64,000 bases of DNA from Planosporangium thailandense (GTDB taxonomy: Bacteria > Actinomycetota > Actinomycetes > Mycobacteriales > Micromonosporaceae), in NCBI RefSeq assembly GCF_011947195.1, contig NZ_JAATVY010000007.1, positions 124,001-188,000 on the forward strand, given 5' to 3'. The position numbers and the translations under genes were made by a program. Within the stretch, counting starts at the first letter, position 1, and each line of letters starts with the position of its first letter. Of this stretch, positions 1 through 64,000 are shown in pieces. The notes below the pieces were generated by a model that did no database searches, was not told the origin of the DNA, and was given only the letters and a program-made list of their open reading frames with translations.

Positions 1-218
1 CCCAGTTCGCTCGCCAGCCGCTCCGCGCGCTCCGCCGGCTCGGCGACCGACCGGAACTCGGCAAGGCCGATCGTCTCCATCACGTCCAGCGCCGCCGCCA
101 GACTGGCCTCGGCCTCGGGCGTCGACACGGACATATCGGCGAGGGCCTCAGCCCCTCTGATCAACAGCGCCGTCGCCGCACCAAGCTCGTCGGCAGCCGT
201 CCGCAACGCCGTGTCCAT
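1..218 (-). CDS. Hypothetical protein, N-terminal part (runs off left edge)
   Basis: An open frame begins with ATG at 218 and continues out of the window. The visible 72 residues are Ala/Glu/Leu-rich and look mostly helical (begins MDTALRTAADELGAA). There is no recognisable catalytic motif, signal peptide or membrane segment. Function is unknown. It faces the same way as the DUF574 methyltransferase gene, 151 bases away. Confidence 0.5.
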   Translation of the reverse strand, partial: MDTALRTAADELGAATALLIRGAEALADMSVSTPEAEASLAAALDVMETIGLAEFRSVAEPAERAERLASEL

Positions 219-369
219 GCCCCACCCTCATTGAGTCCAGGCACACCACGCTATGCAACGCCGGTTGCTGGCCACTACGTAGCCGGGTTGCCATTCGGGT
301 CCGGCTTCCGCGGTGGCGTCGCTCGAATCCCGAGGTCCGTGCTACGCGGCAACGAACTCGCGTCCGGGA

Positions 370-1209
370 TCAGGGTTTGCGGCCGACGGCGCCAGCGATG
401 CAGTAGGACACCGGCGGTAGCGGCTTGACGCGGGGGCCGTCCGGCCACCAGTCGGCGCAGATGGTCAGGCCGGGGTCGACCAGCTCCAGACCAGCGAACA
501 TGCTTTCGATCTCGGAGCGGGTACGGAAGACACCGGTACCCATCGGGCTGTGGAGGAACGTCTCCTCCATCTTCCTTGCCAGCTCGCTGTGCTCGGCTGT
601 CTCGGGGTCGAGGAAGTGGCTGATCGCCACGTAGGAGCCGGACGGCAGCGCCGCGATGTACTCCCGCATGATCTCGGTGGGGCTGGGCTCGTCGTCGTAG
701 TGGTGCAGGGTGCCGAGCTGGAACAGCGCGATCGGCTGGGAGAAGTCGAGATTCCGGAGGACGATCTCGTCCTCGAGGACCGCGCGCGGTTTGAAGATAT
801 CCGCGGCGGTGAGGTGGGTCTGGTCGTTTTCTTCCAGCAGCGCTCTGCCGTGAGCCAGCACCACCGGGTCGTTGTCCACGTAGACGACGCGGGCATCCGG
901 CTGCAGCCGCTGGGCCACCTGATGAGTGTTCTCGGCGGTGGGTAGGCCGGAGCCGCAGTCCAGGAACTGGGTGATTCCGGTCTCGGTCGCGATGAACCGG
1001 GTCACCCGAATCAGAAAGTTCCGGTTGTCCCACGCCAACTGGGTCGCCTCGGGCGCGACCCGTTGGACCCGCTGCAGCACTTCACGATCGATTTCGTAAT
1101 TGTCCTTGCCGTTGAGGAAGGCGTCGTAGACCCGCGCGATGCTCGCTTTGGTCACGTCGATGTAGACGGGCACGCCAACGTCTGAGGAGGAATGGGTGAT
1201 GCCAGGCAT
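370..1209 (-). CDS. SAM-dependent methyltransferase, DUF574 family
   Basis: A protein of 279 residues resembling the DUF574 (S-adenosyl methyltransferase) family common in actinomycetes, whose substrates are mostly unknown. The N-terminal part has the family-typical stretch with SIARVYDAFLNGKDNYEIDR. The SAM-binding motif follows (FLDCGSGLPTAENTH), then an acidic strand end (VVYVDNDPVV). I chose the ATG at 1209 because GAGG lies about 6 bases upstream. Upstream ATG (1242) and longer starts lack a convincing ribosome site. It is divergent from the DUF5753-type regulator at 1431, and the 221-base gap probably holds both promoters. The family assignment is firm; the substrate is unknown. Confidence 0.85.
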   Translation of the reverse strand: MPGITHSSSDVGVPVYIDVTKASIARVYDAFLNGKDNYEIDREVLQRVQRVAPEATQLAWDNRNFLIRVTRFIATETGITQFLDCGSGLPTAENTHQVAQRLQPDARVVYVDNDPVVLAHGRALLEENDQTHLTAADIFKPRAVLEDEIVLRNLDFSQPIALFQLGTLHHYDDEPSPTEIMREYIAALPSGSYVAISHFLDPETAEHSELARKMEETFLHSPMGTGVFRTRSEIESMFAGLELVDPGLTICADWWPDGPRVKPLPPVSYCIAGAVGRKP

Positions 1210-1430
1210 AAGAGGCCTCACTGGGCGCGGGAAGGATGACATCTGTGCATACACCACAAGGCCACATAGCCTAAACACAGGATCCGTAGCTACACCAGAG
1301 TGCAATTGACATCTGGCGAAGCCGCGCACGTTCAGCGATCAAGCAACGCGGGCGTCGGCGACCAGTGGTGCGTTGCACCGCAACCCCCCACTTGCAGCAC
1401 CGCTGTCGAAACGCACAGAAGGAGCGACAC

Positions 1431-2330
1431 GTGAGCTCAATTGATCCGTCCACATCGCCCAGTGATCCAACTGGCGAACGAGTTGGTGGCCCGACCGCAC
1501 TGCGCATCGTGCTGGGGGCCCAGCTACGCAGGCTGCGCGAACGCGCCGAAATTTCGCGTGCGGACGCCGGATACGGCATCCGCGGTTCGGAGTCGAAGAT
1601 CAGCAGGCTCGAGCTCGGCCGCGTCAGTTTGAAGGAACGGGACGTCGCTGACCTGCTCACCATGTACGGAGTGTCCGACGAAAATGAACGGACAACGTAC
1701 CTGGACATGGTCAAACGATCAAACGAACCGGGCTGGTGGCACCGCTTCAGCGATCTGATGCCGGACTGGCTTCAGGACTACGTCGGGTTGGAAGAGGACG
1801 CGTCCCGGATCCTGACCTATGAGCTGCAGTTCGTGCCCGGTCTGATGCAGACCGAGGACTATGCCAGGGCGGTGGCCAGTCACGGACGGCCGGAGCTGGC
1901 CGGCAAGGACGTCGATCGTCGGGTCGACCTGCGGGTACGACGCCAGAAGGTGCTCGCGCGGCCGGGTGCGCCACGACTGTGGGCGGTGATCGACGAGTCG
2001 GTGCTGCACCGCCCGATCGGCGGTCGGGACGTGATGCTCGCCCAACTGGAGCACCTTCTCGAGGTCACCAAGCAGCCGCACGTCACGCTGCAGGTCGTTC
2101 CCTACCGGATGAGCGGGTACGCGGCCGAAGGCCCGTTCTCGCTGTTGCGGTTCGCCGCGCCCGAACTGCCCGACCTGGTGTACATCGAGCACCTCGCCGG
2201 CGCGCTCTACCTCGACAAGCCCACGGAGGTGGAGATTTACAGCAGGGTGTTCGACCGGTTGACGGTGGACGCTGAGACTCCCAGCAACACCAGGCAGATG
2301 CTACTAAAGGTACGAGCCGAGATGATGTAG
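1431..2330 (+). CDS. XRE-family regulator with DUF5753 C-terminal domain
   Basis: A 299-residue regulator. An N-terminal helix-turn-helix (about residues 20-75: LGAQLRRLRERAEISRADAGY, then a recognition helix around SESKISRLELGR) is followed by a DUF5753-type domain (about 105-290, beginning with the LQDYVGLEEDASRI stretch). This architecture is typical of the many BldB/WhiJ-like regulators in Streptomyces and Micromonosporaceae, which pair with a small DUF397 protein. That partner is the next gene. GTG at 1431 is preceded by AAGGAG, which decides the start over the upstream in-frame start at 1365. The target genes are unknown. Confidence 0.9.
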   Translation: MSSIDPSTSPSDPTGERVGGPTALRIVLGAQLRRLRERAEISRADAGYGIRGSESKISRLELGRVSLKERDVADLLTMYGVSDENERTTYLDMVKRSNEPGWWHRFSDLMPDWLQDYVGLEEDASRILTYELQFVPGLMQTEDYARAVASHGRPELAGKDVDRRVDLRVRRQKVLARPGAPRLWAVIDESVLHRPIGGRDVMLAQLEHLLEVTKQPHVTLQVVPYRMSGYAAEGPFSLLRFAAPELPDLVYIEHLAGALYLDKPTEVEIYSRVFDRLTVDAETPSNTRQMLLKVRAEMM

Positions 2331-2448
2331 CGCTCTTCCGTCACCATCTGCACGGGCTCATGCACGTGCATTGACTGTGCACCGCGAACTGCTAGCGTCA
2401 GGCGCGGATCACGTGCGTGTGCATGGCCATTCCCGGGGGGAAGGTGGT

Positions 2449-2694
2449 GTGACGGTGAGAGACGACACCCGAAATCAAGATCCGGTTACCACGCTGACCG
2501 GCGTGACGTGGAAGAAGAGCGCTCGCAGCGGTGCGGTGGGGAACTGCGTGGAGCTCGCTCGCCTTGACAACGGAGAGATCGCGGTACGCAACTCGCGTTT
2601 TCCCGACGGGCCCACCCTGATCTATACCCGCGCCGAGTTGGCTGCTTTCCTGGCCGGCGCGAAGGACGGGGAGTTCGACGATTTCGTCAGCTGA
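2449..2694 (+). CDS. DUF397 domain small protein
   Basis: An 81-residue protein with the DUF397 signature: VTWKKSARSGAVGNCVELA, then an acidic/aromatic C-terminal part (VRNSRFPDGPTLIYTRAELAAFL). It is the usual partner of the DUF5753-type regulator immediately upstream. The pair has been compared to toxin-antitoxin-like or developmental switch modules, but no biochemical role is established. GTG at 2449 follows GGAAGG by 4 bases. GTG at 2455 is an alternative. The stop codon lies inside a perfect terminator hairpin. Confidence 0.85.
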   Translation: MTVRDDTRNQDPVTTLTGVTWKKSARSGAVGNCVELARLDNGEIAVRNSRFPDGPTLIYTRAELAAFLAGAKDGEFDDFVS

Positions 2695-2719
2695 TCCGCC
2701 GTGACGGCGGCGGATCAGC
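2690..2719 (+). terminator. Intrinsic terminator-like hairpin after the DUF397 gene
   Basis: A perfect 12-bp inverted repeat: GCTGATCCGCCG (2690-2701) and CGGCGGATCAGC (2708-2719) with a 6-base loop. It overlaps the DUF397 stop codon (2692-2694). There is no clear T-run, as is common in GC-rich actinomycetes. Confidence 0.6.
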
Positions 2720-2969
2720 CAGGCGTTTCAACAAAGCGGACACCGCCGCGTCCTCGTTTTCCACTGCCCGTGCGCGACGTCGTCGTATCACGTGGACGGA
2801 TCAACGGCGAACGGTGCTGTGGCCGCGGGTGCTGTGGCCCGGCCGGTGCGCCGGATCCATCAGTACAGCGCGGACGCGGCGGCCGGCGGGACCATGCAGG
2901 ACAACGTCGGCCCCGCGGCGCGCTGTCCACACCGACCAGGGAGCCCCGATCGGGAAGGAACCCCGACCC

Positions 2970-3260
2970 ATGACCAGCATGAAGGCTTGTCACTACGCAC
3001 CCCTGGCAGCTCTGGAGACCGAGCCCGTCGGGGCGTACACCGACCCCGGGCTGCGAGAAGAAGCGTTACGGGATGCGCTGCGCGGTATCGACCTGGGCAC
3101 CTACGACGAGCGGATGATCGACTGGACGGTCCGGCAGTTCGACAACTCGGCCCTGCGCGTGCTCGTGAGCTGGATCGAACGGGCGCGGAGGGCAGCGACG
3201 GGCGACGGGCTGGAAGTCGACAGGGTACGCCGGAACCGGGGACGCAACTGGTCCTACTGA
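2970..3260 (+). CDS. Small hypothetical protein
   Basis: A 96-residue open frame starting MTSMKACHYAPLAALETEP, with GGGAAGGAA upstream at a rather long distance. The central part (TDPGLREEALRDALRGIDL, then a WTVRQFDNSALRVLVSWIERAR stretch) looks helical and protein-like. The C-terminus is basic. I recognise no family. A terminator-like hairpin follows at 3366-3421. Confidence 0.55.
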   Translation: MTSMKACHYAPLAALETEPVGAYTDPGLREEALRDALRGIDLGTYDERMIDWTVRQFDNSALRVLVSWIERARRAATGDGLEVDRVRRNRGRNWSY

Positions 3261-3365
3261 CCATTCCCGACCGGCAACCGGCTCGGTGGCGAAAGGCGAC
3301 CCGCTCGCCCACCGCGTGGACGGCAGCGGCGTCGATGAACACTCCGGCTGAACCAGGGGGGGTAG

Positions 3366-3421
3366 GCCGGTGGACCGGCGTCGCCATGTCGCCGAGGCGC
3401 CGACAGCGCCGGTCCACCGGC
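3366..3421. terminator. Bidirectional terminator-like hairpin between convergent genes
   Basis: A perfect 15-bp inverted repeat (GCCGGTGGACCGGCG at 3366-3380; its complement at 3407-3421) encloses 26 bases that can form further pairs (TGTCG and CGACA). It lies between the convergent hypothetical gene (ends 3260) and the F420-type reductase gene (ends 3432), so it may serve both. Confidence 0.55.
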
Positions 3422-3431
3422 GTCGAGTCGG

Positions 3432-4130
3432 TCAGTTACCGTCGCTGTCGGCGTAGCGGCGGGCGGCCGCCAGGGCCGCGCGCACGGTGTCAGCGTCGGC
3501 CGGCGCCCCCACTTCCCCGAACGCCGTGCCCGCGACGAAGTAGAGGTTGGCGTACGCGGCGGTGTCGCGCTGGAAACGCCATCCCTCGGCGAGCGGCCCG
3601 GCGTCGACCGTGTCGTAGCCGATCTCGTCCAGGAAGGCGGTCACGGTCGCCTTCGCGTCCGCGTCGTCACCGGCGATCGCCAGGGCGCTCCGGTCGGGCG
3701 CGCCGGCCGGTCGGGCCAGCGACAGCAGGTGCTTGAAGTAGATGTTGTTGAACCCCTTCACGACCTTGGCCTCCGGCAGATGGCGCTGGAGGAGCTCACT
3801 TGTGGTGGTCGACTCGTCGTCCAGCTCGGGGAACCGTCCGTCGCGCTCAGGGTAGTAATTGTTGGTGTCGATGACGACCTTGCCAGCGAGCGGCTCGACG
3901 GGAACGCTGCGGTAGGCCTTCAGCGGCACGCTCACGACCACCAGGTCGCCTGCCGCAGCGGCTTCGGCGGGGGTCGCGGCACGGGCGCGGGGCCCCAGCT
4001 CGCCGACCAGCGCCCGCAGTGTCTCGGGTCCGCGTGAGTTGCTCAGGACGACGTCGTAGCCGGCCGCGACGGCCAGCCTCGCCACCGTGCCACCGATGTT
4101 CCCACTCCCGATCAGTCCAACGGTTGTCAT
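3432..4130 (-). CDS. NADPH-dependent F420 reductase-like dinucleotide-binding protein
   Basis: A 232-residue protein of the NADP oxidoreductase, coenzyme F420-dependent (Fno-like) family. The N-terminus has the Rossmann motif (MTTVGLIGSGNIGGTVARLA) and a Ser/Arg loop after strand 2 (VVLSNSRGPETL) typical of NADP binding. VVVSVPLKAYRSVP and VVIDTNNYYPERDG match the family, and VKGFNNIYFKHL follows. Members reduce F420 or NADP, or act as reductases of small metabolites. The true substrate cannot be told from sequence. ATG at 4130 has GGGAG upstream. It is divergent from the Gfo/Idh/MocA gene (144-base gap), so the two may share control. Confidence 0.85.
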   Translation of the reverse strand: MTTVGLIGSGNIGGTVARLAVAAGYDVVLSNSRGPETLRALVGELGPRARAATPAEAAAAGDLVVVSVPLKAYRSVPVEPLAGKVVIDTNNYYPERDGRFPELDDESTTTSELLQRHLPEAKVVKGFNNIYFKHLLSLARPAGAPDRSALAIAGDDADAKATVTAFLDEIGYDTVDAGPLAEGWRFQRDTAAYANLYFVAGTAFGEVGAPADADTVRAALAAARRYADSDGN

Positions 4131-4273
4131 GTCGCTCCCAACCTCCGACGGTCGGCACCGCATTCCCGTCGATGGATGTCCACACACGAATGTGGCCACG
4201 CCCACACGACCGTTCGGCTCGTCGTGTTAGCTTTCGGCCGGGTGGACGTGGCGAGGGAAAGGCGGGCACGGCG

Positions 4274-5173
4274 ATGCGGTTCGGACTATTCGGTACGGGT
4301 CCCTGGGCGCATCTGACCCACGCGCCGGGCCTGGCCGCGCATCCCGACGTCGAGCTCGTCGGCGTGTGGGGTCGCAACCCGGACAAGGCCGCCGCGCTGG
4401 CGGACGAGTACGGGGCGCGGGCCTACCCGACGGTCGACGGCCTGATCGCCGACGTCGACGCGGTCGCCGTGGCCCTGCCGCCCGACGTGCAGGCGCCGAT
4501 CGCGCTGGCAGCGGCGCGCGCGGGCAGGCACCTGCTGCTCGACAAGCCGGTCGCGTTCACCGAGGCGGAGGCCGACGAGATCGCCGCGGCCGTGGCCGAC
4601 GGCCACCTCGCCTCGACGGTCTTCTTCACCCGGCGGTTCATTCCGGAGATACAGGAGTTCATCGAGCAGGCCCGCAGGACCGACGGCTGGGTCGAGGCCC
4701 GCGTTGACCACGTCGGCTCGATCTACGAGGAGGGCAACCCGTTCGGGGCGTCGCCGTGGCGCCGCGAGAGCGGTGGCCTGTGGGACGTCGGCCCGCACGC
4801 GGTCGCGCTGGTGCTCCCGGTACTCGGCCCGGTCGCCGAGGTGACCGCGATGACGGGCCCGCGCGACATGACCCACCTGCTGCTTCGGCACGCGTCGGAG
4901 GCGATCAGCACGCTGACCCTCTCGGTCGGCGCGCCGCCGGCCGCCGCCCGGCAGGAGGCCGTCTTCGCCGGCAAGGCGGGCGTCGTCACGGTACCGGTCA
5001 CGCGGTGGGAACCGGTGGAGCCGTTCGGCCGCATGGTCGACGAGCTGATCGCCGCCGCGGGCGGCGGGCCGCGACCACAGCTCGACGTGCGGTTCGGCGC
5101 CGAGGTCACCGCGGTCCTGGCCGCCGCCGAGGAGGCGGCGACGACCGGCCGGACGGTCCGGCTCGCCCGTTGA
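4274..5173 (+). CDS. Gfo/Idh/MocA-family oxidoreductase
   Basis: A 299-residue NAD(P)-dependent dehydrogenase. The N-terminal Rossmann fold begins MRFGLFGTGPWAHLTHAPGL. ELVGVWGRNPDKAAALADEYG follows, and LLLDKPVAFTEAEADEI carries the EKP-type motif of the family as DKP. The C-terminal half (about 125-299) has the alpha/beta substrate domain, with GGLWDVGPHAVALVLPVLG matching the G-D-x-G-x-H signature. Sugars, inositols or related alcohols are the usual substrates. ATG at 4274 follows GGGAAAGG. The upstream in-frame extension from 4019 overlaps the divergent gene and is not needed. Confidence 0.88.
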   Translation: MRFGLFGTGPWAHLTHAPGLAAHPDVELVGVWGRNPDKAAALADEYGARAYPTVDGLIADVDAVAVALPPDVQAPIALAAARAGRHLLLDKPVAFTEAEADEIAAAVADGHLASTVFFTRRFIPEIQEFIEQARRTDGWVEARVDHVGSIYEEGNPFGASPWRRESGGLWDVGPHAVALVLPVLGPVAEVTAMTGPRDMTHLLLRHASEAISTLTLSVGAPPAAARQEAVFAGKAGVVTVPVTRWEPVEPFGRMVDELIAAAGGGPRPQLDVRFGAEVTAVLAAAEEAATTGRTVRLAR

Positions 5174-5340
5174 CGCCGGACCCGGGGTGCGGCCCGCTGA
5201 ACGGGAGAACGCGGCTTGCCGGCGGCCCGGCTCGTCGCGTTTCCGCCGCACCCGCGCACGCCCGTCCGGCCGACGCGGACGCGCGGCAAATATGCAGCCA
5301 TTACCCGCAGGTTGATCGGGACGCTGCCGATTGAGTAGCC

Positions 5341-10659
<5,319 letters not shown>

Positions 10660-10787
10660 CGCCGTCGCCAGATCCGTCGGGAGCCCGCCCTACCGTCCTC
10701 CGTCGGCGCGGTCACCCGCCGCTCAGCTCAGCGCGATCAGCGCCCGCCGCACGGTTATGCTCGCAGCTCAAGCATTGGAGGAGAACC

Positions 10788-11099
10788 GTGTCCGTCGTCG
10801 TCACCGCCCTGTTCCATCCCGTCGAAGGACGCACCGCCGAGCTGATCGACGCGCTGCGCGCCAGCATCCCCGCCGTCCATGCGGAGCAGGGCTGCCGGCT
10901 CTACGCCATCCACGACGCCGAGGACGGCACCATCACGATGATCGAGAAGTGGGACTCGCGCGAGGACCTCGCCGCGCACGCCGCCGGTCCCGCCGTCAAG
11001 GCGCTGGAAGCGGCCGTCGCGAAACTCATCGCGATGCCCACGACCGTGACGATCATGACGCCGCTCCCCGCCGGCACTCCGGAGCAGGGACAGTTGTAG
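10788..11099 (+). CDS. ABM-fold (antibiotic biosynthesis monooxygenase-like) protein
   Basis: A 103-residue single-domain protein of the dimeric alpha/beta-barrel ABM family: VVVTALFHPVEGRTAELIDA, GCRLYAIHDAEDGTITMIEKW, then an amphipathic helix (SREDLAAHAAGPAVKALE). Members include cofactor-free monooxygenases, but also many housekeeping proteins of the YgiN type. This short solitary copy is more likely YgiN-like. GTG at 10788 is preceded by GGAGGAGAA. It stands alone between two large regulatory genes. Confidence 0.85.
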   Translation: MSVVVTALFHPVEGRTAELIDALRASIPAVHAEQGCRLYAIHDAEDGTITMIEKWDSREDLAAHAAGPAVKALEAAVAKLIAMPTTVTIMTPLPAGTPEQGQL

Positions 11100-11204
11100 T
11101 CGCGCCGGACATCCCGACGGTCACCCTCCCAGTGCCGAAGACGAATACCGTTGTCCACGGTCACCGGTTCGGGGCGGGTGGCATCGACGCGAGAGGATCG
11201 TCGG

Positions 11205-14200
11205 GTGGACGAGCGCGACGGGTGGGAGCACCGGGTGGAGGTGGCGCTGCTCGGTCCGTTACGCGTTCGCCGTGACGGAGCGGCGGTACCGCTGCCCGGC
11301 AGCCGACTCCGCGGGCTGCTGGCCCGGCTGGCGCTGACCGCGGGCCGCCCGGTCGACGCCGCAACGCTCGTCGACGCGCTCTGGCCGGAGGTCCGCCCGG
11401 CCGACCCGACCAACGCGCTGCAGTCGCTGGTCTCCCGGCTGCGCCGCGCGCTGGGCTCCCCCGACGCGGTCGAGCAGGTGGCCGGCGGCTACCGGTTGAC
11501 GGTCTCCGGCGACGCCGTCGACCTGGCGCGCTTCGAACGGCTCGTCGGCGACGGTCAGGTCCGGCTGCGGGCCGGCGACCCGGCCGCGGCCTCGGACCTC
11601 ATCGCCCGGGCCATCGCCCTCTGGCGCGAACCGGTGGCCGCCGAGGTCGCCGCCGTGGCGCCCGCGGCCGCCGTACGGCTCGCCCACCTCCGGGTCGAGG
11701 CGGCAGCCGACCTGGCCGAAGCGGACCTGCTCCTGGGCCGCGCCGCCGAGGTCGCCGCGCGGCTGCCGGCCCTGCTGGCCGAGCAGCCCCGGAACGAGCG
11801 ACTCGCCGGACTGTACATGGACGCTCTCACCGGGCTGGGCCGGCAGGCGGAGGCCCTCGCGGTGTACGAACGCATCCGGCGCGACCTGGCCGAGGAGCTG
11901 GGCGCCGATCCGGGTAGCGCGCTGCGCGATCGTCACCTGCGGTTGTTGCGCGCCGAGGCCGGAGCGGCCGGCGACGGCCCCACCCCCGCCGGTACCGACC
12001 CGGATCCTGCCGGCGCGCAGCCACCGGGGACGCAGCCACCGGGAAACCTGCCCGCCGCGCTGACCAGCTTCATCGGCCGCGACGACGACCTGGCCCGAAT
12101 CGAGGCGATCCTGGAGACCGGGCGGCTGGTCACCGTCCTCGGGCCGGGCGGGGCCGGCAAGACCCGGCTGGCGGTGGAAGCCGCGGGGCGGCTGCGCGGC
12201 CGCTACCCCGATGGAACCTGGCTGGTCGACCTCGCACCGGTCACCGAGCCGGCGGAGGTCGCCGCCGCGATCGTGTCCGCCCTCGGCGTGCGCGGTACGG
12301 CGCTGTTCGAGCAGCGGCGGGGCCTGACCGACGGCCGCAACGTACTGGACGTCCTGGTGGAGCGGCTGGCCCCGCAGGATGTCCTGCTCGTCATCGACAA
12401 CTGCGAGCACCTCGTCGAGGCGGTCGCGCAGGTGACCACCGCCCTGCTGGTGCGCTGCCCCCGGCTGCGGGTACTGGCGACCAGCCGGGAGCCCCTGGCG
12501 ACCGACGGCGAGGCGCTCGTGCCGCTGGCGCCGCTGGAGCTGCCGCCTGCCGACGCCGGCCCCGACACCGCGGCGCGCGCCCAGGCCGTACGGCTCTTCG
12601 TCGACCGCGCCGCCGCGGTCAGGCCCGGCTTCGCGGTGGACGCGACGACCGTACGCGACGTGGTGCAGATCGTGCGCCGCCTCGACGGGCTGCCACTGGC
12701 ATTGGAGCTGGCCGCGGCGCGGTTACGTACCTTGCCGCTGGCCGAGCTGGCGGGCGGGCTCTCCGACCGGTTCCGGCTGCTGACCGGTGGCAACCGCACG
12801 GCCCTGCCGCGCCACCGCACCCTGCGGGCGGTGATCGCCTGGAGCTGGGATCTGCTCGGCGCCGACGAGCGCGCCCTGGCGGAGCGCGTCTCGGTGTTGC
12901 CGGCCGGGGTCACGCCGCGGTCCGCCGCCGCGGTCTGCGCCGGTACCGGCATCGCCGCCGACCGCGTACCGGAGCTGCTCGCCGCCCTGGTCGACCGCTC
13001 GCTGCTGCAGCTGGCCGGCGAAGGACCCCGGTACCGGATGCTGGAGACGCTGCGCGAGTACGGTGTCGAGCGGCTGGCCGAGCGCGGTGAGCTGACCGCC
13101 GTCCGGGAGCTGGCCGCCCGCCACGTCGCCGCGCTCGTCGCCGAGACCGACCCGCTGCTGCGCACCGCCGACCAGCTACCGGCGCTCCGGTTGCTGCGCG
13201 CCGAGTACGACAACGCGCTCGCCGCGCTCCGCCACTTCTGCGATTCCGGCGACGGCCCGGCCGCCGTTTCGCTGGCGCTGAACCTGGGCTGGTACTGGCA
13301 GATTCTCGGCTACCACGCCGAAGCGGTGTTCTGGCTGCGGGAGGTGTTGGCGGCGCCCGGCGAGCACGACCCGGTGACGCTGGACTGTGCCCAGGCGTTC
13401 CACGTCCTGAACACCTTCGGCGTCGATCCGGCCACGGTGACCGAATCGGCAGACGAACGACGCGACCGGATGCGTCAGCTCGCGGCCCGCCTGGTCGCGC
13501 ACGAAAAGCTGCCCGACCTCGTCAACGTGCTGGTGTTCGTGCTTCTGCACTTCGCCGGCGACGTCGCCGGTGCCCGCCACAGGGTCGATGTCCTGGTGGC
13601 CGGAGACGACCGCTGGCTGTCGGCGCTGGCGCTGCTCTTCCGGGCCCGGCTGGCCGAGAACGACGGCGACGTGGCGCAGGTGCGCCGGGACGTGGATGCG
13701 GCGCTCGCCGGGTTCCAGGCGGCGGGCGACCGGTGGGGGCAGGCCACGACGCTGCCGCTGCGGGCGCTGATCCGCCAGTACGACGGAGACCTCGACGGCG
13801 CGTTGGCCGATCTGCGTGCCGCGCGCGCCCGGTCGCGGGAGTTCGGCGCCCTCGACGTCGCGGACGAGGTCTTCCTCGAGTTCCGCTGGGCCGACCTGCA
13901 CATGCGCCGCGGCCAGCCGGAGGAGGCCGATGTCGCGCTCGCCGCCGCCCGAGCCCGGGCCGAGCGCGCGACGTCGCCGGAGATCATGATTCTCGTCGAC
14001 GCCCTGGAAGCCGGCATGCTGGTCTGGCGCGGTGAGCTCGACCGCGCCGAGCCGCTGCTGCGCCGCGCCGAGCAGCGGGTGGCACCCAACGGGCAGCCGC
14101 AGGCCGCCGGTGACCACGGCGTGGCCATCGTCGCTGGCGTGCGGGCCACCTTCGAGGTCGCGCGTGGCGAGCTGACGGCCGCCGAGGCGGCGCTGGCCCG

Positions 14201-14600
14201 CGCGTACGTCGCCGCCGTGGCAGCCCGGGACATGCCGATCCTCGCGTTGGTCGCGGTGGGCACGGCGGAGCTGGCCGACGCCCGGGGTCGGCACCGCGAC
14301 GCCGCGCTGCTGCTCGGTGCGGCGACCCGGCTGCGCGGCACCGAGGACCCGACCAGCCCGCAGGTCGCCGAACTCACCCGGCGCAGCGAGGCCGCGCTCG
14401 GGCGCGCCGCCTTCGCCGAGGCGTACGCCGCTGGCTGGTCGCTCGACGCCCGGGCCGCGTTGGCCAGGGTCGACCCGGCCCGTGGGCTCGGCCCGGCGCC
14501 GGCCGCCGCTCCGGCCGGCGCCACCGGTGTCGAACCCGCGGGCACCGGATCCGCGCTGGGCGGTGACGCGGAGCCGGACGCTCAGGCTCGTCGGGCATAG
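11205..14600 (+). CDS. SARP/AfsR-type regulator with BTAD, NB-ARC ATPase and TPR regions
   Basis: An 1131-residue transcriptional activator. An OmpR-like winged helix (about 12-95: VALLGPLRVRRDGAAVPLPG) is followed by a BTAD bacterial activation domain (about 100-255, ending in YERIRRDLAEELGADPGSAL). A linker rich in Pro/Gly precedes an NB-ARC/AAA ATPase with Walker A GPGGAGKT (near 312) and LLVIDNCEHL (near 394). The rest is helical TPR-like repeats. AfsR-like proteins activate secondary metabolite genes by binding heptameric direct repeats. GTG at 11205 follows GAGAGGA by 7 bases, a better start than the TTG at 11151. Its 3' end overlaps the convergent drrB-like gene by 19 bases. The neighbouring exporter promoter carries 22-bp spaced repeats (16458-16492), a possible target. 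Confidence 0.9.
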   Translation: MDERDGWEHRVEVALLGPLRVRRDGAAVPLPGSRLRGLLARLALTAGRPVDAATLVDALWPEVRPADPTNALQSLVSRLRRALGSPDAVEQVAGGYRLTVSGDAVDLARFERLVGDGQVRLRAGDPAAASDLIARAIALWREPVAAEVAAVAPAAAVRLAHLRVEAAADLAEADLLLGRAAEVAARLPALLAEQPRNERLAGLYMDALTGLGRQAEALAVYERIRRDLAEELGADPGSALRDRHLRLLRAEAGAAGDGPTPAGTDPDPAGAQPPGTQPPGNLPAALTSFIGRDDDLARIEAILETGRLVTVLGPGGAGKTRLAVEAAGRLRGRYPDGTWLVDLAPVTEPAEVAAAIVSALGVRGTALFEQRRGLTDGRNVLDVLVERLAPQDVLLVIDNCEHLVEAVAQVTTALLVRCPRLRVLATSREPLATDGEALVPLAPLELPPADAGPDTAARAQAVRLFVDRAAAVRPGFAVDATTVRDVVQIVRRLDGLPLALELAAARLRTLPLAELAGGLSDRFRLLTGGNRTALPRHRTLRAVIAWSWDLLGADERALAERVSVLPAGVTPRSAAAVCAGTGIAADRVPELLAALVDRSLLQLAGEGPRYRMLETLREYGVERLAERGELTAVRELAARHVAALVAETDPLLRTADQLPALRLLRAEYDNALAALRHFCDSGDGPAAVSLALNLGWYWQILGYHAEAVFWLREVLAAPGEHDPVTLDCAQAFHVLNTFGVDPATVTESADERRDRMRQLAARLVAHEKLPDLVNVLVFVLLHFAGDVAGARHRVDVLVAGDDRWLSALALLFRARLAENDGDVAQVRRDVDAALAGFQAAGDRWGQATTLPLRALIRQYDGDLDGALADLRAARARSREFGALDVADEVFLEFRWADLHMRRGQPEEADVALAAARARAERATSPEIMILVDALEAGMLVWRGELDRAEPLLRRAEQRVAPNGQPQAAGDHGVAIVAGVRATFEVARGELTAAEAALARAYVAAVAARDMPILALVAVGTAELADARGRHRDAALLLGAATRLRGTEDPTSPQVAELTRRSEAALGRAAFAEAYAAGWSLDARAALARVDPARGLGPAPAAAPAGATGVEPAGTGSALGGDAEPDAQARRA

Positions 14601-15397
14601 GCGCGCAGCGCCAGCGGTACGAACACGACCAGGAAACCGGCCATCCACACCAGCGTCCAGAACAGGTGGCCGGCCACCGGGCCACCCACCAGCAGCCCGC
14701 GTACCGTGGCCACGAGCGGGGTCATCGGGTTGACCCGGACGAACGCCTGCAGCCAACCCGGCAGCGACGCCGTCGGCACGAAGACGTTGCTGCCGAAGGT
14801 CAGCGGCAGGACCAGCAGGAACATGACTCCCTGTACGGCGCCCGAGGTCCGTACCAGCATGCCGACCAGGACCGACAGCCAGCAGAAGCAGAGCCCGAAA
14901 CCGATCGAGAGGGCGATCGCGGCGACCGCGGCCACCGGCCCGGTGCCGATCCGAAAGCCCATCACCGCACCGAAGCCCAGCATCACCACGCACACCGTCA
15001 GGTACCGCACGATGTCGGCGAAGACCGCGCCGACCAGCGGAGCCGACCGGGAGATCGGCAGCGAGCGGAAGCGGTCGAAGACGCCCTTCTCGATGTCGGC
15101 GTTGAGGTTCTGCCCGAGCGCGATGCCTCCCATCGCCAGCGACTGGCCGAGCATGCCGGGGAGCAGATACTGCAGGTAGCCGTGCCGGTCACCGCCGCTG
15201 ATGGCCCCGCCGAAGATGTACGTGAACAGCAGCAGGAAGATCACCGGCTGCAGGGTCACGTCGATCAACGCCTCGGGCGTACGGAGCGTCTTAATCAAAC
15301 TGCGCCGAGCGAGCGCGGTACTGTGCCGGGCCAGTGCGGTCAGTCGTCCGCCGCGGGGCCGGTCGAGTCGCGGGTTGGCGATGGTCGTGGCGGTCAT
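14582..15397 (-). CDS. DrrB-like ABC-2 type exporter permease
   Basis: A 271-residue integral membrane permease of the ABC-2 (DrrB/daunorubicin resistance) family, with about six hydrophobic spans (for example VTLQPVIFLLLFTYIFGG, VVMLGFGAVMGFRIG, VMFLLVLPLTFGSNVFVP and the C-terminal WTLVWMAGFLVVFVPLAL). The conserved cytoplasmic stretch ADIEKGVFDRFRSLPISR is present. Its ATG (15397) overlaps the stop of the ATPase gene as ATGA, so the two are translationally coupled. With the partner ATPase it should export an amphipathic or antibiotic-like compound. It need not belong to the NRPS cluster 18 kb away. Confidence 0.9.
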   Translation of the reverse strand: MTATTIANPRLDRPRGGRLTALARHSTALARRSLIKTLRTPEALIDVTLQPVIFLLLFTYIFGGAISGGDRHGYLQYLLPGMLGQSLAMGGIALGQNLNADIEKGVFDRFRSLPISRSAPLVGAVFADIVRYLTVCVVMLGFGAVMGFRIGTGPVAAVAAIALSIGFGLCFCWLSVLVGMLVRTSGAVQGVMFLLVLPLTFGSNVFVPTASLPGWLQAFVRVNPMTPLVATVRGLLVGGPVAGHLFWTLVWMAGFLVVFVPLALRAYARRA

Positions 15398-16395
15398 ACC
15401 AGCTCCTCGGCGGGTTCGTGGATGTCCTCGTGGGCGGTGCGGGCAGGTGCCCCGGTCAGGGACAGGAAGACCTCGTCGAGGCTGGGCAGGTGCAGGGCCA
15501 GCTCGGTGACCTCGATGGAGGCGCGGACCAGGGCGGCGACGAGTTCGGCAAGGGCCGCGTCGCCGGTCACCGGCACGGTGGCGGCACCGGGCCGGGAGCC
15601 CGCGGCGGTGTCCAGCGCCGCCGACGTGCCGGGTGCGGCCACGGCGTCCAGCAGCGCGCGCACCTCCGGCAGCCGGGCCGGGTCGGTGGGCCGTACCCGC
15701 AGGGTCTGCCCGCCGACCCGGCGCTTGAGCCCGTCCGGGGTGTCGTGGGCGATGACCCGGCCGGCGTCCATCACGACGATCTCGTCGGCCAGGGCGTCGG
15801 CCTCCTCCAGGTACTGCGTGGTCAGCAGCACGCTCGCCCCGTCGGCCACCTGGCTGCGCACCACTCCCCACATGTCCTCGCGCTTGGCGGGGTCCAGGCC
15901 GGTGGTCGGCTCGTCCAGGAAGATCACCTCCGGATGGCCGACCAGGCTCGCCGCCAGGTCGAGCCGGCGGCGCATCCCACCGGAGTAGGTCTTGGCCGGC
16001 CGCCGCGCCGCCTCCGACAGGCCGAACCAGTCCAGCAGTTCCTCGGCGCGTCGACGCGCGTCCCGGCGGGACAGGTCGAGCAGCTGCCCGATGAGGACAA
16101 GGTTCTGCAGGCCGGTCAGATCCTCGTCCACCGACGCGTACTGTCCGGTCAGGCCGATGCGTCGCCGCACCCGCTCCGGATGGCGCAGCACGTCGATGCC
16201 GGCCACCTGGGCGCGGCCCGAGTCCGGTCGCAGCAGCGTCGCCAGCACCCGTACGGCGGTCGTCTTGCCAGCCCCGTTCGGGCCCAGCACGCCGAGCACC
16301 GTGCCGCGGCGGACGGCCAGGTCCACGCCGTCGAGCGCGGGGGTGTGCGCGAACCGTTTGCGCAGCGCCTCCGCGTGTACCACCAGATCATGCAT
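15394..16395 (-). CDS. DrrA-like ABC exporter ATP-binding protein
   Basis: A 333-residue ATPase of the daunorubicin resistance (DrrA) family. Walker A is GPNGAGKTT, the Q-loop region is IGLTGQYASVDEDLTG, the ABC signature is YSGGMRRRLDLA and Walker B is VIFLDEPTTGLD. The C-terminal DrrA extension (about 235-333) includes LPSLDEVFLSLTG, needed in DrrA for contact with the permease. I chose ATG at 16395 because the GGAGGAG lies just upstream, inside the longer frame beginning at 16413. It is the first gene of a two-gene operon, with a repeat-bearing promoter region upstream. Confidence 0.92.
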   Translation of the reverse strand: MHDLVVHAEALRKRFAHTPALDGVDLAVRRGTVLGVLGPNGAGKTTAVRVLATLLRPDSGRAQVAGIDVLRHPERVRRRIGLTGQYASVDEDLTGLQNLVLIGQLLDLSRRDARRRAEELLDWFGLSEAARRPAKTYSGGMRRRLDLAASLVGHPEVIFLDEPTTGLDPAKREDMWGVVRSQVADGASVLLTTQYLEEADALADEIVVMDAGRVIAHDTPDGLKRRVGGQTLRVRPTDPARLPEVRALLDAVAAPGTSAALDTAAGSRPGAATVPVTGDAALAELVAALVRASIEVTELALHLPSLDEVFLSLTGAPARTAHEDIHEPAEELV

Positions 16396-16457
16396 GGTCG
16401 TCGTCTCCTCCATCGCGGTCCGGCGTCGGACGCCGGTCCGCGTGCCAGGCTGCGCCG

Positions 16458-16492
16458 GGACGCTGGCAGGACGCGCACCGGACGCTGACAGG
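16458..16492. repeat. 22-bp spaced direct repeat upstream of the drrA-like gene
   Basis: Two copies of a 13-mer, GGACGCTGGCAGG (16458-16470) and GGACGCTGACAGG (16480-16492), one mismatch, start to start 22 bp. They lie 63-97 bases upstream of the drrA-like start. SARP regulators are known to bind heptamer direct repeats spaced 11 or 22 bp, and a SARP gene is adjacent. A function as operator is inference. Confidence 0.45.
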
Positions 16493-16592
16493 CGGCCGCA
16501 CGCGGTGACAGCGTCGCGTCAGGGGCGATCAGGATTGACCGAACGCGCCAGCGGCGCGCGGGGATCTGGCCGGAGGCGGTGGTAACGGGGTG

Positions 16593-17309
16593 TCAGTCGG
16601 CGCACGCCGGCGGGCCGGACACCGCACGCGTGCCAGACGGCCGCGACGTCACGGCGGTGCGGGTCTGGTCCCGGCCGGCGAGCTTCGCCAGGCGCAAGGC
16701 GCCGTCCGCCTCGAGGAGAAGATCGGGCAGGCTGGCGGTGCGGCCGGCGTCGTGCGCGGCCACCCCGATGGACGCCGTGCATCCGGTGATGACCACCGGC
16801 CCGGCAATGGTGCGGGCGGCGGTCCGCATGGCTCTGATTCCGGCCTGTACGCGGCGCGCCACGGCGACCGCGGCCGGCAGGTCGGTGGCCGGTAGGAGGG
16901 CGAGGAACTCGTCGCCGCCGTGCCCGCCGTAGCGTCCGAGCAGGTCGTCCCGGCGGGTCGCCGTGCGCAGCACGACGGCGACCTGCTGGAGCACCGCGTC
17001 GCCGGCGAGGTGACCGAACCTGTCGTTGACGCCCTTGAAGTGGTCGAGGTCGACGATGATCAGGGCGGTAGGCTCGCCGCGCTGCTGGGCGTGCGCCAGC
17101 GCGCGAGGGGCCTCGTCATCCCATCCCCACCGGTCGAGGAGGCCGGTGAGCCGGTCTGTCGCCCACCCACCGAGCGGCTGGCCGCAGGCCCGGCACCGCG
17201 AACCGTACGGCCCCGCGCCGTCGGGTGGAGCCGTGGTCGCCAATGGCCGGGGCGGGCCGATCATCAGGCCGCGTCCGTTCGAAGACACCACCGGTGGGAA
17301 CGCGTCCAC
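16593..17309 (-). CDS. GGDEF-domain protein with an inserted active-site loop
   Basis: About 238 residues (238 from GTG 17309; ATG 17264 is an alternative, neither with a strong ribosome site). A short N-terminal segment contains a CRACGQPLGG Cys pair. A single GGDEF domain follows (about 50-215: ATDRLTGLLDRWGWDDE, then ALIIVDLDHFKGVNDRFGH). The signature reads GRYGGHGGDEF, with three extra residues in the catalytic hairpin compared with the usual RYGGDEF. It could be a diguanylate cyclase or a degenerate c-di-GMP-related protein. No sensory or membrane domain is visible. It lies upstream of, and in the same direction as, the ABC exporter genes, with a 197-base gap. Confidence 0.85.
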   Translation of the reverse strand: MDAFPPVVSSNGRGLMIGPPRPLATTAPPDGAGPYGSRCRACGQPLGGWATDRLTGLLDRWGWDDEAPRALAHAQQRGEPTALIIVDLDHFKGVNDRFGHLAGDAVLQQVAVVLRTATRRDDLLGRYGGHGGDEFLALLPATDLPAAVAVARRVQAGIRAMRTAARTIAGPVVITGCTASIGVAAHDAGRTASLPDLLLEADGALRLAKLAGRDQTRTAVTSRPSGTRAVSGPPACAD

Positions 17310-17649
17310 GCCTCGACGGGAGCCGATCCGACCGGCGGGTACCCGGACAGCCCCGTGGTCTGCCCGGGCGCCTCGCAGACCGCCGGGCCGTCACGGCGGG
17401 TCGACCGGCTGGACGGGCGGGCCGCGGCCGGGATCACGCCGGTCCACCACGCCTCGACCGACGCGGTCGCGATCGCCGGTACACCACCCTGCCAGCAACT
17501 CCGCATGAGTCAGCCCGCCCACCGTCATTCACGCCCGTTGATGCTGTCCCGGACAGCATAAAGCGACTACGCTCGATGCCGTCAACTCTTATGAACGTTT
17601 TAGACCATGCGATATTCACGAGCGTTCGCCACCGGTCCGGAGGTACGAG
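17310..17649 (+). promoter_or_regulatory. Intergenic promoter region of the first XRE gene
   Basis: 340 bases without a gene, between the divergent GGDEF and EspR-like XRE genes. The right third (17520-17640) is clearly less GC-rich. It holds a perfect palindrome (17541-17559) and a segment shared with the promoter of the second XRE paralogue: AGCGACTA at 17562-17569 and GTCAACT at 17581-17587, then TAT at 17590-17592. The left part shows nothing distinct. Confidence 0.5.
17541..17559. promoter_or_regulatory. Perfect 19-base palindrome, probable operator
   Basis: ATGCTGTCC, a central C, then GGACAGCAT: nine-bp perfect arms. It sits 91-109 bases before the XRE gene start, next to an AT-richer promoter-like stretch. 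Likely an operator for a dimeric regulator; which one is unknown. Confidence 0.5.
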
Positions 17650-18102
17650 ATGGCCGAAAGCGCCAAGCAGCGGACGCTGGCCGACAAGATCAATCATCTC
17701 TTCCAGACCGTGCACCCGGCGAGCCGCGGACCGTACAGCAACGAGGAGGTGGCCACCGCCATCCGCGACCGCGGCGGACCGAGCATCTCCGCCACATACA
17801 TCTGGCTGCTGCGCAGGGGCGAGCGCGACAACCCGACCCTCAAGCACCTGGAGGCGCTCGCCGCCTACTTCGGCGTACCCGCCGCCTACTTCTTCGACGA
17901 TGAGGCGACCGAACGCATCGACGCCGAGCTCAGCATGCTCTCGGCGATGCGTGACGCCGGCGTTCGGGCCCTCGCGATGCGGATGGCCGGCCTGTCGTCG
18001 CGCAGCCTGCAGCCGATCGCCGACGTCATCGAACGGGTCCGCGAACTCGAGGGCCTACAGGCCGCCGACGCCGACGCTTCGGGTGAAGGGACGCGGCCGT
18101 GA
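17650..18102 (+). CDS. EspR-like XRE-family regulator (paralogue 1)
   Basis: A 150-residue helix-turn-helix regulator similar to mycobacterial EspR and many actinomycete homologues. The N-terminal HTH (about 9-85) contains LADKINHLFQTV, YSNEEVATAIRDRGGPSIS, TYIWLLRRGERDNPTLKHLE and ALAAYFGVPAAYFFDDE. A C-terminal helical dimerisation region follows (about 90-135, AMRDAGVRALAMRMAGL). ATG at 17650 follows CGGAGG. Two paralogues occur in this window (20405 and 26513). It lies just upstream of a large MFS exporter gene (94-base gap, same strand) and may regulate it. Confidence 0.9.
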   Translation: MAESAKQRTLADKINHLFQTVHPASRGPYSNEEVATAIRDRGGPSISATYIWLLRRGERDNPTLKHLEALAAYFGVPAAYFFDDEATERIDAELSMLSAMRDAGVRALAMRMAGLSSRSLQPIADVIERVRELEGLQAADADASGEGTRP

Positions 18103-18195
18103 CCGCCCGGACACACACCCCGCCGGCCGGCGGCGCCCACGGACGGCCGTCACGCCGTGGCGGGCAACCGCGCGGTCGCCAGGGAGAGCCGTAGC

Positions 18196-19956
18196 ATGCC
18201 GGTCGCGGCCACCGCGTACCGGTCGCCCGGCGTGTACCGCAGTGAGCACGCCTTCGCGACCGCCCAGGCGCCACCCACCCCACCCACCGCACCCATGCCG
18301 GACCGTCCACGGCGGGACCCCCGGAGCGGCGAGGACTGGCATCGGCAGCTGATGTCGGTGCTGCCCGGGCTGCTGGCCGCCATCTTCCTGGCGGCCCTCG
18401 ACCAGTCGGTGATGAGCACGTCGATCAAGACGATCGCGGACGACCTCGGCGGGCTGAGCCTGCAAGCGTGGCCGACGACCGCCTTCCTGATCACGTCGAC
18501 GGTCTCGACGCCCCTCTACGGCAAGCTGTCCGACATGTACGGTCGGCGGCCGCTGTTCGCGATCGCCATCGGCGTCTTCGTGCTCGGCTCGCTGTGCTGC
18601 GCGTCCGCACAGTCGATCTACCAACTCGCCGCTTTCCGGGGGCTGCAGGGCCTGGGCGGAGGCGGACTGCTGTCGATCGCCAGTGCGATAACGGCTGACC
18701 TCGTACCACCCCGGGAACGTTCCCGCTACCAGGGCTACACGATGTCCTGCTGGATCGCGGCGAGCCTGCTGGGGCCCATCATCGGTGGCCTGTTCGCCTC
18801 GGCCCACTCGGTGCTGGGAGTGGCCGGCTGGCGCTGGGTGTTCCTCGTCAACGCGCCGGTCGGCGGCACCGCCCTGATCGTCGTCTCGCGGGTACTGCGA
18901 CCCACCGGGCAACGGCGGGCCCGGCGCATCGACCACTGGGGCGCCACGGCGATCAGCGTCGCCGCCGTGCCGCTGCTGCTCGTGGCCGAGCAGGGCAACC
19001 GCAGTGGATGGACCTCACCGACGGCCCTGGCCTGCTATACGGTCGGCGCCCTCGGCGTGGTCGCGTTCCTGCTCGCAGAACGCCGGATGGGCGACGACGC
19101 CCTCATCCCACTGCGGCTGTTCCGGGTGGCCACCTTCAGCCTGGCGATCACAATCTCGGCCCTGGTCGGCCTCGGTATGTTCGGCGTGATCTCGACGGTG
19201 CCGCTGTATCTGCAGGTCGTGCACGGACTGACCCCCACCGCCGCCGGGCTGATGATGCTGCCCATGATGGCCGGCACCCTGGCGTCGGTCATCCTGTCGG
19301 GCAAGCTCATCAAGCGGGGCGGCGGTCTGAGGATCCTGCCGGCGACCGGCTCAACCATCATCGCGTTGGCCATGTTCTGCTGCTGCCTGGTCACCGTCGA
19401 CACCCCGCTGTGGGCCCTGGGCTTGATCATGGTGGCCTTCGGCATCGGGATCGGTAGCTGCCGGACCGTCAACGTGACCGCGCAGAACGCGGTGCCGCCA
19501 CGTGACGTCGGCGTCGCGACCGCGTCGGTGGTGTTCTTCCGCGAGATGGCGGGCGCGATCGGCGTCGCGGGGTACCTGTCGGTCCTCTTCGGCGCCCTGC
19601 CGGCGCGCCTGGCCACGGCAGTGGGGGACGCGGCATCGCGGCCGGAGGTCTCCGCCGCCCTCGCCGACCGGGCGGTCGCCGGCAACCCGGCCAACGCGCC
19701 GTTCTTCGCCGTCCTGCGAGGCGGACGGGAGGCGCTGGCCGACTGGTCGTTCCTGCCGGCGATGGATCCACGGCTGGCGAGGGCGTTCCAGCTCGGGTTC
19801 GACTCGGCAATCGGCCGGGTCTTCCTGGTCGGCGGCCTCGTGATGTGCGTCGCGGCGCTCCTTGCGCTCTGCATGAAGCCGCCGGAGCTGCGCACCGTCG
19901 GGGCCGCCCAGGCCGAGGAGTACTTCGGCCGGCACCGCGCGCCCGAGAGCGCCTGA
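18196..19956 (+). CDS. MFS drug exporter, DHA2 (EmrB/QacA, 14-TM) type
   Basis: A 586-residue drug:H+ antiporter. After a roughly 45-residue hydrophilic head, the first membrane segment contains LAAIFLAALDQSVMSTSIKT, matching the DHA2 motif (LDxTIVNVALP-like). The loop 2-3 motif is GKLSDMYGRRPLFAIAIG, and the helix 5 region is SWIAASLLGPIIGGLF. About 14 hydrophobic segments fit the family. ATG at 18196 follows AGGGAG, a better start than the GTG at 18157. It probably exports a hydrophobic compound. Its place directly after an EspR-like regulator suggests local control. A hairpin at 19959-19981 closes the unit. Confidence 0.9.
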   Translation: MPVAATAYRSPGVYRSEHAFATAQAPPTPPTAPMPDRPRRDPRSGEDWHRQLMSVLPGLLAAIFLAALDQSVMSTSIKTIADDLGGLSLQAWPTTAFLITSTVSTPLYGKLSDMYGRRPLFAIAIGVFVLGSLCCASAQSIYQLAAFRGLQGLGGGGLLSIASAITADLVPPRERSRYQGYTMSCWIAASLLGPIIGGLFASAHSVLGVAGWRWVFLVNAPVGGTALIVVSRVLRPTGQRRARRIDHWGATAISVAAVPLLLVAEQGNRSGWTSPTALACYTVGALGVVAFLLAERRMGDDALIPLRLFRVATFSLAITISALVGLGMFGVISTVPLYLQVVHGLTPTAAGLMMLPMMAGTLASVILSGKLIKRGGGLRILPATGSTIIALAMFCCCLVTVDTPLWALGLIMVAFGIGIGSCRTVNVTAQNAVPPRDVGVATASVVFFREMAGAIGVAGYLSVLFGALPARLATAVGDAASRPEVSAALADRAVAGNPANAPFFAVLRGGREALADWSFLPAMDPRLARAFQLGFDSAIGRVFLVGGLVMCVAALLALCMKPPELRTVGAAQAEEYFGRHRAPESA

Positions 19957-19958
19957 AG

Positions 19959-19981
19959 GGTTCGTTCGACGAGAACGAGCC
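19959..19981 (+). terminator. Terminator-like hairpin after the MFS gene
   Basis: GGTTCGTTC (19959-19967) pairs with GAACGAGCC (19973-19981) over a 5-base loop, nine pairs including one G-U. It begins 3 bases after the MFS stop codon. Confidence 0.45.
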
Positions 19982-20404
19982 GCGGCAGAGCGGTCCGAGT
20001 GCACTCCGCACCACCGGTGACGCGCGGCACCGGGCCGGGGCGACGATCGGAGTCCGCGCGGCGGGTCCGTCGGGACGGCCGGGCTCAGGTCAGCCGCACC
20101 GTGGCCAAGCATCCGCTGCGGCAGTGGCCCTCCCCGACACTGCTGCCGAAGGAGACCGCATCGGATGGCGTTCACCGCGAGCTGCCACGACCCTGAACCG
20201 GCGTCCCGACGGGGCGGAACTGGATTCACCGCTGATACACCGGCACCTTCGGCACCCCCGTGCCGTCGAAGGTATCCGGCTGCGACACCAGAACCTCGTT
20301 CATCTCAGCTAACATCGAGGAGAATAACAGCGACTAGCGTGACTATGTCAACTGATATAGCCTGAGCTCCGGGATCTCATCCACCACCGCAAACGGAGTG
20401 AGCC
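19982..20404 (+). promoter_or_regulatory. Intergenic region and promoter of the second XRE gene
   Basis: 423 bases with no credible gene. The left 300 bases show nothing recognisable. The last 120 bases are AT-richer. They carry AGCGACTA (20329-20336), GTCAACT (20347-20353) and TAT (20356-20358), the same order and nearly the same spacing as upstream of the first XRE paralogue (17562-17592). This is probably a shared operator/promoter element. Confidence 0.5.
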
Positions 20405-20857
20405 GTGGCAGCCGACGCGGAAATTGGGCCACTTGCACAGCGGATCGACAAGCTCTTCAAGACGGTCCAACCCAAGGGCCGTGAGTACACCTACGACGAG
20501 GTCGCCCACGGCTGCGAGGCCGTAGCGGGCACGTTCTCCAGGACGTACGTGTGGCAACTGCGTACCGGACAACGGGACAATCCGACCAAACGGCACCTGG
20601 AGGCACTGGCCGCCTTCTTCGGAGTCCCCGTGGCGTACTTCTTCGACGACGACACGGCAGCGCGGGTTGACTCGCAGCTCGAACTGGCCGTCGCGCTGCG
20701 CGACGCCGCGGTTCGCGACATCGCCCTGCGGGCGATGAGGATGGATGAAGCCACCCGCCGGTCGGTCGCTCAGATCGTCCGGGAGATCGGCCATATCCGG
20801 GAGGGCAACAACCGGGGCAATTCCGACCAGCCATTGCCGTCGGACAATGACTCGTGA
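20405..20857 (+). CDS. EspR-like XRE-family regulator (paralogue 2)
   Basis: 150 residues, clearly homologous to the regulators at 17650 and 26513: LAQRIDKLFKTVQPKGREYT, TYVWQLRTGQRDNPTKRHLE and ALAAFFGVPVAYFFDDDTAA, then a helical C-terminal part. The GTG start at 20405 follows GGAGTGAG. Its stop overlaps the ImmA/IrrE-like peptidase gene by 11 bases. This regulator plus metallopeptidase arrangement recalls ImmR-ImmA-type derepression, in which the peptidase cleaves the repressor. Two membrane protein genes follow in the same operon. Confidence 0.9.
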   Translation: MAADAEIGPLAQRIDKLFKTVQPKGREYTYDEVAHGCEAVAGTFSRTYVWQLRTGQRDNPTKRHLEALAAFFGVPVAYFFDDDTAARVDSQLELAVALRDAAVRDIALRAMRMDEATRRSVAQIVREIGHIREGNNRGNSDQPLPSDNDS

Positions 20858-21470
20858 GCCCGCCCAGCAGGGAGAAGCCGGCCAGCCGATCTGTCGGAGG
20901 CTGGTTACCGTCCCCACCGGTTCCCTCAACCTGATTAGGGTGTCGAACGTGCGGTATCGAGACCTACGGCGTCGTTGCGACCGCCATGTCCGATCGCTGG
21001 TCGAGGCCGGCGGCATACCGGACCCCTTCACGCTGGACGAGTTCATCGCGCGGCTCGCTGCCCGTCGTGGGCGCCGGATCGAGCTGCACCCCGAAGACTA
21101 CGTCCCCGGTGGTGTCTGCGGCATCTGGCTCAAGCTCGCCGAGGCCGACATCATCGTCTACGCCCGGACGGCGCTGCTGCATCAGGAACACATCGTGCTG
21201 CACGAGGTCGGGCACATGCTCAGTGACCACCGGGGACAGGCGGGCCGGGAAGAAGATCTCATGCGCATCCTGCTGCCCGACCTGGACCCGGCGATGGTGC
21301 AGAGCCTGCTCAAGCGCAGCTCGTACACCGACGCCGAAGAGCAGGAGGCCGAACTGCTCGCCACCCTCATCCTCGAACGGGTGGCCGACCGGCGGCCGGG
21401 CAACCCGGAGGACCTGGACCCCGATCTGGCATCGGAAATCGGTCGACTGAAGTCGACCTTCAGCGGTTGA
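20847..21470 (+). CDS. ImmA/IrrE-family metallo-endopeptidase
   Basis: About 207 residues (ATG 20847; GTG 20940 would give a shorter protein, and neither start has a strong ribosome site). The zinc-binding HEVGH motif is present (HIVLHEVGHMLSDH). The following acidic stretch (SYTDAEEQEAELLATLILER) supplies the third ligand Glu of the ImmA/IrrE fold. The N-terminal half (YRDLRRRCDRHVRSLVEAGG, then FTLDEFIARLAARRGR) is typical of the short actinomycete versions. Likely role: cleavage of the adjacent XRE regulator or another target, releasing gene expression. This is inference from operon order. Confidence 0.85.
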   Translation: MTREPAQQGEAGQPICRRLVTVPTGSLNLIRVSNVRYRDLRRRCDRHVRSLVEAGGIPDPFTLDEFIARLAARRGRRIELHPEDYVPGGVCGIWLKLAEADIIVYARTALLHQEHIVLHEVGHMLSDHRGQAGREEDLMRILLPDLDPAMVQSLLKRSSYTDAEEQEAELLATLILERVADRRPGNPEDLDPDLASEIGRLKSTFSG

Positions 21471-21477
21471 GGCGCCC

Positions 21478-22698
21478 ATGGCAAACGCCGTAATGATCGT
21501 TGCGGGTCTGCTCGGGCTCGTCACCTGCGCCCTGAAGGCCGGGAGCGCGCTGCGGCACCCGGAGCGGCCCGCGTCGCGGGCGCTGTGCGTGATGCTCGGC
21601 GTGTTCGGGCTCGCGTTCATCGTCACCGCCCCGGCGGTCACGCCGAGGGTCAGTGCGGCGCTGGGCATCGTCAACGGCGGTCGTCTCGTCGGCAATGCGC
21701 TGACGCTGGTCAGCGGGGCTGCGCTGCAGGCGATGATGCTCTACCTCGCGCATCGACCCGAGGACGCCCGGCCACGGGTGCGGATCCGCCTCGTCGCTCT
21801 CGCGGTCGCCGTCGCCGGCATGTCGGTGTCGTTGTCGGTCGCCCACACCGTCGAGACGACCGATTTTCTGAGTGTGTACGCCAGCTATCCGCCGGTCATG
21901 GTGTACCAGCTCTTCTACCTGTCGTTTCTCGGACTGGCGATCGCCGACCTGCTCTATCTGTCCATCCGCTACTCCCGTTACGCCGAAGGTGCGCTCCGCT
22001 GGGGGCTACGGGTGGTGGCGACGGGCGCGGTGGCCGGGGTCGCCTACTTCGGCTACAAGCTTCTCCTGCTGATCGCCGGCTGGGTCGGCACCTCGCCGCC
22101 CGGCAGCGAGTCGAACATCTCGACCCTGCTGGCCGGCACCGCCGGCATCCTGGTGGCCATCGGTGCGACGATGCCGCTCTGGTGGCGGTACGTAGAGGTC
22201 CCCTGGCATCGCGCCCGGCAGTACCTCGCCTACCGCAGACTCGCTCCACTGTGGCGTGCCCTGCTCGCCGCGGTCCCCGAGGTCGCCCTTGCCGCGGGCG
22301 ACGCGATGACCGGCGACTTCCGCCGCTGGCAGATCAGGATCCGGCTCTATCGAAGGGTGATCGAGATCCGGGACGCGCAGCTCGTCCTCCGGGCGTACTG
22401 CGACCCCCTTGCGGTACGCCAGGCCGAAGAGGACGGGCGACACCAAGGGCTCGCCGGCGACCGGTTGCGGGCCCTCATCGACGCCGCCGTGCTCGTCACG
22501 GCGCTCCAGGCGGTCGGGGCCGGCAAACGGAGCGGCACCGCCACCGCCACGCGGCCCGCCACCGAGGTCGGCACCGACACGGAGGCCCTCGCCGGCGACG
22601 CCAGCCTGGCCAGTGAGTCCCGCTACCTGGAGATGGTTGCCGCCGCGTTCAACAGCTTTCGCCCCACCCTGCCGTCCCCATCGAAAGCGGAGACATGA
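21478..22698 (+). CDS. MAB_1171c-like integral membrane protein
   Basis: A 406-residue protein. About seven hydrophobic segments fill residues 1-245 (for example MIVAGLLGLVTCALKAGSAL, VRIRLVALAVAVAGMSVSL, MVYQLFYLSFLGLAIADLLY, GAVAGVAYFGYKLLLLIAGW). A cytoplasmic region follows, with WRYVEVPWHRARQYLAYRRL, PLWRALLAAVPEVAL and IRIRLYRRVIEIRDAQLVLR. This layout matches the MAB_1171c family of putative transporters found beside XRE and ImmA/IrrE genes in actinomycetes. No transported substrate is known. It starts 7 bases after the peptidase gene and overlaps the PAP2-like gene by 4 bases, so these four genes are one operon. Confidence 0.8.
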   Translation: MANAVMIVAGLLGLVTCALKAGSALRHPERPASRALCVMLGVFGLAFIVTAPAVTPRVSAALGIVNGGRLVGNALTLVSGAALQAMMLYLAHRPEDARPRVRIRLVALAVAVAGMSVSLSVAHTVETTDFLSVYASYPPVMVYQLFYLSFLGLAIADLLYLSIRYSRYAEGALRWGLRVVATGAVAGVAYFGYKLLLLIAGWVGTSPPGSESNISTLLAGTAGILVAIGATMPLWWRYVEVPWHRARQYLAYRRLAPLWRALLAAVPEVALAAGDAMTGDFRRWQIRIRLYRRVIEIRDAQLVLRAYCDPLAVRQAEEDGRHQGLAGDRLRALIDAAVLVTALQAVGAGKRSGTATATRPATEVGTDTEALAGDASLASESRYLEMVAAAFNSFRPTLPSPSKAET

Positions 22699-23297
22699 CT
22701 GAAGCCCACACCAGCGAGCGCACGACGGCTTACCAGGTCGCCCGGACCGTCACCTACGTGTTCTCGCCGGTCGTCCTCGCCACGCTGCAACTGTTCGCCG
22801 TACCGGTACACGCCGTCGGCCTGGTTCGCGGCCTCGGCTGGGGCCTCTTCGCGGTGGCCTTCGTCAGCGTCGCGCCGTTGGCCTACATCCTGGTGCGGGT
22901 TCGACGGCGCACCCTGAGCGACGTCCACATCAGAACGCGTGAGCACCGGCGGGTGCCGTTCATCGTCGGCCTCGTCACCGTCGGTGTCGGACTGGTCCTG
23001 CTCGCGCTCACCGGCGCACCGCGCGACCTGCTGGCGTTGGTCGCGGCGTTCGTGGCGCTGACCATCGCCACCATCGCCATCACGAGCTGGTGGAAGATCT
23101 CCGTACACGCGATGGTCGCCATGATGACCGCCGTCATTCTGGCCGCCGTGTACGGTCCGGCTTTGATCGTGACGGTGGCGGCTGTCGCCCTCATCGGGTG
23201 GGCGCGCGTGGAGCTTCGCGATCACACGGTCGGCCAGGTGCTCGCCGGCGCTCTTCTGGGTCTAGGCGTTGCAGGACTCTTCGTGCTTGCGCGGTAA
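22695..23297 (+). CDS. PAP2-like (phosphatidic acid phosphatase family) membrane protein
   Basis: A 200-residue protein with about six hydrophobic segments. KISVHA and the C-terminal ARVELRDHTVGQVLAGALLG recall the second and third PAP2 motifs, but the usual Asp after the His is Gln, so catalytic activity is doubtful. Its ATG overlaps the previous stop as ATGA. It overlaps the 3' end of the convergent terpene cyclase gene by 36 bases. Its role within the XRE/ImmA/MAB_1171c operon is unknown. Confidence 0.75.
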   Translation: MTEAHTSERTTAYQVARTVTYVFSPVVLATLQLFAVPVHAVGLVRGLGWGLFAVAFVSVAPLAYILVRVRRRTLSDVHIRTREHRRVPFIVGLVTVGVGLVLLALTGAPRDLLALVAAFVALTIATIAITSWWKISVHAMVAMMTAVILAAVYGPALIVTVAAVALIGWARVELRDHTVGQVLAGALLGLGVAGLFVLAR

Positions 23298-24830
23298 CGG
23301 CACCGCACCGCTGCCCAGCACGCCTGCCTGCGCGCAGGCGTGCAGCGCGGCATGGGCGAAACCGAGCGCGATCCGGCGCGGCTCGTAAAGCACCTTGCCG
23401 TGCCACAGCGGTGCTCGACCGTCCGCCGGAAAGCCTGCCTCGCGGCCCGCGACGAGGTAGGCGGCACCCCGCCGCAGCGCGGGCCCGGTGGCCGGCGTCC
23501 CGGCGGCGAGCAGGGCGCGCACCGCGTATGCCGTCTCCTCGAAGGTGCCGTGCCACACGCCCCAGGATCCATCGGGACGCTGCGTGTCCAGCAGCCAGCG
23601 GGTCGCTCTGGTCGCCGCCGACGACGTCGGGTCGCCGGCCAGCGCCAGCATCACCGCCGAGGTGGCGTAGTACGGCGAGGCGTGCCACTTGTCGTCCCAG
23701 AAGCCGTCGGCGTTCTGGGTGTCCGCCAGGTATCCGTAAGCCACGCGCGCCGCCCGGTCGGCGAACGGGTCTGCCGTGTCGCCGTAGGCGCGCACGGTCC
23801 GCAGAACGTGCGCGTTGGTGGATATGGACGGCGTTCGCTCCACCTGGAATGTGGCGAAGTGACCGTCCCGCTCGTAGGACCGCAGCAGCCCGATGTCCGG
23901 GCGTTCCCCGAGGTAGCCGAGGGCGTAGAGCACGCAGGCCGTGTCGTCGGCGTCGGGCGGCAGGCCGGTGCCCGGTATAGCGCCCTGCGGCCTGAGGGCC
24001 GAGGTGAGCCAGGTCCGCAACCGGTGGGCGAGACCGGGCTCGATCCGCGCGCCGCCCTGCGCCATGGCGCAGACCACCCAGGCTCCCTCGAAGAACCGGA
24101 CCCGCGTCACCGTGGGCCAACCCCCGGCGTACCGCTCAGCCTCGGCGGTGAGGAATCGGACCGCCTCCGGGGCTGGTCGGGCGGCCGTGGCGAGCGCCGC
24201 CGCCGTCGCCGAGGGCGAACATGCCACCGCGCCGCCGGGCACCTCCGGCGTCGGCGCGGCGATCGGTCCCAGGACCTCCAGTGAGTGCCACAGCGGCAGC
24301 GGCAGGTGGGTCGCGGCCCTGCTTTGCCGGCGCAGCTGATGTAGCCGCTCGAGCTGCGATAGCTGCAGTTCGAGCGCGGCGTCGAGGTCATTGAGGCCGG
24401 CCGCCCGCAGAGACTCCAGCAGATCCGGCAGGATGAGCTCGACCGCGACCGTATCGGGCTGCCGGGCCGGATGGAAGTCGGCGATGTGCTGCCCGAGGAA
24501 CGCGACGCCGCGCGCGGCGGCCGCCGCGGCCTGCGGCCCGCCAATGGCCGCCAGCGCGTGGACGACCCCGAGCGTCGGCACCAGCCGATAAGCCACCGGC
24601 GCCGCCGGGTAACCCCAGCTGCCGTCCGCGTTCTGCCCGGTCAGGAGCCGGGCGACAGCGCGCCGCGCGAGGTCGGGCGGCATCCCCTCGGGCTGCCGCG
24701 ACCAGAGCGAGACGACGCGAGCCGTGTCATACCAGGAGATGGAGAAGTCGGTCGTACTGTCCTCGATGATCTCCGTCAGCAGGCGACCTAACGTGGCCTC
24801 GCCCGCGGTGACGTGGACCTGCTCCAGCAT
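23262..24830 (-). CDS. Class II diterpene cyclase (copalyl diphosphate synthase-like)
   Basis: A 522-residue protein of the squalene-hopene/copalyl synthase superfamily. The class II protonation motif DxDD is present as DADD at 293-296 (PPDADDTACVLYALGY). QW-type repeats occur (QNADGSWG near 66, QNADGFWDD, QRPDGSWGVW). The class I DDxxD and NSE motifs are absent. The length fits bacterial beta-gamma class II cyclases, which turn GGPP into bicyclic copalyl-type diphosphates. No GGPP synthase, class I synthase or P450 gene is visible nearby, so the partner enzymes must be elsewhere. ATG at 24830 follows a GGGGGG run. The upstream gene on the same strand is a GH1-like protein, 148 bases away. 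Confidence 0.85.
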   Translation of the reverse strand: MLEQVHVTAGEATLGRLLTEIIEDSTTDFSISWYDTARVVSLWSRQPEGMPPDLARRAVARLLTGQNADGSWGYPAAPVAYRLVPTLGVVHALAAIGGPQAAAAAARGVAFLGQHIADFHPARQPDTVAVELILPDLLESLRAAGLNDLDAALELQLSQLERLHQLRRQSRAATHLPLPLWHSLEVLGPIAAPTPEVPGGAVACSPSATAAALATAARPAPEAVRFLTAEAERYAGGWPTVTRVRFFEGAWVVCAMAQGGARIEPGLAHRLRTWLTSALRPQGAIPGTGLPPDADDTACVLYALGYLGERPDIGLLRSYERDGHFATFQVERTPSISTNAHVLRTVRAYGDTADPFADRAARVAYGYLADTQNADGFWDDKWHASPYYATSAVMLALAGDPTSSAATRATRWLLDTQRPDGSWGVWHGTFEETAYAVRALLAAGTPATGPALRRGAAYLVAGREAGFPADGRAPLWHGKVLYEPRRIALGFAHAALHACAQAGVLGSGAVPLPRKHEESCNA

Positions 24831-24978
24831 CGGCCCCCCGTTTTGCCAGCTTGGACGCAACAAGGGGCCTAGATTACACGAATACTACCGTCGATGTGTC
24901 CACCCAGAGCCGCCACGAATCTCCTATCCGGACGGTCGCGGACGAACCGGCTCAACGGTCCCGCCGTCATCGGACGAG

Positions 24979-26163
24979 TCAACGCCGGCTTCGCTGGATG
25001 ACGTTACGGACGAAATCGGCGCTCCCGCGCGGCTGGCGGTCAGCGGTGAACAGACCGAACGGAACCGTGTAACCGTCCGTCCACTCGTAGTTGTCCACTC
25101 CGGTCCACAGGAAAACTCCAGCCACGTCGACACCGTCCCGCATCGCCGCGTTGACGTGGGCCAGCGCCTGCGAGAGGTACTCGACGCGCGCGGCGTCGTC
25201 CGAACCGCCGTAGCCGAGCTCCGATACCAGCAGACGGCGGCCGGGCAGTTCCTCGGCGAGGCGATCGAGCACCAACCGGAGACCCTCCGGCCATGGAACG
25301 TACCCCTGGGGGCCGACCGCACGCCCCGGCGGATAGGGCCGGGGTTGGCCGGCCTCGCCTATTTCGACGGCGAAGTAGTACGAGAAACCGATGTAGTCGA
25401 ACGCGTCACCGTACGCGTCGCTGCGCGCGAGCCCCAGCCAGGAATCCCACAGCACGCCATCGAACGCTTTCGCCGCCGGCCGAGCGGCCTCCGACCCGGG
25501 AATGACCGGGGCCAGCGCCGCGACGCTCGCCGTCGGGCGGCCCGTCGTCCGGAGCAGCCTGGCCGCCTCGAAGTCGGCTACCTGGATCGCCCGCAGCGCC
25601 CTGCCGAACATCGTCCGGTCGGTGACGCCAGGAGGAAACTGCCCGGTCAGGTAGCGCTTCGTCGCGAAGCTCGCCGGCCCGTTCACCGGTTTCCAGCCGG
25701 ACACGAGATCGCCAAAAGTCTCCGCCGCGAACTCCACCCAACGCCGCCATCGCGCCGCCGCCTCCGGATGCAGGAAGCCGCCCTCGGCGGTGAACCAACT
25801 CGGCAGCGCGCCGTGCAGCAGGCACGCCCAGACCGTCAGGCCGGCTTCCCGACCAGCCGCGAGCATGGCCCGGTAGTGCTCGACGGCCCGCTGATCGAAG
25901 CGGCCGGGCGTCGGCTCGAGCCTCGACCAGTCGAGCGACAACCGGTGATGGAGCAGCCCCCACTCGGCGAGCAGCGCGAAGTCCTCCGCGAAGCGCGTGC
26001 CGAACCCGTTGCCGTCGCCGGATGCCGGCGCCCGCCCCGCGCGCTCCCAGGCCAACCAGTCCGAATCCGCTCCGGCACCCTCCGCCTGGGTCGCCGATGC
26101 CGCGGTCCCCCATACGAAGTCGGTCGGAAACACCAACTCCGCCGCGCTCGCCACAGTCGACAC
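24979..26163 (-). CDS. GH1 (beta-glucosidase)-like protein lacking the acid/base glutamate
   Basis: 394 residues covering a whole GH1 TIM barrel: FPTDFVWGTAASATQAEGAG at the start, RLSLDWSRLEP, then LLHGALPSWFTAEGGF. The acid/base motif, normally NEP, reads VNGPASF here, with Gly at about residue 162. The nucleophile region LLVSELGYGG keeps its Glu (about 315). WTGVDNYEWTDGYTVPFGLF matches the family C-terminal signature. Loss of the acid/base residue usually removes ordinary glucosidase activity, as in plant myrosinases (Gln) or transglycosidases needing an activated donor. GTG at 26163 follows GGAGGG, so the longer frame up to 26238 is not used. It precedes the class II cyclase gene on the same strand. 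Confidence 0.85.
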   Translation of the reverse strand: MSTVASAAELVFPTDFVWGTAASATQAEGAGADSDWLAWERAGRAPASGDGNGFGTRFAEDFALLAEWGLLHHRLSLDWSRLEPTPGRFDQRAVEHYRAMLAAGREAGLTVWACLLHGALPSWFTAEGGFLHPEAAARWRRWVEFAAETFGDLVSGWKPVNGPASFATKRYLTGQFPPGVTDRTMFGRALRAIQVADFEAARLLRTTGRPTASVAALAPVIPGSEAARPAAKAFDGVLWDSWLGLARSDAYGDAFDYIGFSYYFAVEIGEAGQPRPYPPGRAVGPQGYVPWPEGLRLVLDRLAEELPGRRLLVSELGYGGSDDAARVEYLSQALAHVNAAMRDGVDVAGVFLWTGVDNYEWTDGYTVPFGLFTADRQPRGSADFVRNVIQRSRR

Positions 26164-26512
26164 GAATGTCCCTCCGGATCCACTACCGTCCGTTTGCCAT
26201 CGGCACGCAGCCGCCGTTGTCGACGTCAGCGCACTCATCCGATGGATCTCGCCTCGTTCCCCGTCGACGGTCTGACACCGCCGGTGGTCGTCACGATGGC
26301 GCAGCCAGCGGACACGTCCAAGGCGTCAACGACCAGCCTGGAGCGTAGCCGATCAATAATCGATCACTAGCGATGGCATCAGGGTGGACATTCAGGACGC
26401 CGCAGGGCCGACGCGGTGACGAGCGGTCAATCGACCGAGTCAGCCCCATGCGCCGGCGCACACCCTCGAAAGCTGGCACGATTGCGCGCGGACGCACCAC
26501 CGCTCCACCCGG
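26164..26512 (-). promoter_or_regulatory. Intergenic region upstream of the GH1-like gene
   Basis: 349 bases without a credible gene. An AT-richer patch near 26345-26375 contains CGATCAATAATCGATC and a third CGAT, which may mark the promoter of the GH1/cyclase pair. I see nothing else. Confidence 0.3.
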
Positions 26513-27001
26513 TCAGGCCGGCTCCGCGCCGCTTTCCCGGCGACGTCCACCGTCGAACGACCGCGCACCGCGCCGGTCACGGGCGGACGCCGGATTCTCC
26601 AGCTCCCACAGCTTTCGGATGATCTCGGCGACGGTCTCCCTGGTGCTCGGCGAGATGTCGGCCGCACGAAGAGCGATCTCCGTGACCTTCGCGTCCCGCA
26701 ACGTGCCGAGCAGCTCGAGCTGGCCGTCGATCCGACGCGATTCGACATCGTCGAGGAAGTAGGCGACCGGGACACCGAAGAAGGTGGCGAGCGCGGTGAG
26801 GTGCTGGATGGTCGGATTGTCCCGACGCCCGGTGCGCAGCTGCCAGATGTACGTGTGGGAGATCGATATTCCCTGCTGCTCCCGGATCGCCTCGGCTACG
26901 GCGGTGTAGGTGTACTCCGCCTGATCGCGGGCGTGAATCTGCGTGAAGAGCCGGTCCAGCTTCTCGGCGATGGAGAAGACCCTGGGCTCATCGTCGGACA
27001 C
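26513..27001 (-). CDS. EspR-like XRE-family regulator (paralogue 3)
   Basis: 162 residues, homologous along its length to the regulators at 17650 and 20405: IAEKLDRLFTQIHARDQAEY, then TYTAVAEAIREQQGISIS, TYIWQLRTGRRDNPTIQHLT and LATFFGVPVAYFLDD, with a helical C-terminal part and a basic tail. The GTG start at 27001 follows GGAGGG. Two near-identical direct repeats (27023-27060) lie immediately upstream, a likely autoregulatory site. It is on the same strand as, and upstream of, the GH1-like and cyclase genes. Confidence 0.9.
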   Translation of the reverse strand: MSDDEPRVFSIAEKLDRLFTQIHARDQAEYTYTAVAEAIREQQGISISHTYIWQLRTGRRDNPTIQHLTALATFFGVPVAYFLDDVESRRIDGQLELLGTLRDAKVTEIALRAADISPSTRETVAEIIRKLWELENPASARDRRGARSFDGGRRRESGAEPA

Positions 27002-27022
27002 CCGGGGCCCTCCACTCTGAGG

Positions 27023-27060
27023 TGAGCTGATAGCGGAACAATACTGAGTTGATAGCGGAA
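27023..27060. repeat. Direct repeat pair upstream of XRE paralogue 3
   Basis: TGAGCTGATAGCGGAA (27023-27038) and TGAGTTGATAGCGGAA (27045-27060): 16 bases, one mismatch, start to start 22 bp, about two helical turns. On the minus strand the second copy reads TTCCGCTATCAACTCA. It contains TCAACT, the core also found upstream of the other two paralogues. Confidence 0.55.
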
Positions 27061-27272
27061 TCGTACATCATTCGCCCTCGTTGACACACCGACATTCACG
27101 GGATCAAGTTTTATTCTCATCGATCTTGTGCACCCCTCGCCGTCGGGCATGACCAGCGCGGACGATGGCGGGACCGGGCGGTGCGCCGCGTCGGCCGCGA
27201 GCTCCGGCGGGGGTGCGCGTGGGCGACGGTCGGCCCGATGCGATACGGCACATCGATGGCGGAACATCGCAC

Positions 27273-27545
27273 CTACGCGACGCTGGAGTAGTGACGATCC
27301 GTCACACCCTTGATGTTGTCGATGAGCATGAGCATCGCCCGCACGGAAGGCAACACCATCTGTCCTTCCCGCGTCAGTTTCGCCCCGGTGGAGTCTCGAA
27401 TGAACAGCTTCGTACCCAACGACTGCTCCAGACACCTGATCTGATAACTGATGGCGGGCTGGGAGTAGCCCAACGCCTTCGCGGCCAGGTCCATCCGGCC
27501 GATCTCGGCGATCAAGGCGAAAGCCCTCAGCTCCCGTTCGTTCAT
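27273..27545 (-). CDS. LysR-type DNA-binding domain without effector domain
   Basis: A 90-residue protein containing only the LysR winged HTH: NERELRAFALIAEIGRMDLA, AKALGYSQPAISYQIRCLEQ, SLGTKLFIRDSTGAKLTREG, then the linker helix, ending in DNIKGVTDRHYSSVA and a stop. A full LysR regulator has a further 200-residue effector-binding domain. Only 271 bases separate this stop from the next gene, with no trace of that domain in any frame. It is either a truncated gene or a small stand-alone DNA-binding protein. It flanks the biosynthetic cluster and could be a remnant cluster regulator. Confidence 0.75.
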   Translation of the reverse strand: MNERELRAFALIAEIGRMDLAAKALGYSQPAISYQIRCLEQSLGTKLFIRDSTGAKLTREGQMVLPSVRAMLMLIDNIKGVTDRHYSSVA

Positions 27546-28341
27546 GCCTATCCCCCGTTTTCACGTCTCCTCGGCGGGTGCTCCCGTCATCGCACGGATC
27601 CGCGTGTGCGCACCGCCGGCGGGCCGCTCGTCCGGCATCCCGCAAGCTCCGTCCACCTCCGGACCGCGGCACCCGCCCGGACACCGCGCGTTCGACCTTG
27701 TCCGATGCCGGACCTCGCGAGCCAACCGCGTGACGCTCCACTCCGGTAACCTCGGACCCGCACATCCCGCCCCCAGCCGGTTGTCTGGAGGCACCGGTCG
27801 GCCCGGAGTTTCATAAACCTCAGCTTATGGCTCGCACGGTGAGCATAAACGGATCGCACAAGCCGCTCAACTCCCTATCGGCGCTCGACGATGAAGGAGC
27901 GATGGCGATCCGGTGTACGGGAGGCCGCGCGCGGGTTGCGACCGCGACCAGCTCCCGGCCGTGACGGGCCGAGCAGTCGGGGCTCGGCGTCGGGCAGCGG
28001 GCCGTCGTCGCGCCACATGGCAGCAGCGCGGGCACGACGGCGTCCGCGCCGATGCGGTTGACCGCGACTCAGACAGCGGGGGGGCTCGCGACCGTGCACG
28101 CCGCGCCGCGGGCTCAGCCCAGGAGCGGGATGGGAGCCGAGATCTCGACTGCGCGCGGCACGAACGGTCGCGGCAGGAACACCGTGTCAGGGTAGGGACG
28201 TACGTGGTCGGCGTGGCCTGGTGGCCCGCCGGAGCCGCCAGCGGGCCACCAGGCCGCTCGTCCTCTTCGAGTTACGGGGTGAGCGGCCACCGGCGCATCC
28301 GGCGCCGCGCGCCGCATGACCGCTGAGCCGCCGGGAGCCCG
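27546..28341. other. 796-base stretch without a recognisable gene
   Basis: Several short overlapping frames on both strands have no recognisable family, and none has good start signals. An inverted repeat CATAA-N8-TTATG (27812-27829) lies 267-284 bases upstream of the LysR-like start and could be a regulator site, weakly supported. A perfect hairpin at 28215-28255 is listed separately. The region may hold decayed coding DNA, but I cannot identify any parent gene. Confidence 0.4.
28215..28255 (-). terminator. Strong hairpin, probable mbtH terminator
   Basis: A perfect 15-bp inverted repeat: GGCCTGGTGGCCCGC (28215-28229) and its exact complement (28241-28255), with an 11-base loop. It lies 87-127 bases beyond the mbtH stop on the minus strand, a position that fits transcription termination. 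Confidence 0.5.
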
Positions 28342-28563
28342 CTACGCCGCGCCGGGCGCGTCCATCGCGGCGGCGAGGCTCCGGGGCCGCATGTCCGTCC
28401 ACCGCTCGTCGACGTGGTCCAAGCACCGTTGGCGGGTGTCCGGCCCGAACGCCACCCGCCAACCCGCGGGCACGTCCGCGAACGTCGGCCACAGGGAGAA
28501 CTGGCCCTCGGCGTTGACCAGGGCGTAGTAGCTGCCGTCCTCATCCTCGAACGGGTTCGTCAC
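28342..28563 (-). CDS. mbtH: MbtH-like protein (NRPS adenylation chaperone)
   Basis: A 73-residue protein with the MbtH signature: NPFEDEDGSYYALVNAEGQF, SLWPTFADVPAGW, then W-T-DMRP near the end. MbtH-like proteins bind adenylation domains and are needed for folding or activity of many NRPSs, so it probably serves the two NRPSs at 36-55 kb. GTG at 28563 follows GGTGGAAG. The longer frame to 28665 has no support. It is divergent from the thioesterase gene at 28781. The 217-base gap should contain both promoters. Confidence 0.93.
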   Translation of the reverse strand: MTNPFEDEDGSYYALVNAEGQFSLWPTFADVPAGWRVAFGPDTRQRCLDHVDERWTDMRPRSLAAAMDAPGAA

Positions 28564-28780
28564 GCGCTTCCACCTTCCTTCGCCGCGGACAGGCCGGCGC
28601 CTGCCGCTCCGACGTGGCGCCGTGCCGGGCGCGGTGCCGCGTCGGCCACACTGCCACGCCGTCACCGTGACACCCGGGTCCGCGAGCGCAAAGGCCGTAT
28701 CGACAGTTTCGATACGTCATCCCCTTGCCGCGTCCGGCGCCCATATGGTTGCCCCGGCCGGTGGACGGGTCGGCCTACGG

Positions 28781-29605
28781 ATGACGAAAGGGCTCGACGT
28801 GTCGGTTGGAACCGGTGGCGCGATAGTCCGCCCGCTACCCCGACCGGGCGCGACCGCCACACTGGTCTGCCTGAGCTTCTGCGGCGGCGGTACAGCGCCG
28901 TTCCGCCCCTGGACGGCGGCGCTACCGGGCGACGTCGAGCTTGCCCTTGTCACCTATCCGGGCCGCGAGGGTCGGTACACCGAACCGTTCGCCGCCGACT
29001 GGGACGAACTGATGGCCGACGTCGTCGCGGCCGTCGAGACGCTGAAACCCCGCCCGTTCGTCCTGTTCGGACATAGCATGGGCGCGCGGGTGGCGTTCGA
29101 CCTCGCGCTGCGCCTGTCACGTCACGCCGGGCCGCAACCGTCGGCGGTCGTCGTATCGGCCGGCAACCCACCCTCCGATCGTCCCGGCGCACCGCATACT
29201 CCACCCGCCGACCGCGCCACGGACACTGAGCTGCTGTCCTGGATGCGTGGGCTGGGCCAACTGCCGGACGTCATCCTGACCGAGCCCGACCTGCGCCGGA
29301 TGGCGGTGGACACCTGCCGCGCGGATCTGCGTGTTCTGCAGTCGTACCGGTACGCGCCGGGAGCGCGACTGCACCAGCCGCTGTATGTGCTGTGCCCGCA
29401 AGACGACGAATCCATGGCCCCGCAGGCACCGCACGGCTGGGCGGCGCTGGCGAGCGGTCCGGTGCACGTCCGCACACTGCCCGGTGGGCACTTCTACACG
29501 AGTGCCGGCTGGCAAGGGCTTCCCGAGCACTTCGCCGACGTCTGGCACCGTCACGGACCGCGCCCGGCGCCGGCGTACCGGGCAGGACAGCTCCGACATG
29601 ACTGA
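28781..29605 (+). CDS. Type II thioesterase
   Basis: 274 residues of the external (type II) NRPS/PKS thioesterase family. The nucleophile elbow is GHSMGA (FVLFGHSMGARVAFDLA). Upstream are LVCLSFCGGGTAPFRPW and LALVTYPGREGR. The Asp region is YVLCPQDDESM and the catalytic His is in LPGGHFYTSAGW. These enzymes remove wrong acyl groups from carrier proteins. The start is ATG 28781 or GTG 28799 (AAAGGG lies between them). It overlaps the next gene by 8 bases and opens a three-gene coupled run (28781-31423). Confidence 0.92.
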   Translation: MTKGLDVSVGTGGAIVRPLPRPGATATLVCLSFCGGGTAPFRPWTAALPGDVELALVTYPGREGRYTEPFAADWDELMADVVAAVETLKPRPFVLFGHSMGARVAFDLALRLSRHAGPQPSAVVVSAGNPPSDRPGAPHTPPADRATDTELLSWMRGLGQLPDVILTEPDLRRMAVDTCRADLRVLQSYRYAPGARLHQPLYVLCPQDDESMAPQAPHGWAALASGPVHVRTLPGGHFYTSAGWQGLPEHFADVWHRHGPRPAPAYRAGQLRHD

Positions 29606-30422
29606 GCCCGTACGTCACGAGGCGGCGGGACCGCCGAGGGGACGGGCGTTGGCGCTGCACGGCCTCGGCAGCGGGGCCGGTTGCTGGACCCCCCTGCGTA
29701 CGCTGCGCCGCGACGATCTCGAGCTGTGGACGGTCGACCTGCCCTGGAGCGGCGAGTGCGCCGAATGGGCCGGTAGACGGCCGGCGACGGCGGCGCTGCG
29801 CGACGCGTTCGAAGCCGTGGAGCACCCGGTCGACCTCGTCATCGCGCACTCGTTCGGCGCCAACGTTCTTCTCGAGATGCTCGCGACCGATATCGCCGCC
29901 GGCCGGGACCCGGTCGACCGGTTCGGCCTCCGCGGCCTCCTGCTCGTCGCCCCGCTGTACCGACGTAGCCGTGACGAGTTCACCTGGGACGAGATGCCCG
30001 CCTACCTGTCGAGGTTCGGCAACGCCATGGCGGAGGGGGTACGGGTGCACAGCACCCGCCGCCGGAACCGGGATCTCCAGGCGGCCATGGCCGACCGGGT
30101 GTGCCAACGGGTCGGCCCGTACGGCTGGCTCGAGTTCTTCGGCACCTACCTGCGCACGCCGATGCTGCGGACCGACCTGCTCGACCTGCCGTGCCGGGTC
30201 CTCGTCGGCACCGACGACCGGGCCGCCCCGCCGAACGAGGCGGCCGCGCTGGTGGCGGCGCTGCCCACGGCGACCCTGTGCCGGATCGCCGACTGCGGCC
30301 ACTTTCCGATGCTCCAACGACCGCAGGACTTCGCCACCGAAGTAGATCGCTTCTTCCGTTCACTAGGCGTCCGCTCCGGGAGTGCCGGGGCGGACACGTC
30401 AGGGAGGCCACCGTACCGATGA
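29598..30422 (+). CDS. Alpha/beta hydrolase
   Basis: 274 residues with a complete hydrolase layout: HGLGSG oxyanion region (ALHGLGSGAGCW), nucleophile elbow AHSFGA, Asp in VLVGTDDRA and His in DCGHFPMLQRP. The Gly before the nucleophile motif is replaced by Ala (A-H-S-F-G). Substrate unknown: it could hydrolyse a thioester or ester intermediate or the finished depsipeptide. The start overlaps the thioesterase stop (ATGACTGA). The stop overlaps the next start as ATGA, so it is translationally coupled on both sides. Confidence 0.85.
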   Translation: MTEPVRHEAAGPPRGRALALHGLGSGAGCWTPLRTLRRDDLELWTVDLPWSGECAEWAGRRPATAALRDAFEAVEHPVDLVIAHSFGANVLLEMLATDIAAGRDPVDRFGLRGLLLVAPLYRRSRDEFTWDEMPAYLSRFGNAMAEGVRVHSTRRRNRDLQAAMADRVCQRVGPYGWLEFFGTYLRTPMLRTDLLDLPCRVLVGTDDRAAPPNEAAALVAALPTATLCRIADCGHFPMLQRPQDFATEVDRFFRSLGVRSGSAGADTSGRPPYR

Positions 30423-31423
30423 CCATCGAAGAGACCGCCGCGAAGGCCCTGCTCGAAACCGAGAGCACGGTGACGCTGAAGCCCGGTTACGAAGGCGGGA
30501 ACATCAGCACCACGATCGGCTTCAAGCACGTCCACTACCTCATCGAGGCGGCCGTACTCCAGCATTTCCGCCGGGTCGGCCTGGGCGCCACCGAGCTGTA
30601 CCTGACCTATGGCGTCAACTTCGACGTCACCTCGTACGACAGCAGGCTGCACACCGTACTGACCCTCGACGACGACGTCGACTTCGAGGTCGTACCCCGG
30701 ACCGACGAGCGCCTGGCCTTCACCGTGGTCGGCTCGGTCCGGCGCGGCGCACGGACGACGAAGGCCGTCACCTCGCGGGTCGAGGTCCGGCTGCGCAGGG
30801 ACCCCAACGTCGCCGAGCCCGCGCCGTTGCCGGCAGCGCTCGACCGGTTCGTCGTCGACCGCCTCGCGACCGCCGAGCCTCGACCGCTGCGGGCCACCCC
30901 GGTGGACAACCTCTCCCTGACGCTGGGCCGCGGCGTCCACACGGACGACGACCCGGTGCTCCAGGAGATCATCGGAGCCACGAACGCCTTCGGCTGGAAG
31001 TGGCGCATCCCGTACTTCTACTGCCACTTCACCCACCACATGCAGATGTCGGGCTTCCTGCGCCAGATGGAGGAGATCCTGCACCTGTTCGTCAACGCCC
31101 GGGGCATCGGTATCGCACACCTTCTCGCCACGCGCGGCTGGATCCCGGTGGTATCGGAGTGCAGCCTCGAGCTCACCGACGAGGCGCTGATGGAGGAGGA
31201 TCTCTACACCGTGTTCACGGTGGAGGACTTCTTCAAGGACATCCTCTACACGTCGCGCATGGACTGCTACGTCGTGCGGGACCGCCGCCTGGTCCTCGTC
31301 GCCACCGGGCACATCACGCACGGCTACGTCAGCAAGGACTCGCCCGAGAAGGACTGGAAGCTCTGCGCCTTCGACGACGTCGTGAAGCGGGCACTGCGCA
31401 ACGAACTCGCCGGCGCACGGTGA
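30419..31423 (+). CDS. Double-hotdog acyl thioesterase-like protein
   Basis: 334 residues that look like two tandem hotdog domains of the 4HBT/FadM type. The first covers about 30-150 (FKHVHYLIEAAVLQHFRRVG) and the second about 190-330 (YFYCHFTHHMQMSGFLRQME, then DDVVKRALRNELAG near the end). The second has FVNARGIGIAHLLATRGWIP and VVRDRRLVLVATGHITHGYV, as in acyl-CoA thioesterases. A type II thioesterase, a hydrolase and this protein in one operon suggest acyl chain trimming, transfer or release. It could equally be a dehydratase-like or acyl-transfer protein. AGGGAGG precedes ATG 30419 at 11 bases. Confidence 0.75.
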   Translation: MTIEETAAKALLETESTVTLKPGYEGGNISTTIGFKHVHYLIEAAVLQHFRRVGLGATELYLTYGVNFDVTSYDSRLHTVLTLDDDVDFEVVPRTDERLAFTVVGSVRRGARTTKAVTSRVEVRLRRDPNVAEPAPLPAALDRFVVDRLATAEPRPLRATPVDNLSLTLGRGVHTDDDPVLQEIIGATNAFGWKWRIPYFYCHFTHHMQMSGFLRQMEEILHLFVNARGIGIAHLLATRGWIPVVSECSLELTDEALMEEDLYTVFTVEDFFKDILYTSRMDCYVVRDRRLVLVATGHITHGYVSKDSPEKDWKLCAFDDVVKRALRNELAGAR

Positions 31424-31525
31424 GGCGACGATCCTCCCGCCGGACGGTCAGCCTCCGCGGTGCCGGCCCTGCCCGGTCACGCCTGACCTCGTCGGTACCC
31501 CTCACAGCAGAAAGCGACGAATGAC

Positions 31526-33715
31526 ATGACACGGCAACCTTTGACGGTCCGAATGGCCCGCTGGAGCGCCACGCATCCGTGGCGTGCGGTCCTGCTCTGG
31601 GCGCTGCTCGTCATCGTGTGCGCGGCTGCCGGCGGCGCCACCGGCAGTCGGCGGGCGTCACAGCAGGACCAGTCGGTCGGGGAGGCCGCCCGCGCCGCAC
31701 GGATCGTGGCCGCGGGCAAGTTCGACTCGCCGGCTGTCGAGAACGTCCTCATCACGGCTCGGTCTGCGGCGCTCGACCGGACGGCCGCGGCCCACGTCGC
31801 CGACGACGTCGCCGGACGGATGCGAGGCCTCCCCGGTGTGGCCAAAGTGGACGACCCGGTCGTCACCCCGGACGGAGCCGCCGTCCTGGTGCCGGTCACG
31901 ATGGCCGGTCCGGCCGACGACGCCCCGAAGCGGGTGAACCCGCTGCTCGCGGTGACGGCCGACGTCCAGCGAGCCCACCCGGACGTCCGGATCGAGCAGG
32001 TCGGCGGCGCCTCACTGCAGAAAGCTCTCGAAGCGAACCTCGGCAAGGACTTCCAGCGGGCGGAGGCCGCCAGCCTTCCGGTGACCCTGGTGATCCTCAT
32101 CGTCGCGTTCGGCGCCCTGATCGCGGCGAGCGTCCCGATCGTGCTGGCGCTCTCCTCCGTCATCGCAGCACTCGGCCTGGCCGCCCTGACGTCCCAGGTG
32201 TTCCCGGCGGTCGACGCGATCAACAGCATGGTTCTGCTCATCGGCATGGCGGTGGGCGTCGACTACTCGCTGTTCTACCTCAAGCGCGAGCGCGAGGAGC
32301 GCGCCAAGGGCCACGGCCACGTGGACGCGGTGGAGATCGCCGCGGCGACCTCGGGCCATTCGGTGGTGATCTCCGGCATTGCCGTCATCGTCGCCATGGC
32401 GGGCCTGTACCTGGCCGGCGACGTCACCTTCACGTCGCTGGGAACCGGCGCGATCCTGGTGGTCGCGGTGGCGGTGACCGGCTCCCTGACCGTACTGCCG
32501 GCGTTCCTCGCCAAGCTCGGTCGGTGGGTGGACCGGCCGCGCATTCCCGTGGTGTGGCGGCTGAGCCAGCGCGGCGGCGAGCCACGGCTGTGGCCGGCGA
32601 TCCTGCGCCCGGCGCTGCGCCACCCGGCGGTGACGTTGCTCGTGGCGACCGCCGCCCTGGTCGGACTCGCGGTTCCCGCCGTGGGCATGAAGCTTCAACT
32701 GCCGGGCATCGAGGACCTGCCGCGATCAATACCGATCATGCAGTCGTACGACCGGATGACGACCGCGTTCCCGAGCCAGGGAACCACGTTCGAGGTGGCG
32801 GTACGCGTGCCGGCCGCCCAGACGGATGCCCTCCGCGGTGCGATGACCGGGCTACTCGCCCGCACGTCGGGCGATCAGCTCTTCGCGCCGCCGGCGCCCA
32901 CCGCGCTGCGGTTCTCAGCCGACGGCCGCGTCGCCACCGCATCGGTCGCCACGCCGCACGGCGGTCGTACCGCGCAGGCGCGCGAGGCGCTGGACAAGCT
33001 TCGCCACGAGATCGTCCCCGCCGCCCTGCGCGGCGTACCGGGCAGCGAGCACGCCGTCGGCGGCTTCACCGCCATGAGCGTCGACTACACCGACCATCTC
33101 AGAAACCGGCTGCCGTGGGTCCTCGGCTTCGTCCTGCTGCTGACCTTCGTGATGATGACGGCCACCTTCCGGTCGGTGGTCATCGCGACGACGACGATCG
33201 TCCTGAACGTCCTGTCGGCCGCCGCCTCGTTCGGCATTCTGGTCCTGGTCTTCCAGCACACGTGGGCCGAGGGCGTCCTCGCGTTCGAGTCGATCGGCGC
33301 GGTGGTCGCCTGGCTGCCGCTGTTCCTCTTCGTCGTCCTGTTCGGCCTGTCGATGGACTACCACGTCTTCGTCCTGAGCCGGATCAGGGAAGCCCGCGGT
33401 CGGGGTCTGAGCACCAGGGACGCGGTGCGCGACGGCATCTGCACGTCCGCCGGGGTCGTCACCAGCGCGGCCGTCACGATGGTTGCCGTGTTCTCGCTGT
33501 TCGCCACCCTGAGCACGATCGACATGAAGCAGCTCGGCGTCGGCCTGGCGGTAGCGGTACTGCTGGACGCGACCATCATCCGCGGCGTACTCCTGCCCGC
33601 GGCGATGTGCCTGCTCGGGGAGCGGAACTGGTGGACGCCGCGCTGGCTGCGGCGCCGGCCCAGCCCCGACGACACCGTGTACCGCGCACCGGACCGGGTG
33701 CTGCAGACGACGTGA
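31526..33715 (+). CDS. MMPL-family RND transporter
   Basis: 729 residues with two repeats of the MMPL fold. Each has an N-terminal membrane helix and an extracytoplasmic domain, followed by five clustered helices (about 185-325 and 530-700). The first begins MARWSATHPWRAVLLWALLV. The signatures are GMAVGVDYSLFYLKREREE in repeat 1 and FGLSMDYHVFVLSRIREARG in repeat 2. MMPL proteins export lipids and lipopeptides. A role in exporting the acylated peptide of this cluster, or its precursor, is likely by position. It begins about 100 bases after the coupled hydrolase genes. A bidirectional hairpin follows. Confidence 0.92.
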   Translation: MTRQPLTVRMARWSATHPWRAVLLWALLVIVCAAAGGATGSRRASQQDQSVGEAARAARIVAAGKFDSPAVENVLITARSAALDRTAAAHVADDVAGRMRGLPGVAKVDDPVVTPDGAAVLVPVTMAGPADDAPKRVNPLLAVTADVQRAHPDVRIEQVGGASLQKALEANLGKDFQRAEAASLPVTLVILIVAFGALIAASVPIVLALSSVIAALGLAALTSQVFPAVDAINSMVLLIGMAVGVDYSLFYLKREREERAKGHGHVDAVEIAAATSGHSVVISGIAVIVAMAGLYLAGDVTFTSLGTGAILVVAVAVTGSLTVLPAFLAKLGRWVDRPRIPVVWRLSQRGGEPRLWPAILRPALRHPAVTLLVATAALVGLAVPAVGMKLQLPGIEDLPRSIPIMQSYDRMTTAFPSQGTTFEVAVRVPAAQTDALRGAMTGLLARTSGDQLFAPPAPTALRFSADGRVATASVATPHGGRTAQAREALDKLRHEIVPAALRGVPGSEHAVGGFTAMSVDYTDHLRNRLPWVLGFVLLLTFVMMTATFRSVVIATTTIVLNVLSAAASFGILVLVFQHTWAEGVLAFESIGAVVAWLPLFLFVVLFGLSMDYHVFVLSRIREARGRGLSTRDAVRDGICTSAGVVTSAAVTMVAVFSLFATLSTIDMKQLGVGLAVAVLLDATIIRGVLLPAAMCLLGERNWWTPRWLRRRPSPDDTVYRAPDRVLQTT

Positions 33716-33734
33716 CCGCGTCCCACCGCAGCGG

Positions 33735-33769
33735 GCGGCCCCGGCCAGGTTCACCCTGACCGGGGCCGC
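33735..33769. terminator. Bidirectional terminator hairpin
   Basis: GCGGCCCCGGCCAGG (33735-33749) pairs with CCTGACCGGGGCCGC (33755-33769), 15 bp with one mismatch and a 5-base loop. It lies between the convergent ends of the MMPL gene (33715) and the FAD oxidoreductase gene (33819), so it probably ends both transcripts. Confidence 0.6.
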
Positions 33770-33818
33770 TCGCTGCCGGGCCCGCTCGCTGCCGGGCCCG
33801 CCCGCTCGCTGTTCGGGG
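33766..33818. repeat. Short 16-bp tandem repeat
   Basis: CCGCTCGCTGCCGGGC occurs at 33766-33781 and 33782-33797, followed by a degenerate third copy with an inserted CCGC. It lies between the terminator hairpin and the oxidoreductase stop codon. It is probably a replication-slippage product without function. Confidence 0.5.
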
Positions 33819-35594
33819 TCAGCGACCGAGCCGCGCCAACCCGGGCGCGGCTCGCCGCGCGCGTCCCCGGGACACCGCCAGCGCATCCCAGGCCGGCGGC
33901 CGGTGCGGCATCAGATCGGTGTCGGCGAGGACCGCGCCGCGGGAGACCTCCGACAGCAGCGGGCGCTCCAGGATCTCGGCGGCGCACGCGATACCGCTGA
34001 CCGCCACCGGGCCCACCCCGACACCGTACTGGGTGTTCTGCCCGACGACGTACAGCCCGCCGACGGCGGTGCGGATTCCCGGGCGGTGGTCGGTCATGCC
34101 GTACGGAGTGCCCCCGGTCGACAGCAGGTAACGCTCGTGGGTCAGCGGGGTGGCAAGCTCCAGATGGGTGACGGCGTCCTGGAACGGACCCAACGCCGCC
34201 TCGGCCGCCCGCAGCATCGACGACATGAGCCGCTCCTTGCGGTCCCGGTACCGGGGCTCGCGGCGGTACCGGTTCCCCGTCGCCGGGCCCGCGCCCACTC
34301 CCCAGTAGGCGTAGTCGGGAGGGCAGAGGGTCATGACCTGGAAGTTGCTGTGGCCGGGCGGGCAGCACCGCTCGTCCTTGATCGAGGCGAAGGACAGGAA
34401 GACGAACGGGACCTCGTCGAGCTGCCCGCGGTGGAGCTCCGCGTAGGCGGCCTCGATGTCCTCGCCGGCGAACCACCACATGTTGGCGTTCCGCCGGTCC
34501 GACAGCGGCCTGTTCAGCCCGACGTAGAGCACGGCGAACGGCAGGCGCATCACCGCTTCCTCGGCGTTGCGCACGACCCGGGCGGGCAGCCCCGCGTCCG
34601 GACCGATCAGCTCCAGGACCGTCCGGCGGTAGTCGGCATTGGACACCACGACCGGTGCGCGCACCTCACTGCCGTCGCCGAGCCGCACGCCGACGGCCCG
34701 TCCCCGGTCCACGACGATGCGTTCGGCGCGGCACCGCGTGCGCAGCTCGCCGCCGTGCGACTCGATGACCTCGATGATCGACGCGACGAGGTGCTGGCCG
34801 CCACCGACCGGGTAGTAGGCGCCGCGCAGGAAGTGGTCCATCATCGCGGCGTGGGTGCCGACCGGCGTGTGCTGCGGGCCCGATCCGTAGTTGCCCGCCT
34901 GGGCGGCCAGCACCGTCCTGGCCCGTGGCGACAGCCCGCAGTGGTCGAACAGCTCCGTCAGCGATCGTCGGTGCCAGGCTTCGCCGGCCCGCTGGCCGGC
35001 CGGCGCGGCGGCGGCGCGCTCGCCGAGGACGTGCGCCCGGATCCGCGCCGCGGACGTCGTGCAGGTGTCCACGAACGTACTGATCTGCCGGGCCTCGTCC
35101 GGGAACGCGTGCAGGAGCCGTTCCTCGTAGCGCGACCACCGCGTCGGGACGTCGACCGTCAAGCTCGGCAGGACGATACGGTCGAAGCCGTCCGGGTCCA
35201 TCTGCCGGAACTCGATCCTCTTGCCCAGTCCCAGGCCGCCGAGGATGCGTGGCAGCACGCCGTCGGGCCCGCAGTCACCGAGGTAGTGGACGCCGACATC
35301 GAACTCGTACGCACGCCGGCGCCGGAAGACGTGTCCGTTGCCGCCGCCGACGTCATGCTGCTCCACAACGAGCACGCGTCTGCCCGCGGCCGCGAGGTAG
35401 GCCGCGCAGACGAGGCCGGCGAACCCCGCGCCGATCACGACGGCGTCCCAACGGTCCTCGTGCCGCCCCTTACCGCCGGTCGCGCCGAGGCGACCGTCAC
35501 CCGCAGCGGACGTTGTGCCGATGAGCCCCATGGCGCCGCCCTCGTCACGATCGCGCCGGTCACCGTCACGGCGCCGGCTCGGCTCAGCCGTCAT
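33819..35594 (-). CDS. CrtI/RetSat-like FAD-dependent oxidoreductase
   Basis: 591 residues of the phytoene desaturase/carotene isomerase/retinol saturase superfamily. The ADP-binding motif VVIGAGFAGLVCAAYL (about 53-68) and VLVVEQHDVGGG are followed by VFRRRRAYEFDVGVHYLGD. GGGQHLVASIIEVIESHGGE is in the middle and GLYVVGQNTQYGVGVGPVAV near the C-terminus. Enzymes of this type desaturate, saturate or isomerise polyenes. Homologues in cinnamoyl-lipid peptide clusters are proposed to aromatise a cyclised polyene. ATG 35594 overlaps the upstream stop as ATGA, which fixes the start. It is the last gene of the 30-kb minus-strand run. Confidence 0.87.
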   Translation of the reverse strand: MTAEPSRRRDGDRRDRDEGGAMGLIGTTSAAGDGRLGATGGKGRHEDRWDAVVIGAGFAGLVCAAYLAAAGRRVLVVEQHDVGGGNGHVFRRRRAYEFDVGVHYLGDCGPDGVLPRILGGLGLGKRIEFRQMDPDGFDRIVLPSLTVDVPTRWSRYEERLLHAFPDEARQISTFVDTCTTSAARIRAHVLGERAAAAPAGQRAGEAWHRRSLTELFDHCGLSPRARTVLAAQAGNYGSGPQHTPVGTHAAMMDHFLRGAYYPVGGGQHLVASIIEVIESHGGELRTRCRAERIVVDRGRAVGVRLGDGSEVRAPVVVSNADYRRTVLELIGPDAGLPARVVRNAEEAVMRLPFAVLYVGLNRPLSDRRNANMWWFAGEDIEAAYAELHRGQLDEVPFVFLSFASIKDERCCPPGHSNFQVMTLCPPDYAYWGVGAGPATGNRYRREPRYRDRKERLMSSMLRAAEAALGPFQDAVTHLELATPLTHERYLLSTGGTPYGMTDHRPGIRTAVGGLYVVGQNTQYGVGVGPVAVSGIACAAEILERPLLSEVSRGAVLADTDLMPHRPPAWDALAVSRGRARRAAPGLARLGR

Positions 35595-36160
35595 CGGCCC
35601 GCGTCGCCGGGGGCGGGGTCGATCGGCGGGCCGGCCGCGACGCGCCTGGCGTGTCGCCGGACCCCACGCAGCCAGATCCGGCGGATGAAGCCGCTACCGG
35701 CGCGGATGACCAACCAGTAGGCGGCGAAGAGGCGGCGGGCGCGCTTGTCCGTGCCGAACACCCGCGTCTCGGTGCTCAGTACGCCGTCGCGGTAACGAAA
35801 GTTGAAGGCGAGCTTGAGGTGGGCCGGCTCCGCGAAGCTGCGGAACCGTTCGGCGACGTCACCGTCCAGCGGCACCACCGGCTGCTTCCGGGATATGCGC
35901 TCGACGCCGCCGACCACCAGCTCCTCGCCATCGCGGTACAGCATCGCGAATCCGCTGGACAGGAAGAGGTCGATGATGCGCTGGTCGGCGGGGAACGGGC
36001 GACGCCCCAGCGCGACGGCAGCCATCATCGCCCGGAACACGGGTACGTCACCCCACACCGCGTTCTCCGCGGCGTGCAGCACGGCCCAGGCCGGCAGGTC
36101 CATCGACAGCCGGTGCCGCTCCCTGCGGTGCCATACCGGCATCAGCTCGTTCAGGACCAT
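35591..36160 (-). CDS. SRPBCC-like conserved protein
   Basis: 189 residues. The middle (FAMLYRDGEELVVGGVERIS, then AHLKLAFNFRYRDGVLSTET) and the end (RRLFAAYWLVIRAGSGFIRR) resemble actinomycete proteins with a polyketide cyclase/START-like (SRPBCC) fold. The match is by overall pattern only. A lipid-like ligand or a helper role for the neighbouring oxidoreductase is possible. ATG 36160 is preceded by GGAAGGGGCG. The ATG at 36175 is not. It follows the NRPS gene by 67 bases and overlaps the oxidoreductase gene by 4 bases. Confidence 0.6.
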   Translation of the reverse strand: MVLNELMPVWHRRERHRLSMDLPAWAVLHAAENAVWGDVPVFRAMMAAVALGRRPFPADQRIIDLFLSSGFAMLYRDGEELVVGGVERISRKQPVVPLDGDVAERFRSFAEPAHLKLAFNFRYRDGVLSTETRVFGTDKRARRLFAAYWLVIRAGSGFIRRIWLRGVRRHARRVAAGPPIDPAPGDAGR

Positions 36161-36227
36161 GGACGCCCCTTCCATTGTGGATGGAGGAACACCGGCGTAC
36201 CGATGCCCTTCCGTGGCATACCAATCC

Positions 36228-39200
36228 TCATCGACCGGACTCCGCGTTGCGACCAGCGTCCCGCGCGTCGAGCCAGTCGGCGATCAGCCGGCCGATCACA
36301 CGCGCCGGCCCGGGCTGCATCATATCGGCGTGCGTACATGAAACATCGCGCCGGTGGATTCGCCCTGCGACGTACGGGCGCCAACTGTCCACCGTCAGGT
36401 GCGGCTCGTCCTCGTGCGGCGCGGCGATGAACAGCATGTCGCCCCGCAGCCGGTCGAAGGTGGCGGTGTTGGCCAGCCTCATGTTGTTGACCAGGACGCG
36501 ACCGATCCCGGCGACGTCGCGCTCCGCCAGCCCCGACAGGCTGCTGTGGCCGCCGCGGAGCACGGCCGCGACCCGCGCCGCGTCCAGCGGATCCGGCCCG
36601 AGGTCGGCCCGGTCGACCCCGACGGAGTCCAGCATGATGGCGTACACGTCCTGCTCATCCGTGCTGACCTCGTGGTCGTCGCCGTACGGCTTCGGGTACG
36701 CGTCCACCATGGCCAGGAGCTCGACGCGCTCCCCCGCCTGTTCGAGCCTGGTCGCCATCGCGTGTGCGACCAGGCCGCCGAACGACCACCCGAGCAGGTG
36801 GTACGGCCCCGCTGGCCGCACCTTGCGGATCTCCTCGACGTAGTCCGCGGCCATCTCCCGCACCGTGTCGGGAAGCGCGTCCGGATCGGTCAGGCCACGG
36901 GCCTGCAGCCCGTAGACCGGGTGCCCGGTCAGCTGCGGCAGCAGCCCCGAGTACATCCAGCTCAGGCCGGCGCCCGGGTGCACGCAGAAGATCGGGGCGC
37001 GGTCGCCCTCGCCGCGCAGCGGGAAGAGCACGGCGAGCGCGCCCTCGGCCGGCCGGTCCGCGCCGAGGCGGGCGGCCACGCCGGCCACCGTCGGCGCCTC
37101 GTACAGGTGACGCACCGTCAGGTCGGTGCCCATGGCCGACCGGACCTGGTGCATCAGGCCGGCCGCGGTCAGCGAGTTGCCGCCCAGCTCGAAGAAGCTG
37201 TCGTGGATGCCGACCGACGGCACTCCCAGCGCGGCGGCGAACAGGCCGCACAGCACCTCCTGCTCGCTGGTCTCCGGTGCGGCGTGGCCGCTGACGGCGG
37301 CGCGGTCGGGGACCGGGAGAGCCCGGCGGTCGACCTTGCCGACCGGGGTCAACGGCAGCTGGTCGAGGACGACGAACGCCGCGGGGACCGCGTACGACGG
37401 GACCGTCCCGGCCACCTCGCGCCGCAGGTCGGCGAGGTCGGGTGACCCCGCTCCCGGAGCCGGGACGACGTAGGCGACCAGACACTTCCCGGTCACCCCG
37501 TCGTCACGCACCATGACCAGCGCCTGCGCCACGGCCGGATGCCCGGCGATGGCCGCCTCGACCTCGCCCGGCTCGATCCGGAAACCGCGGATCTTGACCT
37601 GGTCGTCCGTACGGCCGAGGAACTCGACCTCGCCCCGGCCGGTACGCCGCGCCAGGTCGCCGGTGCGGTACATGCGGCCGCCGGCCGGGCCGAACGGATC
37701 GGCCACGAAACGCTGCGCGGTCAGCCCCGGCTCGCCGACGTAGCCCCGGGCCACACCGGCGCCACCGATGTACAGCTCCCCCGCCACCCCGTCGGGGACC
37801 GGGCGCAGCGCGTGGTCCAACAGGTACACCCGCATGTTGTCGAGCGGGCGTCCGATCGGCACCGGGTCGGTGACCGTGTCGGCGGAGCTGACCCGGTGCC
37901 GGAGCGCGAACACGGTGGTCTCGGTCGGGCCGTATCCGTTGACGACGGTGGTCTGCGGGCACTGGCGCAGCAGCCGGCGCACCGCGTTCGGCGGCACCAC
38001 GTCCCCGCCGGCCCACACCTCGGCCACCCCGGCCAAACTCTCCGGCGCCTCGGCGACGAGCAGTTGGAAAAGGCCCGAGGTGAGCCAGGCCGCGGTGACG
38101 GCGTGCTCGGCGATGAAGGCCCCCAGCACCGCGAGGTCGAGCGCGCCGGGTGGTGCGATCACCAACTCGCCGCCGCGCAGCAACGGTACCCAGATCTCGT
38201 ACGTCGAGGCGTCGAAGGCCACCGGCGAGTGCAGCATGACGCGGCCGTGCGCTGCGGTGTCGAAGGACCGGTCGAACACCAGGCTCGTCACGTCCCGGTG
38301 CGAGACGCCGACGCCCTTGGGGGTCCCGGTCGAGCCGGACGTGTACATGACGTAGGCCAGGTGGCCCGGGTGCCCTCGCGTCACCGGATGACCGCCAGCG
38401 GCGACGGCCTCGCGCGGGTCGGCCGGCTCCTCGACGGTCAGCACCCGCCGCCCGGGCAGTGCGCGTACCGCCGCCTGCCGGTTGGCGCTGTCCACGAGGA
38501 CGACCGGCGCGCCGGTGTCCGCCACGATGTCGCGCAGCCGGTCGTCGGGGTAGCGCGGGTCGAGCGGCACGTACGCGCCGCCGGCCTTGAGGATGCCGAG
38601 CAGCGACACGACCAGGCCGGCCGAACGCTCCTGCAGGACCGCGACCGGCGTCTCCGCTCGTACGCCCAGCCGCCGCAGGCGGTCGGCGAGCCCGTCAGCA
38701 CGTCGGTCGAGTTCGCGGTAGGTCAGGGTGGCTTCGGACGCGCGCACCGCGGTCGCCTCCGGGGTCAGCCGCGCCTGCGCCGTGAACAGTTCGGGGATGG
38801 TGAAGGCGGCCTGCGGCAGCCGCCGCCCGGTCTCGTTCCACTCGTGGATGATCCGGTGACGTTCGGCGGCATCGACCACCGGCAGCCTCCCCACCGTCTG
38901 GTCGAGATCGGACGCCACCGCTTCGAGTACCCGCACCATGCTGGCGAGCAGCCGCTCGGCGTCGGCCGACGTGAACAGGTCGGGCCGGTACCCCAGCCGC
39001 AGGTGCAGGCTGTCGCCGGGGATGGCCGCCAGCGTCAGGGGGTAGTGCGTGGCGTCGTGGCCGTTGACGGCGGTCATCGTGAGCCCCGGCGCCGGGTGGC
39101 GGAACTGCGCGCTGTCCACGGGGTAGTTCTCGAACACGGTGATGGTGTCGAACAGCGGTGCCGTGCCGACGATCTCCTGCAGCCGGCTGAGGCTCACGTG

Positions 39201-42200
39201 CTGGTGGTCCATGACGCCGGCCAACCACTCCTGCAACCCGACGAAGAAGTCACGCAGCGTCTGCCCGGGCCTGACCCGCACCCGTACCGGAAGGGTGTTG
39301 ATCAGTAGTCCGACCATGGACTCGACTCCGGGGATCTCCGCGGGCCGCCCGGACACGGTACCGCCGAAGAGAACGTCGTCGCGGCCGGTGAGGTACGCCA
39401 GGACCAGGCCCCAGGCGCCCTGGAAGAAGGTGTTCAGCGTCAGGTCGCTCTGCCGCGCCGACGCCGTCAGGGCGGCGGTGAGCTCCGGACTCAGCGTGGC
39501 CACCGCGTGCGCGGGCACCGCGGCCCGGCGGGCCGGGTCGACGGGCGCGACCAGGGTCGCGTCGTCCACCCCGGCCAGGCTCTCGCGCCAGACCGTCTCG
39601 GCGCCGGCCAGGTCGCGCCGGGCCACCCAGGACAGGTACTCCCGATAGGGCGTGGGCGGGGGCACCGCCTCGTCGCGGCGGCGGTTGTACAGCTCGAACA
39701 GCTCCGCGAACAGCAACGGCATCGACCATCCATCGAGGAGGATGTGATGGTTGGTCATCAGCACGGTGTGCTGCTGCGGGCCTCGCTTGATCAGCGTGAA
39801 CCGCAGCAGCGGTGGCCTCGTGACGTCGAACCGCTCGGCGCGGTCGGCCGCGAGCACCCGTTCCAGCTCCTCGGCCCGCCGGCCGGGCTCGTGGGCCGTC
39901 AGGTCGACCTCCGCCCAGGGCACGTCCACGTCCGAGAGGACGACCTGCACGGCATCACCCCGCAGCCGGCGGTGGAACGCGGTCCGCAGGTTGTCGTGGC
40001 GGCGCAGCAGCGCCCGGGCCGCCGCGCGCAGGCCGCGCACGTCGAGCGGTCCGTCCAGGTCGAAGTAGGTCTGCACGTTGTACACGTCGGGTGCCTGGTC
40101 GTCGTACTGCGCGTGGAACAGCAGCCCGTCCTGCAACGGCGCCAACGGCCACACGTCGACCAGACCCGGCTGGGCGGCCTCCAACTGCTCGATCTCGGCC
40201 TGCCCGAGGCGGACCAGCGGCAGGTCCGACGGGGTGAACCCGCCGGCACCCGGCCGCGCCGCGCACACCGTCAGCGCGTCGAGCGCCCGCAGCCAGGTGT
40301 CCGCCAGCTCGACGACGGCGTCCTCGTCGAGCAGCGCGCCAGGCCACGACCAGGTCACGCTCAAGGCGGGCCCGGCCTCGGAGTCCTCGGTCGCCGCGTT
40401 GATCTGCAGGGCGTGCGGCGCGGGCATGTCGGGATCCGCGCCACCCCCGAGCAACCCGGACTCCGGCGCCGGCAGCCAATCGCCGGAAGCCGTGGACGCT
40501 GCGGTGTCGAGGCGCCCGAGATAGTTGAACGCGATCTCCGGTGCCGGGTCCGCCGCGAGTTCGGCGGCGGTGTCGGGATTGAGGTATCGCAGCAGCCCGA
40601 AGCCCAGACCGTGGTCCGGTGGCAACGCCCGGAGCTGCTCCTTGATCCGTTTCAGGGCGGCCGCCGCTTCCGGGCCGCCGGCCAGGGCGTCGTCCAGGTC
40701 CAGCTCACCCAGGTCCAGGCGGGCCGGGTGCATGCCGGTGAACCAGCCGACGGTGCGGGACAGGTCGATGCCGTCGGCGTCGTGCTCCCTACCGTGCGAC
40801 TCCAGTTGCAGCAGCAGCGCCCGCTCGTCCGCCCCGCCCCGGCGTCGTCGCCAGTCCGCCACCGCGATGCCCAGCGCCGTCAGCAGCACATCGTTGACCC
40901 CCGCGTGGAACACGGCGGGTACCTGTGTCAACAGCGGGATCGTCACCTCGACCGGCAACCGGCGGGTGACCGCCCGGAAGGTACCGACGACGTCACGGTC
41001 GTCCCGCGCCCGGTTCAGCTCCAGCCGGCCACCCGCCCGGCCCACGGCCCGCCAGGCAGCCAGTTCGGCTACCCGCTCGGGCGTACGCGCCGCCTCGACG
41101 AGGTGCTGGCTCCACCGGCGCAACGACGTGCCGACCGGGGTCAGCTGGATCGGGCTTCCGGACTGCACGCAGCGCCACCCGTCGGCCAGGTCGGACATGA
41201 GGATCCGCCACGAGACGCCGTCCACCACGAGGTGGTGGACGACGAGCAGCAACCGGCCGGGGCGCGCCGGGCCGGCGTCGAACCAGACCGCCCGCAGCAT
41301 GACCCCGGACCGGGGAGCCAGCCGGTCCCGCGCCCGCTCGGCATGCGCGGCCACGACATCGTCGAGTGGCTCGGCGCCCAGGTGCGCGACGTCCACCCGC
41401 TCGATCAGGCCGTCGACCCGTACGGAACCCTTGGGGGGAATGTCCAGCGACCAGCCGCCGTCGTCCACCAGGCGCCCGCGCAGCGCGTCATGGTGGTCCA
41501 CCAGGGCCTGCACCAGCTCGGTCAGTCGAGGCAGGCTCAGCTCCGCCGGCGTCCGCAGGAGCACCGACTGGCTGAAGCCGTCGATCGGGCCGCCCAGCTC
41601 GCGCAGCCAGTGCCCGATCGGGGTCAGCGGTACGACTCCGATCGCGGCTTCCGGCGGTTCGGCCGCCTGGTCGGCCAGGCAGTTCACCGCGGCGGCCAGG
41701 GCGGCGACGGTCTTGTGGGTGAACACGTCGCGCGGGGAGAACAGCAGGCCGGCCTTGCGCGCGCGACTGACCAGCTGGATGGAGGAGATGCTGTCACCGC
41801 CGAGGTCGAAGAAGCTGTCGTCCACCCCGACCTGCGGCAGCCGGAGGACCTCCGCGAACAGCTCGCTCAGCGTGCTCTCCTGCGGGGTACGGGGCGCCCG
41901 GCCGGTCGTGGCCGCCGCCACGTGGGGGGCCGGCAACGCCCGGCGGTCGACCTTCCCGTTGGGGGTCAGCGGGAGCGCGTCGATGACCATGACGCTGCTC
42001 GGCACCATGTACTCGGGCAGCCGGCCGCGCAGCTCGGCCAGGACCGCCGCTTCCAGCTCGGCCCGGCTGCGGGCCGACACGGGGGTGTTGGCGTACGCCT
42101 CCGGCCGCGCCCCGGGGGCGGCGAGGTAGAAGTCGGTGGGCGGCGCGGCGGCCGCCTCGGCCGCGGAGACCAACACCGCGTCGAACGTGTCCTCCGCGCC

Positions 42201-45200
42201 CCCGCCCGACCAGGTGGTGGCCACCCAGTAGCCGGCCTCGGCGGCGAGCCGGTGCAGCGCCGCCGGCTCCACCGCCGGCCCCGGCGGTGCGGTGAGGACG
42301 GTACGCACGGACTCCACGTCGGCGGCGTCGACAAGGGCGCGCGCGGCGGCGACCTCGGCGGCCACCCGGGCGTTGGGCACTCCGACGACGCGCAGCTGCG
42401 CGGGCCGCTCCTGTGACAGCAGCTCGCGCAACGCCCCGACGGTGGCCACCTCGCCGCCCCAGCGCACGGTCCGCGCCGGCGCGAACGGCCGCGCGGCCGT
42501 CGGTGCCTTGCGCAGGACCACCTCGTACCGGTACCGGCTCAGCTCGTTGTCGAAGTCGCCCTGCTTGAGGTGGATCTCGACGCCGTCGATCCCGTCGACG
42601 ACCGTCCGCAGCGCGGGGAAGAACTCCGGGTCGAGCAGCAGCTCGTTCTCCACCAGCAGCCCGTGCTCCACGCCGGCGCGCAGCGCCGCCACGTCGGCGC
42701 GCGGGCGCATCAGCTGGATCCCGGTCTGCAGAGCACGGTGCAGCCGCAGGTTGCGGATGTCACCGAGGTACACCGCTCCGCCCGGGCGCAGCAGCCCGAC
42801 CGCCCGGCGCAGCACGTCGACGACGTAGTCCGCCCCCGGGAAGTACTGCACGACGGAGTTGAGCACGACCGTGTCGAAGAAGTCCTCGGGAAGCCCGGAG
42901 AAGTCGTGTGCCGGTTGGGCGCGCAGCTCCACCCGGTCGGCGATGTCGGGCTCCCGGGCCACCTGCCGGGCCAGGTTCTCCACCGCGACCGGGGAGAAGT
43001 CGGTGCCCCAGTACGCCGCGCAGCGCGGCGCGACGGCGGCCAGGATCAGTCCACTGCCGACACCGATCTCCAGCACCCGGCGGGGCCGCAACGCGAGCAC
43101 CTGCCCGGCGGTGTACTCACGCCACGCGAGCATCTCCGGCAGCGGAATCGGAGCACCGGTGTAGCTGGAGTTCCAGCCGCCGAAGTTCGTACCGAAGCCG
43201 CCCGTCCCGGTGTGCTCGCGGTACATCGAGTCGTACAGCTGCCGCCAGTCGCCGACCGACTGCGCCGCGCCGTCGTCGTCGCGGCCGGCGGCCTCGTCGG
43301 CCCCGGGCACCACGTAGGCGACCAGCCGCTTGTCCCCGGGGCCGTCGGCGCGCGCCACCACCGCCACCTGGCCGACACCGGCACAACGCGCCGCGGCCGC
43401 CTCGATCTCGCCCAGCTCGATCCGGAAGCCCCGCACCTTGACCTGGTCGTCCAGGCGGCCCAGGTACTCCAGCTCACCGGCGGCGTTCCAGCGCACCTGG
43501 TCCCCGGTGCGGTACATCCGCCCGCCGTCGGCGTCGAACGGATTGGCGACGAACCGCTCGGCGGTCAGCGCGGGCCGCCCGAAGTATCCGCGGGCCAGTC
43601 CCACCCCTGCGATGTAGAGCTCGCCGGCCACGCCGACCGGTACCGGTTGGAGCGCGCCGTCGAGCACGTACACCTGCATGTTGTCCAGCGGGCGCCCGAT
43701 CGGCACGCTGTTCGGCACGCCGTCGGCGGCGCGGATGGGGTGCCGGGTGGCGAACGTCGTCGTCTCGGTCGGGCCGTAGCCGTCGACCACCATGATTCCC
43801 GGACACGCCGCGCGGACCCGGCGTACCGCCTCCGCGGGGACGACGTCGCCTCCGGTCCACACCTCGCGGACCCCGGCCAGGCACTCCGGCGACTCGTCCG
43901 CCAGCACCCGGAACAGTCCGGCGGTCAGCCAGAGCGCGGAGACCTGCCGCTCGCCGATCACCTTGGCCAGGGCGGCGATGTCCAGCTCACCCGGGCGCGC
44001 CACGACCACGTGGCCGCCGGAGAGCAGGGGAACCCACAGCTCGTACGTCGAGGCGTCGAAGGCGGCCGGGGAGTGGAACAGCACCCGTCGGTGCGCCCCG
44101 GTGGCGAAGGACCGGTCCCGCGCCAGACCGACGACGTCGCGATGGGTCACCGCCACACCCTTGGGCACGCCGGTCGACCCGGACGTGTACATGATGTAGG
44201 CCAGCCGCCCGGGATGTCCCGGCAGCCCCGGGTCGGTCACGCCCACCTCGGGGCCGACCGGCTCCACCACCGAGACGACCCGCACCGCCGGGCCGAACGC
44301 CCCGGGGTCGGCGGTGCCGTCGGTGAGCACCACCGACGCCCCGGTGTCCGCGACGATGTGCGCCAGCCGGTCGGCCGGGTAGCGCTCGTCGAGCGGCACG
44401 TACGCTCCGCCGGCCTTGAGCACCGCGAGGATGGAGACGATGAGGTGCGCGGAGCGCTCCTGCAGGATCGCCACCGGCTCCTCGGGACGCAGCCCCATGC
44501 CGAGCAGCCGGTGCGCCAGGGCGTTGGCCGCGGCGTTGAGCTGGGCGTACGTCAGCGTCGTGTCGCCGGCGCTGACCGCCACGGCGGTCGGTGCGCGACG
44601 CACCTGCGCTTCGAACAGGTCGACCAGCGTGGCGTCCGGCAGGGGGTTCTCGGTGCCGTTCCAGCTCACCAGCACCCGCTCCCGTTCGGCGTCGGAGAGC
44701 CCGGCGAGCTGCTGGATGCGTACCTCGCTGTCCCGGCTGACCGCCTCGAGCATGCGGTTGACGCGCTGCACGACCGCCTCGGCGGCCGGCTTTTCGACCA
44801 GGTCGGCGCGGTAGTCCAGGCGCAGGTGGAGCTGACCGTCCACAATCGCCGCGAACAGGGTCAGCACGTAGTGCGCGGAGTCCCGGGCCACCAGGCCCCG
44901 GATGGTCAGGTCGTCGCCGATCGTGCCCCGCAGCGAGTTCTCGTCGACCGGATAGTTCTCCAGCACCATATTGGTGTCGAACAGCTCCCGCTGGTCGATG
45001 AGCGCCTGGATCCTGTTCAGGCCGAGATGCTGGTGCGGCAGCAGCGCCACCTGCTCACCCTGTAGCCGGGTCAGCAACGACGTCATGGTCTCGTCGGGGG
45101 CGAACCGCACCCGTACCGGCACGGTGTTGACGAACAGTCCGACCATCTTCTCCATGCCGGGGATCTCCGGCGGCCGTCCCGACACGGTCGCGCCGAACAG

Positions 45201-46010
45201 CACGTCACGACTGCCGATCAGGTCGGCGACGACGACGCCCCACACGCCCTGCACGACCGTGTTGACGGTGACGCCGTGCCGCCTGGCGTAGGCCTCCAGG
45301 GCCCCCGTCACCTCAGGTCCGGCGACGAGCACCGTCTGGTGCGGTGTCACCGAGGTGCGGCCGGGGTCGGCGTCGGCGACGAGGGTGGGGCCCTCGACGC
45401 CGGCCAGGGCGTGCCGCCACGCCGCCTCCGCCGCCGGTACGTCCTGCTTGCCGAGCCACGTCAGGTAGTCGCGATAGGGGGTCGCGGCGGGCAGCCGCGC
45501 GTCGCCCCCGCGGCTGGCGTACAGCGTGAACAGCTCGCTGACGACGACGGCGGTGGACCACCCGTCCAGCACGATGTGGTGGTTGGTCATCACCAGGCGA
45601 TGCCGGTGCGGGCCCAGCCGCACCAGCGTGAAGCGCAGCAGCGGTGGCCGGTCCAGGGCGAACCGGCGGACCCGGTCGTCGTCCATGAGGCGCGACAGCT
45701 CGGCGTCACGTCGGCCCTCCTCGACCTCGGTGAGATCCACCTCGGTGAACGACACCGTCACGTCGCTGAGGACCGCCTGGATAGGGTCGCCCGACTTCCG
45801 GGTCTTGAACGCCGTCCGCAGCGCGTCGTGCCGGGAGACCACCGCCTGGGCCGCCGCGCGCAGGGCGGCGACGTCGAGCGGTCCTTCCAGGTCGAACCCG
45901 AGCTGCACGGTGTACACGTCGGTGCCGCGCTGGTCGTACAGGGCGTGGAAATGCAGGCCCTGTTGGACCGGGGTGAGGGGCAGGACATCCTGAAGGTGGG
46001 GCCGAGTCAC
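36228..46010 (-). CDS. NRPS, C-A(nMT)-PCP-E-C-A-PCP-TE (two modules)
   Basis: 3260 residues. Domains: C (1-430; HHIVLDG at 144), A (450-900), an N-methyltransferase inserted between A8 and A10 (about 915-1165; [22 protein letters not shown]), PCP (LGGDSI near 1403), E (about 1455-1900; HHLVVDG, FNYLGR), C (about 1950-2390; HHILLDG), A (about 2415-2880), PCP (LGGNSL) and a C-terminal TE (about 2995-3260; GWSFGG). Aligned by eye to GrsA, the specificity codes are DAYWWGGTFK and DAYWWGGVFK, both close to the Val code DAFWIGGTFK. The first module should add N-methyl-D-Val-like and the second a Val-like residue, then release or cyclise the chain. GTG 46010 overlaps the upstream NRPS stop by 4 bases, better than TTG 46025. 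Confidence 0.95.
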
Positions 46011-49000
46011 GGCACGATCTCCCAATCCGTGAGGAGCTCTTGTTCCAGCTCGTCGATTTCGTCCTGGCTGATCGGTACCGGCACGTCCGACGGCGTCAGG
46101 CCGCCCGCAGGCGCGACGGCACAGTGCTCGACCAGCGCCGTGAGCAACCGGAACCAGGCGTCGACCAGTTCACCGGCGTCCTGTTCGGACAGCAGCTGCG
46201 CCGGCCAGCCGACCACGACCTGCAGGTGCGGCCCGTCCGCCCGGTCTTCGGCGACCACGGTCACTTCCAGCACGTGCGACAAGGGGGTACGGGGGTCGAC
46301 GGCCGCGGCGGCGCTGGTCAGACCGTCGGCGCCGGTGATCACACTCCAGTCGGCGCCGTCGGCCGCCGGCAGGCGGCCCAGGTAGTTGAAGCCGATCTGC
46401 GGCTCCGGGTGGCGCGCCAGCGCCGGACGGGTGTCCGGGTTGACGTACCGCAGCAGGCCGTACCCGACCCCCCGGTCCGGGACCGCCCGCAGCTGTTCCT
46501 TGACCGCTTTCAGGGCCCGGAGGATTCCGGGACCGGTCCCGTCGACCTCCCCCGGGTCCAGCCGGACCGGGAAGATGCTGGTGAACCACCCCACCGTTCG
46601 GGACAGGTCCGCGGCGGCGGCGCCGTCGCGGCCGTGCCCCTCGAGGTCGATCAGGACGCTGCTGTCGCTGCCCAGGCCCCGGTCCTGACGCCACCGGGCC
46701 ACCGCGATCGCGAAGGTGGCCAGCAGCGCGTCGTTGACACCGGCCCGGAACGCCGCCGGCACCGACGTCAGCAACGGCTCGGTGACCGCCGTCGGTAGGG
46801 TCCGCACCAGGTGCGAGGCGGCGCGGACCAGATCCCGACCCGGGTCGAGCGGACGGTTGGCCAGCAGCGGATCGGCGCCGCGCATCGTCGCCGCCCAGTA
46901 CGGCAGCTCCGCCTCCCGGGCCGGATCGAACGCCGAGGCCGAGACCTGCTGTGCCCACCGGCGAAACGAGGTGCCGACCGGCGGAAGCTCAGGGGTACGG
47001 CCGGCGTCGGCCTCCCGCCACGCCTCGGCCAGGTCTGCCGCGACGATCCGCCACGAGATGCCGTCCACCACGAGGTGATGGGCGACCAGGAGCAGGACTC
47101 CGCTGCGGGACGGGCCCGCGTCGAACCACTCCGCCGCGATCATGCGTCCGTCGGCCGGCCTGATGGCCGCGGCCACCCGGGCCGCCCGTTCGCCCGCGGC
47201 GGCCCGCAGCCGCGCGTCGTCCCACCCACCGACGTCGACGCGGGTCACGCAGTCCTCGGCGCGGACCGCGCCGGCCGGAGGTACCGTCAGCGCCCCCTCG
47301 GTGCCGTGCCCGCCGGCGACGAAGGTGCCGCGAAGCACGGCGTGCCGGTCGAGGACAGCCTGTACGGCCACGAGCAGGCCGCGGTAGCCCAGCCCGGCCG
47401 GTACGCGCAGCGCCAGCGTCTGGTTGTAGCCGTCCACCGGCCCGCCCAGCTCCCGCCAGCGCCGCATGATCGGCGTCAGCGGGACCTCGCCGACCGGCTC
47501 GTCGGGCACGTCGTCGTCGGCGGCTGTCACGGAGCTGGCCACCGCTGCCAGGGCCGCCACCGTCTTGTGCTCGAAGACGTCCTTGGGGGTGAGGATGATG
47601 CCGGCCTTGCGGGCCCGGCTGACCAGCTGGATCGAGATGATGCTGTCCCCGCCGAGGGCGAAGAAGTCGTCCTGGACCCCCACCTCCGGCAGTCCGAGCA
47701 CCTCGGCGACCAGGGCGCAGAGCTGCTCCTCACCGGGAGTGCGGGCCGCGCCGCCCTTGACCGGCGCCGACAGCGCCGGGGCGGGCAGCGCCGCCCGGTC
47801 CAGCTTGCCGTTGGGGCTCAGGGGCAGCCGGTCGAGCATGACGAACAGGGCCGGGACCATGTAGTCGGGCAGCGTCGTCGCGGCGTGCCGGCGCAGCTCG
47901 TCCGGCGACGGAGCCGGGCCGGGGCCGGCCACCACGTATGCGACCAGGCGCTGCCCGAGGCCGTCGTCCTGCCGCGCGGCGACGGCCACCGCCGCCACGG
48001 TCGGGTGGCTCGCCAGCGCCGCCTCGATCTCCCCCAGCTCGATGCGGAACCCGCGGATCTTCACCTGGTGGTCGACGCGGCCGAGATAGTCCAGTGCCCC
48101 GTCGTCGCGCCACCGGGCCAGGTCGCCGGTGCGGTACATCCGCTCCCCCGGCTCCCCGAACGGATCGGCCACGAACCGCTGCGCCGACAGGCCGGGTCGG
48201 TCGAGGTAGCCGCGGGCCAGCTGAACACCTGACAGATACAGCTCGCCGACCTCCCCTACCGCCACCGGGCGCAGCCGCGCGTCGAGCACGTGCAGGCCGG
48301 TGTTCCAGACCGGTCGGCCGATCGGTACCGGGCCGGACTCGTCCGGCGCGCAGGGCCAGTACGTGACGTCGACCGCCGCCTCCGTCGGCCCGTACAGGTT
48401 GTGCAGCGTCGGCCCCGAACCGCCGTACAGCTCGTAGAACCGGTCACGCAGCTCCGCCGGGAGCGCCTCGCCGCTGCAGATGACCCGGCGCAGCCCCGTG
48501 CATGACACGGCTGCCGGCTCAGCGAGGAAGGGGCGCAGCATGGACGGTACGAAGTGGACCGTGGTGACGCCCGCGGCGGCGATCAGCCGGGCCAGGTACG
48601 CCGGGTCCTGCTGGCCGCCGGGCCGGGCGAGCACCAGCACGGCGCCCGTCAGCAACGGCCAGAACAGCTCCCACACCGAGACGTCGAAGCCGACCGACGT
48701 CTTCTGGAGAACGGCGTCTTCGCCGGTCAGCCCGTACTCGGCCTGCATCCAGCAGAGCCTGTTCACGATCGCCTCGTGCGTGACCACCGTGCCCTTCGGC
48801 GCGCCGGTGGAGCCCGACGTGTAGATGACGTACGCCGGATGACGGGGGCCGAGCGGGTGGCGACGGTCGGCGTCGCGCGGCGCGCCGTCATCGTGCCCGG
48901 CCAGCGTCTCCCGGGTTCGCGGATCGTCGAGGCAGACGGCGGGCAGGCCGTCCACCTGCGGCAGGACCGCCGCGATGTCGGTCGTGGTGAGCAGCAACGT

Positions 49001-52000
49001 GGGCGCCGCGTCGGTTAGCAGGTACGCGACGCGCTGCTGCGGGTAGTCCGGGTCGATCGGGACGTACGCCGCGCCGGCCTTGAGGACGGCCAGCACCGCC
49101 ACCATCATGTCGACCGACCGGTGCAGCGCCAGCGCCACCCGCCGCTCCGGTCCGACGCCACGGCCGATCAGGTGGTGCGCCAGCCGGTTTGCCCGCGCGT
49201 CGAGCTCGGCGTACGACAGGCTCACCTCGCCGAAGCGCACCGCCGGGGCGTCCGGTGTGCGGAAGACCTGCAGCTCGAACAGGCCCGGCAGCGTGATGCC
49301 CGGTACCGGCCGGCGCGCCCCGACGGTTGCGGCGGGCGGACGCTGCCGCGCCGCGCCGGTCAGGTCGAGGCGGCTCAGCGGGGTGTCCGGCTGCGCCGTG
49401 GCCGCGCCGAGCAGGCGTACCAGCAGCGCGGCGAACCGGTCGACCGTGTCGCGGTCGAACAGGTCGGTGGCGTACTCGATGAGCCCGTCGAGGCCGGCGG
49501 GTTCCCCGTCGTCGGTGCGCCGTGCCTGCAGATCGACGGTGAGGTCGAACTTGGCGGTGGTGCGCGGCACCGGCACCCGCTCGGTGCGCAGACCGGCCAG
49601 CGGCACCGGCGCGGGCTCCTGGTCGTTGAAGGCCAACATGACCTGGAAGAGCGGGTGCCGGGCGAGAGACCGGGCGGGTTTCAGCTCCTCGACCAGGCTG
49701 TCGAACGACACGTCCCGGTGCGCGAAGGCCGGGGCCGCCGCCTCGCGTGAACGTCCCACCAGCTCCCGCAGGCTCGGGTCGCCACCGGTGTCGGTCCGCA
49801 CCACGAGGGTGTTGACGAAGAAGCCGACCAGGTCCGCGAGGTCTTCGTCGTCGCGGCCGTCGACCGGGACGCCGATCGGGACGTCGGTGCCGGCTCCCAG
49901 CAGCGTGAGCAGCGCCGCTGTCGCGGCGTGCAGCACGACGAAGGTACTGGCGCCGCACGCCTTGGCGACCTCGACGATCCGCCGGTGCAGCTCCGCCGGG
50001 AGGTGGAGCGGCACGGAGTCGCCCCGGTGGCTGGCGGCGGCGGGCCGGGGCCGGTCGACGGGTAGCTCCAGGCAGTCGGGCAGTCCGGCCAGCGCCTGCG
50101 ACCAGTACGCCAACTGCCCGCCCGCCGGCGACTGCGGGTCGCCCGGGTCGCCGAGCCGGCGCTGGCGGCGCAGCGCGTGGTCGGCGTACTGCACCGCCAG
50201 CGGCTCCCAGGCCGGCTCGCGGCCGTCGCGCCGGGCCTCGTACGCGGCGGCCAGGTCGCGCATCAGCGGCCCGAGGGAGGCGCCGTCGCAGGCGATGTGG
50301 TGGACCACGAGGACGAGGACGTGCTCGGTGCCGTCGACGTCGAGCAGGGTCGCCCGCCACGGCAGCTGCACCGACAGCCGGAACCCCTCCTCGGCCGCCG
50401 CCCGTACCGCGTCCGGGACGTCCGCGCCCGCGACCCGCCGCACCGACACCTCGGGTGTCACCTCGTCGGCCGGCTGGACCAGCTGGTACGGCCGGCCGTC
50501 GAGCTCCGGGAAGCTGGTGCGCAGCGGCTCGTGGCGACGCATCACGTCGGTCAACGCCGCGACGAGGGCCGGCCGCTCGAGCGGTCCGGTCAGCCGCAGG
50601 GCGAGCGGAACGTTGTAGGTGCCGTCGGCGCCGTCGAGGCGGTTGAGGAACCACAACCGCCGCTGCGCGTCCGACAGCGGCAGGTGCGCCGGCCGGGTCG
50701 GCGCCGCCGTCTCGGGCCCGGCGGGCCGGGTGGCGTCCCAGGCGGCCAGCCGCGCGCCGACGATCTCGCCGATCTCCGCCAGCGGGGCCGGCTTCATCAG
50801 GTCGGTGTGCGCCCGTTCGATGGGCCGGACGTCGATGTGCCCGGAGACGTACGGCTGCCAGCGGTCCGGCGTCGGGGAGATGTCTATCTTGTCGAGGGTC
50901 GCCCGGAAGAACAGCACGTCCCCGTCGAACCACCCGGGAGCGTAGCGCTGGATGAGTTCACTCGCGTTCGCGTACACCCGCGTCATCGCCGTGATGTGGC
51001 GCTGCTCCAGCGACGCCAGCGGGCTGTCGACCTGGCGGAGAAGCTCCACGACCCGGGCGAACTCCAGTGGCTCCCCGTCGAGGCGGCGCCGGTCGTAGCC
51101 GGCGAAGTCCAGCAGGGTCGCCATCAGCTCCGGCTCGGTCAAGGGCGGTAGGGCCAGCCCCGGGTACGCGTCGAGAATGACGAGGAGGCCGACCTGCTCA
51201 CCGAGCGCCTGCAGCGCGGTGGCGATGGCGTGCGCCACCACTCCGCCCGAGGACCACCCCAGCAGGTGGTAGGGCCCGGTGGGCTGTGCCTTGCGGATCT
51301 CGTCGACGTACCGGGCGGCCATCTCGGCGACCGACTCCGGCAGCGGGTCGCCGCCGGACAGCCCCGGCGACTGCAGACCGTAGATCGGCTGCTCCGCGTC
51401 GGTGTGCCGCAGCAGCCCGGAGTAGATCCAGCTCAGGCCGGCGGCCGGATGGACGCAGAACAGCCCCGGTCGGGCGCCGCCCTGCCGCAGGGGCAGCAGG
51501 ACGGCCAGCGGGTCGTCCTGACCGCCGGCGGAGATCCGCTCCGCCAGCTCAGCCACGCTCGGCGCCTGGAACAGCGTGCCGATGGTGACCTCCGCGCCCA
51601 GCGTCGCGCGGATCCGGCCCACCAGTTGGGTGGCGATCAAGGAATGCCCCCCGAGGTGGAAGAAGTTGTCCCTGATGCCGACCGACGGCACTCCCAGGGC
51701 CTCGGCGAACAGTTCGCACAGCACCTCTTCGCGCGGGTTGCGGGGGCAGCCGGACCCTGCTGAGGCCGCGTAGCTCGGGGCCGGGAGGGCCGCGCGGTCC
51801 AGCTTGCCGTTGTTGGTCAGCGGCAGCGCGTCCAGCAGGACCACCGTCGCCGGCACCATGTGCTCGGGCAGCACCGAAGCGGCGTGCTCCCGTAGCTCGT
51901 CCAGGCCGTCGGCGTCGGCCGGCACCACGTACGCGACCAGGCGCCGGTCTCCGGGCTGGTCCTCCCGCGCCACCACGGCGACCTGCGCCACGGCCGGATG

Positions 52001-54664
52001 ACCCGCGAGCACCGCCTCGATCTCACCCAGCTCGATGCGGAAACCGCGGACCTTCACCTGGGCGTCGGCGCGGCCGACGAACTCCAGGTCGCCGTCGTCG
52101 TTCCAGCGGGCGACGTCACCGGTCCGGTACATCCGGTCACCGGGTGCGCCGAAGGGGTGGGCCACGAACCGCTCGGCGGTCAGCGCCGCCCGGCGCAGGT
52201 ACCCGCGGGCCAGTCCGGGACCCGAGACGTACATCTCGCCCGCGACACCGGGGGGCACGGGACGCAGGCTGTGGTCGAGCACGTGCACGCTCAGGTCGGG
52301 GATCTCGCGGCCGATCACGCTCTGCACGGCCCGGGTACGGCCGGCGTCGAGCGCCAGGTACGACACGTGCACCGTGGTCTCGGTGATGCCGTACATGTTC
52401 ACCAGGACGGGAGCGTCGGGATGGCGCTCGTACCACTCCCGCAGCCGCCACAGGTCGAGCGCCTCGCCGCCGAAGATGACCCAGCGCAGCGCGAGGTCCT
52501 GTGGGTGCGCCTGCCCTTCGGCCTCGGCCTGCATGAGCTGGTAGAAGGCTGACGGCGTCTGGTTGAGCACGGTCACGCGGTGGCGTGCCAGCAGCGCCAG
52601 GAAGTCCCGGGGCGACCTGCTGACCTCGTAGGGCACGACGACCAGCCGGCCGCCGTGCAGCAGCGGGCCCCAGATCTCCCAGACCGAGAAGTCGAACGCG
52701 TACGAGTGGAAGAGGGTCCAGACGTCGTCGGGTCCGAAGTGGAACCAGTGCCGGGTGGCGTCGAACAGCCGTACCACGTTGCGGTGCGGGACGACGACTC
52801 CCTTCGGCTTCCCGGTGGAGCCGGAGGTGTAGATGATGTACGCCGCGTTCTCCGGACGCAGCCGTCGCGTCCGGTCGAGGCCCGTGGGGTCACCGGTCGG
52901 GTAGCGGCGCAGGCGGTGGACAACCTCCTCGTCACCGAGGTCCACGACCGGCACGCCGGCCAGGCCGGCCGGGAGGTCGTCACGGCCAAGCGTGACCAGT
53001 GCCGACGGCTGCGCGTCAGCGATCATGAAGGCGATCCGCTCGGCCGGGTAGGCGGAGTCGAGCGGAAGGTACGCGGCACCCGCCTTGAGCACGGCGAGGA
53101 CCGCCACGATCAGCTCCGCCGACCGGGGCAGGGCCAGCGCCACCACCTGTTCCGGGCCGACCCCCTGGTCGATCAGGTGGTGTGCGAGCTGGTTCGCCCG
53201 GGCGTTCAGGTCCCGGTAGGTCAACGCGCTGTCGCCGTCGACCACCGCGACGCGGTCCGGATGTGCGGCCGCCTCCTCGGCGAAAAGGTCGGTGATGGTC
53301 GTGCCGGTCTCGCCGGCGGAGGACTCGACGGAGCGCCGCAGCTCCTCGCCGGTCAGCACGTCCACCGTACCGATAGGACGGTCGACGTCCGCGGCCGCCA
53401 GGTTGCTCAGGAACCCGAGGAAGTGGCGCTGGTGCCGCTCCACGTCGGCGTCGGAGTACGCCGCCGGGTTGGCGTCCACGTCGACCTGGAGATCGGCGCC
53501 GCTGCCCCGGTCGTACACGATGAACGACATGTCGTCGGCCGGGCCGATGGCGAGGTTGTGCACCGTGGCGCGATGACCGCCGAATCGCAGGTCGTAGTCG
53601 AACATCATGATGTTCACCTGCGGCCCGATCAGCCGCTGGTCCTCTTCCAGCAGCCGCAGGTCGCGACGCAGGTCCTCGAAGCGGTACCGCTGGTGGCGCA
53701 GCACGGTCCGCATCCGGCCGAGGGCGTGCCGCAGGGCGTCGCCGACGCTCATGTACGGGCGGATGGCCACGCGCAGCGGCAGCACGTTGGAGACCATGCC
53801 GGGAACGCTGCGCGCCTGCCGTCCGAGCCGGGTGGTGACCGGCAGGCCCAGGACCACCTCCGCCGATCCGGTCATCCGCTGGAGGTAGGTGGCGGTGGCG
53901 GCGATGACCACGGCCGGCCAGGGGACGCCGGCCTCGGCGGCCAGGTCGCGCAGCCGGCCGGCCGCGTCGGCGCCAAGATGGGCGGTACGGCGCACCAGCG
54001 ACCGCGCCGCCGGCGGTCGGGCCCCGCACAGGCTCACCGGCTCCGGGCGGTCGGCCAGCGCCTCGGCCCAGTAGCGCCGGTCCGCGTCGAACTGTGCCGA
54101 GCCGCGATAGGCCTCCTCGGCCGCCAGGAGCGTCGACAGGCTCGGAAAGGGGTTCGCGGACGGCTCGTCGCCGGCCACCAACGACGTGTAGACCTCGGCC
54201 ACCCGCTGCGCGATGAGAGCGACGGTGAACCCGTCGACCGCCAGGTGATGGTAGCGGTGGTACCACAGGTAGTGCTCGGACGAGAGCCGGAACAGCGCGA
54301 ACAGGAACAGCGGCCCGGACTCCAGGTCGACCGGCGTGGCGAGGTCGGCGCGCATCCACCGCTCCGCCGCGGCGCGTGGGTCGGGTTCGGCGCTGACGTC
54401 GACCTCGTGCAGCGGTGTCGGCGCCGCGTCCACCACCCGCTGCCGGGGGCCCTCGGCGGTCTGGACGAAGCTGGCGCGAAGCGCGTCGGCCTCGGACACG
54501 ACCTGCCGCAACGCCGACGCGAAGAGGCCGGGGTCGACCGGCCCGTGAATCTCGAGGTACTCGCCGGCGTTGTAGATGGTGTTGGCCGGGTCGAGCTGCT
54601 GAGCGAACCAGATGCCGGACTGTGCAGCGGTGAGCGGCCGGTCGTGCGTGCGCGGAGCTGGCAT
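46007..54664 (-). CDS. NRPS, C-A-PCP-TE-C-A-PCP-E with an internal thioesterase
   Basis: 2885 residues. Domains: an EntF/DhbF-like C (1-430; HHLAVDG at 139), A (455-960), PCP (LGGHSL near 1005), a complete TE (about 1065-1310; [24 protein letters not shown] near 1136), C (about 1325-1760; HHIACDG), A (1790-2300), PCP (LGGDSI near 2340) and a C-terminal E (about 2395-2850). Codes read by eye against GrsA are DFWNIGMVHK (matches Thr) and DVWHISLVDK (close to Ser). The first C probably takes an acyl group from a free ACP. The second module yields D-Ser. The first half alone (C-A-PCP-TE) has the layout of EntF, suggesting an ancestral gene fusion. It begins 112 bases after the isomerase gene. Confidence 0.95.
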
Positions 54665-54776
54665 GTCACATCACTCTCACTTAAGTCTCGATCCATCTCG
54701 CGTGGGCGCCCGCGACGGATCCGTGAACCCGCTCGGCGCCCGTCTGGCCGCACTGACCGCCGGGGAGCGTGTCCGC

Positions 54777-55493
54777 TCAGCCGCAGCCACCCGCGTGACC
54801 GCCGTCGCCGGCCAGCACGTACGGGGCCGTACCCGTCGGCACGGCCGCCCCGTCCGGGGCCGCGTCGGCACCGCCGGCGGTGCCGGCGTCACAGGCGTCG
54901 ACGAACGCGGCCAGCCGCTCGACGCCCCAGTACTTCTCCCGGCCCTGGACGAAGAGCGGCACGCCGAAGACTCCGTCGCGGCTACCCCGTGCGAGGGCTT
55001 CGGCGCCCCGCCGGCGCAGCGTGACGTCGTGCACCGCGTCGACCAGCGCGCCGACATCCGCGCCGATCCGCACGCCGATGTCGCGGATCGTGGCCGGGTC
55101 GTGGATGTCGCGCCCGTCCCGCCATCGCGCCTGGTACACCTGCGCGGCGAACAGCCGTCCCAGCCCCTGCTCCTCGGCGGCCAGATAGGCCAGGTGGGCG
55201 ACTTCCCAGCACGGTCGCGCGTCGACCGGCCAGGTCAGCGTGAGACCCCGCTGACGGCCGATCCGGCGGACGTCCTGCAGGATGTAGAAGTGCTTGTCCC
55301 GCGACATCGGGGTGTAGGTGAACGTCGCCCCGGACTCCGCCAGCAGTCGGGTGGTCCACTCATCGGGCTCCCAGTACGGGATCCACTCGAGCGCGTCGGC
55401 AACCCGTGGATACTTCTCCACCAGGTCCAGGAAGGCGAAGTACGAGTACGGACTGCGGAACGAGAAGTACCACCGCAAGCGCTCACGCTTCAC
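54777..55493 (-). CDS. HCCA-isomerase-like (DsbA/kappa-GST fold) protein
   Basis: 238 residues of the 2-hydroxychromene-2-carboxylate isomerase family: WYFSFRSPYSYFAFLDLVEK at the N-terminus, with the conserved Ser in the FRSPYSY motif. TYTPMSRDKHFYILQDVRRI is in the middle and GVFGVPLFVQGREKYWGVER near the end. The true enzymes are glutathione-dependent cis/trans isomerases. In cinnamoyl-lipid pathways an isomerase is proposed to make a Z-alkene for ring closure, and this gene is the best candidate here. The last 30 residues are Gly/Ala-rich. GTG 55493 follows AAGGGAG, 11 bases after the ketoreductase stop. Confidence 0.85.
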   Translation of the reverse strand: MKRERLRWYFSFRSPYSYFAFLDLVEKYPRVADALEWIPYWEPDEWTTRLLAESGATFTYTPMSRDKHFYILQDVRRIGRQRGLTLTWPVDARPCWEVAHLAYLAAEEQGLGRLFAAQVYQARWRDGRDIHDPATIRDIGVRIGADVGALVDAVHDVTLRRRGAEALARGSRDGVFGVPLFVQGREKYWGVERLAAFVDACDAGTAGGADAAPDGAAVPTGTAPYVLAGDGGHAGGCG

Positions 55494-55504
55494 GTCGGCT
55501 CCCT

Positions 55505-56251
55505 TCAGATGCTGATGCCGCCGTCGATCTGGAACACGGCACCGGTGACGTACCCGGCTCTGCCCGACGCGAGGTAGGCCACGAGGTCGCCGACCTCTTC
55601 CGCGCGCCCCAGCCGTCGGAGCGGGATGGCGCCGGCCATCTTCGACCTGACCGAGTCGCTGAGCACGGCGGTCATGTCGGTGTCGATGAAGCCCGGAGCG
55701 ACGACGTTCACCCGGATGCCGTACCGGCCGACCTCCTTGGCCAGCGACCGGGAGAAGCCGATGATTCCCGCCTTCGAGGCCGCGTAGTTGGTCTGCGTCG
55801 CGTTGCCGTACACGCCGGCCACCGAGGAGACGTTCACGATCACACCGGACCTGCGCTTCATCATCTCGAAGATGACCGCGCGGTTGACGTGGTAGACGCC
55901 GTCGAGATTGGTACGCAACACCGACTGCCACTGCTCGTCCGACATCATGACCAGCGGGCCGTCGTCGGTGATCCCGGCCGCGGCGACCGCGACGTCGATG
56001 CCGCCGAACGTGTTCTCGGCGGTGGCCACGAAGTCGCGCACCGCTTCCACGTCGCCCACATCCACCCGCAGCGCGAGCGACCTGCGGCCGAAGTCGGCGA
56101 TCTCCTTCTCCAGCGCCCGCGCACCGTCCTGGTTGGAGCGGTAGCAGAACGCGATGTCGAAGCCGTCGCGCGCCAGACTGAGCGCGCTCGCGCGGCCGAT
56201 ACCTCGCGATCCGCCCGTGACGAGTGCGGTGCGGGAGTTCTGGTCCGGCAT
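55505..56251 (-). CDS. FabG-like 3-oxoacyl-ACP ketoreductase
   Basis: 248 residues, a classical short-chain dehydrogenase. The cofactor motif is TGGSRGIGRA, the structural motif is VAAAGIT and the catalytic residues are Ser142/143 (NVSS), Tyr156 and Lys160 (YAASK). The C-terminus (PLRRLGRAEEVGDLVAYLAS, then DGGISI) is typical of FabG. It should reduce the 3-ketoacyl-ACP in each elongation round of the type II PKS. ATG 56251 follows AGGAGG and overlaps the dehydratase stop by one base (TGATG). Confidence 0.93.
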   Translation of the reverse strand: MPDQNSRTALVTGGSRGIGRASALSLARDGFDIAFCYRSNQDGARALEKEIADFGRRSLALRVDVGDVEAVRDFVATAENTFGGIDVAVAAAGITDDGPLVMMSDEQWQSVLRTNLDGVYHVNRAVIFEMMKRRSGVIVNVSSVAGVYGNATQTNYAASKAGIIGFSRSLAKEVGRYGIRVNVVAPGFIDTDMTAVLSDSVRSKMAGAIPLRRLGRAEEVGDLVAYLASGRAGYVTGAVFQIDGGISI

Positions 56252-56772
56252 CAATCCTCCTGTGTACCGGCCGGAGAGCCGGAATCGCTCGTTGTGCTCG
56301 GGGCGGGTCGCAGCGTCTGCGCGGGGCGGAACGCCATCACCATGCGCTCCACCGTCATGACGGGCCGGCCGGCGACCAGGCACTCACCTTCGAAGATCAT
56401 CGTGTCGCTGAGCAGCCGCACCACGCGTACGCGGTGCTCCAGCACGTCCCCGGGGAGTACCGGGTGCAGGAACCGCACCTCGGTGGCGCCGCCGAAGAGC
56501 ATGACGTCGCCGCTGAGCGGGTCACCGTCCGACGATCGGGAAGCGGCGAGGATCCCGGCGCTCTGCGCCCAGGACTCCATCAGCAGCACGGCCGGGTACG
56601 CCAGGTCGCCGTCCCGGGCGTCCCCGGAAACCTCCGCGTACCACGGTTCGTTGGTTGTCACCGCCTTGAGCGCGACGATCTCGCTTCCGGGTACGGCTGT
56701 GACCACCCGGTCCACCAGCAGCATCGGGTACCGGTGGGGCAGCCGGTGGGCGACGGTCCACGTCGACGTCAT
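56251..56772 (-). CDS. FabZ-like hotdog dehydratase subunit 1
   Basis: 173 residues. The N-terminal LPHRYPMLLVDRVV is the FabZ motif with the catalytic His. AVLLMESWAQSAGI carries the Glu of the active-site helix, followed by FGGATEVRFLHPVLPGDVLE. It should dehydrate 3-hydroxyacyl-ACP to the enoyl-ACP. It sits with a second, different hotdog protein, so they may form a heterodimer as in other polyene-forming type II PKSs. The ATG overlaps the previous stop as ATGA. The last 25 residues are Ser/Gly-rich and disordered-looking. Confidence 0.9.
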   Translation of the reverse strand: MTSTWTVAHRLPHRYPMLLVDRVVTAVPGSEIVALKAVTTNEPWYAEVSGDARDGDLAYPAVLLMESWAQSAGILAASRSSDGDPLSGDVMLFGGATEVRFLHPVLPGDVLEHRVRVVRLLSDTMIFEGECLVAGRPVMTVERMVMAFRPAQTLRPAPSTTSDSGSPAGTQED

Positions 56773-57182
56773 CCGGCCTCCCCGGTGTGGTACCGCAGGC
56801 GGACCGCGGCGACGTCGCCGCGGTCACCGCGGATCCGGGCGGTCACCCGCCAGCCGTCGCTGATCGCCGTCCAGGTGCTCTCGATGACGATCCGGTCCCC
56901 GGGGAACACGGCGCCCAGAAACCGGGTCGACTCCACCGCCGCCAGGGTCAGCACGGCGCGTGGCGTACCCGGCGCGGTCGTCAGGCAGCTGCGGTGGACG
57001 CACTCGATCAGGCAGACCCCGGGGAAGATGGGAAATCCGGGATAGTGGCCACGGAAGACCGGTTCCTGGGTCTCCAGCACGAGGCTGGTGACCGAGCGCG
57101 GCGCCGCTCCGGTCGTCGGATCGGCGACGGCCTCGGCGAGCACGTGGACGGGCGCGCGTACCGGGCTGACGACGGTGGGCAT
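56769..57182 (-). CDS. FabZ/FabA-like hotdog dehydratase subunit 2
   Basis: 137 residues. FRGHYPGFPIFPGVCLIECV is the FabZ/FabA motif (GHFPGxPIxPGV) with His and a Glu/Cys pair. The first 35 residues are variable, and VESTRFLGAVFPGDRIVIES follows. It lacks the LPHRYP motif of its neighbour, so the two may divide the catalytic His and Glu roles. ATG 57182 overlaps the ACP stop by one base. GTG 57185 directly before it is an alternative start. Confidence 0.87.
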   Translation of the reverse strand: MPTVVSPVRAPVHVLAEAVADPTTGAAPRSVTSLVLETQEPVFRGHYPGFPIFPGVCLIECVHRSCLTTAPGTPRAVLTLAAVESTRFLGAVFPGDRIVIESTWTAISDGWRVTARIRGDRGDVAAVRLRYHTGEAG

Positions 57183-57439
57183 CACGGGGTCCGCAGCTTG
57201 GCGGCGAGCAGGTCGTACGCCCGTTGCAGCGACGTCACCTGCTTCAGCTCCGACTCGGTCATGCGTACGCCGTACTTCTTCTCCAGGACGACCACGACCT
57301 CCAGTGCCATCAGGGAGTCGACGCCGAGGTCGTCCACCAGGCTCGTGTCATCGTGGATCTCGTCCACGTCGACCTCGACCACCTGGGCGACGGTGGCCCG
57401 GAGGTCTTCCTTGTCCAGAACCGTCTCTGTGCTGGCCAT
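57182..57439 (-). CDS. Acyl carrier protein (second ACP)
   Basis: An 85-residue ACP. The phosphopantetheine Ser lies in DLGVDSLMALEVVVVLEKKY. The N-terminal helix starts LDKEDLRATVAQVVEV and the acidic loop is DEIHDDTSLVDD. It carries the growing chain for the adjacent ketoreductase and dehydratases, or donates it to the NRPS. The gene is coupled to the dehydratase pair. A 111-base gap with two small tandem repeats separates it from the KS-like gene upstream. Confidence 0.95.
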   Translation of the reverse strand: MASTETVLDKEDLRATVAQVVEVDVDEIHDDTSLVDDLGVDSLMALEVVVVLEKKYGVRMTESELKQVTSLQRAYDLLAAKLRTP

Positions 57440-57482
57440 CGAAACGTCCTTTCGTTGTTGTCCAACCGTGGTCTCCGACGGT

Positions 57483-57541
57483 GAGCGGAGAGCGGAGAGC
57501 GGAGAGGGTGCGTGGTGAATGGTCTGCCGTCTGCCGTCTGC
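57483..57541. repeat. Two 7-bp tandem repeats in an operon gap
   Basis: GAGCGGA repeats about 3.4 times at 57483-57506 and TCTGCCG about 2.7 times at 57523-57541, within the 111-base gap between the KS-like and ACP genes. Both have a 7-bp unit. They may vary in copy number by slippage. Confidence 0.55.
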
Positions 57542-57550
57542 GGCCGGCGG

Positions 57551-58645
57551 TCAGCGCAGCCGCAGGAGCGCGCAGCCGACCACTCCGGTCCGGTCCACCG
57601 ACGTGACGGCGGCGACCCGCCCCTGTGCGTCGGCGGACTCCTCGGCGAGCGTGAGCACCGCGCACACCTGGAAGGCCGCCGACGCGGCCGCGGTGTCGCC
57701 GAGCAGGTGTGCGCAGTCCAGGCGCAGGGGGCCCGGGCCGAAGACCTCGTCGACAAGGTCCCGCTCCTGCGCTCCCGCGTCGCCCGGCGCCGCACAGGGC
57801 GAGACCACGTATACGTCGTCCGGGGTCACCCCGGCGCTGCGGAAGGCCCGCCGGACCGCCGAGGCCAGCGCCTGCTTGACGCTCACCCCGGCCGCCATGG
57901 CGAACTCGACCGACAGGATCTCGGCCAGCGGTCCCTGGCCCTCGACCCCGGCCGCGGGCTCCAGCAGCAGCACCGCGCAGCCCTCGCCCAGAACGGTTCC
58001 GGCCTCGTCGGGGGTGCGGCTGTGGTGCTCGAGCCAGGCCCGGGCGGACGAGTACTCCTCGACGGCGCCGCAGAACACCGTGTGCGCGCGGCCGGCGTCG
58101 AGCAGCCGGCGCGCGTAGTTGAGCGCGTAGAGCCCCGCCGCCCTACCACCGGCGACGGTCGCGTTGGGCCCCTTGAGCTGATGCCAGATGGCGCACTGTC
58201 CGGCTGCGCAGTTCATGACCGCGTTGGGGAACCGGGCCGCCTCCACGAAGTACGGCTTCGCCTGCACGAACGAGTCGCGGCTGAAGTCCATCATGCTCTG
58301 GGCGCTGCCGGTCGTGGTGCCCAGCACCAGACCCACCCCGGTGGACTCGCCCGCCCGGGTGGACGCGCGCTCGGACTCGGCCAGCAACTCCCGTACCGCG
58401 GTGACCGCCAGCCCGCTGACCCGGTCCATCGACCGGGTGCCCTTGCTGCCGAGGATCTCACGCAGCGCGAAGCCCGGGACCAGCCGGGCCCGCTCATCGG
58501 GCACCTTCCACCGTTGACTGTCTACCGTGTCGTCAGCGGGCTGTCCGGCACGCAGACCCTTGATGAGCTGGTCGCGTCCGATCCCAAACGGCGACACCGC
58601 CGACCAGGCCGAGATGACGGGCCTACTCCTGGCTATCGTTGTCAT
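57551..58645 (-). CDS. Degenerate ketosynthase homologue (no catalytic triad)
   Basis: 364 residues with an overall KS fold: VISAWSAVSPFGIGRDQLIK, NAVMNCAAGQCAIWHQLKGP, AGLYALNYARRLLDAGRAHT, then VLGEGCAVLLLEPA. At the nucleophile site the usual TACSSSL reads approximately AGGRAAGL, so Cys is absent. The HGTGT motif reads SPCAAPGD, and the second His motif (GHTxGAS) reads LGDTAAAS. It is therefore a chain-length-factor-like or structural partner rather than a condensing enzyme. ATG 58645 follows GGGAGG. It is followed by a repeat-bearing gap and the ACP gene. Confidence 0.85.
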   Translation of the reverse strand: MTTIARSRPVISAWSAVSPFGIGRDQLIKGLRAGQPADDTVDSQRWKVPDERARLVPGFALREILGSKGTRSMDRVSGLAVTAVRELLAESERASTRAGESTGVGLVLGTTTGSAQSMMDFSRDSFVQAKPYFVEAARFPNAVMNCAAGQCAIWHQLKGPNATVAGGRAAGLYALNYARRLLDAGRAHTVFCGAVEEYSSARAWLEHHSRTPDEAGTVLGEGCAVLLLEPAAGVEGQGPLAEILSVEFAMAAGVSVKQALASAVRRAFRSAGVTPDDVYVVSPCAAPGDAGAQERDLVDEVFGPGPLRLDCAHLLGDTAAASAAFQVCAVLTLAEESADAQGRVAAVTSVDRTGVVGCALLRLR

Positions 58646-58699
58646 CGGTCACCACCTCCCGGTCCGCCGGCGTCACTGCGACGGCGGCACCGATCACGC

Positions 58700-59095
58700 T
58701 CACAAGAAAAAGACCATTCGGTACGTGGACCACTGGCCGGCCAGCTCGCCGGCGGCCACGCGGCGGACTCCCGGGACGAGCCGGGTGCGGGTGTGCGGAC
58801 CGAGCGCGGCCAGGCCCGGCTCCTCCACCCACACCGCGACGCCGGCGTCGAGCAGGGCGCGCAGCCCGTGCCGGGCGTCGTTGAGGGTGTCGACGATGCG
58901 GCCGCCGATCGTCAGGGTCGGTACGGGCGGGGCCTCGACCGCGTACGAGGCGGCGGCGCCGCGCAGGAGCACCTCCAACCCGCCGAGCTGGCGGTGCAGC
59001 TCCACCGCCGAGTAGAGGGCGTCGAAGAACTGCGTCTCGACCGCACCGCGGTACGCCTTCTCCACGATCGCCAGTGCCGGACGCCAGTCCGCCAT
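58700..59095 (-). CDS. DsrE/F-like small protein 1
   Basis: 131 residues. AIVEKAYRGAVETQFFDALY, LGGLEVLLRGAAASYAVEA, then LRALLDAGVAVWVEEPGLAA and LVPGVRRVAAGELAGQWSTY follow the strand-helix order of the DsrE/DsrF/DsrH (TusBCD) fold. No Cys is visible. It is adjacent to two more such proteins, as in dsrEFH or tusBCD operons, where three small subunits form a sulfur-relay hexamer. The assignment of this one is the weakest of the three. ATG 59095 is 2 bases after the upstream stop. Confidence 0.6.
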   Translation of the reverse strand: MADWRPALAIVEKAYRGAVETQFFDALYSAVELHRQLGGLEVLLRGAAASYAVEAPPVPTLTIGGRIVDTLNDARHGLRALLDAGVAVWVEEPGLAALGPHTRTRLVPGVRRVAAGELAGQWSTYRMVFFL

Positions 59096-59097
59096 CG

Positions 59098-59505
59098 CTA
59101 CATCACCCCCAGGAAGACGACGGTGCCGGCGGAGGCGACGTGGTCGGCGAAGCGCCACGGCGGCTGGACCCGTACCCCGGGGATGTGGCTGGCCGCGCCC
59201 CGGTCCTCGCCGCAGAAGCGGCAGCCGTACCAGTAGGCCGTGTCGGGGTACGTCGCGAGCAGGTCACCGACCAGCGTGGCGGTCGACGGGTACTCGGTTC
59301 CCCAGGCGGCCAGGTTCCGGGGCTTGGTGGCGCCCAGGCTGCACTGGGTGAGCATGGTCGCGTAGCCGCAGGCCCAGACCTGGACGCTCGCTCCCCGCTC
59401 CAGCAGCGCCTGCGCCATCCGCAGACAGCTGGTGACAAGGTCGCTGGAGTGCGGTGCGCCCATGAGGGTCAGCAGCACGTCGGTACGCGGGACCGCGGTG
59501 GCCAT
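59098..59505 (-). CDS. DsrE-like small protein 2 (Cys-rich)
   Basis: 135 residues with a good DsrE/TusD-like pattern: VLLTLMGAPHSSDLVTSCLR, MAQALLERGASVQVWACGYA, then YWYGCRFCGEDRGAASHIPG, GVRVQPPWRFADHVASAG and TVVFLGVM. Cys residues in VWACGYATMLTQC and GCRFCGEDRG are candidates for persulfide carriage. In TusD/DsrE one conserved Cys carries the sulfur. Start ATG 59505 overlaps the upstream stop by one base. Confidence 0.72.
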   Translation of the reverse strand: MATAVPRTDVLLTLMGAPHSSDLVTSCLRMAQALLERGASVQVWACGYATMLTQCSLGATKPRNLAAWGTEYPSTATLVGDLLATYPDTAYWYGCRFCGEDRGAASHIPGVRVQPPWRFADHVASAGTVVFLGVM

Positions 59506-59888
59506 CAGTGCCACACCACCCGGACGCCCGGCAGCAGGACGAGCTCGGCGACGTCGGACATCGACACCACCCGAACGGCGGCCGGCAGGTCGTCCGGGTG
59601 TATCCCCCGCTGGGCGACGGAGAAGTCGTCCGCCCAGACGCGGACGCCCCGCGCGAGCGGGTCGGCGAGCGTCGGCGCGCCCGGTTCCACGGCCGCGCCG
59701 ACGCCGTCCTGCAGGAGCAGCAGCGTCACCGCTTCCCCGGAGGCCGCCAGCGTGGCCGCGTCCCGCAGGAAGCTCGCGCACGCCGGTCCGGCGAACGGTC
59801 CCTGGCTCTCGATGAGCAGATGCCACGCGGGCTCCTGCTGCTCTGTCGGGACGGCCGCGACCCCGGCCGCCCGGTTCTGCGCGCCCAT
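59505..59888 (-). CDS. DsrE-like small protein 3
   Basis: 127 residues: WHLLIESQGPFAGPACASFL, RDAATLAASGEAVTLLLLQD, then ARGVRVWADDFSVAQRGIHP and AELVLLPGVRVVWH at the C-terminus, which fits DsrE-family small proteins. A Cys occurs at the start of helix 1 (GPACAS). With its two neighbours it may build a DsrEFH-like complex. Its start ATG 59888 overlaps the stop of the CLF-like gene by one base, so the trio is translationally tied to the PKS genes. Confidence 0.7.
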   Translation of the reverse strand: MGAQNRAAGVAAVPTEQQEPAWHLLIESQGPFAGPACASFLRDAATLAASGEAVTLLLLQDGVGAAVEPGAPTLADPLARGVRVWADDFSVAQRGIHPDDLPAAVRVVSMSDVAELVLLPGVRVVWH

Positions 59889-60829
59889 CAGCCGACCGCT
59901 CCGGGCGCGTCGAGCACCACGCCGGCGGTCACACGCTCCGGTGCGCCGCCGTTGACCAGGTACACCGGGCCCGCGCCCCCGCCGTCGAAGTGCCCGACGG
60001 CCGCGGCGCACTGCAGCACGCCGAGGGCGCCCGACGCCTGGCCCCAGACCCGGGCCAGGTCGTGCCGGCGCAGGCCGGTCAGGACATCCGTCCCCGCGGC
60101 GCTCGGCTCCGGCGCGTACCAGGCGGCGGGCGCCGAAGCGTGCCGCGCCAGCCGGCTCAGGCACTGGTCGACGCCCGCGGCGCGCTCGTACGCGGCGTAT
60201 CGCGCCCGTGCTGGGACGCGCCGTTCCCGCGCCGTCGCCGGGTGCTCGACGACAACGGCCGCCGCGCCGTCGAGCACGTTCTCGTCCCCGGTCAGCCGGC
60301 GTACGACGGCGTTGTCCGGCTCGACCCCGACCGCGAGGACCTGGGCCGCCCGACCGGTCCGCACGAGCATGCGCGCCCAGAAGAGCGCGTCGAGGCCGGA
60401 GGTCAGGCCGTTGCACAGCATGACGTTGGCGCCGCGCAGCCCGAACCTGATCGCCACGGAGGACGCGACGACGTTGCTCGAGGTGTTGGGCAGGTCCATC
60501 GGGCTGGTGCCGGCGGTGGATTCCCGCGCGATGGTCTCCACCGCCCGGCACACGGTGTCGGCGTTGCCGTAGTTGGAGCTGACCACCACCGCCACCCGGT
60601 TGCCGTCGACGGTCAGCCGGTCGCCGTCCCACATCCGCGCGTCGACGAGCGCGACCTGCGCGGCGGCCAGCGCCAGGCGGGTCGCGTGGTCCTTGTAGCG
60701 CAGTCCGCGCAGGGTGATGTGGGCGCCCGGATCGGCCGGCCCGGGTACGCGGTGCGCCGGGGTGGCCAGCTCGGCCAGCGTCGGGTTCGAGGGCAGCACC
60801 GTGGCGGCGCCAACCATGACCACTGTCAT
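59888..60829 (-). CDS. Chain-length-factor-like KS homologue (Cys-less)
   Basis: 313 residues, short for a KS (usually about 400). NVVASSVAIRFGLRGANVML and CNGLTSGLDALFWARMLVRT align with the KS nucleophile region, but the Cys of TACSSSL falls on Leu. No HGTGT is visible, and the GHTxGAS motif reads WGQASGALGVL. In type II PKSs such a partner pairs with the active KS and sets chain length. Its ATG overlaps the KS stop as ATGA, which supports pairing with the KS encoded just upstream. Confidence 0.85.
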   Translation of the reverse strand: MTVVMVGAATVLPSNPTLAELATPAHRVPGPADPGAHITLRGLRYKDHATRLALAAAQVALVDARMWDGDRLTVDGNRVAVVVSSNYGNADTVCRAVETIARESTAGTSPMDLPNTSSNVVASSVAIRFGLRGANVMLCNGLTSGLDALFWARMLVRTGRAAQVLAVGVEPDNAVVRRLTGDENVLDGAAAVVVEHPATARERRVPARARYAAYERAAGVDQCLSRLARHASAPAAWYAPEPSAAGTDVLTGLRRHDLARVWGQASGALGVLQCAAAVGHFDGGGAGPVYLVNGGAPERVTAGVVLDAPGAVG

Positions 60830-61965
60830 CGGACCGCCTCCACGATCGCGACCGCGTTCACGCCGCCGAAGCCGAACGCGTTCACCTGGGCAACGTCGAC
60901 CTGCCGGTGCAGGGACTGCCCGAACGGGAACCGGAAACCGGCCACCTCGTCGATGGGCTCGGTCAGCCCGAGCGTCGGTGGGATGCGCCCCTCCGCGAGG
61001 GCGCGGGCCGCGACGATCAGGCCCAGCAGCCCGGACGCGCCGGAGGTGTGCCCGGTCATCGACTTGATGGCGGTCATGACCGGCGTGGACACGTGGGCGC
61101 CGAAGACCTCCTGCATCGCGCTGGCCTCGGCCGCGTCGTTGAGCAGCGTCCCCGTGCCGTGCAGCATGACGAGATCGACGCTCTCCGGCTTGATGCCGGC
61201 CTGTTCGTGTGCCTGCCGGATCGCGGCGGCGATGCCCTCCGCGCTCGGCGCGGTGACGTGGAACGCGTCGCAGTTGACGCCCACGCCGCGCAGTGTCGCC
61301 CGGGCCCGCCCCTGGTACGGCGAGTCGGCGGGGCGCAGGACGACGGCCACGGCCGCCTCCCCCATCACGGCGCCCCGTCGCTGCCGGTCGAACGGCCGCA
61401 CCTCCTGGGGCGGCACCGGATTCATCCGCTCGACGAGCCCGAACATGCTCTCCGTCACCATGTCGACGCCCGCGACGATGACGGCGGGCGCGCCACCCTC
61501 CGCCAGGAGGTCGGCGCCCAGCGCGAGCGCGTAGAGCGACGCGGCGCACGCGTTGGCGACGCAGTACGCCTCGGTCACGCCGAAGCGGTCCTGCAGGGCC
61601 GCGCCGAAGTGCAGCCGTTCCCCGTCGAACGGCACGCCCGTCCGGTGCCACAGCTCCATCGACCGGTGTTCCCGCAGGCCGGAGCCGACGATCACCGGTA
61701 CCCCGCTGAGGTCGTCACCCAGATCGGCCTCGCGGGCCGCCTGTTCCACCGCGGCCAGCAACCACCGGGTGGCGCGCCCCGGGACGTCGCCCGACTCCTC
61801 GCCCCGGTCGTCCATCTCGTAGGCGAACGGTGAGGTGTACCGGGATCGGTCGAACACCTGCAGCGGGCGCCGTCCGGAGAGTCCGGCGCAGAGGTTGTCG
61901 AAGATCTCGTTCACGTTCGCGCCGACGCTGGCGACCGCGCCGGTCCCGGTGATCGACCAGCTCAT
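60826..61965 (-). CDS. Beta-ketoacyl synthase (intact active site)
   Basis: 379 residues, FabF-like. Catalytic residues: Cys140 in VANACAASLYALAL, His269 in LHGTGTLLND and His306 in KSMTGHTSGASG. The N-terminus (SWSITGTGAVASVGANVNEI) and C-terminal NAFGFGGVNAVAIVE are typical. It probably forms a condensing complex with the Cys-less partner encoded next. ATG 61965 overlaps the preceding KS stop by 4 bases. Two intact KSs side by side suggest two condensation steps or phases, for example starter and elongation. Confidence 0.93.
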   Translation of the reverse strand: MSWSITGTGAVASVGANVNEIFDNLCAGLSGRRPLQVFDRSRYTSPFAYEMDDRGEESGDVPGRATRWLLAAVEQAAREADLGDDLSGVPVIVGSGLREHRSMELWHRTGVPFDGERLHFGAALQDRFGVTEAYCVANACAASLYALALGADLLAEGGAPAVIVAGVDMVTESMFGLVERMNPVPPQEVRPFDRQRRGAVMGEAAVAVVLRPADSPYQGRARATLRGVGVNCDAFHVTAPSAEGIAAAIRQAHEQAGIKPESVDLVMLHGTGTLLNDAAEASAMQEVFGAHVSTPVMTAIKSMTGHTSGASGLLGLIVAARALAEGRIPPTLGLTEPIDEVAGFRFPFGQSLHRQVDVAQVNAFGFGGVNAVAIVEAVR

Positions 61966-63182
61966 GCCAGCGCCTCCTCGTACTTGCCGAGAATGACGAC
62001 GGCATTGTTGCCGCCGAAGGCGAGCCCGTTGTTCTGAACAATGCGCACATCAGCCTCGATCGCATTGTTGGGCACGCAGTCGACATCGCATTCGGGGTCG
62101 GTTTTCACGTGATTGATGGTCGGCGGGATCATGCGATTCACGATGGCGAGCGCGCAGGCGATGGCCCCGAGTCCGCTCGCCGCGCCCATCGTGTGCCCGA
62201 GCATCGACTTGATGGAGATCGTGCGTGGCGTGTGGTCGCCGAAAACCCGCCGGATGGCGCGAGCCTCGGTGACGTCGTTGGCCTTCGTACCGGTGCCGTG
62301 CGCCGAAATGAAGTCGACCTCATGCGGCTGCACGCCGGCGTTTTCCAGGGCCAGCCGCATCGCCTCGGCCACGCTGCCCTCGTTCGGGGCGACCTGATGA
62401 AACGCGTCGCAGTTGAGCCCGTACCCGAGCAGTTCGGCATAGATCCGCGCACCTCGGGCCAGCGCGGACTCCAGGCTTTCCAGCAGTAGGATGCCGGCGC
62501 CCTCGCCGGTCAGTATTCCCTTCCGGTCGGAGTCGAACGGCTGGCAGCGATCGGGCGCGATGGTGCCGACCCGGTAGAACCCGGCGAAGGTCTTGCGGCA
62601 CATCGCGTCCGCTCCGCCGCAGAACGCGAAATCCACCTCACCGGCCCGGACGGCGTCGAACCCGTAACCGATGGCGTAGTTGCCCGCCGCGCAGGCGGTC
62701 GGAATCGTCACCGCCTCCACGTCGACGAGCCCCAGTTCCCTGGCGATGCCGGCCGACAGGCGGCCGGCCGGGACCCGGGCGGCCAGGACCGGGTCGAAGT
62801 GTTCCGGCCCCTGCGCGATGTCCGTCTGAACGAGCCGGTCGAGGTCGTGGGACTCACCGTCGGTGGTGCCGACCGAGACGAGGGTGCGGCTGCGCTGTAG
62901 CACCTCGACGTCGAGCCCCGCGTCCTCGACGGCCATCCGGGCCGCCGCCACCGCGAACTGGCTCGCCCGGCCCAGCTCGCGCAGCGGCTGGTTGCGCACC
63001 CACCGCGCCGGATCGAACCCGACCACCTCGCACCCGTTGGTGCGCTCGAACCCTTCGGTGGCGAAGGCGGTGATGGGCCGGGCGCCGCTGCGGCCCGCGC
63101 GGAGCGCGGCACCGAACTCCTCAGCCCCGGTGCCGATGCTCGAAACCACACCGCAGCCGGTGAGAACGACTCGTTGCGACAT
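61962..63182 (-). CDS. Beta-ketoacyl synthase (intact active site)
   Basis: 406 residues, FabF-like. Cys164 lies in PTACAAGNYAIGY, His295 in AHGTGTKANDVTEARAIRR and His330 in KSMLGHTMGAASG. It begins SQRVVLTGCGVVSSIGTGAE. The start ATG 63182 follows AAAGG, and the longer frame to 63215 lacks a site. It lies 68 bases after the ACP gene. With the second KS and the Cys-less homologue it forms the condensing core of the cluster. Confidence 0.94.
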   Translation of the reverse strand: MSQRVVLTGCGVVSSIGTGAEEFGAALRAGRSGARPITAFATEGFERTNGCEVVGFDPARWVRNQPLRELGRASQFAVAAARMAVEDAGLDVEVLQRSRTLVSVGTTDGESHDLDRLVQTDIAQGPEHFDPVLAARVPAGRLSAGIARELGLVDVEAVTIPTACAAGNYAIGYGFDAVRAGEVDFAFCGGADAMCRKTFAGFYRVGTIAPDRCQPFDSDRKGILTGEGAGILLLESLESALARGARIYAELLGYGLNCDAFHQVAPNEGSVAEAMRLALENAGVQPHEVDFISAHGTGTKANDVTEARAIRRVFGDHTPRTISIKSMLGHTMGAASGLGAIACALAIVNRMIPPTINHVKTDPECDVDCVPNNAIEADVRIVQNNGLAFGGNNAVVILGKYEEALA

Positions 63183-63250
63183 CTTGTCAGACCTTTGCTT
63201 CACTGCTGCGCACATGAACCCACCAGCTTTCGGACTGCGGGGCGCGACGA

Positions 63251-63505
63251 CTATCGGGCGGCGGCCGCGTCCTGAACGACGTCGTAGACACCCTTGAGGT
63301 TGACCATCCGCGAAAGCTCAGCCTGATCGATGACCAGTCCGAACTCCTTTTCCAGCGCCGCGAGAATTTCGATGCTCCGCAGGGAGTCCGCACCGTGATC
63401 GTCGGCGAACAGGCTTTCTTCGGTGAGCTCCGCCTCGTCGATCTCTAGGATCTCGCACACGATCTCTTTGATTTTCTCGGCCTGGTCGGCGGTAATTGTC
63501 GACAC
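63251..63505 (-). CDS. Acyl carrier protein (first ACP)
   Basis: An 84-residue ACP. The phosphopantetheine Ser lies in HGADSLRSIEILAALEKEFG. The N-terminal helix (ADQAEKIKEIVCEILEIDEA) and acidic loop (ESLFADDHG) are typical. GTG 63505 follows AAAGGAG at 9 bases. It is encoded first after the 394-base leader region, followed by the KS genes, so it is the likely carrier for chain initiation and elongation. Confidence 0.95.
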   Translation of the reverse strand: MSTITADQAEKIKEIVCEILEIDEAELTEESLFADDHGADSLRSIEILAALEKEFGLVIDQAELSRMVNLKGVYDVVQDAAAAR

Positions 63506-63899
63506 GCGGTCCACTCCTTTTGGTCGCACGAATGAACCCGGAACACCAACCACGAAGGAATGTTCCGGACCGGACAGGATGTCGGTTTGCCCCAGGGATT
63601 TCGGCGGGGCAACCAGAACGGTACTGATCAGCGCCGGCACGGTGCAACACACCGCGTACAAGAAATCAACAGCGGCATTGGCCCGCCCCCATTAACAATT
63701 GTCTACTGCCGCGACAACCGCATATCAAAAGCTTTGATGTAGCGCGCCGGATCGATCAGCACTCGTGCCCGGGTGGCGGGAAAAGCGGCCGGCACGAAAT
63801 CCGACCCCGGCCACGACGCCCAGCTAGCCGGATTTGCACGATTGCAATATTTCTATCGGCGGTCCGCTCGCTCACCCGCGCACGACCGGTACCGTCACC
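63506..63899 (-). promoter_or_regulatory. Leader region upstream of the ACP-KS-NRPS run
   Basis: 394 bases without a gene, AT-richer than its surroundings between about 63640 and 63860. It lies between the carboxylase beta gene and the ACP gene on the same strand. It is the largest gap in the minus-strand run and probably carries the main promoter of the PKS-NRPS operon. It holds the palindrome ACAATTGT (63695-63702) and a second inverted repeat at 63724-63738. Confidence 0.5.
63724..63738. promoter_or_regulatory. Inverted repeat in the cluster leader region
   Basis: ATCAAA (63724-63729), spacer AGC, TTTGAT (63733-63738): perfect 6-bp arms in an AT-rich context about 220 bases before the ACP start. 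A possible operator; the binding protein is unknown. Confidence 0.35.
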
Positions 63900-64000
63900 T
63901 CAGAGCGGAATGTTCGTGTGCGCGCCCCGGCCGGCCGGCAGGCTCGCCAGAGCCTGCGCCACGCGGCGCGGCGTCTGTGCCGGTTCGATCACCTCGTCGA
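63900..64000 (-). CDS. Acyl-CoA carboxylase beta subunit, C-terminal end (runs off right edge)
   Basis: The last 32 residues before a TGA at 63900-63902 read DEVIEPAQTPRRVAQALAS, then LPAGRGAHTNIPL. This matches the conserved C-terminus of acetyl/propionyl-CoA carboxylase carboxyltransferases (DxVIEPxxTRRxL...KHxNIPL). It would supply malonyl-CoA or another extender unit to the type II PKS. The rest of the gene is outside the window. Confidence 0.8.
   Translation of the reverse strand, partial: DEVIEPAQTPRRVAQALASLPAGRGAHTNIPL

Follow-up and report, generated by a model that had tools for sequence, protein, structure and literature searches.

A conserved internal thioesterase in a nonribosomal peptide synthetase of Planosporangium thailandense and its relatives in Streptomyces

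In a nonribosomal peptide synthetase (NRPS) line, a thioesterase (TE) is commonly taken to mark the terminus. The branching TE of the oocydin polyketide synthase (PKS) is reportedly internal and O-acylates the growing chain, but this enzyme (7r0x) belongs to a trans-AT PKS and is distant in sequence from the domain described here (TE1, 21% identity). EntF, DhbF and the dihydroxybenzoate-Thr siderophore synthetases end in A(Thr or Ser)-T-TE, with a terminal TE and an aryl starter. FrsA, from the FR900359 pathway, is a separate protein with a starter-type C, an A, a T and a TE, in which an N-acyl beta-hydroxy amino acid sits on the T domain and the TE was shown to esterify two separately made pieces, moving its product to a hydroxyl and acting on the finished macrocycle (PMC7794379). 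The same paper groups the FrsA TE with those of Sln9 and DhbF and calls the relation of TE phylogeny to reaction type 'less-defined', citing an analysis with well-separated clades. For MirG, a C-A-T-TE protein beside the A-T-starting MirF, ester formation by the TE is a proposal (PMC9503745); for PipB, mutation of the TE abolished ester-linked products (PMC12828459). PipB, with PipC, is presented there as part of a tetrapeptide-making pair and not as a C-A-T-TE monomodule, and both pairs (detoxin/rimosamide-like) are described as separate proteins with a hybrid NRPS-PKS partner. The lysobactin and teixobactin lines have two TEs each, but both are C-terminal (PMC8949500, PMC11735501). Among the papers examined, the wording 'internal TE' was found only for the alpiniamide hybrid line, where the domain lies in a PKS module, and no internal NRPS TE was found in these searches of open-licence papers.

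The TE described here lies inside an NRPS and before a C domain with an intact motif. We found this arrangement in a stretch of 64,000 nucleotides of P. thailandense (contig NZ_JAATVY010000007.1, positions 124,001 to 188,000), hereafter the window, in an NRPS gene that begins with ATG and forms a single open frame (Table 1). Pfam detected three Condensation-family stretches, two A domains, two PCPs and one Thioesterase in its product, and a scan with models made from the window's own domains gave the order C-A-T-TE-C-A-T-E; all architecture scans of the window and its relatives used such models, with Pfam as the independent check for the window. By alignment, the N-terminal part has the EntF layout but is not EntF itself: positions 4-1290 of the 1292 in PRK10252, the NCBIfam EntF model, align to residues 9-1305, at a score of 1332 bits against an equivalog cut-off of 2400. 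The first-module C domains formed a clade of their own, separate from the LCL and DCL types, and the 'starter' label of C1 expresses position and this grouping in a tree without any named starter C. The code of A1 is a Thr code. C2 grouped with the C domains that come after unepimerised modules (LCL) and not with the starter clade, and its loading of a second acyl group as a starter-type domain was therefore rejected.

Table 1. Features of the NRPS locus, in window coordinates.
Feature	Coordinates	Strand	Evidence and remarks
MbtH-like protein	28342-28665	-	
Separate thioesterase, type II-like by stand-alone form	28622-29605	+	
Protein with weak 4HBT_2 (hotdog) match	30101-31423	+	Conserved in related clusters
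Carotenoid isomerase/desaturase-like flavoprotein	33819-35594	-	Domain search
194-aa protein, no family hit	35591-36175	-	Kept after second NRPS gene in G061, G062, G064
Second NRPS gene, C3-A3(Val-like)-MT-T3-E3-C4-A4(Val-like)-T4-TE2	36228-46025	-	ORF, Pfam, codes, domain models
TE2, terminal thioesterase	36261-37064	-	[20 protein letters not shown]; Pfam, motifs, domain model
NRPS gene, C1-A1-T1-TE1-C2-A2-T2-E2	46007-54664	-	2885 aa; ORF, Pfam, domain-model scan
E2, epimerization domain	46043-47500	-	Domain model
T2 (PCP)	47543-47752	-	Domain model
A2, Ser-like	47780-49294	-	Code DVWHISLVD; code extraction, domain model
C2, LCL type	49340-50689	-	HHIACDG motif; domain model, C tree
TE1-C2 linker, short	50690-50728	-	Varies among relatives; alignment with relatives
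TE1, internal thioesterase	50729-51523	-	About aa 1048-1312; Pfam, motifs, alignment, predicted fold
T1 (PCP)	51539-51754	-	LGGHSL motif; domain model
A1	51779-53299	-	Code DFWNIGMVH; code extraction, domain model
C1, starter-type condensation domain	53333-54640	-	HHLAVDG motif by eye; C tree
DSBA-like (thioredoxin-fold) protein frame	54777-55931	-	True start probably inside frame
Highly reducing type II PKS-like set	55505-63215	-	Domain search; conserved in relatives
KR of the set	55505-56383	-	Domain search
DH of the set	56251-56772	-	Domain search
DH-like of the set	56769-57185	-	Domain search
ACP of the set	57182-57439	-	Domain search
KS-like of the set	57551-58645	-	Domain search
Conserved frame in the set	58700-59158	-	Without Pfam match
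CLF/KS of the set	60826-61965	-	Domain search
KS of the set	61962-63215	-	Domain search
Second ACP (PP-binding)	63251-63661	-	

TE1 is an NRPS thioesterase domain: it matched PF00975 over residues 1068-1298 (E 4.5e-29; 102.7 bits, cut-off 26.4), has an alpha/beta hydrolase fold and carries the catalytic residues Ser1138 (51251-51253; GWSSGG motif at residue 1136), Asp1165 (51170-51172; LDAYPG at 1164) and His1286 (50807-50809; AHTDLMKP at 1285). The first-pass annotation, which gave no strand for this minus-strand gene, had described a complete TE within a C-A-PCP-TE-C-A-PCP-E gene from its GWSSGG elbow and a late HTDLMKP His, and Pfam, motifs and domain scan bear it out; the loss of Ser, Asp or His that it named as a refuter is contradicted by a triad kept in all 13 aligned members of the TE1 family. 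In an AlphaFold2 model from a 19-row alignment (mean pLDDT 91.7 for TE1), the nearest solved folds were the bifunctional TE of skyllamycin (7crn/7dxo) and then EntF (3tej). By sequence as well as by fold the closest solved TE was that of skyllamycin, which comes from a cinnamoyl peptide pathway but is terminal, and not EntF. A Gln or Glu that follows the catalytic Asp marks bifunctional epimerising TEs (PMC9321520). The Gln of skyllamycin's TE is replaced by Ala in both TE1 (Ala1166) and TE2, and by Ala or Thr throughout the 13 aligned members, so that epimerisation of the skyllamycin type was ruled out by the missing Glx residue. TE1 is 46% identical to TE2 and 25% identical to the window's TEII-like protein; a close kinship with the latter was thus not borne out, and TE1 is embedded, whereas type II TEs are separate proteins.

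The same fused frame was found in Streptomyces alkaliterrae, S. durbertensis, S. sp. sk2.1 and S. sp. NBRC 109706, in each case as one frame of 2895-2906 aa with the same domain order, which makes the arrangement common to five species. The A2 code of these four orthologues is DVFSVAxVY, tentatively piperazate-like. An assembly or sequencing error that joined two genes, the other refuter named in the annotation, could be suspected in a draft genome of 114 contigs, but since four other assemblies share the fused frame, chance and misassembly are excluded for practical purposes and such an error is vanishingly improbable.

The nearest relatives of TE1 were the TEs that end stand-alone C-A(Ser/Thr)-PCP-TE proteins of related clusters, which constitute the same unit as the fused module 1 plus TE1. 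Together with the Thr code of module 1, these proteins support the earlier suggestion that an EntF-like Thr module was joined in front of another one. The window protein shares with FrsA and MirG the C-A-T-TE layout with a starter-type C; being a separate protein that ends in a TE is found in the split relatives and not in the window protein. The split relatives also resemble the MirG/MirF pair: the main NRPS opened with A-T and gave no C hit in all seven clusters with a visible start, and no free-standing C domain was detected in the cluster stretches scanned. An A-T start of this kind is compatible with amide as well as with ester formation. Counts from the homologue survey are lower bounds from overlapping samples, as in each genome scoring was limited to the 4-5 candidates that ranked best at first look.

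In a 73-row TE tree, the five fused and seven split TEs formed one group (support 100/94) whose sister comprised 18 TEs (99/92), all of which follow a module with a Thr code; another tree, whose split set differed in part, gave corresponding supports of 97/90 and 96/94. Both trees were built without the TEs of FrsA, Sln9, MirG, PipB and DhbF and without named type II TEs, and TE1 was compared with FrsA, Sln9, MirG and PipB through the published descriptions rather than through their sequences. A DHB-AMP ligase above cut-off lay within ~22 kb of 13 of the sister TEs and on another contig for three (G305, G367 and G125, with none seen in the G305 stretch around the TE), and was not found in two genomes (G322, G242); for one of the 18, the check extended to dhbA and dhbC. 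Judged by these genes, the sister clade, to which the EntF/DhbF-type synthetases would correspond, is mostly from 2,3-dihydroxybenzoate siderophore-type clusters, with a label that is not uniform. The terminal TEs of the fused and split clusters fell outside the TE1 group. Hence, of the claim that one line holds two TEs of the same family, the number stands and the kinship holds at the Pfam level but not in the tree. The fused proteins were nested inside the split ones in a C-A-T-TE tree, whereas TE-only trees made the two reciprocal; with this discordance and an AU test p of 0.062, either fusion or fission may be the derived state.

We then compared the conservation of the domains. TE1 had the lowest omega (0.12-0.19) of six domains, PCPs left out, in three species pairs. 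Its identity to the four orthologues was 67-70%, compared with 59-60% for TE2 and two orthologues, but T1 (65-70%) equalled it and A3 (70%) and T3 (75-77%) of the second protein were equal or higher; some measures thus do not rank TE1 as the most conserved domain. A bypassed TE1, left over from a gene fusion, would agree with collinear synthesis requiring no TE at this place, but the lowest dN/dS of the set, the 87-88% identity of TE1 in one Streptomyces species (G063) to the three other Streptomyces orthologues and the triad retained in 13/13 make such a relic highly unlikely. TE1 probably has a function of its own, for which ester joining of acyl-Thr units is the most likely candidate.

The surroundings of the gene point to the acyl group. 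As in cinnamoyl-containing NRP pathways, the genes of a highly reducing type II PKS accompany the NRPS, and the product putatively bears a cinnamoyl group or, alternatively, a polyene acyl group. All five fused genomes have a homologue of the KS, located in the cluster in three and on another contig in two. A search for a named compound gave no match, and for the 194-aa protein a family search found no match and a single-sequence structure model was useless (pLDDT 44.8).

We give an even chance to a reading in which a transesterifying C-A(Thr)-T-TE module, elsewhere a separate protein, was built in cis at the start of the line. C1 would load the cinnamoyl or polyenoyl group from the type II PKS onto Thr at T1, and Ser1138 would accept the acyl-Thr and hand it to a hydroxyl. 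Since the beta-OH of a Thr1 unit is the acceptor that would be common to all five lines, the likeliest step is acyl-Thr-O-acyl-Thr formation on T1, as in a first round of EntF, or a late Thr1/Ser2 branch resembling the FrsA reaction. C2 would forward the acyl-L-Thr chain to Ser2, so that TE1 probably O-acylates a hydroxyl while C2 extends the chain, and TE2 would release or cyclise a peptide of roughly acyl-Thr(-O-acyl-Thr)-D-Ser-D-(NMe)Val-Val. Against ester formation, C2 may take acyl-Thr directly from T1, and TE1 would then not be needed for collinear synthesis. FrsA is a separate protein, whereas the unit with TE1 is joined in cis to a C-A-T-E that comes after it; likewise, the fused form has a C after its TE, which sets it apart from MirG/MirF and PipB/PipC. 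A broader proposal, which we advance tentatively and with more doubt than confidence, makes the TE1 family an acyl-Ser/Thr coupling catalyst of cinnamoyl-type lines able to replace a condensation step: it would make the bond of the missing first C in split lines and couple two acyl-Thr units before C2 in the five fused ones, giving peptides with two acyl tails.

Among the functions offered by the first-pass annotation, phylogeny and precedents in print speak for oligomerisation, that is ester formation, the low omega speaks against bypass, and editing is possible though unlikely. An editing TE1 would hydrolyse unacylated Thr or wrongly acylated acyl-Thr off T1, the usual task of stand-alone type II TEs; the acyl group enters at T1, which makes this a sensible site for an editor, conservation would be explained without any change of product, and the alpiniamide authors considered cleavage of aberrant substrates by the internal TE of their PKS module. 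It fits poorly, however, with the grouping of TE1 among TEs of Thr/Ser end modules and with a TEII-like gene already in the window, and it leaves stand-alone C-A-T-TE proteins beside A-T-starting lines unexplained. The latter are the strength of a distinctly improbable alternative, that TE1 replaces condensation by passing acyl-Ser/Thr either to the amino group of the following aminoacyl-T, forming an amide, or to the thiol of another T domain: it would stand in for the first C that went undetected in all seven visible split lines, and would act beside C2 in the fused line. Transfer of aminoacyl chains from one T domain to another has been demonstrated for a type II TE, and an amide-linked acyl-Thr1 would reproduce the pattern of epoxinnamide, in which the N-terminal Thr bears a cinnamoyl-type group and closes the ring through its OH. 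Yet the precedents considered give esters (by experiment for the FrsA and PipB TEs, as a proposal for MirG), and the motif and LCL grouping of the fused-line C2 are retained, which would make TE1 redundant. Release at a branch point is very unlikely; in this reading TE1 would shed a second, short product, be it N-acyl-Thr, an ester of it or a cyclic oligomer, and the remaining flux would pass through C2. A complete EntF-layout unit could work alone, but if acyl-Thr were steadily lost from a strongly selected line, the short product would have to serve some purpose.

A conserved and selected TE after module 1, followed by a C domain with an intact motif, means that an ester or a second acyl group would probably escape a linear prediction from this line. 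Nature's own test of whether TEs can join the pieces of assembly lines is offered by the split and fused forms, which also draw attention to a set of cinnamoyl-type clusters in which an acyl-Ser/Thr C-A-T-TE protein stands alone. If the ester-forming role were shown, the module would be an engineering part for acyl-amino-acid branches in cis, and the two-acyl-tail reading, if true, would mean that an internal TE of an NRPS forms ester branches while the chain is still on the line.

The first-pass annotation had placed a complete internal thioesterase at 50730-51470; we found it (TE1) over nearly the same span and with its catalytic residues in the expected motifs. Its gene is a single ATG-started frame of 2885 aa in which Pfam detected three Condensation domains (the third being the E domain), two AMP-binding, two PP-binding and one Thioesterase, bearing out the proposed C-A-T-TE-C-A-T-E order (T, PCP). 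The EntF model of NCBIfam aligned nearly end to end with residues 9-1305, scoring below its cut-off. The downstream NRPS does end in a thioesterase (TE2), and HHxxxDG motifs for four C and two E domains and LGG(H/D/N)S motifs for four PCPs are legible in the translations of the two proteins. By the substrate code table, we take the A-domain codes to be, in order, Thr, Ser-like, Val-like (with a methyltransferase) and Val-like; with the E domains included, the predicted linear product would be acyl-Thr-D-Ser-D-(NMe)Val-Val.

Coordinates of the features in the window and in split-line clusters
Feature	Position	Strand	Description
NRPS gene with TE1	46007-54664	minus	C-A-T-TE-C-A-T-E
TE1	50729-51523	minus	Ser1138, Asp1165, His1286 in usual motifs
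Second NRPS gene	36228-46025		C-A-MT-T-E-C-A-T-TE
194-aa protein	35591-36175	minus	After second NRPS gene; neither Pfam nor NCBIfam match
Isomerase-like gene	33819-35594	minus	Carotenoid isomerase/desaturase-like
1772-aa protein	5341-10659	plus	Protein kinase, AAA ATPase, GAF and GGDEF domains
Cyclase-like protein	23262-26238	minus	Squalene-hopene cyclase-like; adjoins glycosyl hydrolase family 1 frame
G475, L180+L178	C125:47862-57935		About 228 aa ahead of first A of main NRPS; by eye similar to a truncated C-domain remnant
G390, L155	C1:2419737-2426146		A-T-C-A-T-E gene in two overlapping frames (892 + 1292 aa); frameshift or sequence error
G065, L122	C44:112834-113688		By eye tryptophan 2,3-dioxygenase-like; adjoins NRPS with A code DAWTVTGVG (presumably kynurenine-like)

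A 421-residue TE+C query was scanned against one genome per species (84,980 species). The scan returned 117 stretches with a relative, of which 78 loci were kept, and four loci matched the query at residues 1-413 or 1-420. These belong to S. alkaliterrae, S. durbertensis, S. sp. sk2.1 and S. sp. NBRC 109706, all of which encode C-A-T-TE-C-A-T-E in a single frame of 2895-2906 aa; an assembly artefact was therefore rejected as the source of the fusion. Across 106 loci, no frames beyond these four had a C after a TE except at the two loci belonging to the window's own gene. The scan called TE-TE in five ORFs, and in at least some of these it may have split a single TE. Among the matches listed for 60 relatives of the window's genome, none spanned the whole query. 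Profile searches with the fused region, on overlapping samples and scoring the best few candidates per genome, gave at least one full-length fused match (the already known G064) and at least seven genomes with a stand-alone TE1-like match of 373-381 bits in 392 Streptomyces (E-value limit 1e-70), at least the window's own and one split unit in 300 genomes of its family (1e-80; G475) and in 397 of its order (1e-95; G836), and the window's own only, among those candidates, in 394 of its class (1e-95).

In the split lines, among them S. sedi and S. zhaozhouensis, the C-A-T-TE unit is a separate protein, of Ser type in G065, G066, G390 and G836 and of Thr type in G229, G448 and G475. In seven of the nine split clusters (these same seven; G402 and G228 are cut by contig ends) the beginning of the main NRPS can be seen, and in all seven it begins A-T, with no C domain detected before it; nor was a free-standing C domain detected in the stretches fetched. 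KS, CLF and KR homologues accompany the G390 and G836 clusters, KS and KR homologues G065, and another KS-like gene G229, G448, G228 and G402; the main KS lies on the same contig in G066 and G229, and none was found in G475 at the threshold used. All five fused genomes have the main KS, in the cluster for the window, G061 and G062 and on another contig for G063 and G064.

The NRPS pair of the window is flanked by FabF-like KS, CLF-like, FabG-like KR and FabZ-like DH genes, ACPs, a DSBA-like frame, an MbtH gene, the carotenoid isomerase-like gene and a separate thioesterase. This gene set is similar to the highly reducing type II PKS that the available part of PMC9321520 describes for cinnamoyl-containing NRPs. 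The acyl group may be either cinnamoyl or a plain polyene. The 194-aa protein has homologues in G061, G062 and G064 (52-56%) and in the split-line clusters G390, G066 and G836 (41-43%); the isomerase-like gene has them in the G229, G448, G228 and G402 clusters (57-59%), with no match among the called genes of the G061-G064 stretches, some cut by contig ends.

A TE tree of 73 rows recovered the five fused TEs as one group and the seven split ones (G065, G066, G390, G229, G448, G228, G402) as another; the two join in a single group (100/94), whose sister (99/92) comprises 18 Streptomyces TEs. A smaller tree of 31 rows, in which G475 and G836 replaced G228 and G402, agreed (97/90 and 96/94). With outgroups, a C-A-T-TE tree nested the fused proteins within the split ones (98/99), a single split clade not being rejected (AU p 0.062). 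The preceding A domain has a Thr code in 18/18 sister TEs. Of these genomes, 13 have a 2,3-dihydroxybenzoate (DHB)-AMP ligase above cut-off no more than about 22 kb from the TE and three have it on a different contig, with none above cut-off found in two; dhbA and dhbC are also present in one of the neighbourhoods. The DHB clusters may be of griseobactin type. A 43-row C-domain tree gave three clear groups: first-module C domains of acyl-Ser/Thr units; C domains after a T without E, including all five C2; and those after an E or starting a follow-on protein.

Identity between the window and the four orthologues is 67-70% for TE1, 68-69% for A1, 65-70% for T1, 62-65% for C1, 57-61% for C2, 53-55% for A2, 59-62% for T2 and 52-56% for E2 (second protein, two orthologues: TE2 59-60%, A3 70%, T3 75-77%). 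By a simple counting method applied to C1, A1, TE1, C2, A2 and E, PCPs excluded, the dN/dS of TE1 (0.122, 0.166 and 0.191) was the lowest of the six domains in all three Streptomyces pairs. The first-pass annotation had allowed for a lost triad; Ser/Asp/His is kept in 13/13 family members aligned. Because of this identity, dN/dS and triad, a relic appears unlikely.

The rivals to ester transfer by TE1, besides a relic, are an editing domain, a catalyst of amide or thiol transfer and a branch-point release domain. The precedents, in the portions of the papers available, concern esters. The TE of the monomodular FrsA joins an acyl amino acid to the hydroxyl of a separately made macrocycle in vitro, and the FrsA and Sln9 TEs are placed with that of DhbF (PMC7794379); mutating the PipB TE abolished ester-linked products (PMC12828459); the same transfer is proposed for MirG, a C-A-T-TE protein beside the A-T-started MirF (PMC9503745), a layout our split clusters share; and a similar explanation is given for pseudovibriamide, where chitinimide is named as a demonstrated case (PMC12911931). 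Against ester transfer we count the 5/18 sister genomes without a nearby DHB ligase, the TE phylogeny-to-chemistry link termed 'less-defined' in the available part of PMC7794379, and the closest solved TE, a terminal macrocyclising epimerase (skyllamycin) whose key Gln has no counterpart in TE1.

By analogy, the simplest reading is that the fused form would be an acyl-Thr-transferring unit acting in cis. Since position 2 is Ser-like in the window only, the Thr1 hydroxyl is the acceptor predicted in all five fused lines, and TE1 would thus either form acyl-Thr-O-acyl-Thr or add a branch late on; given the grouping and motif of C2, the chain would also continue through C2.
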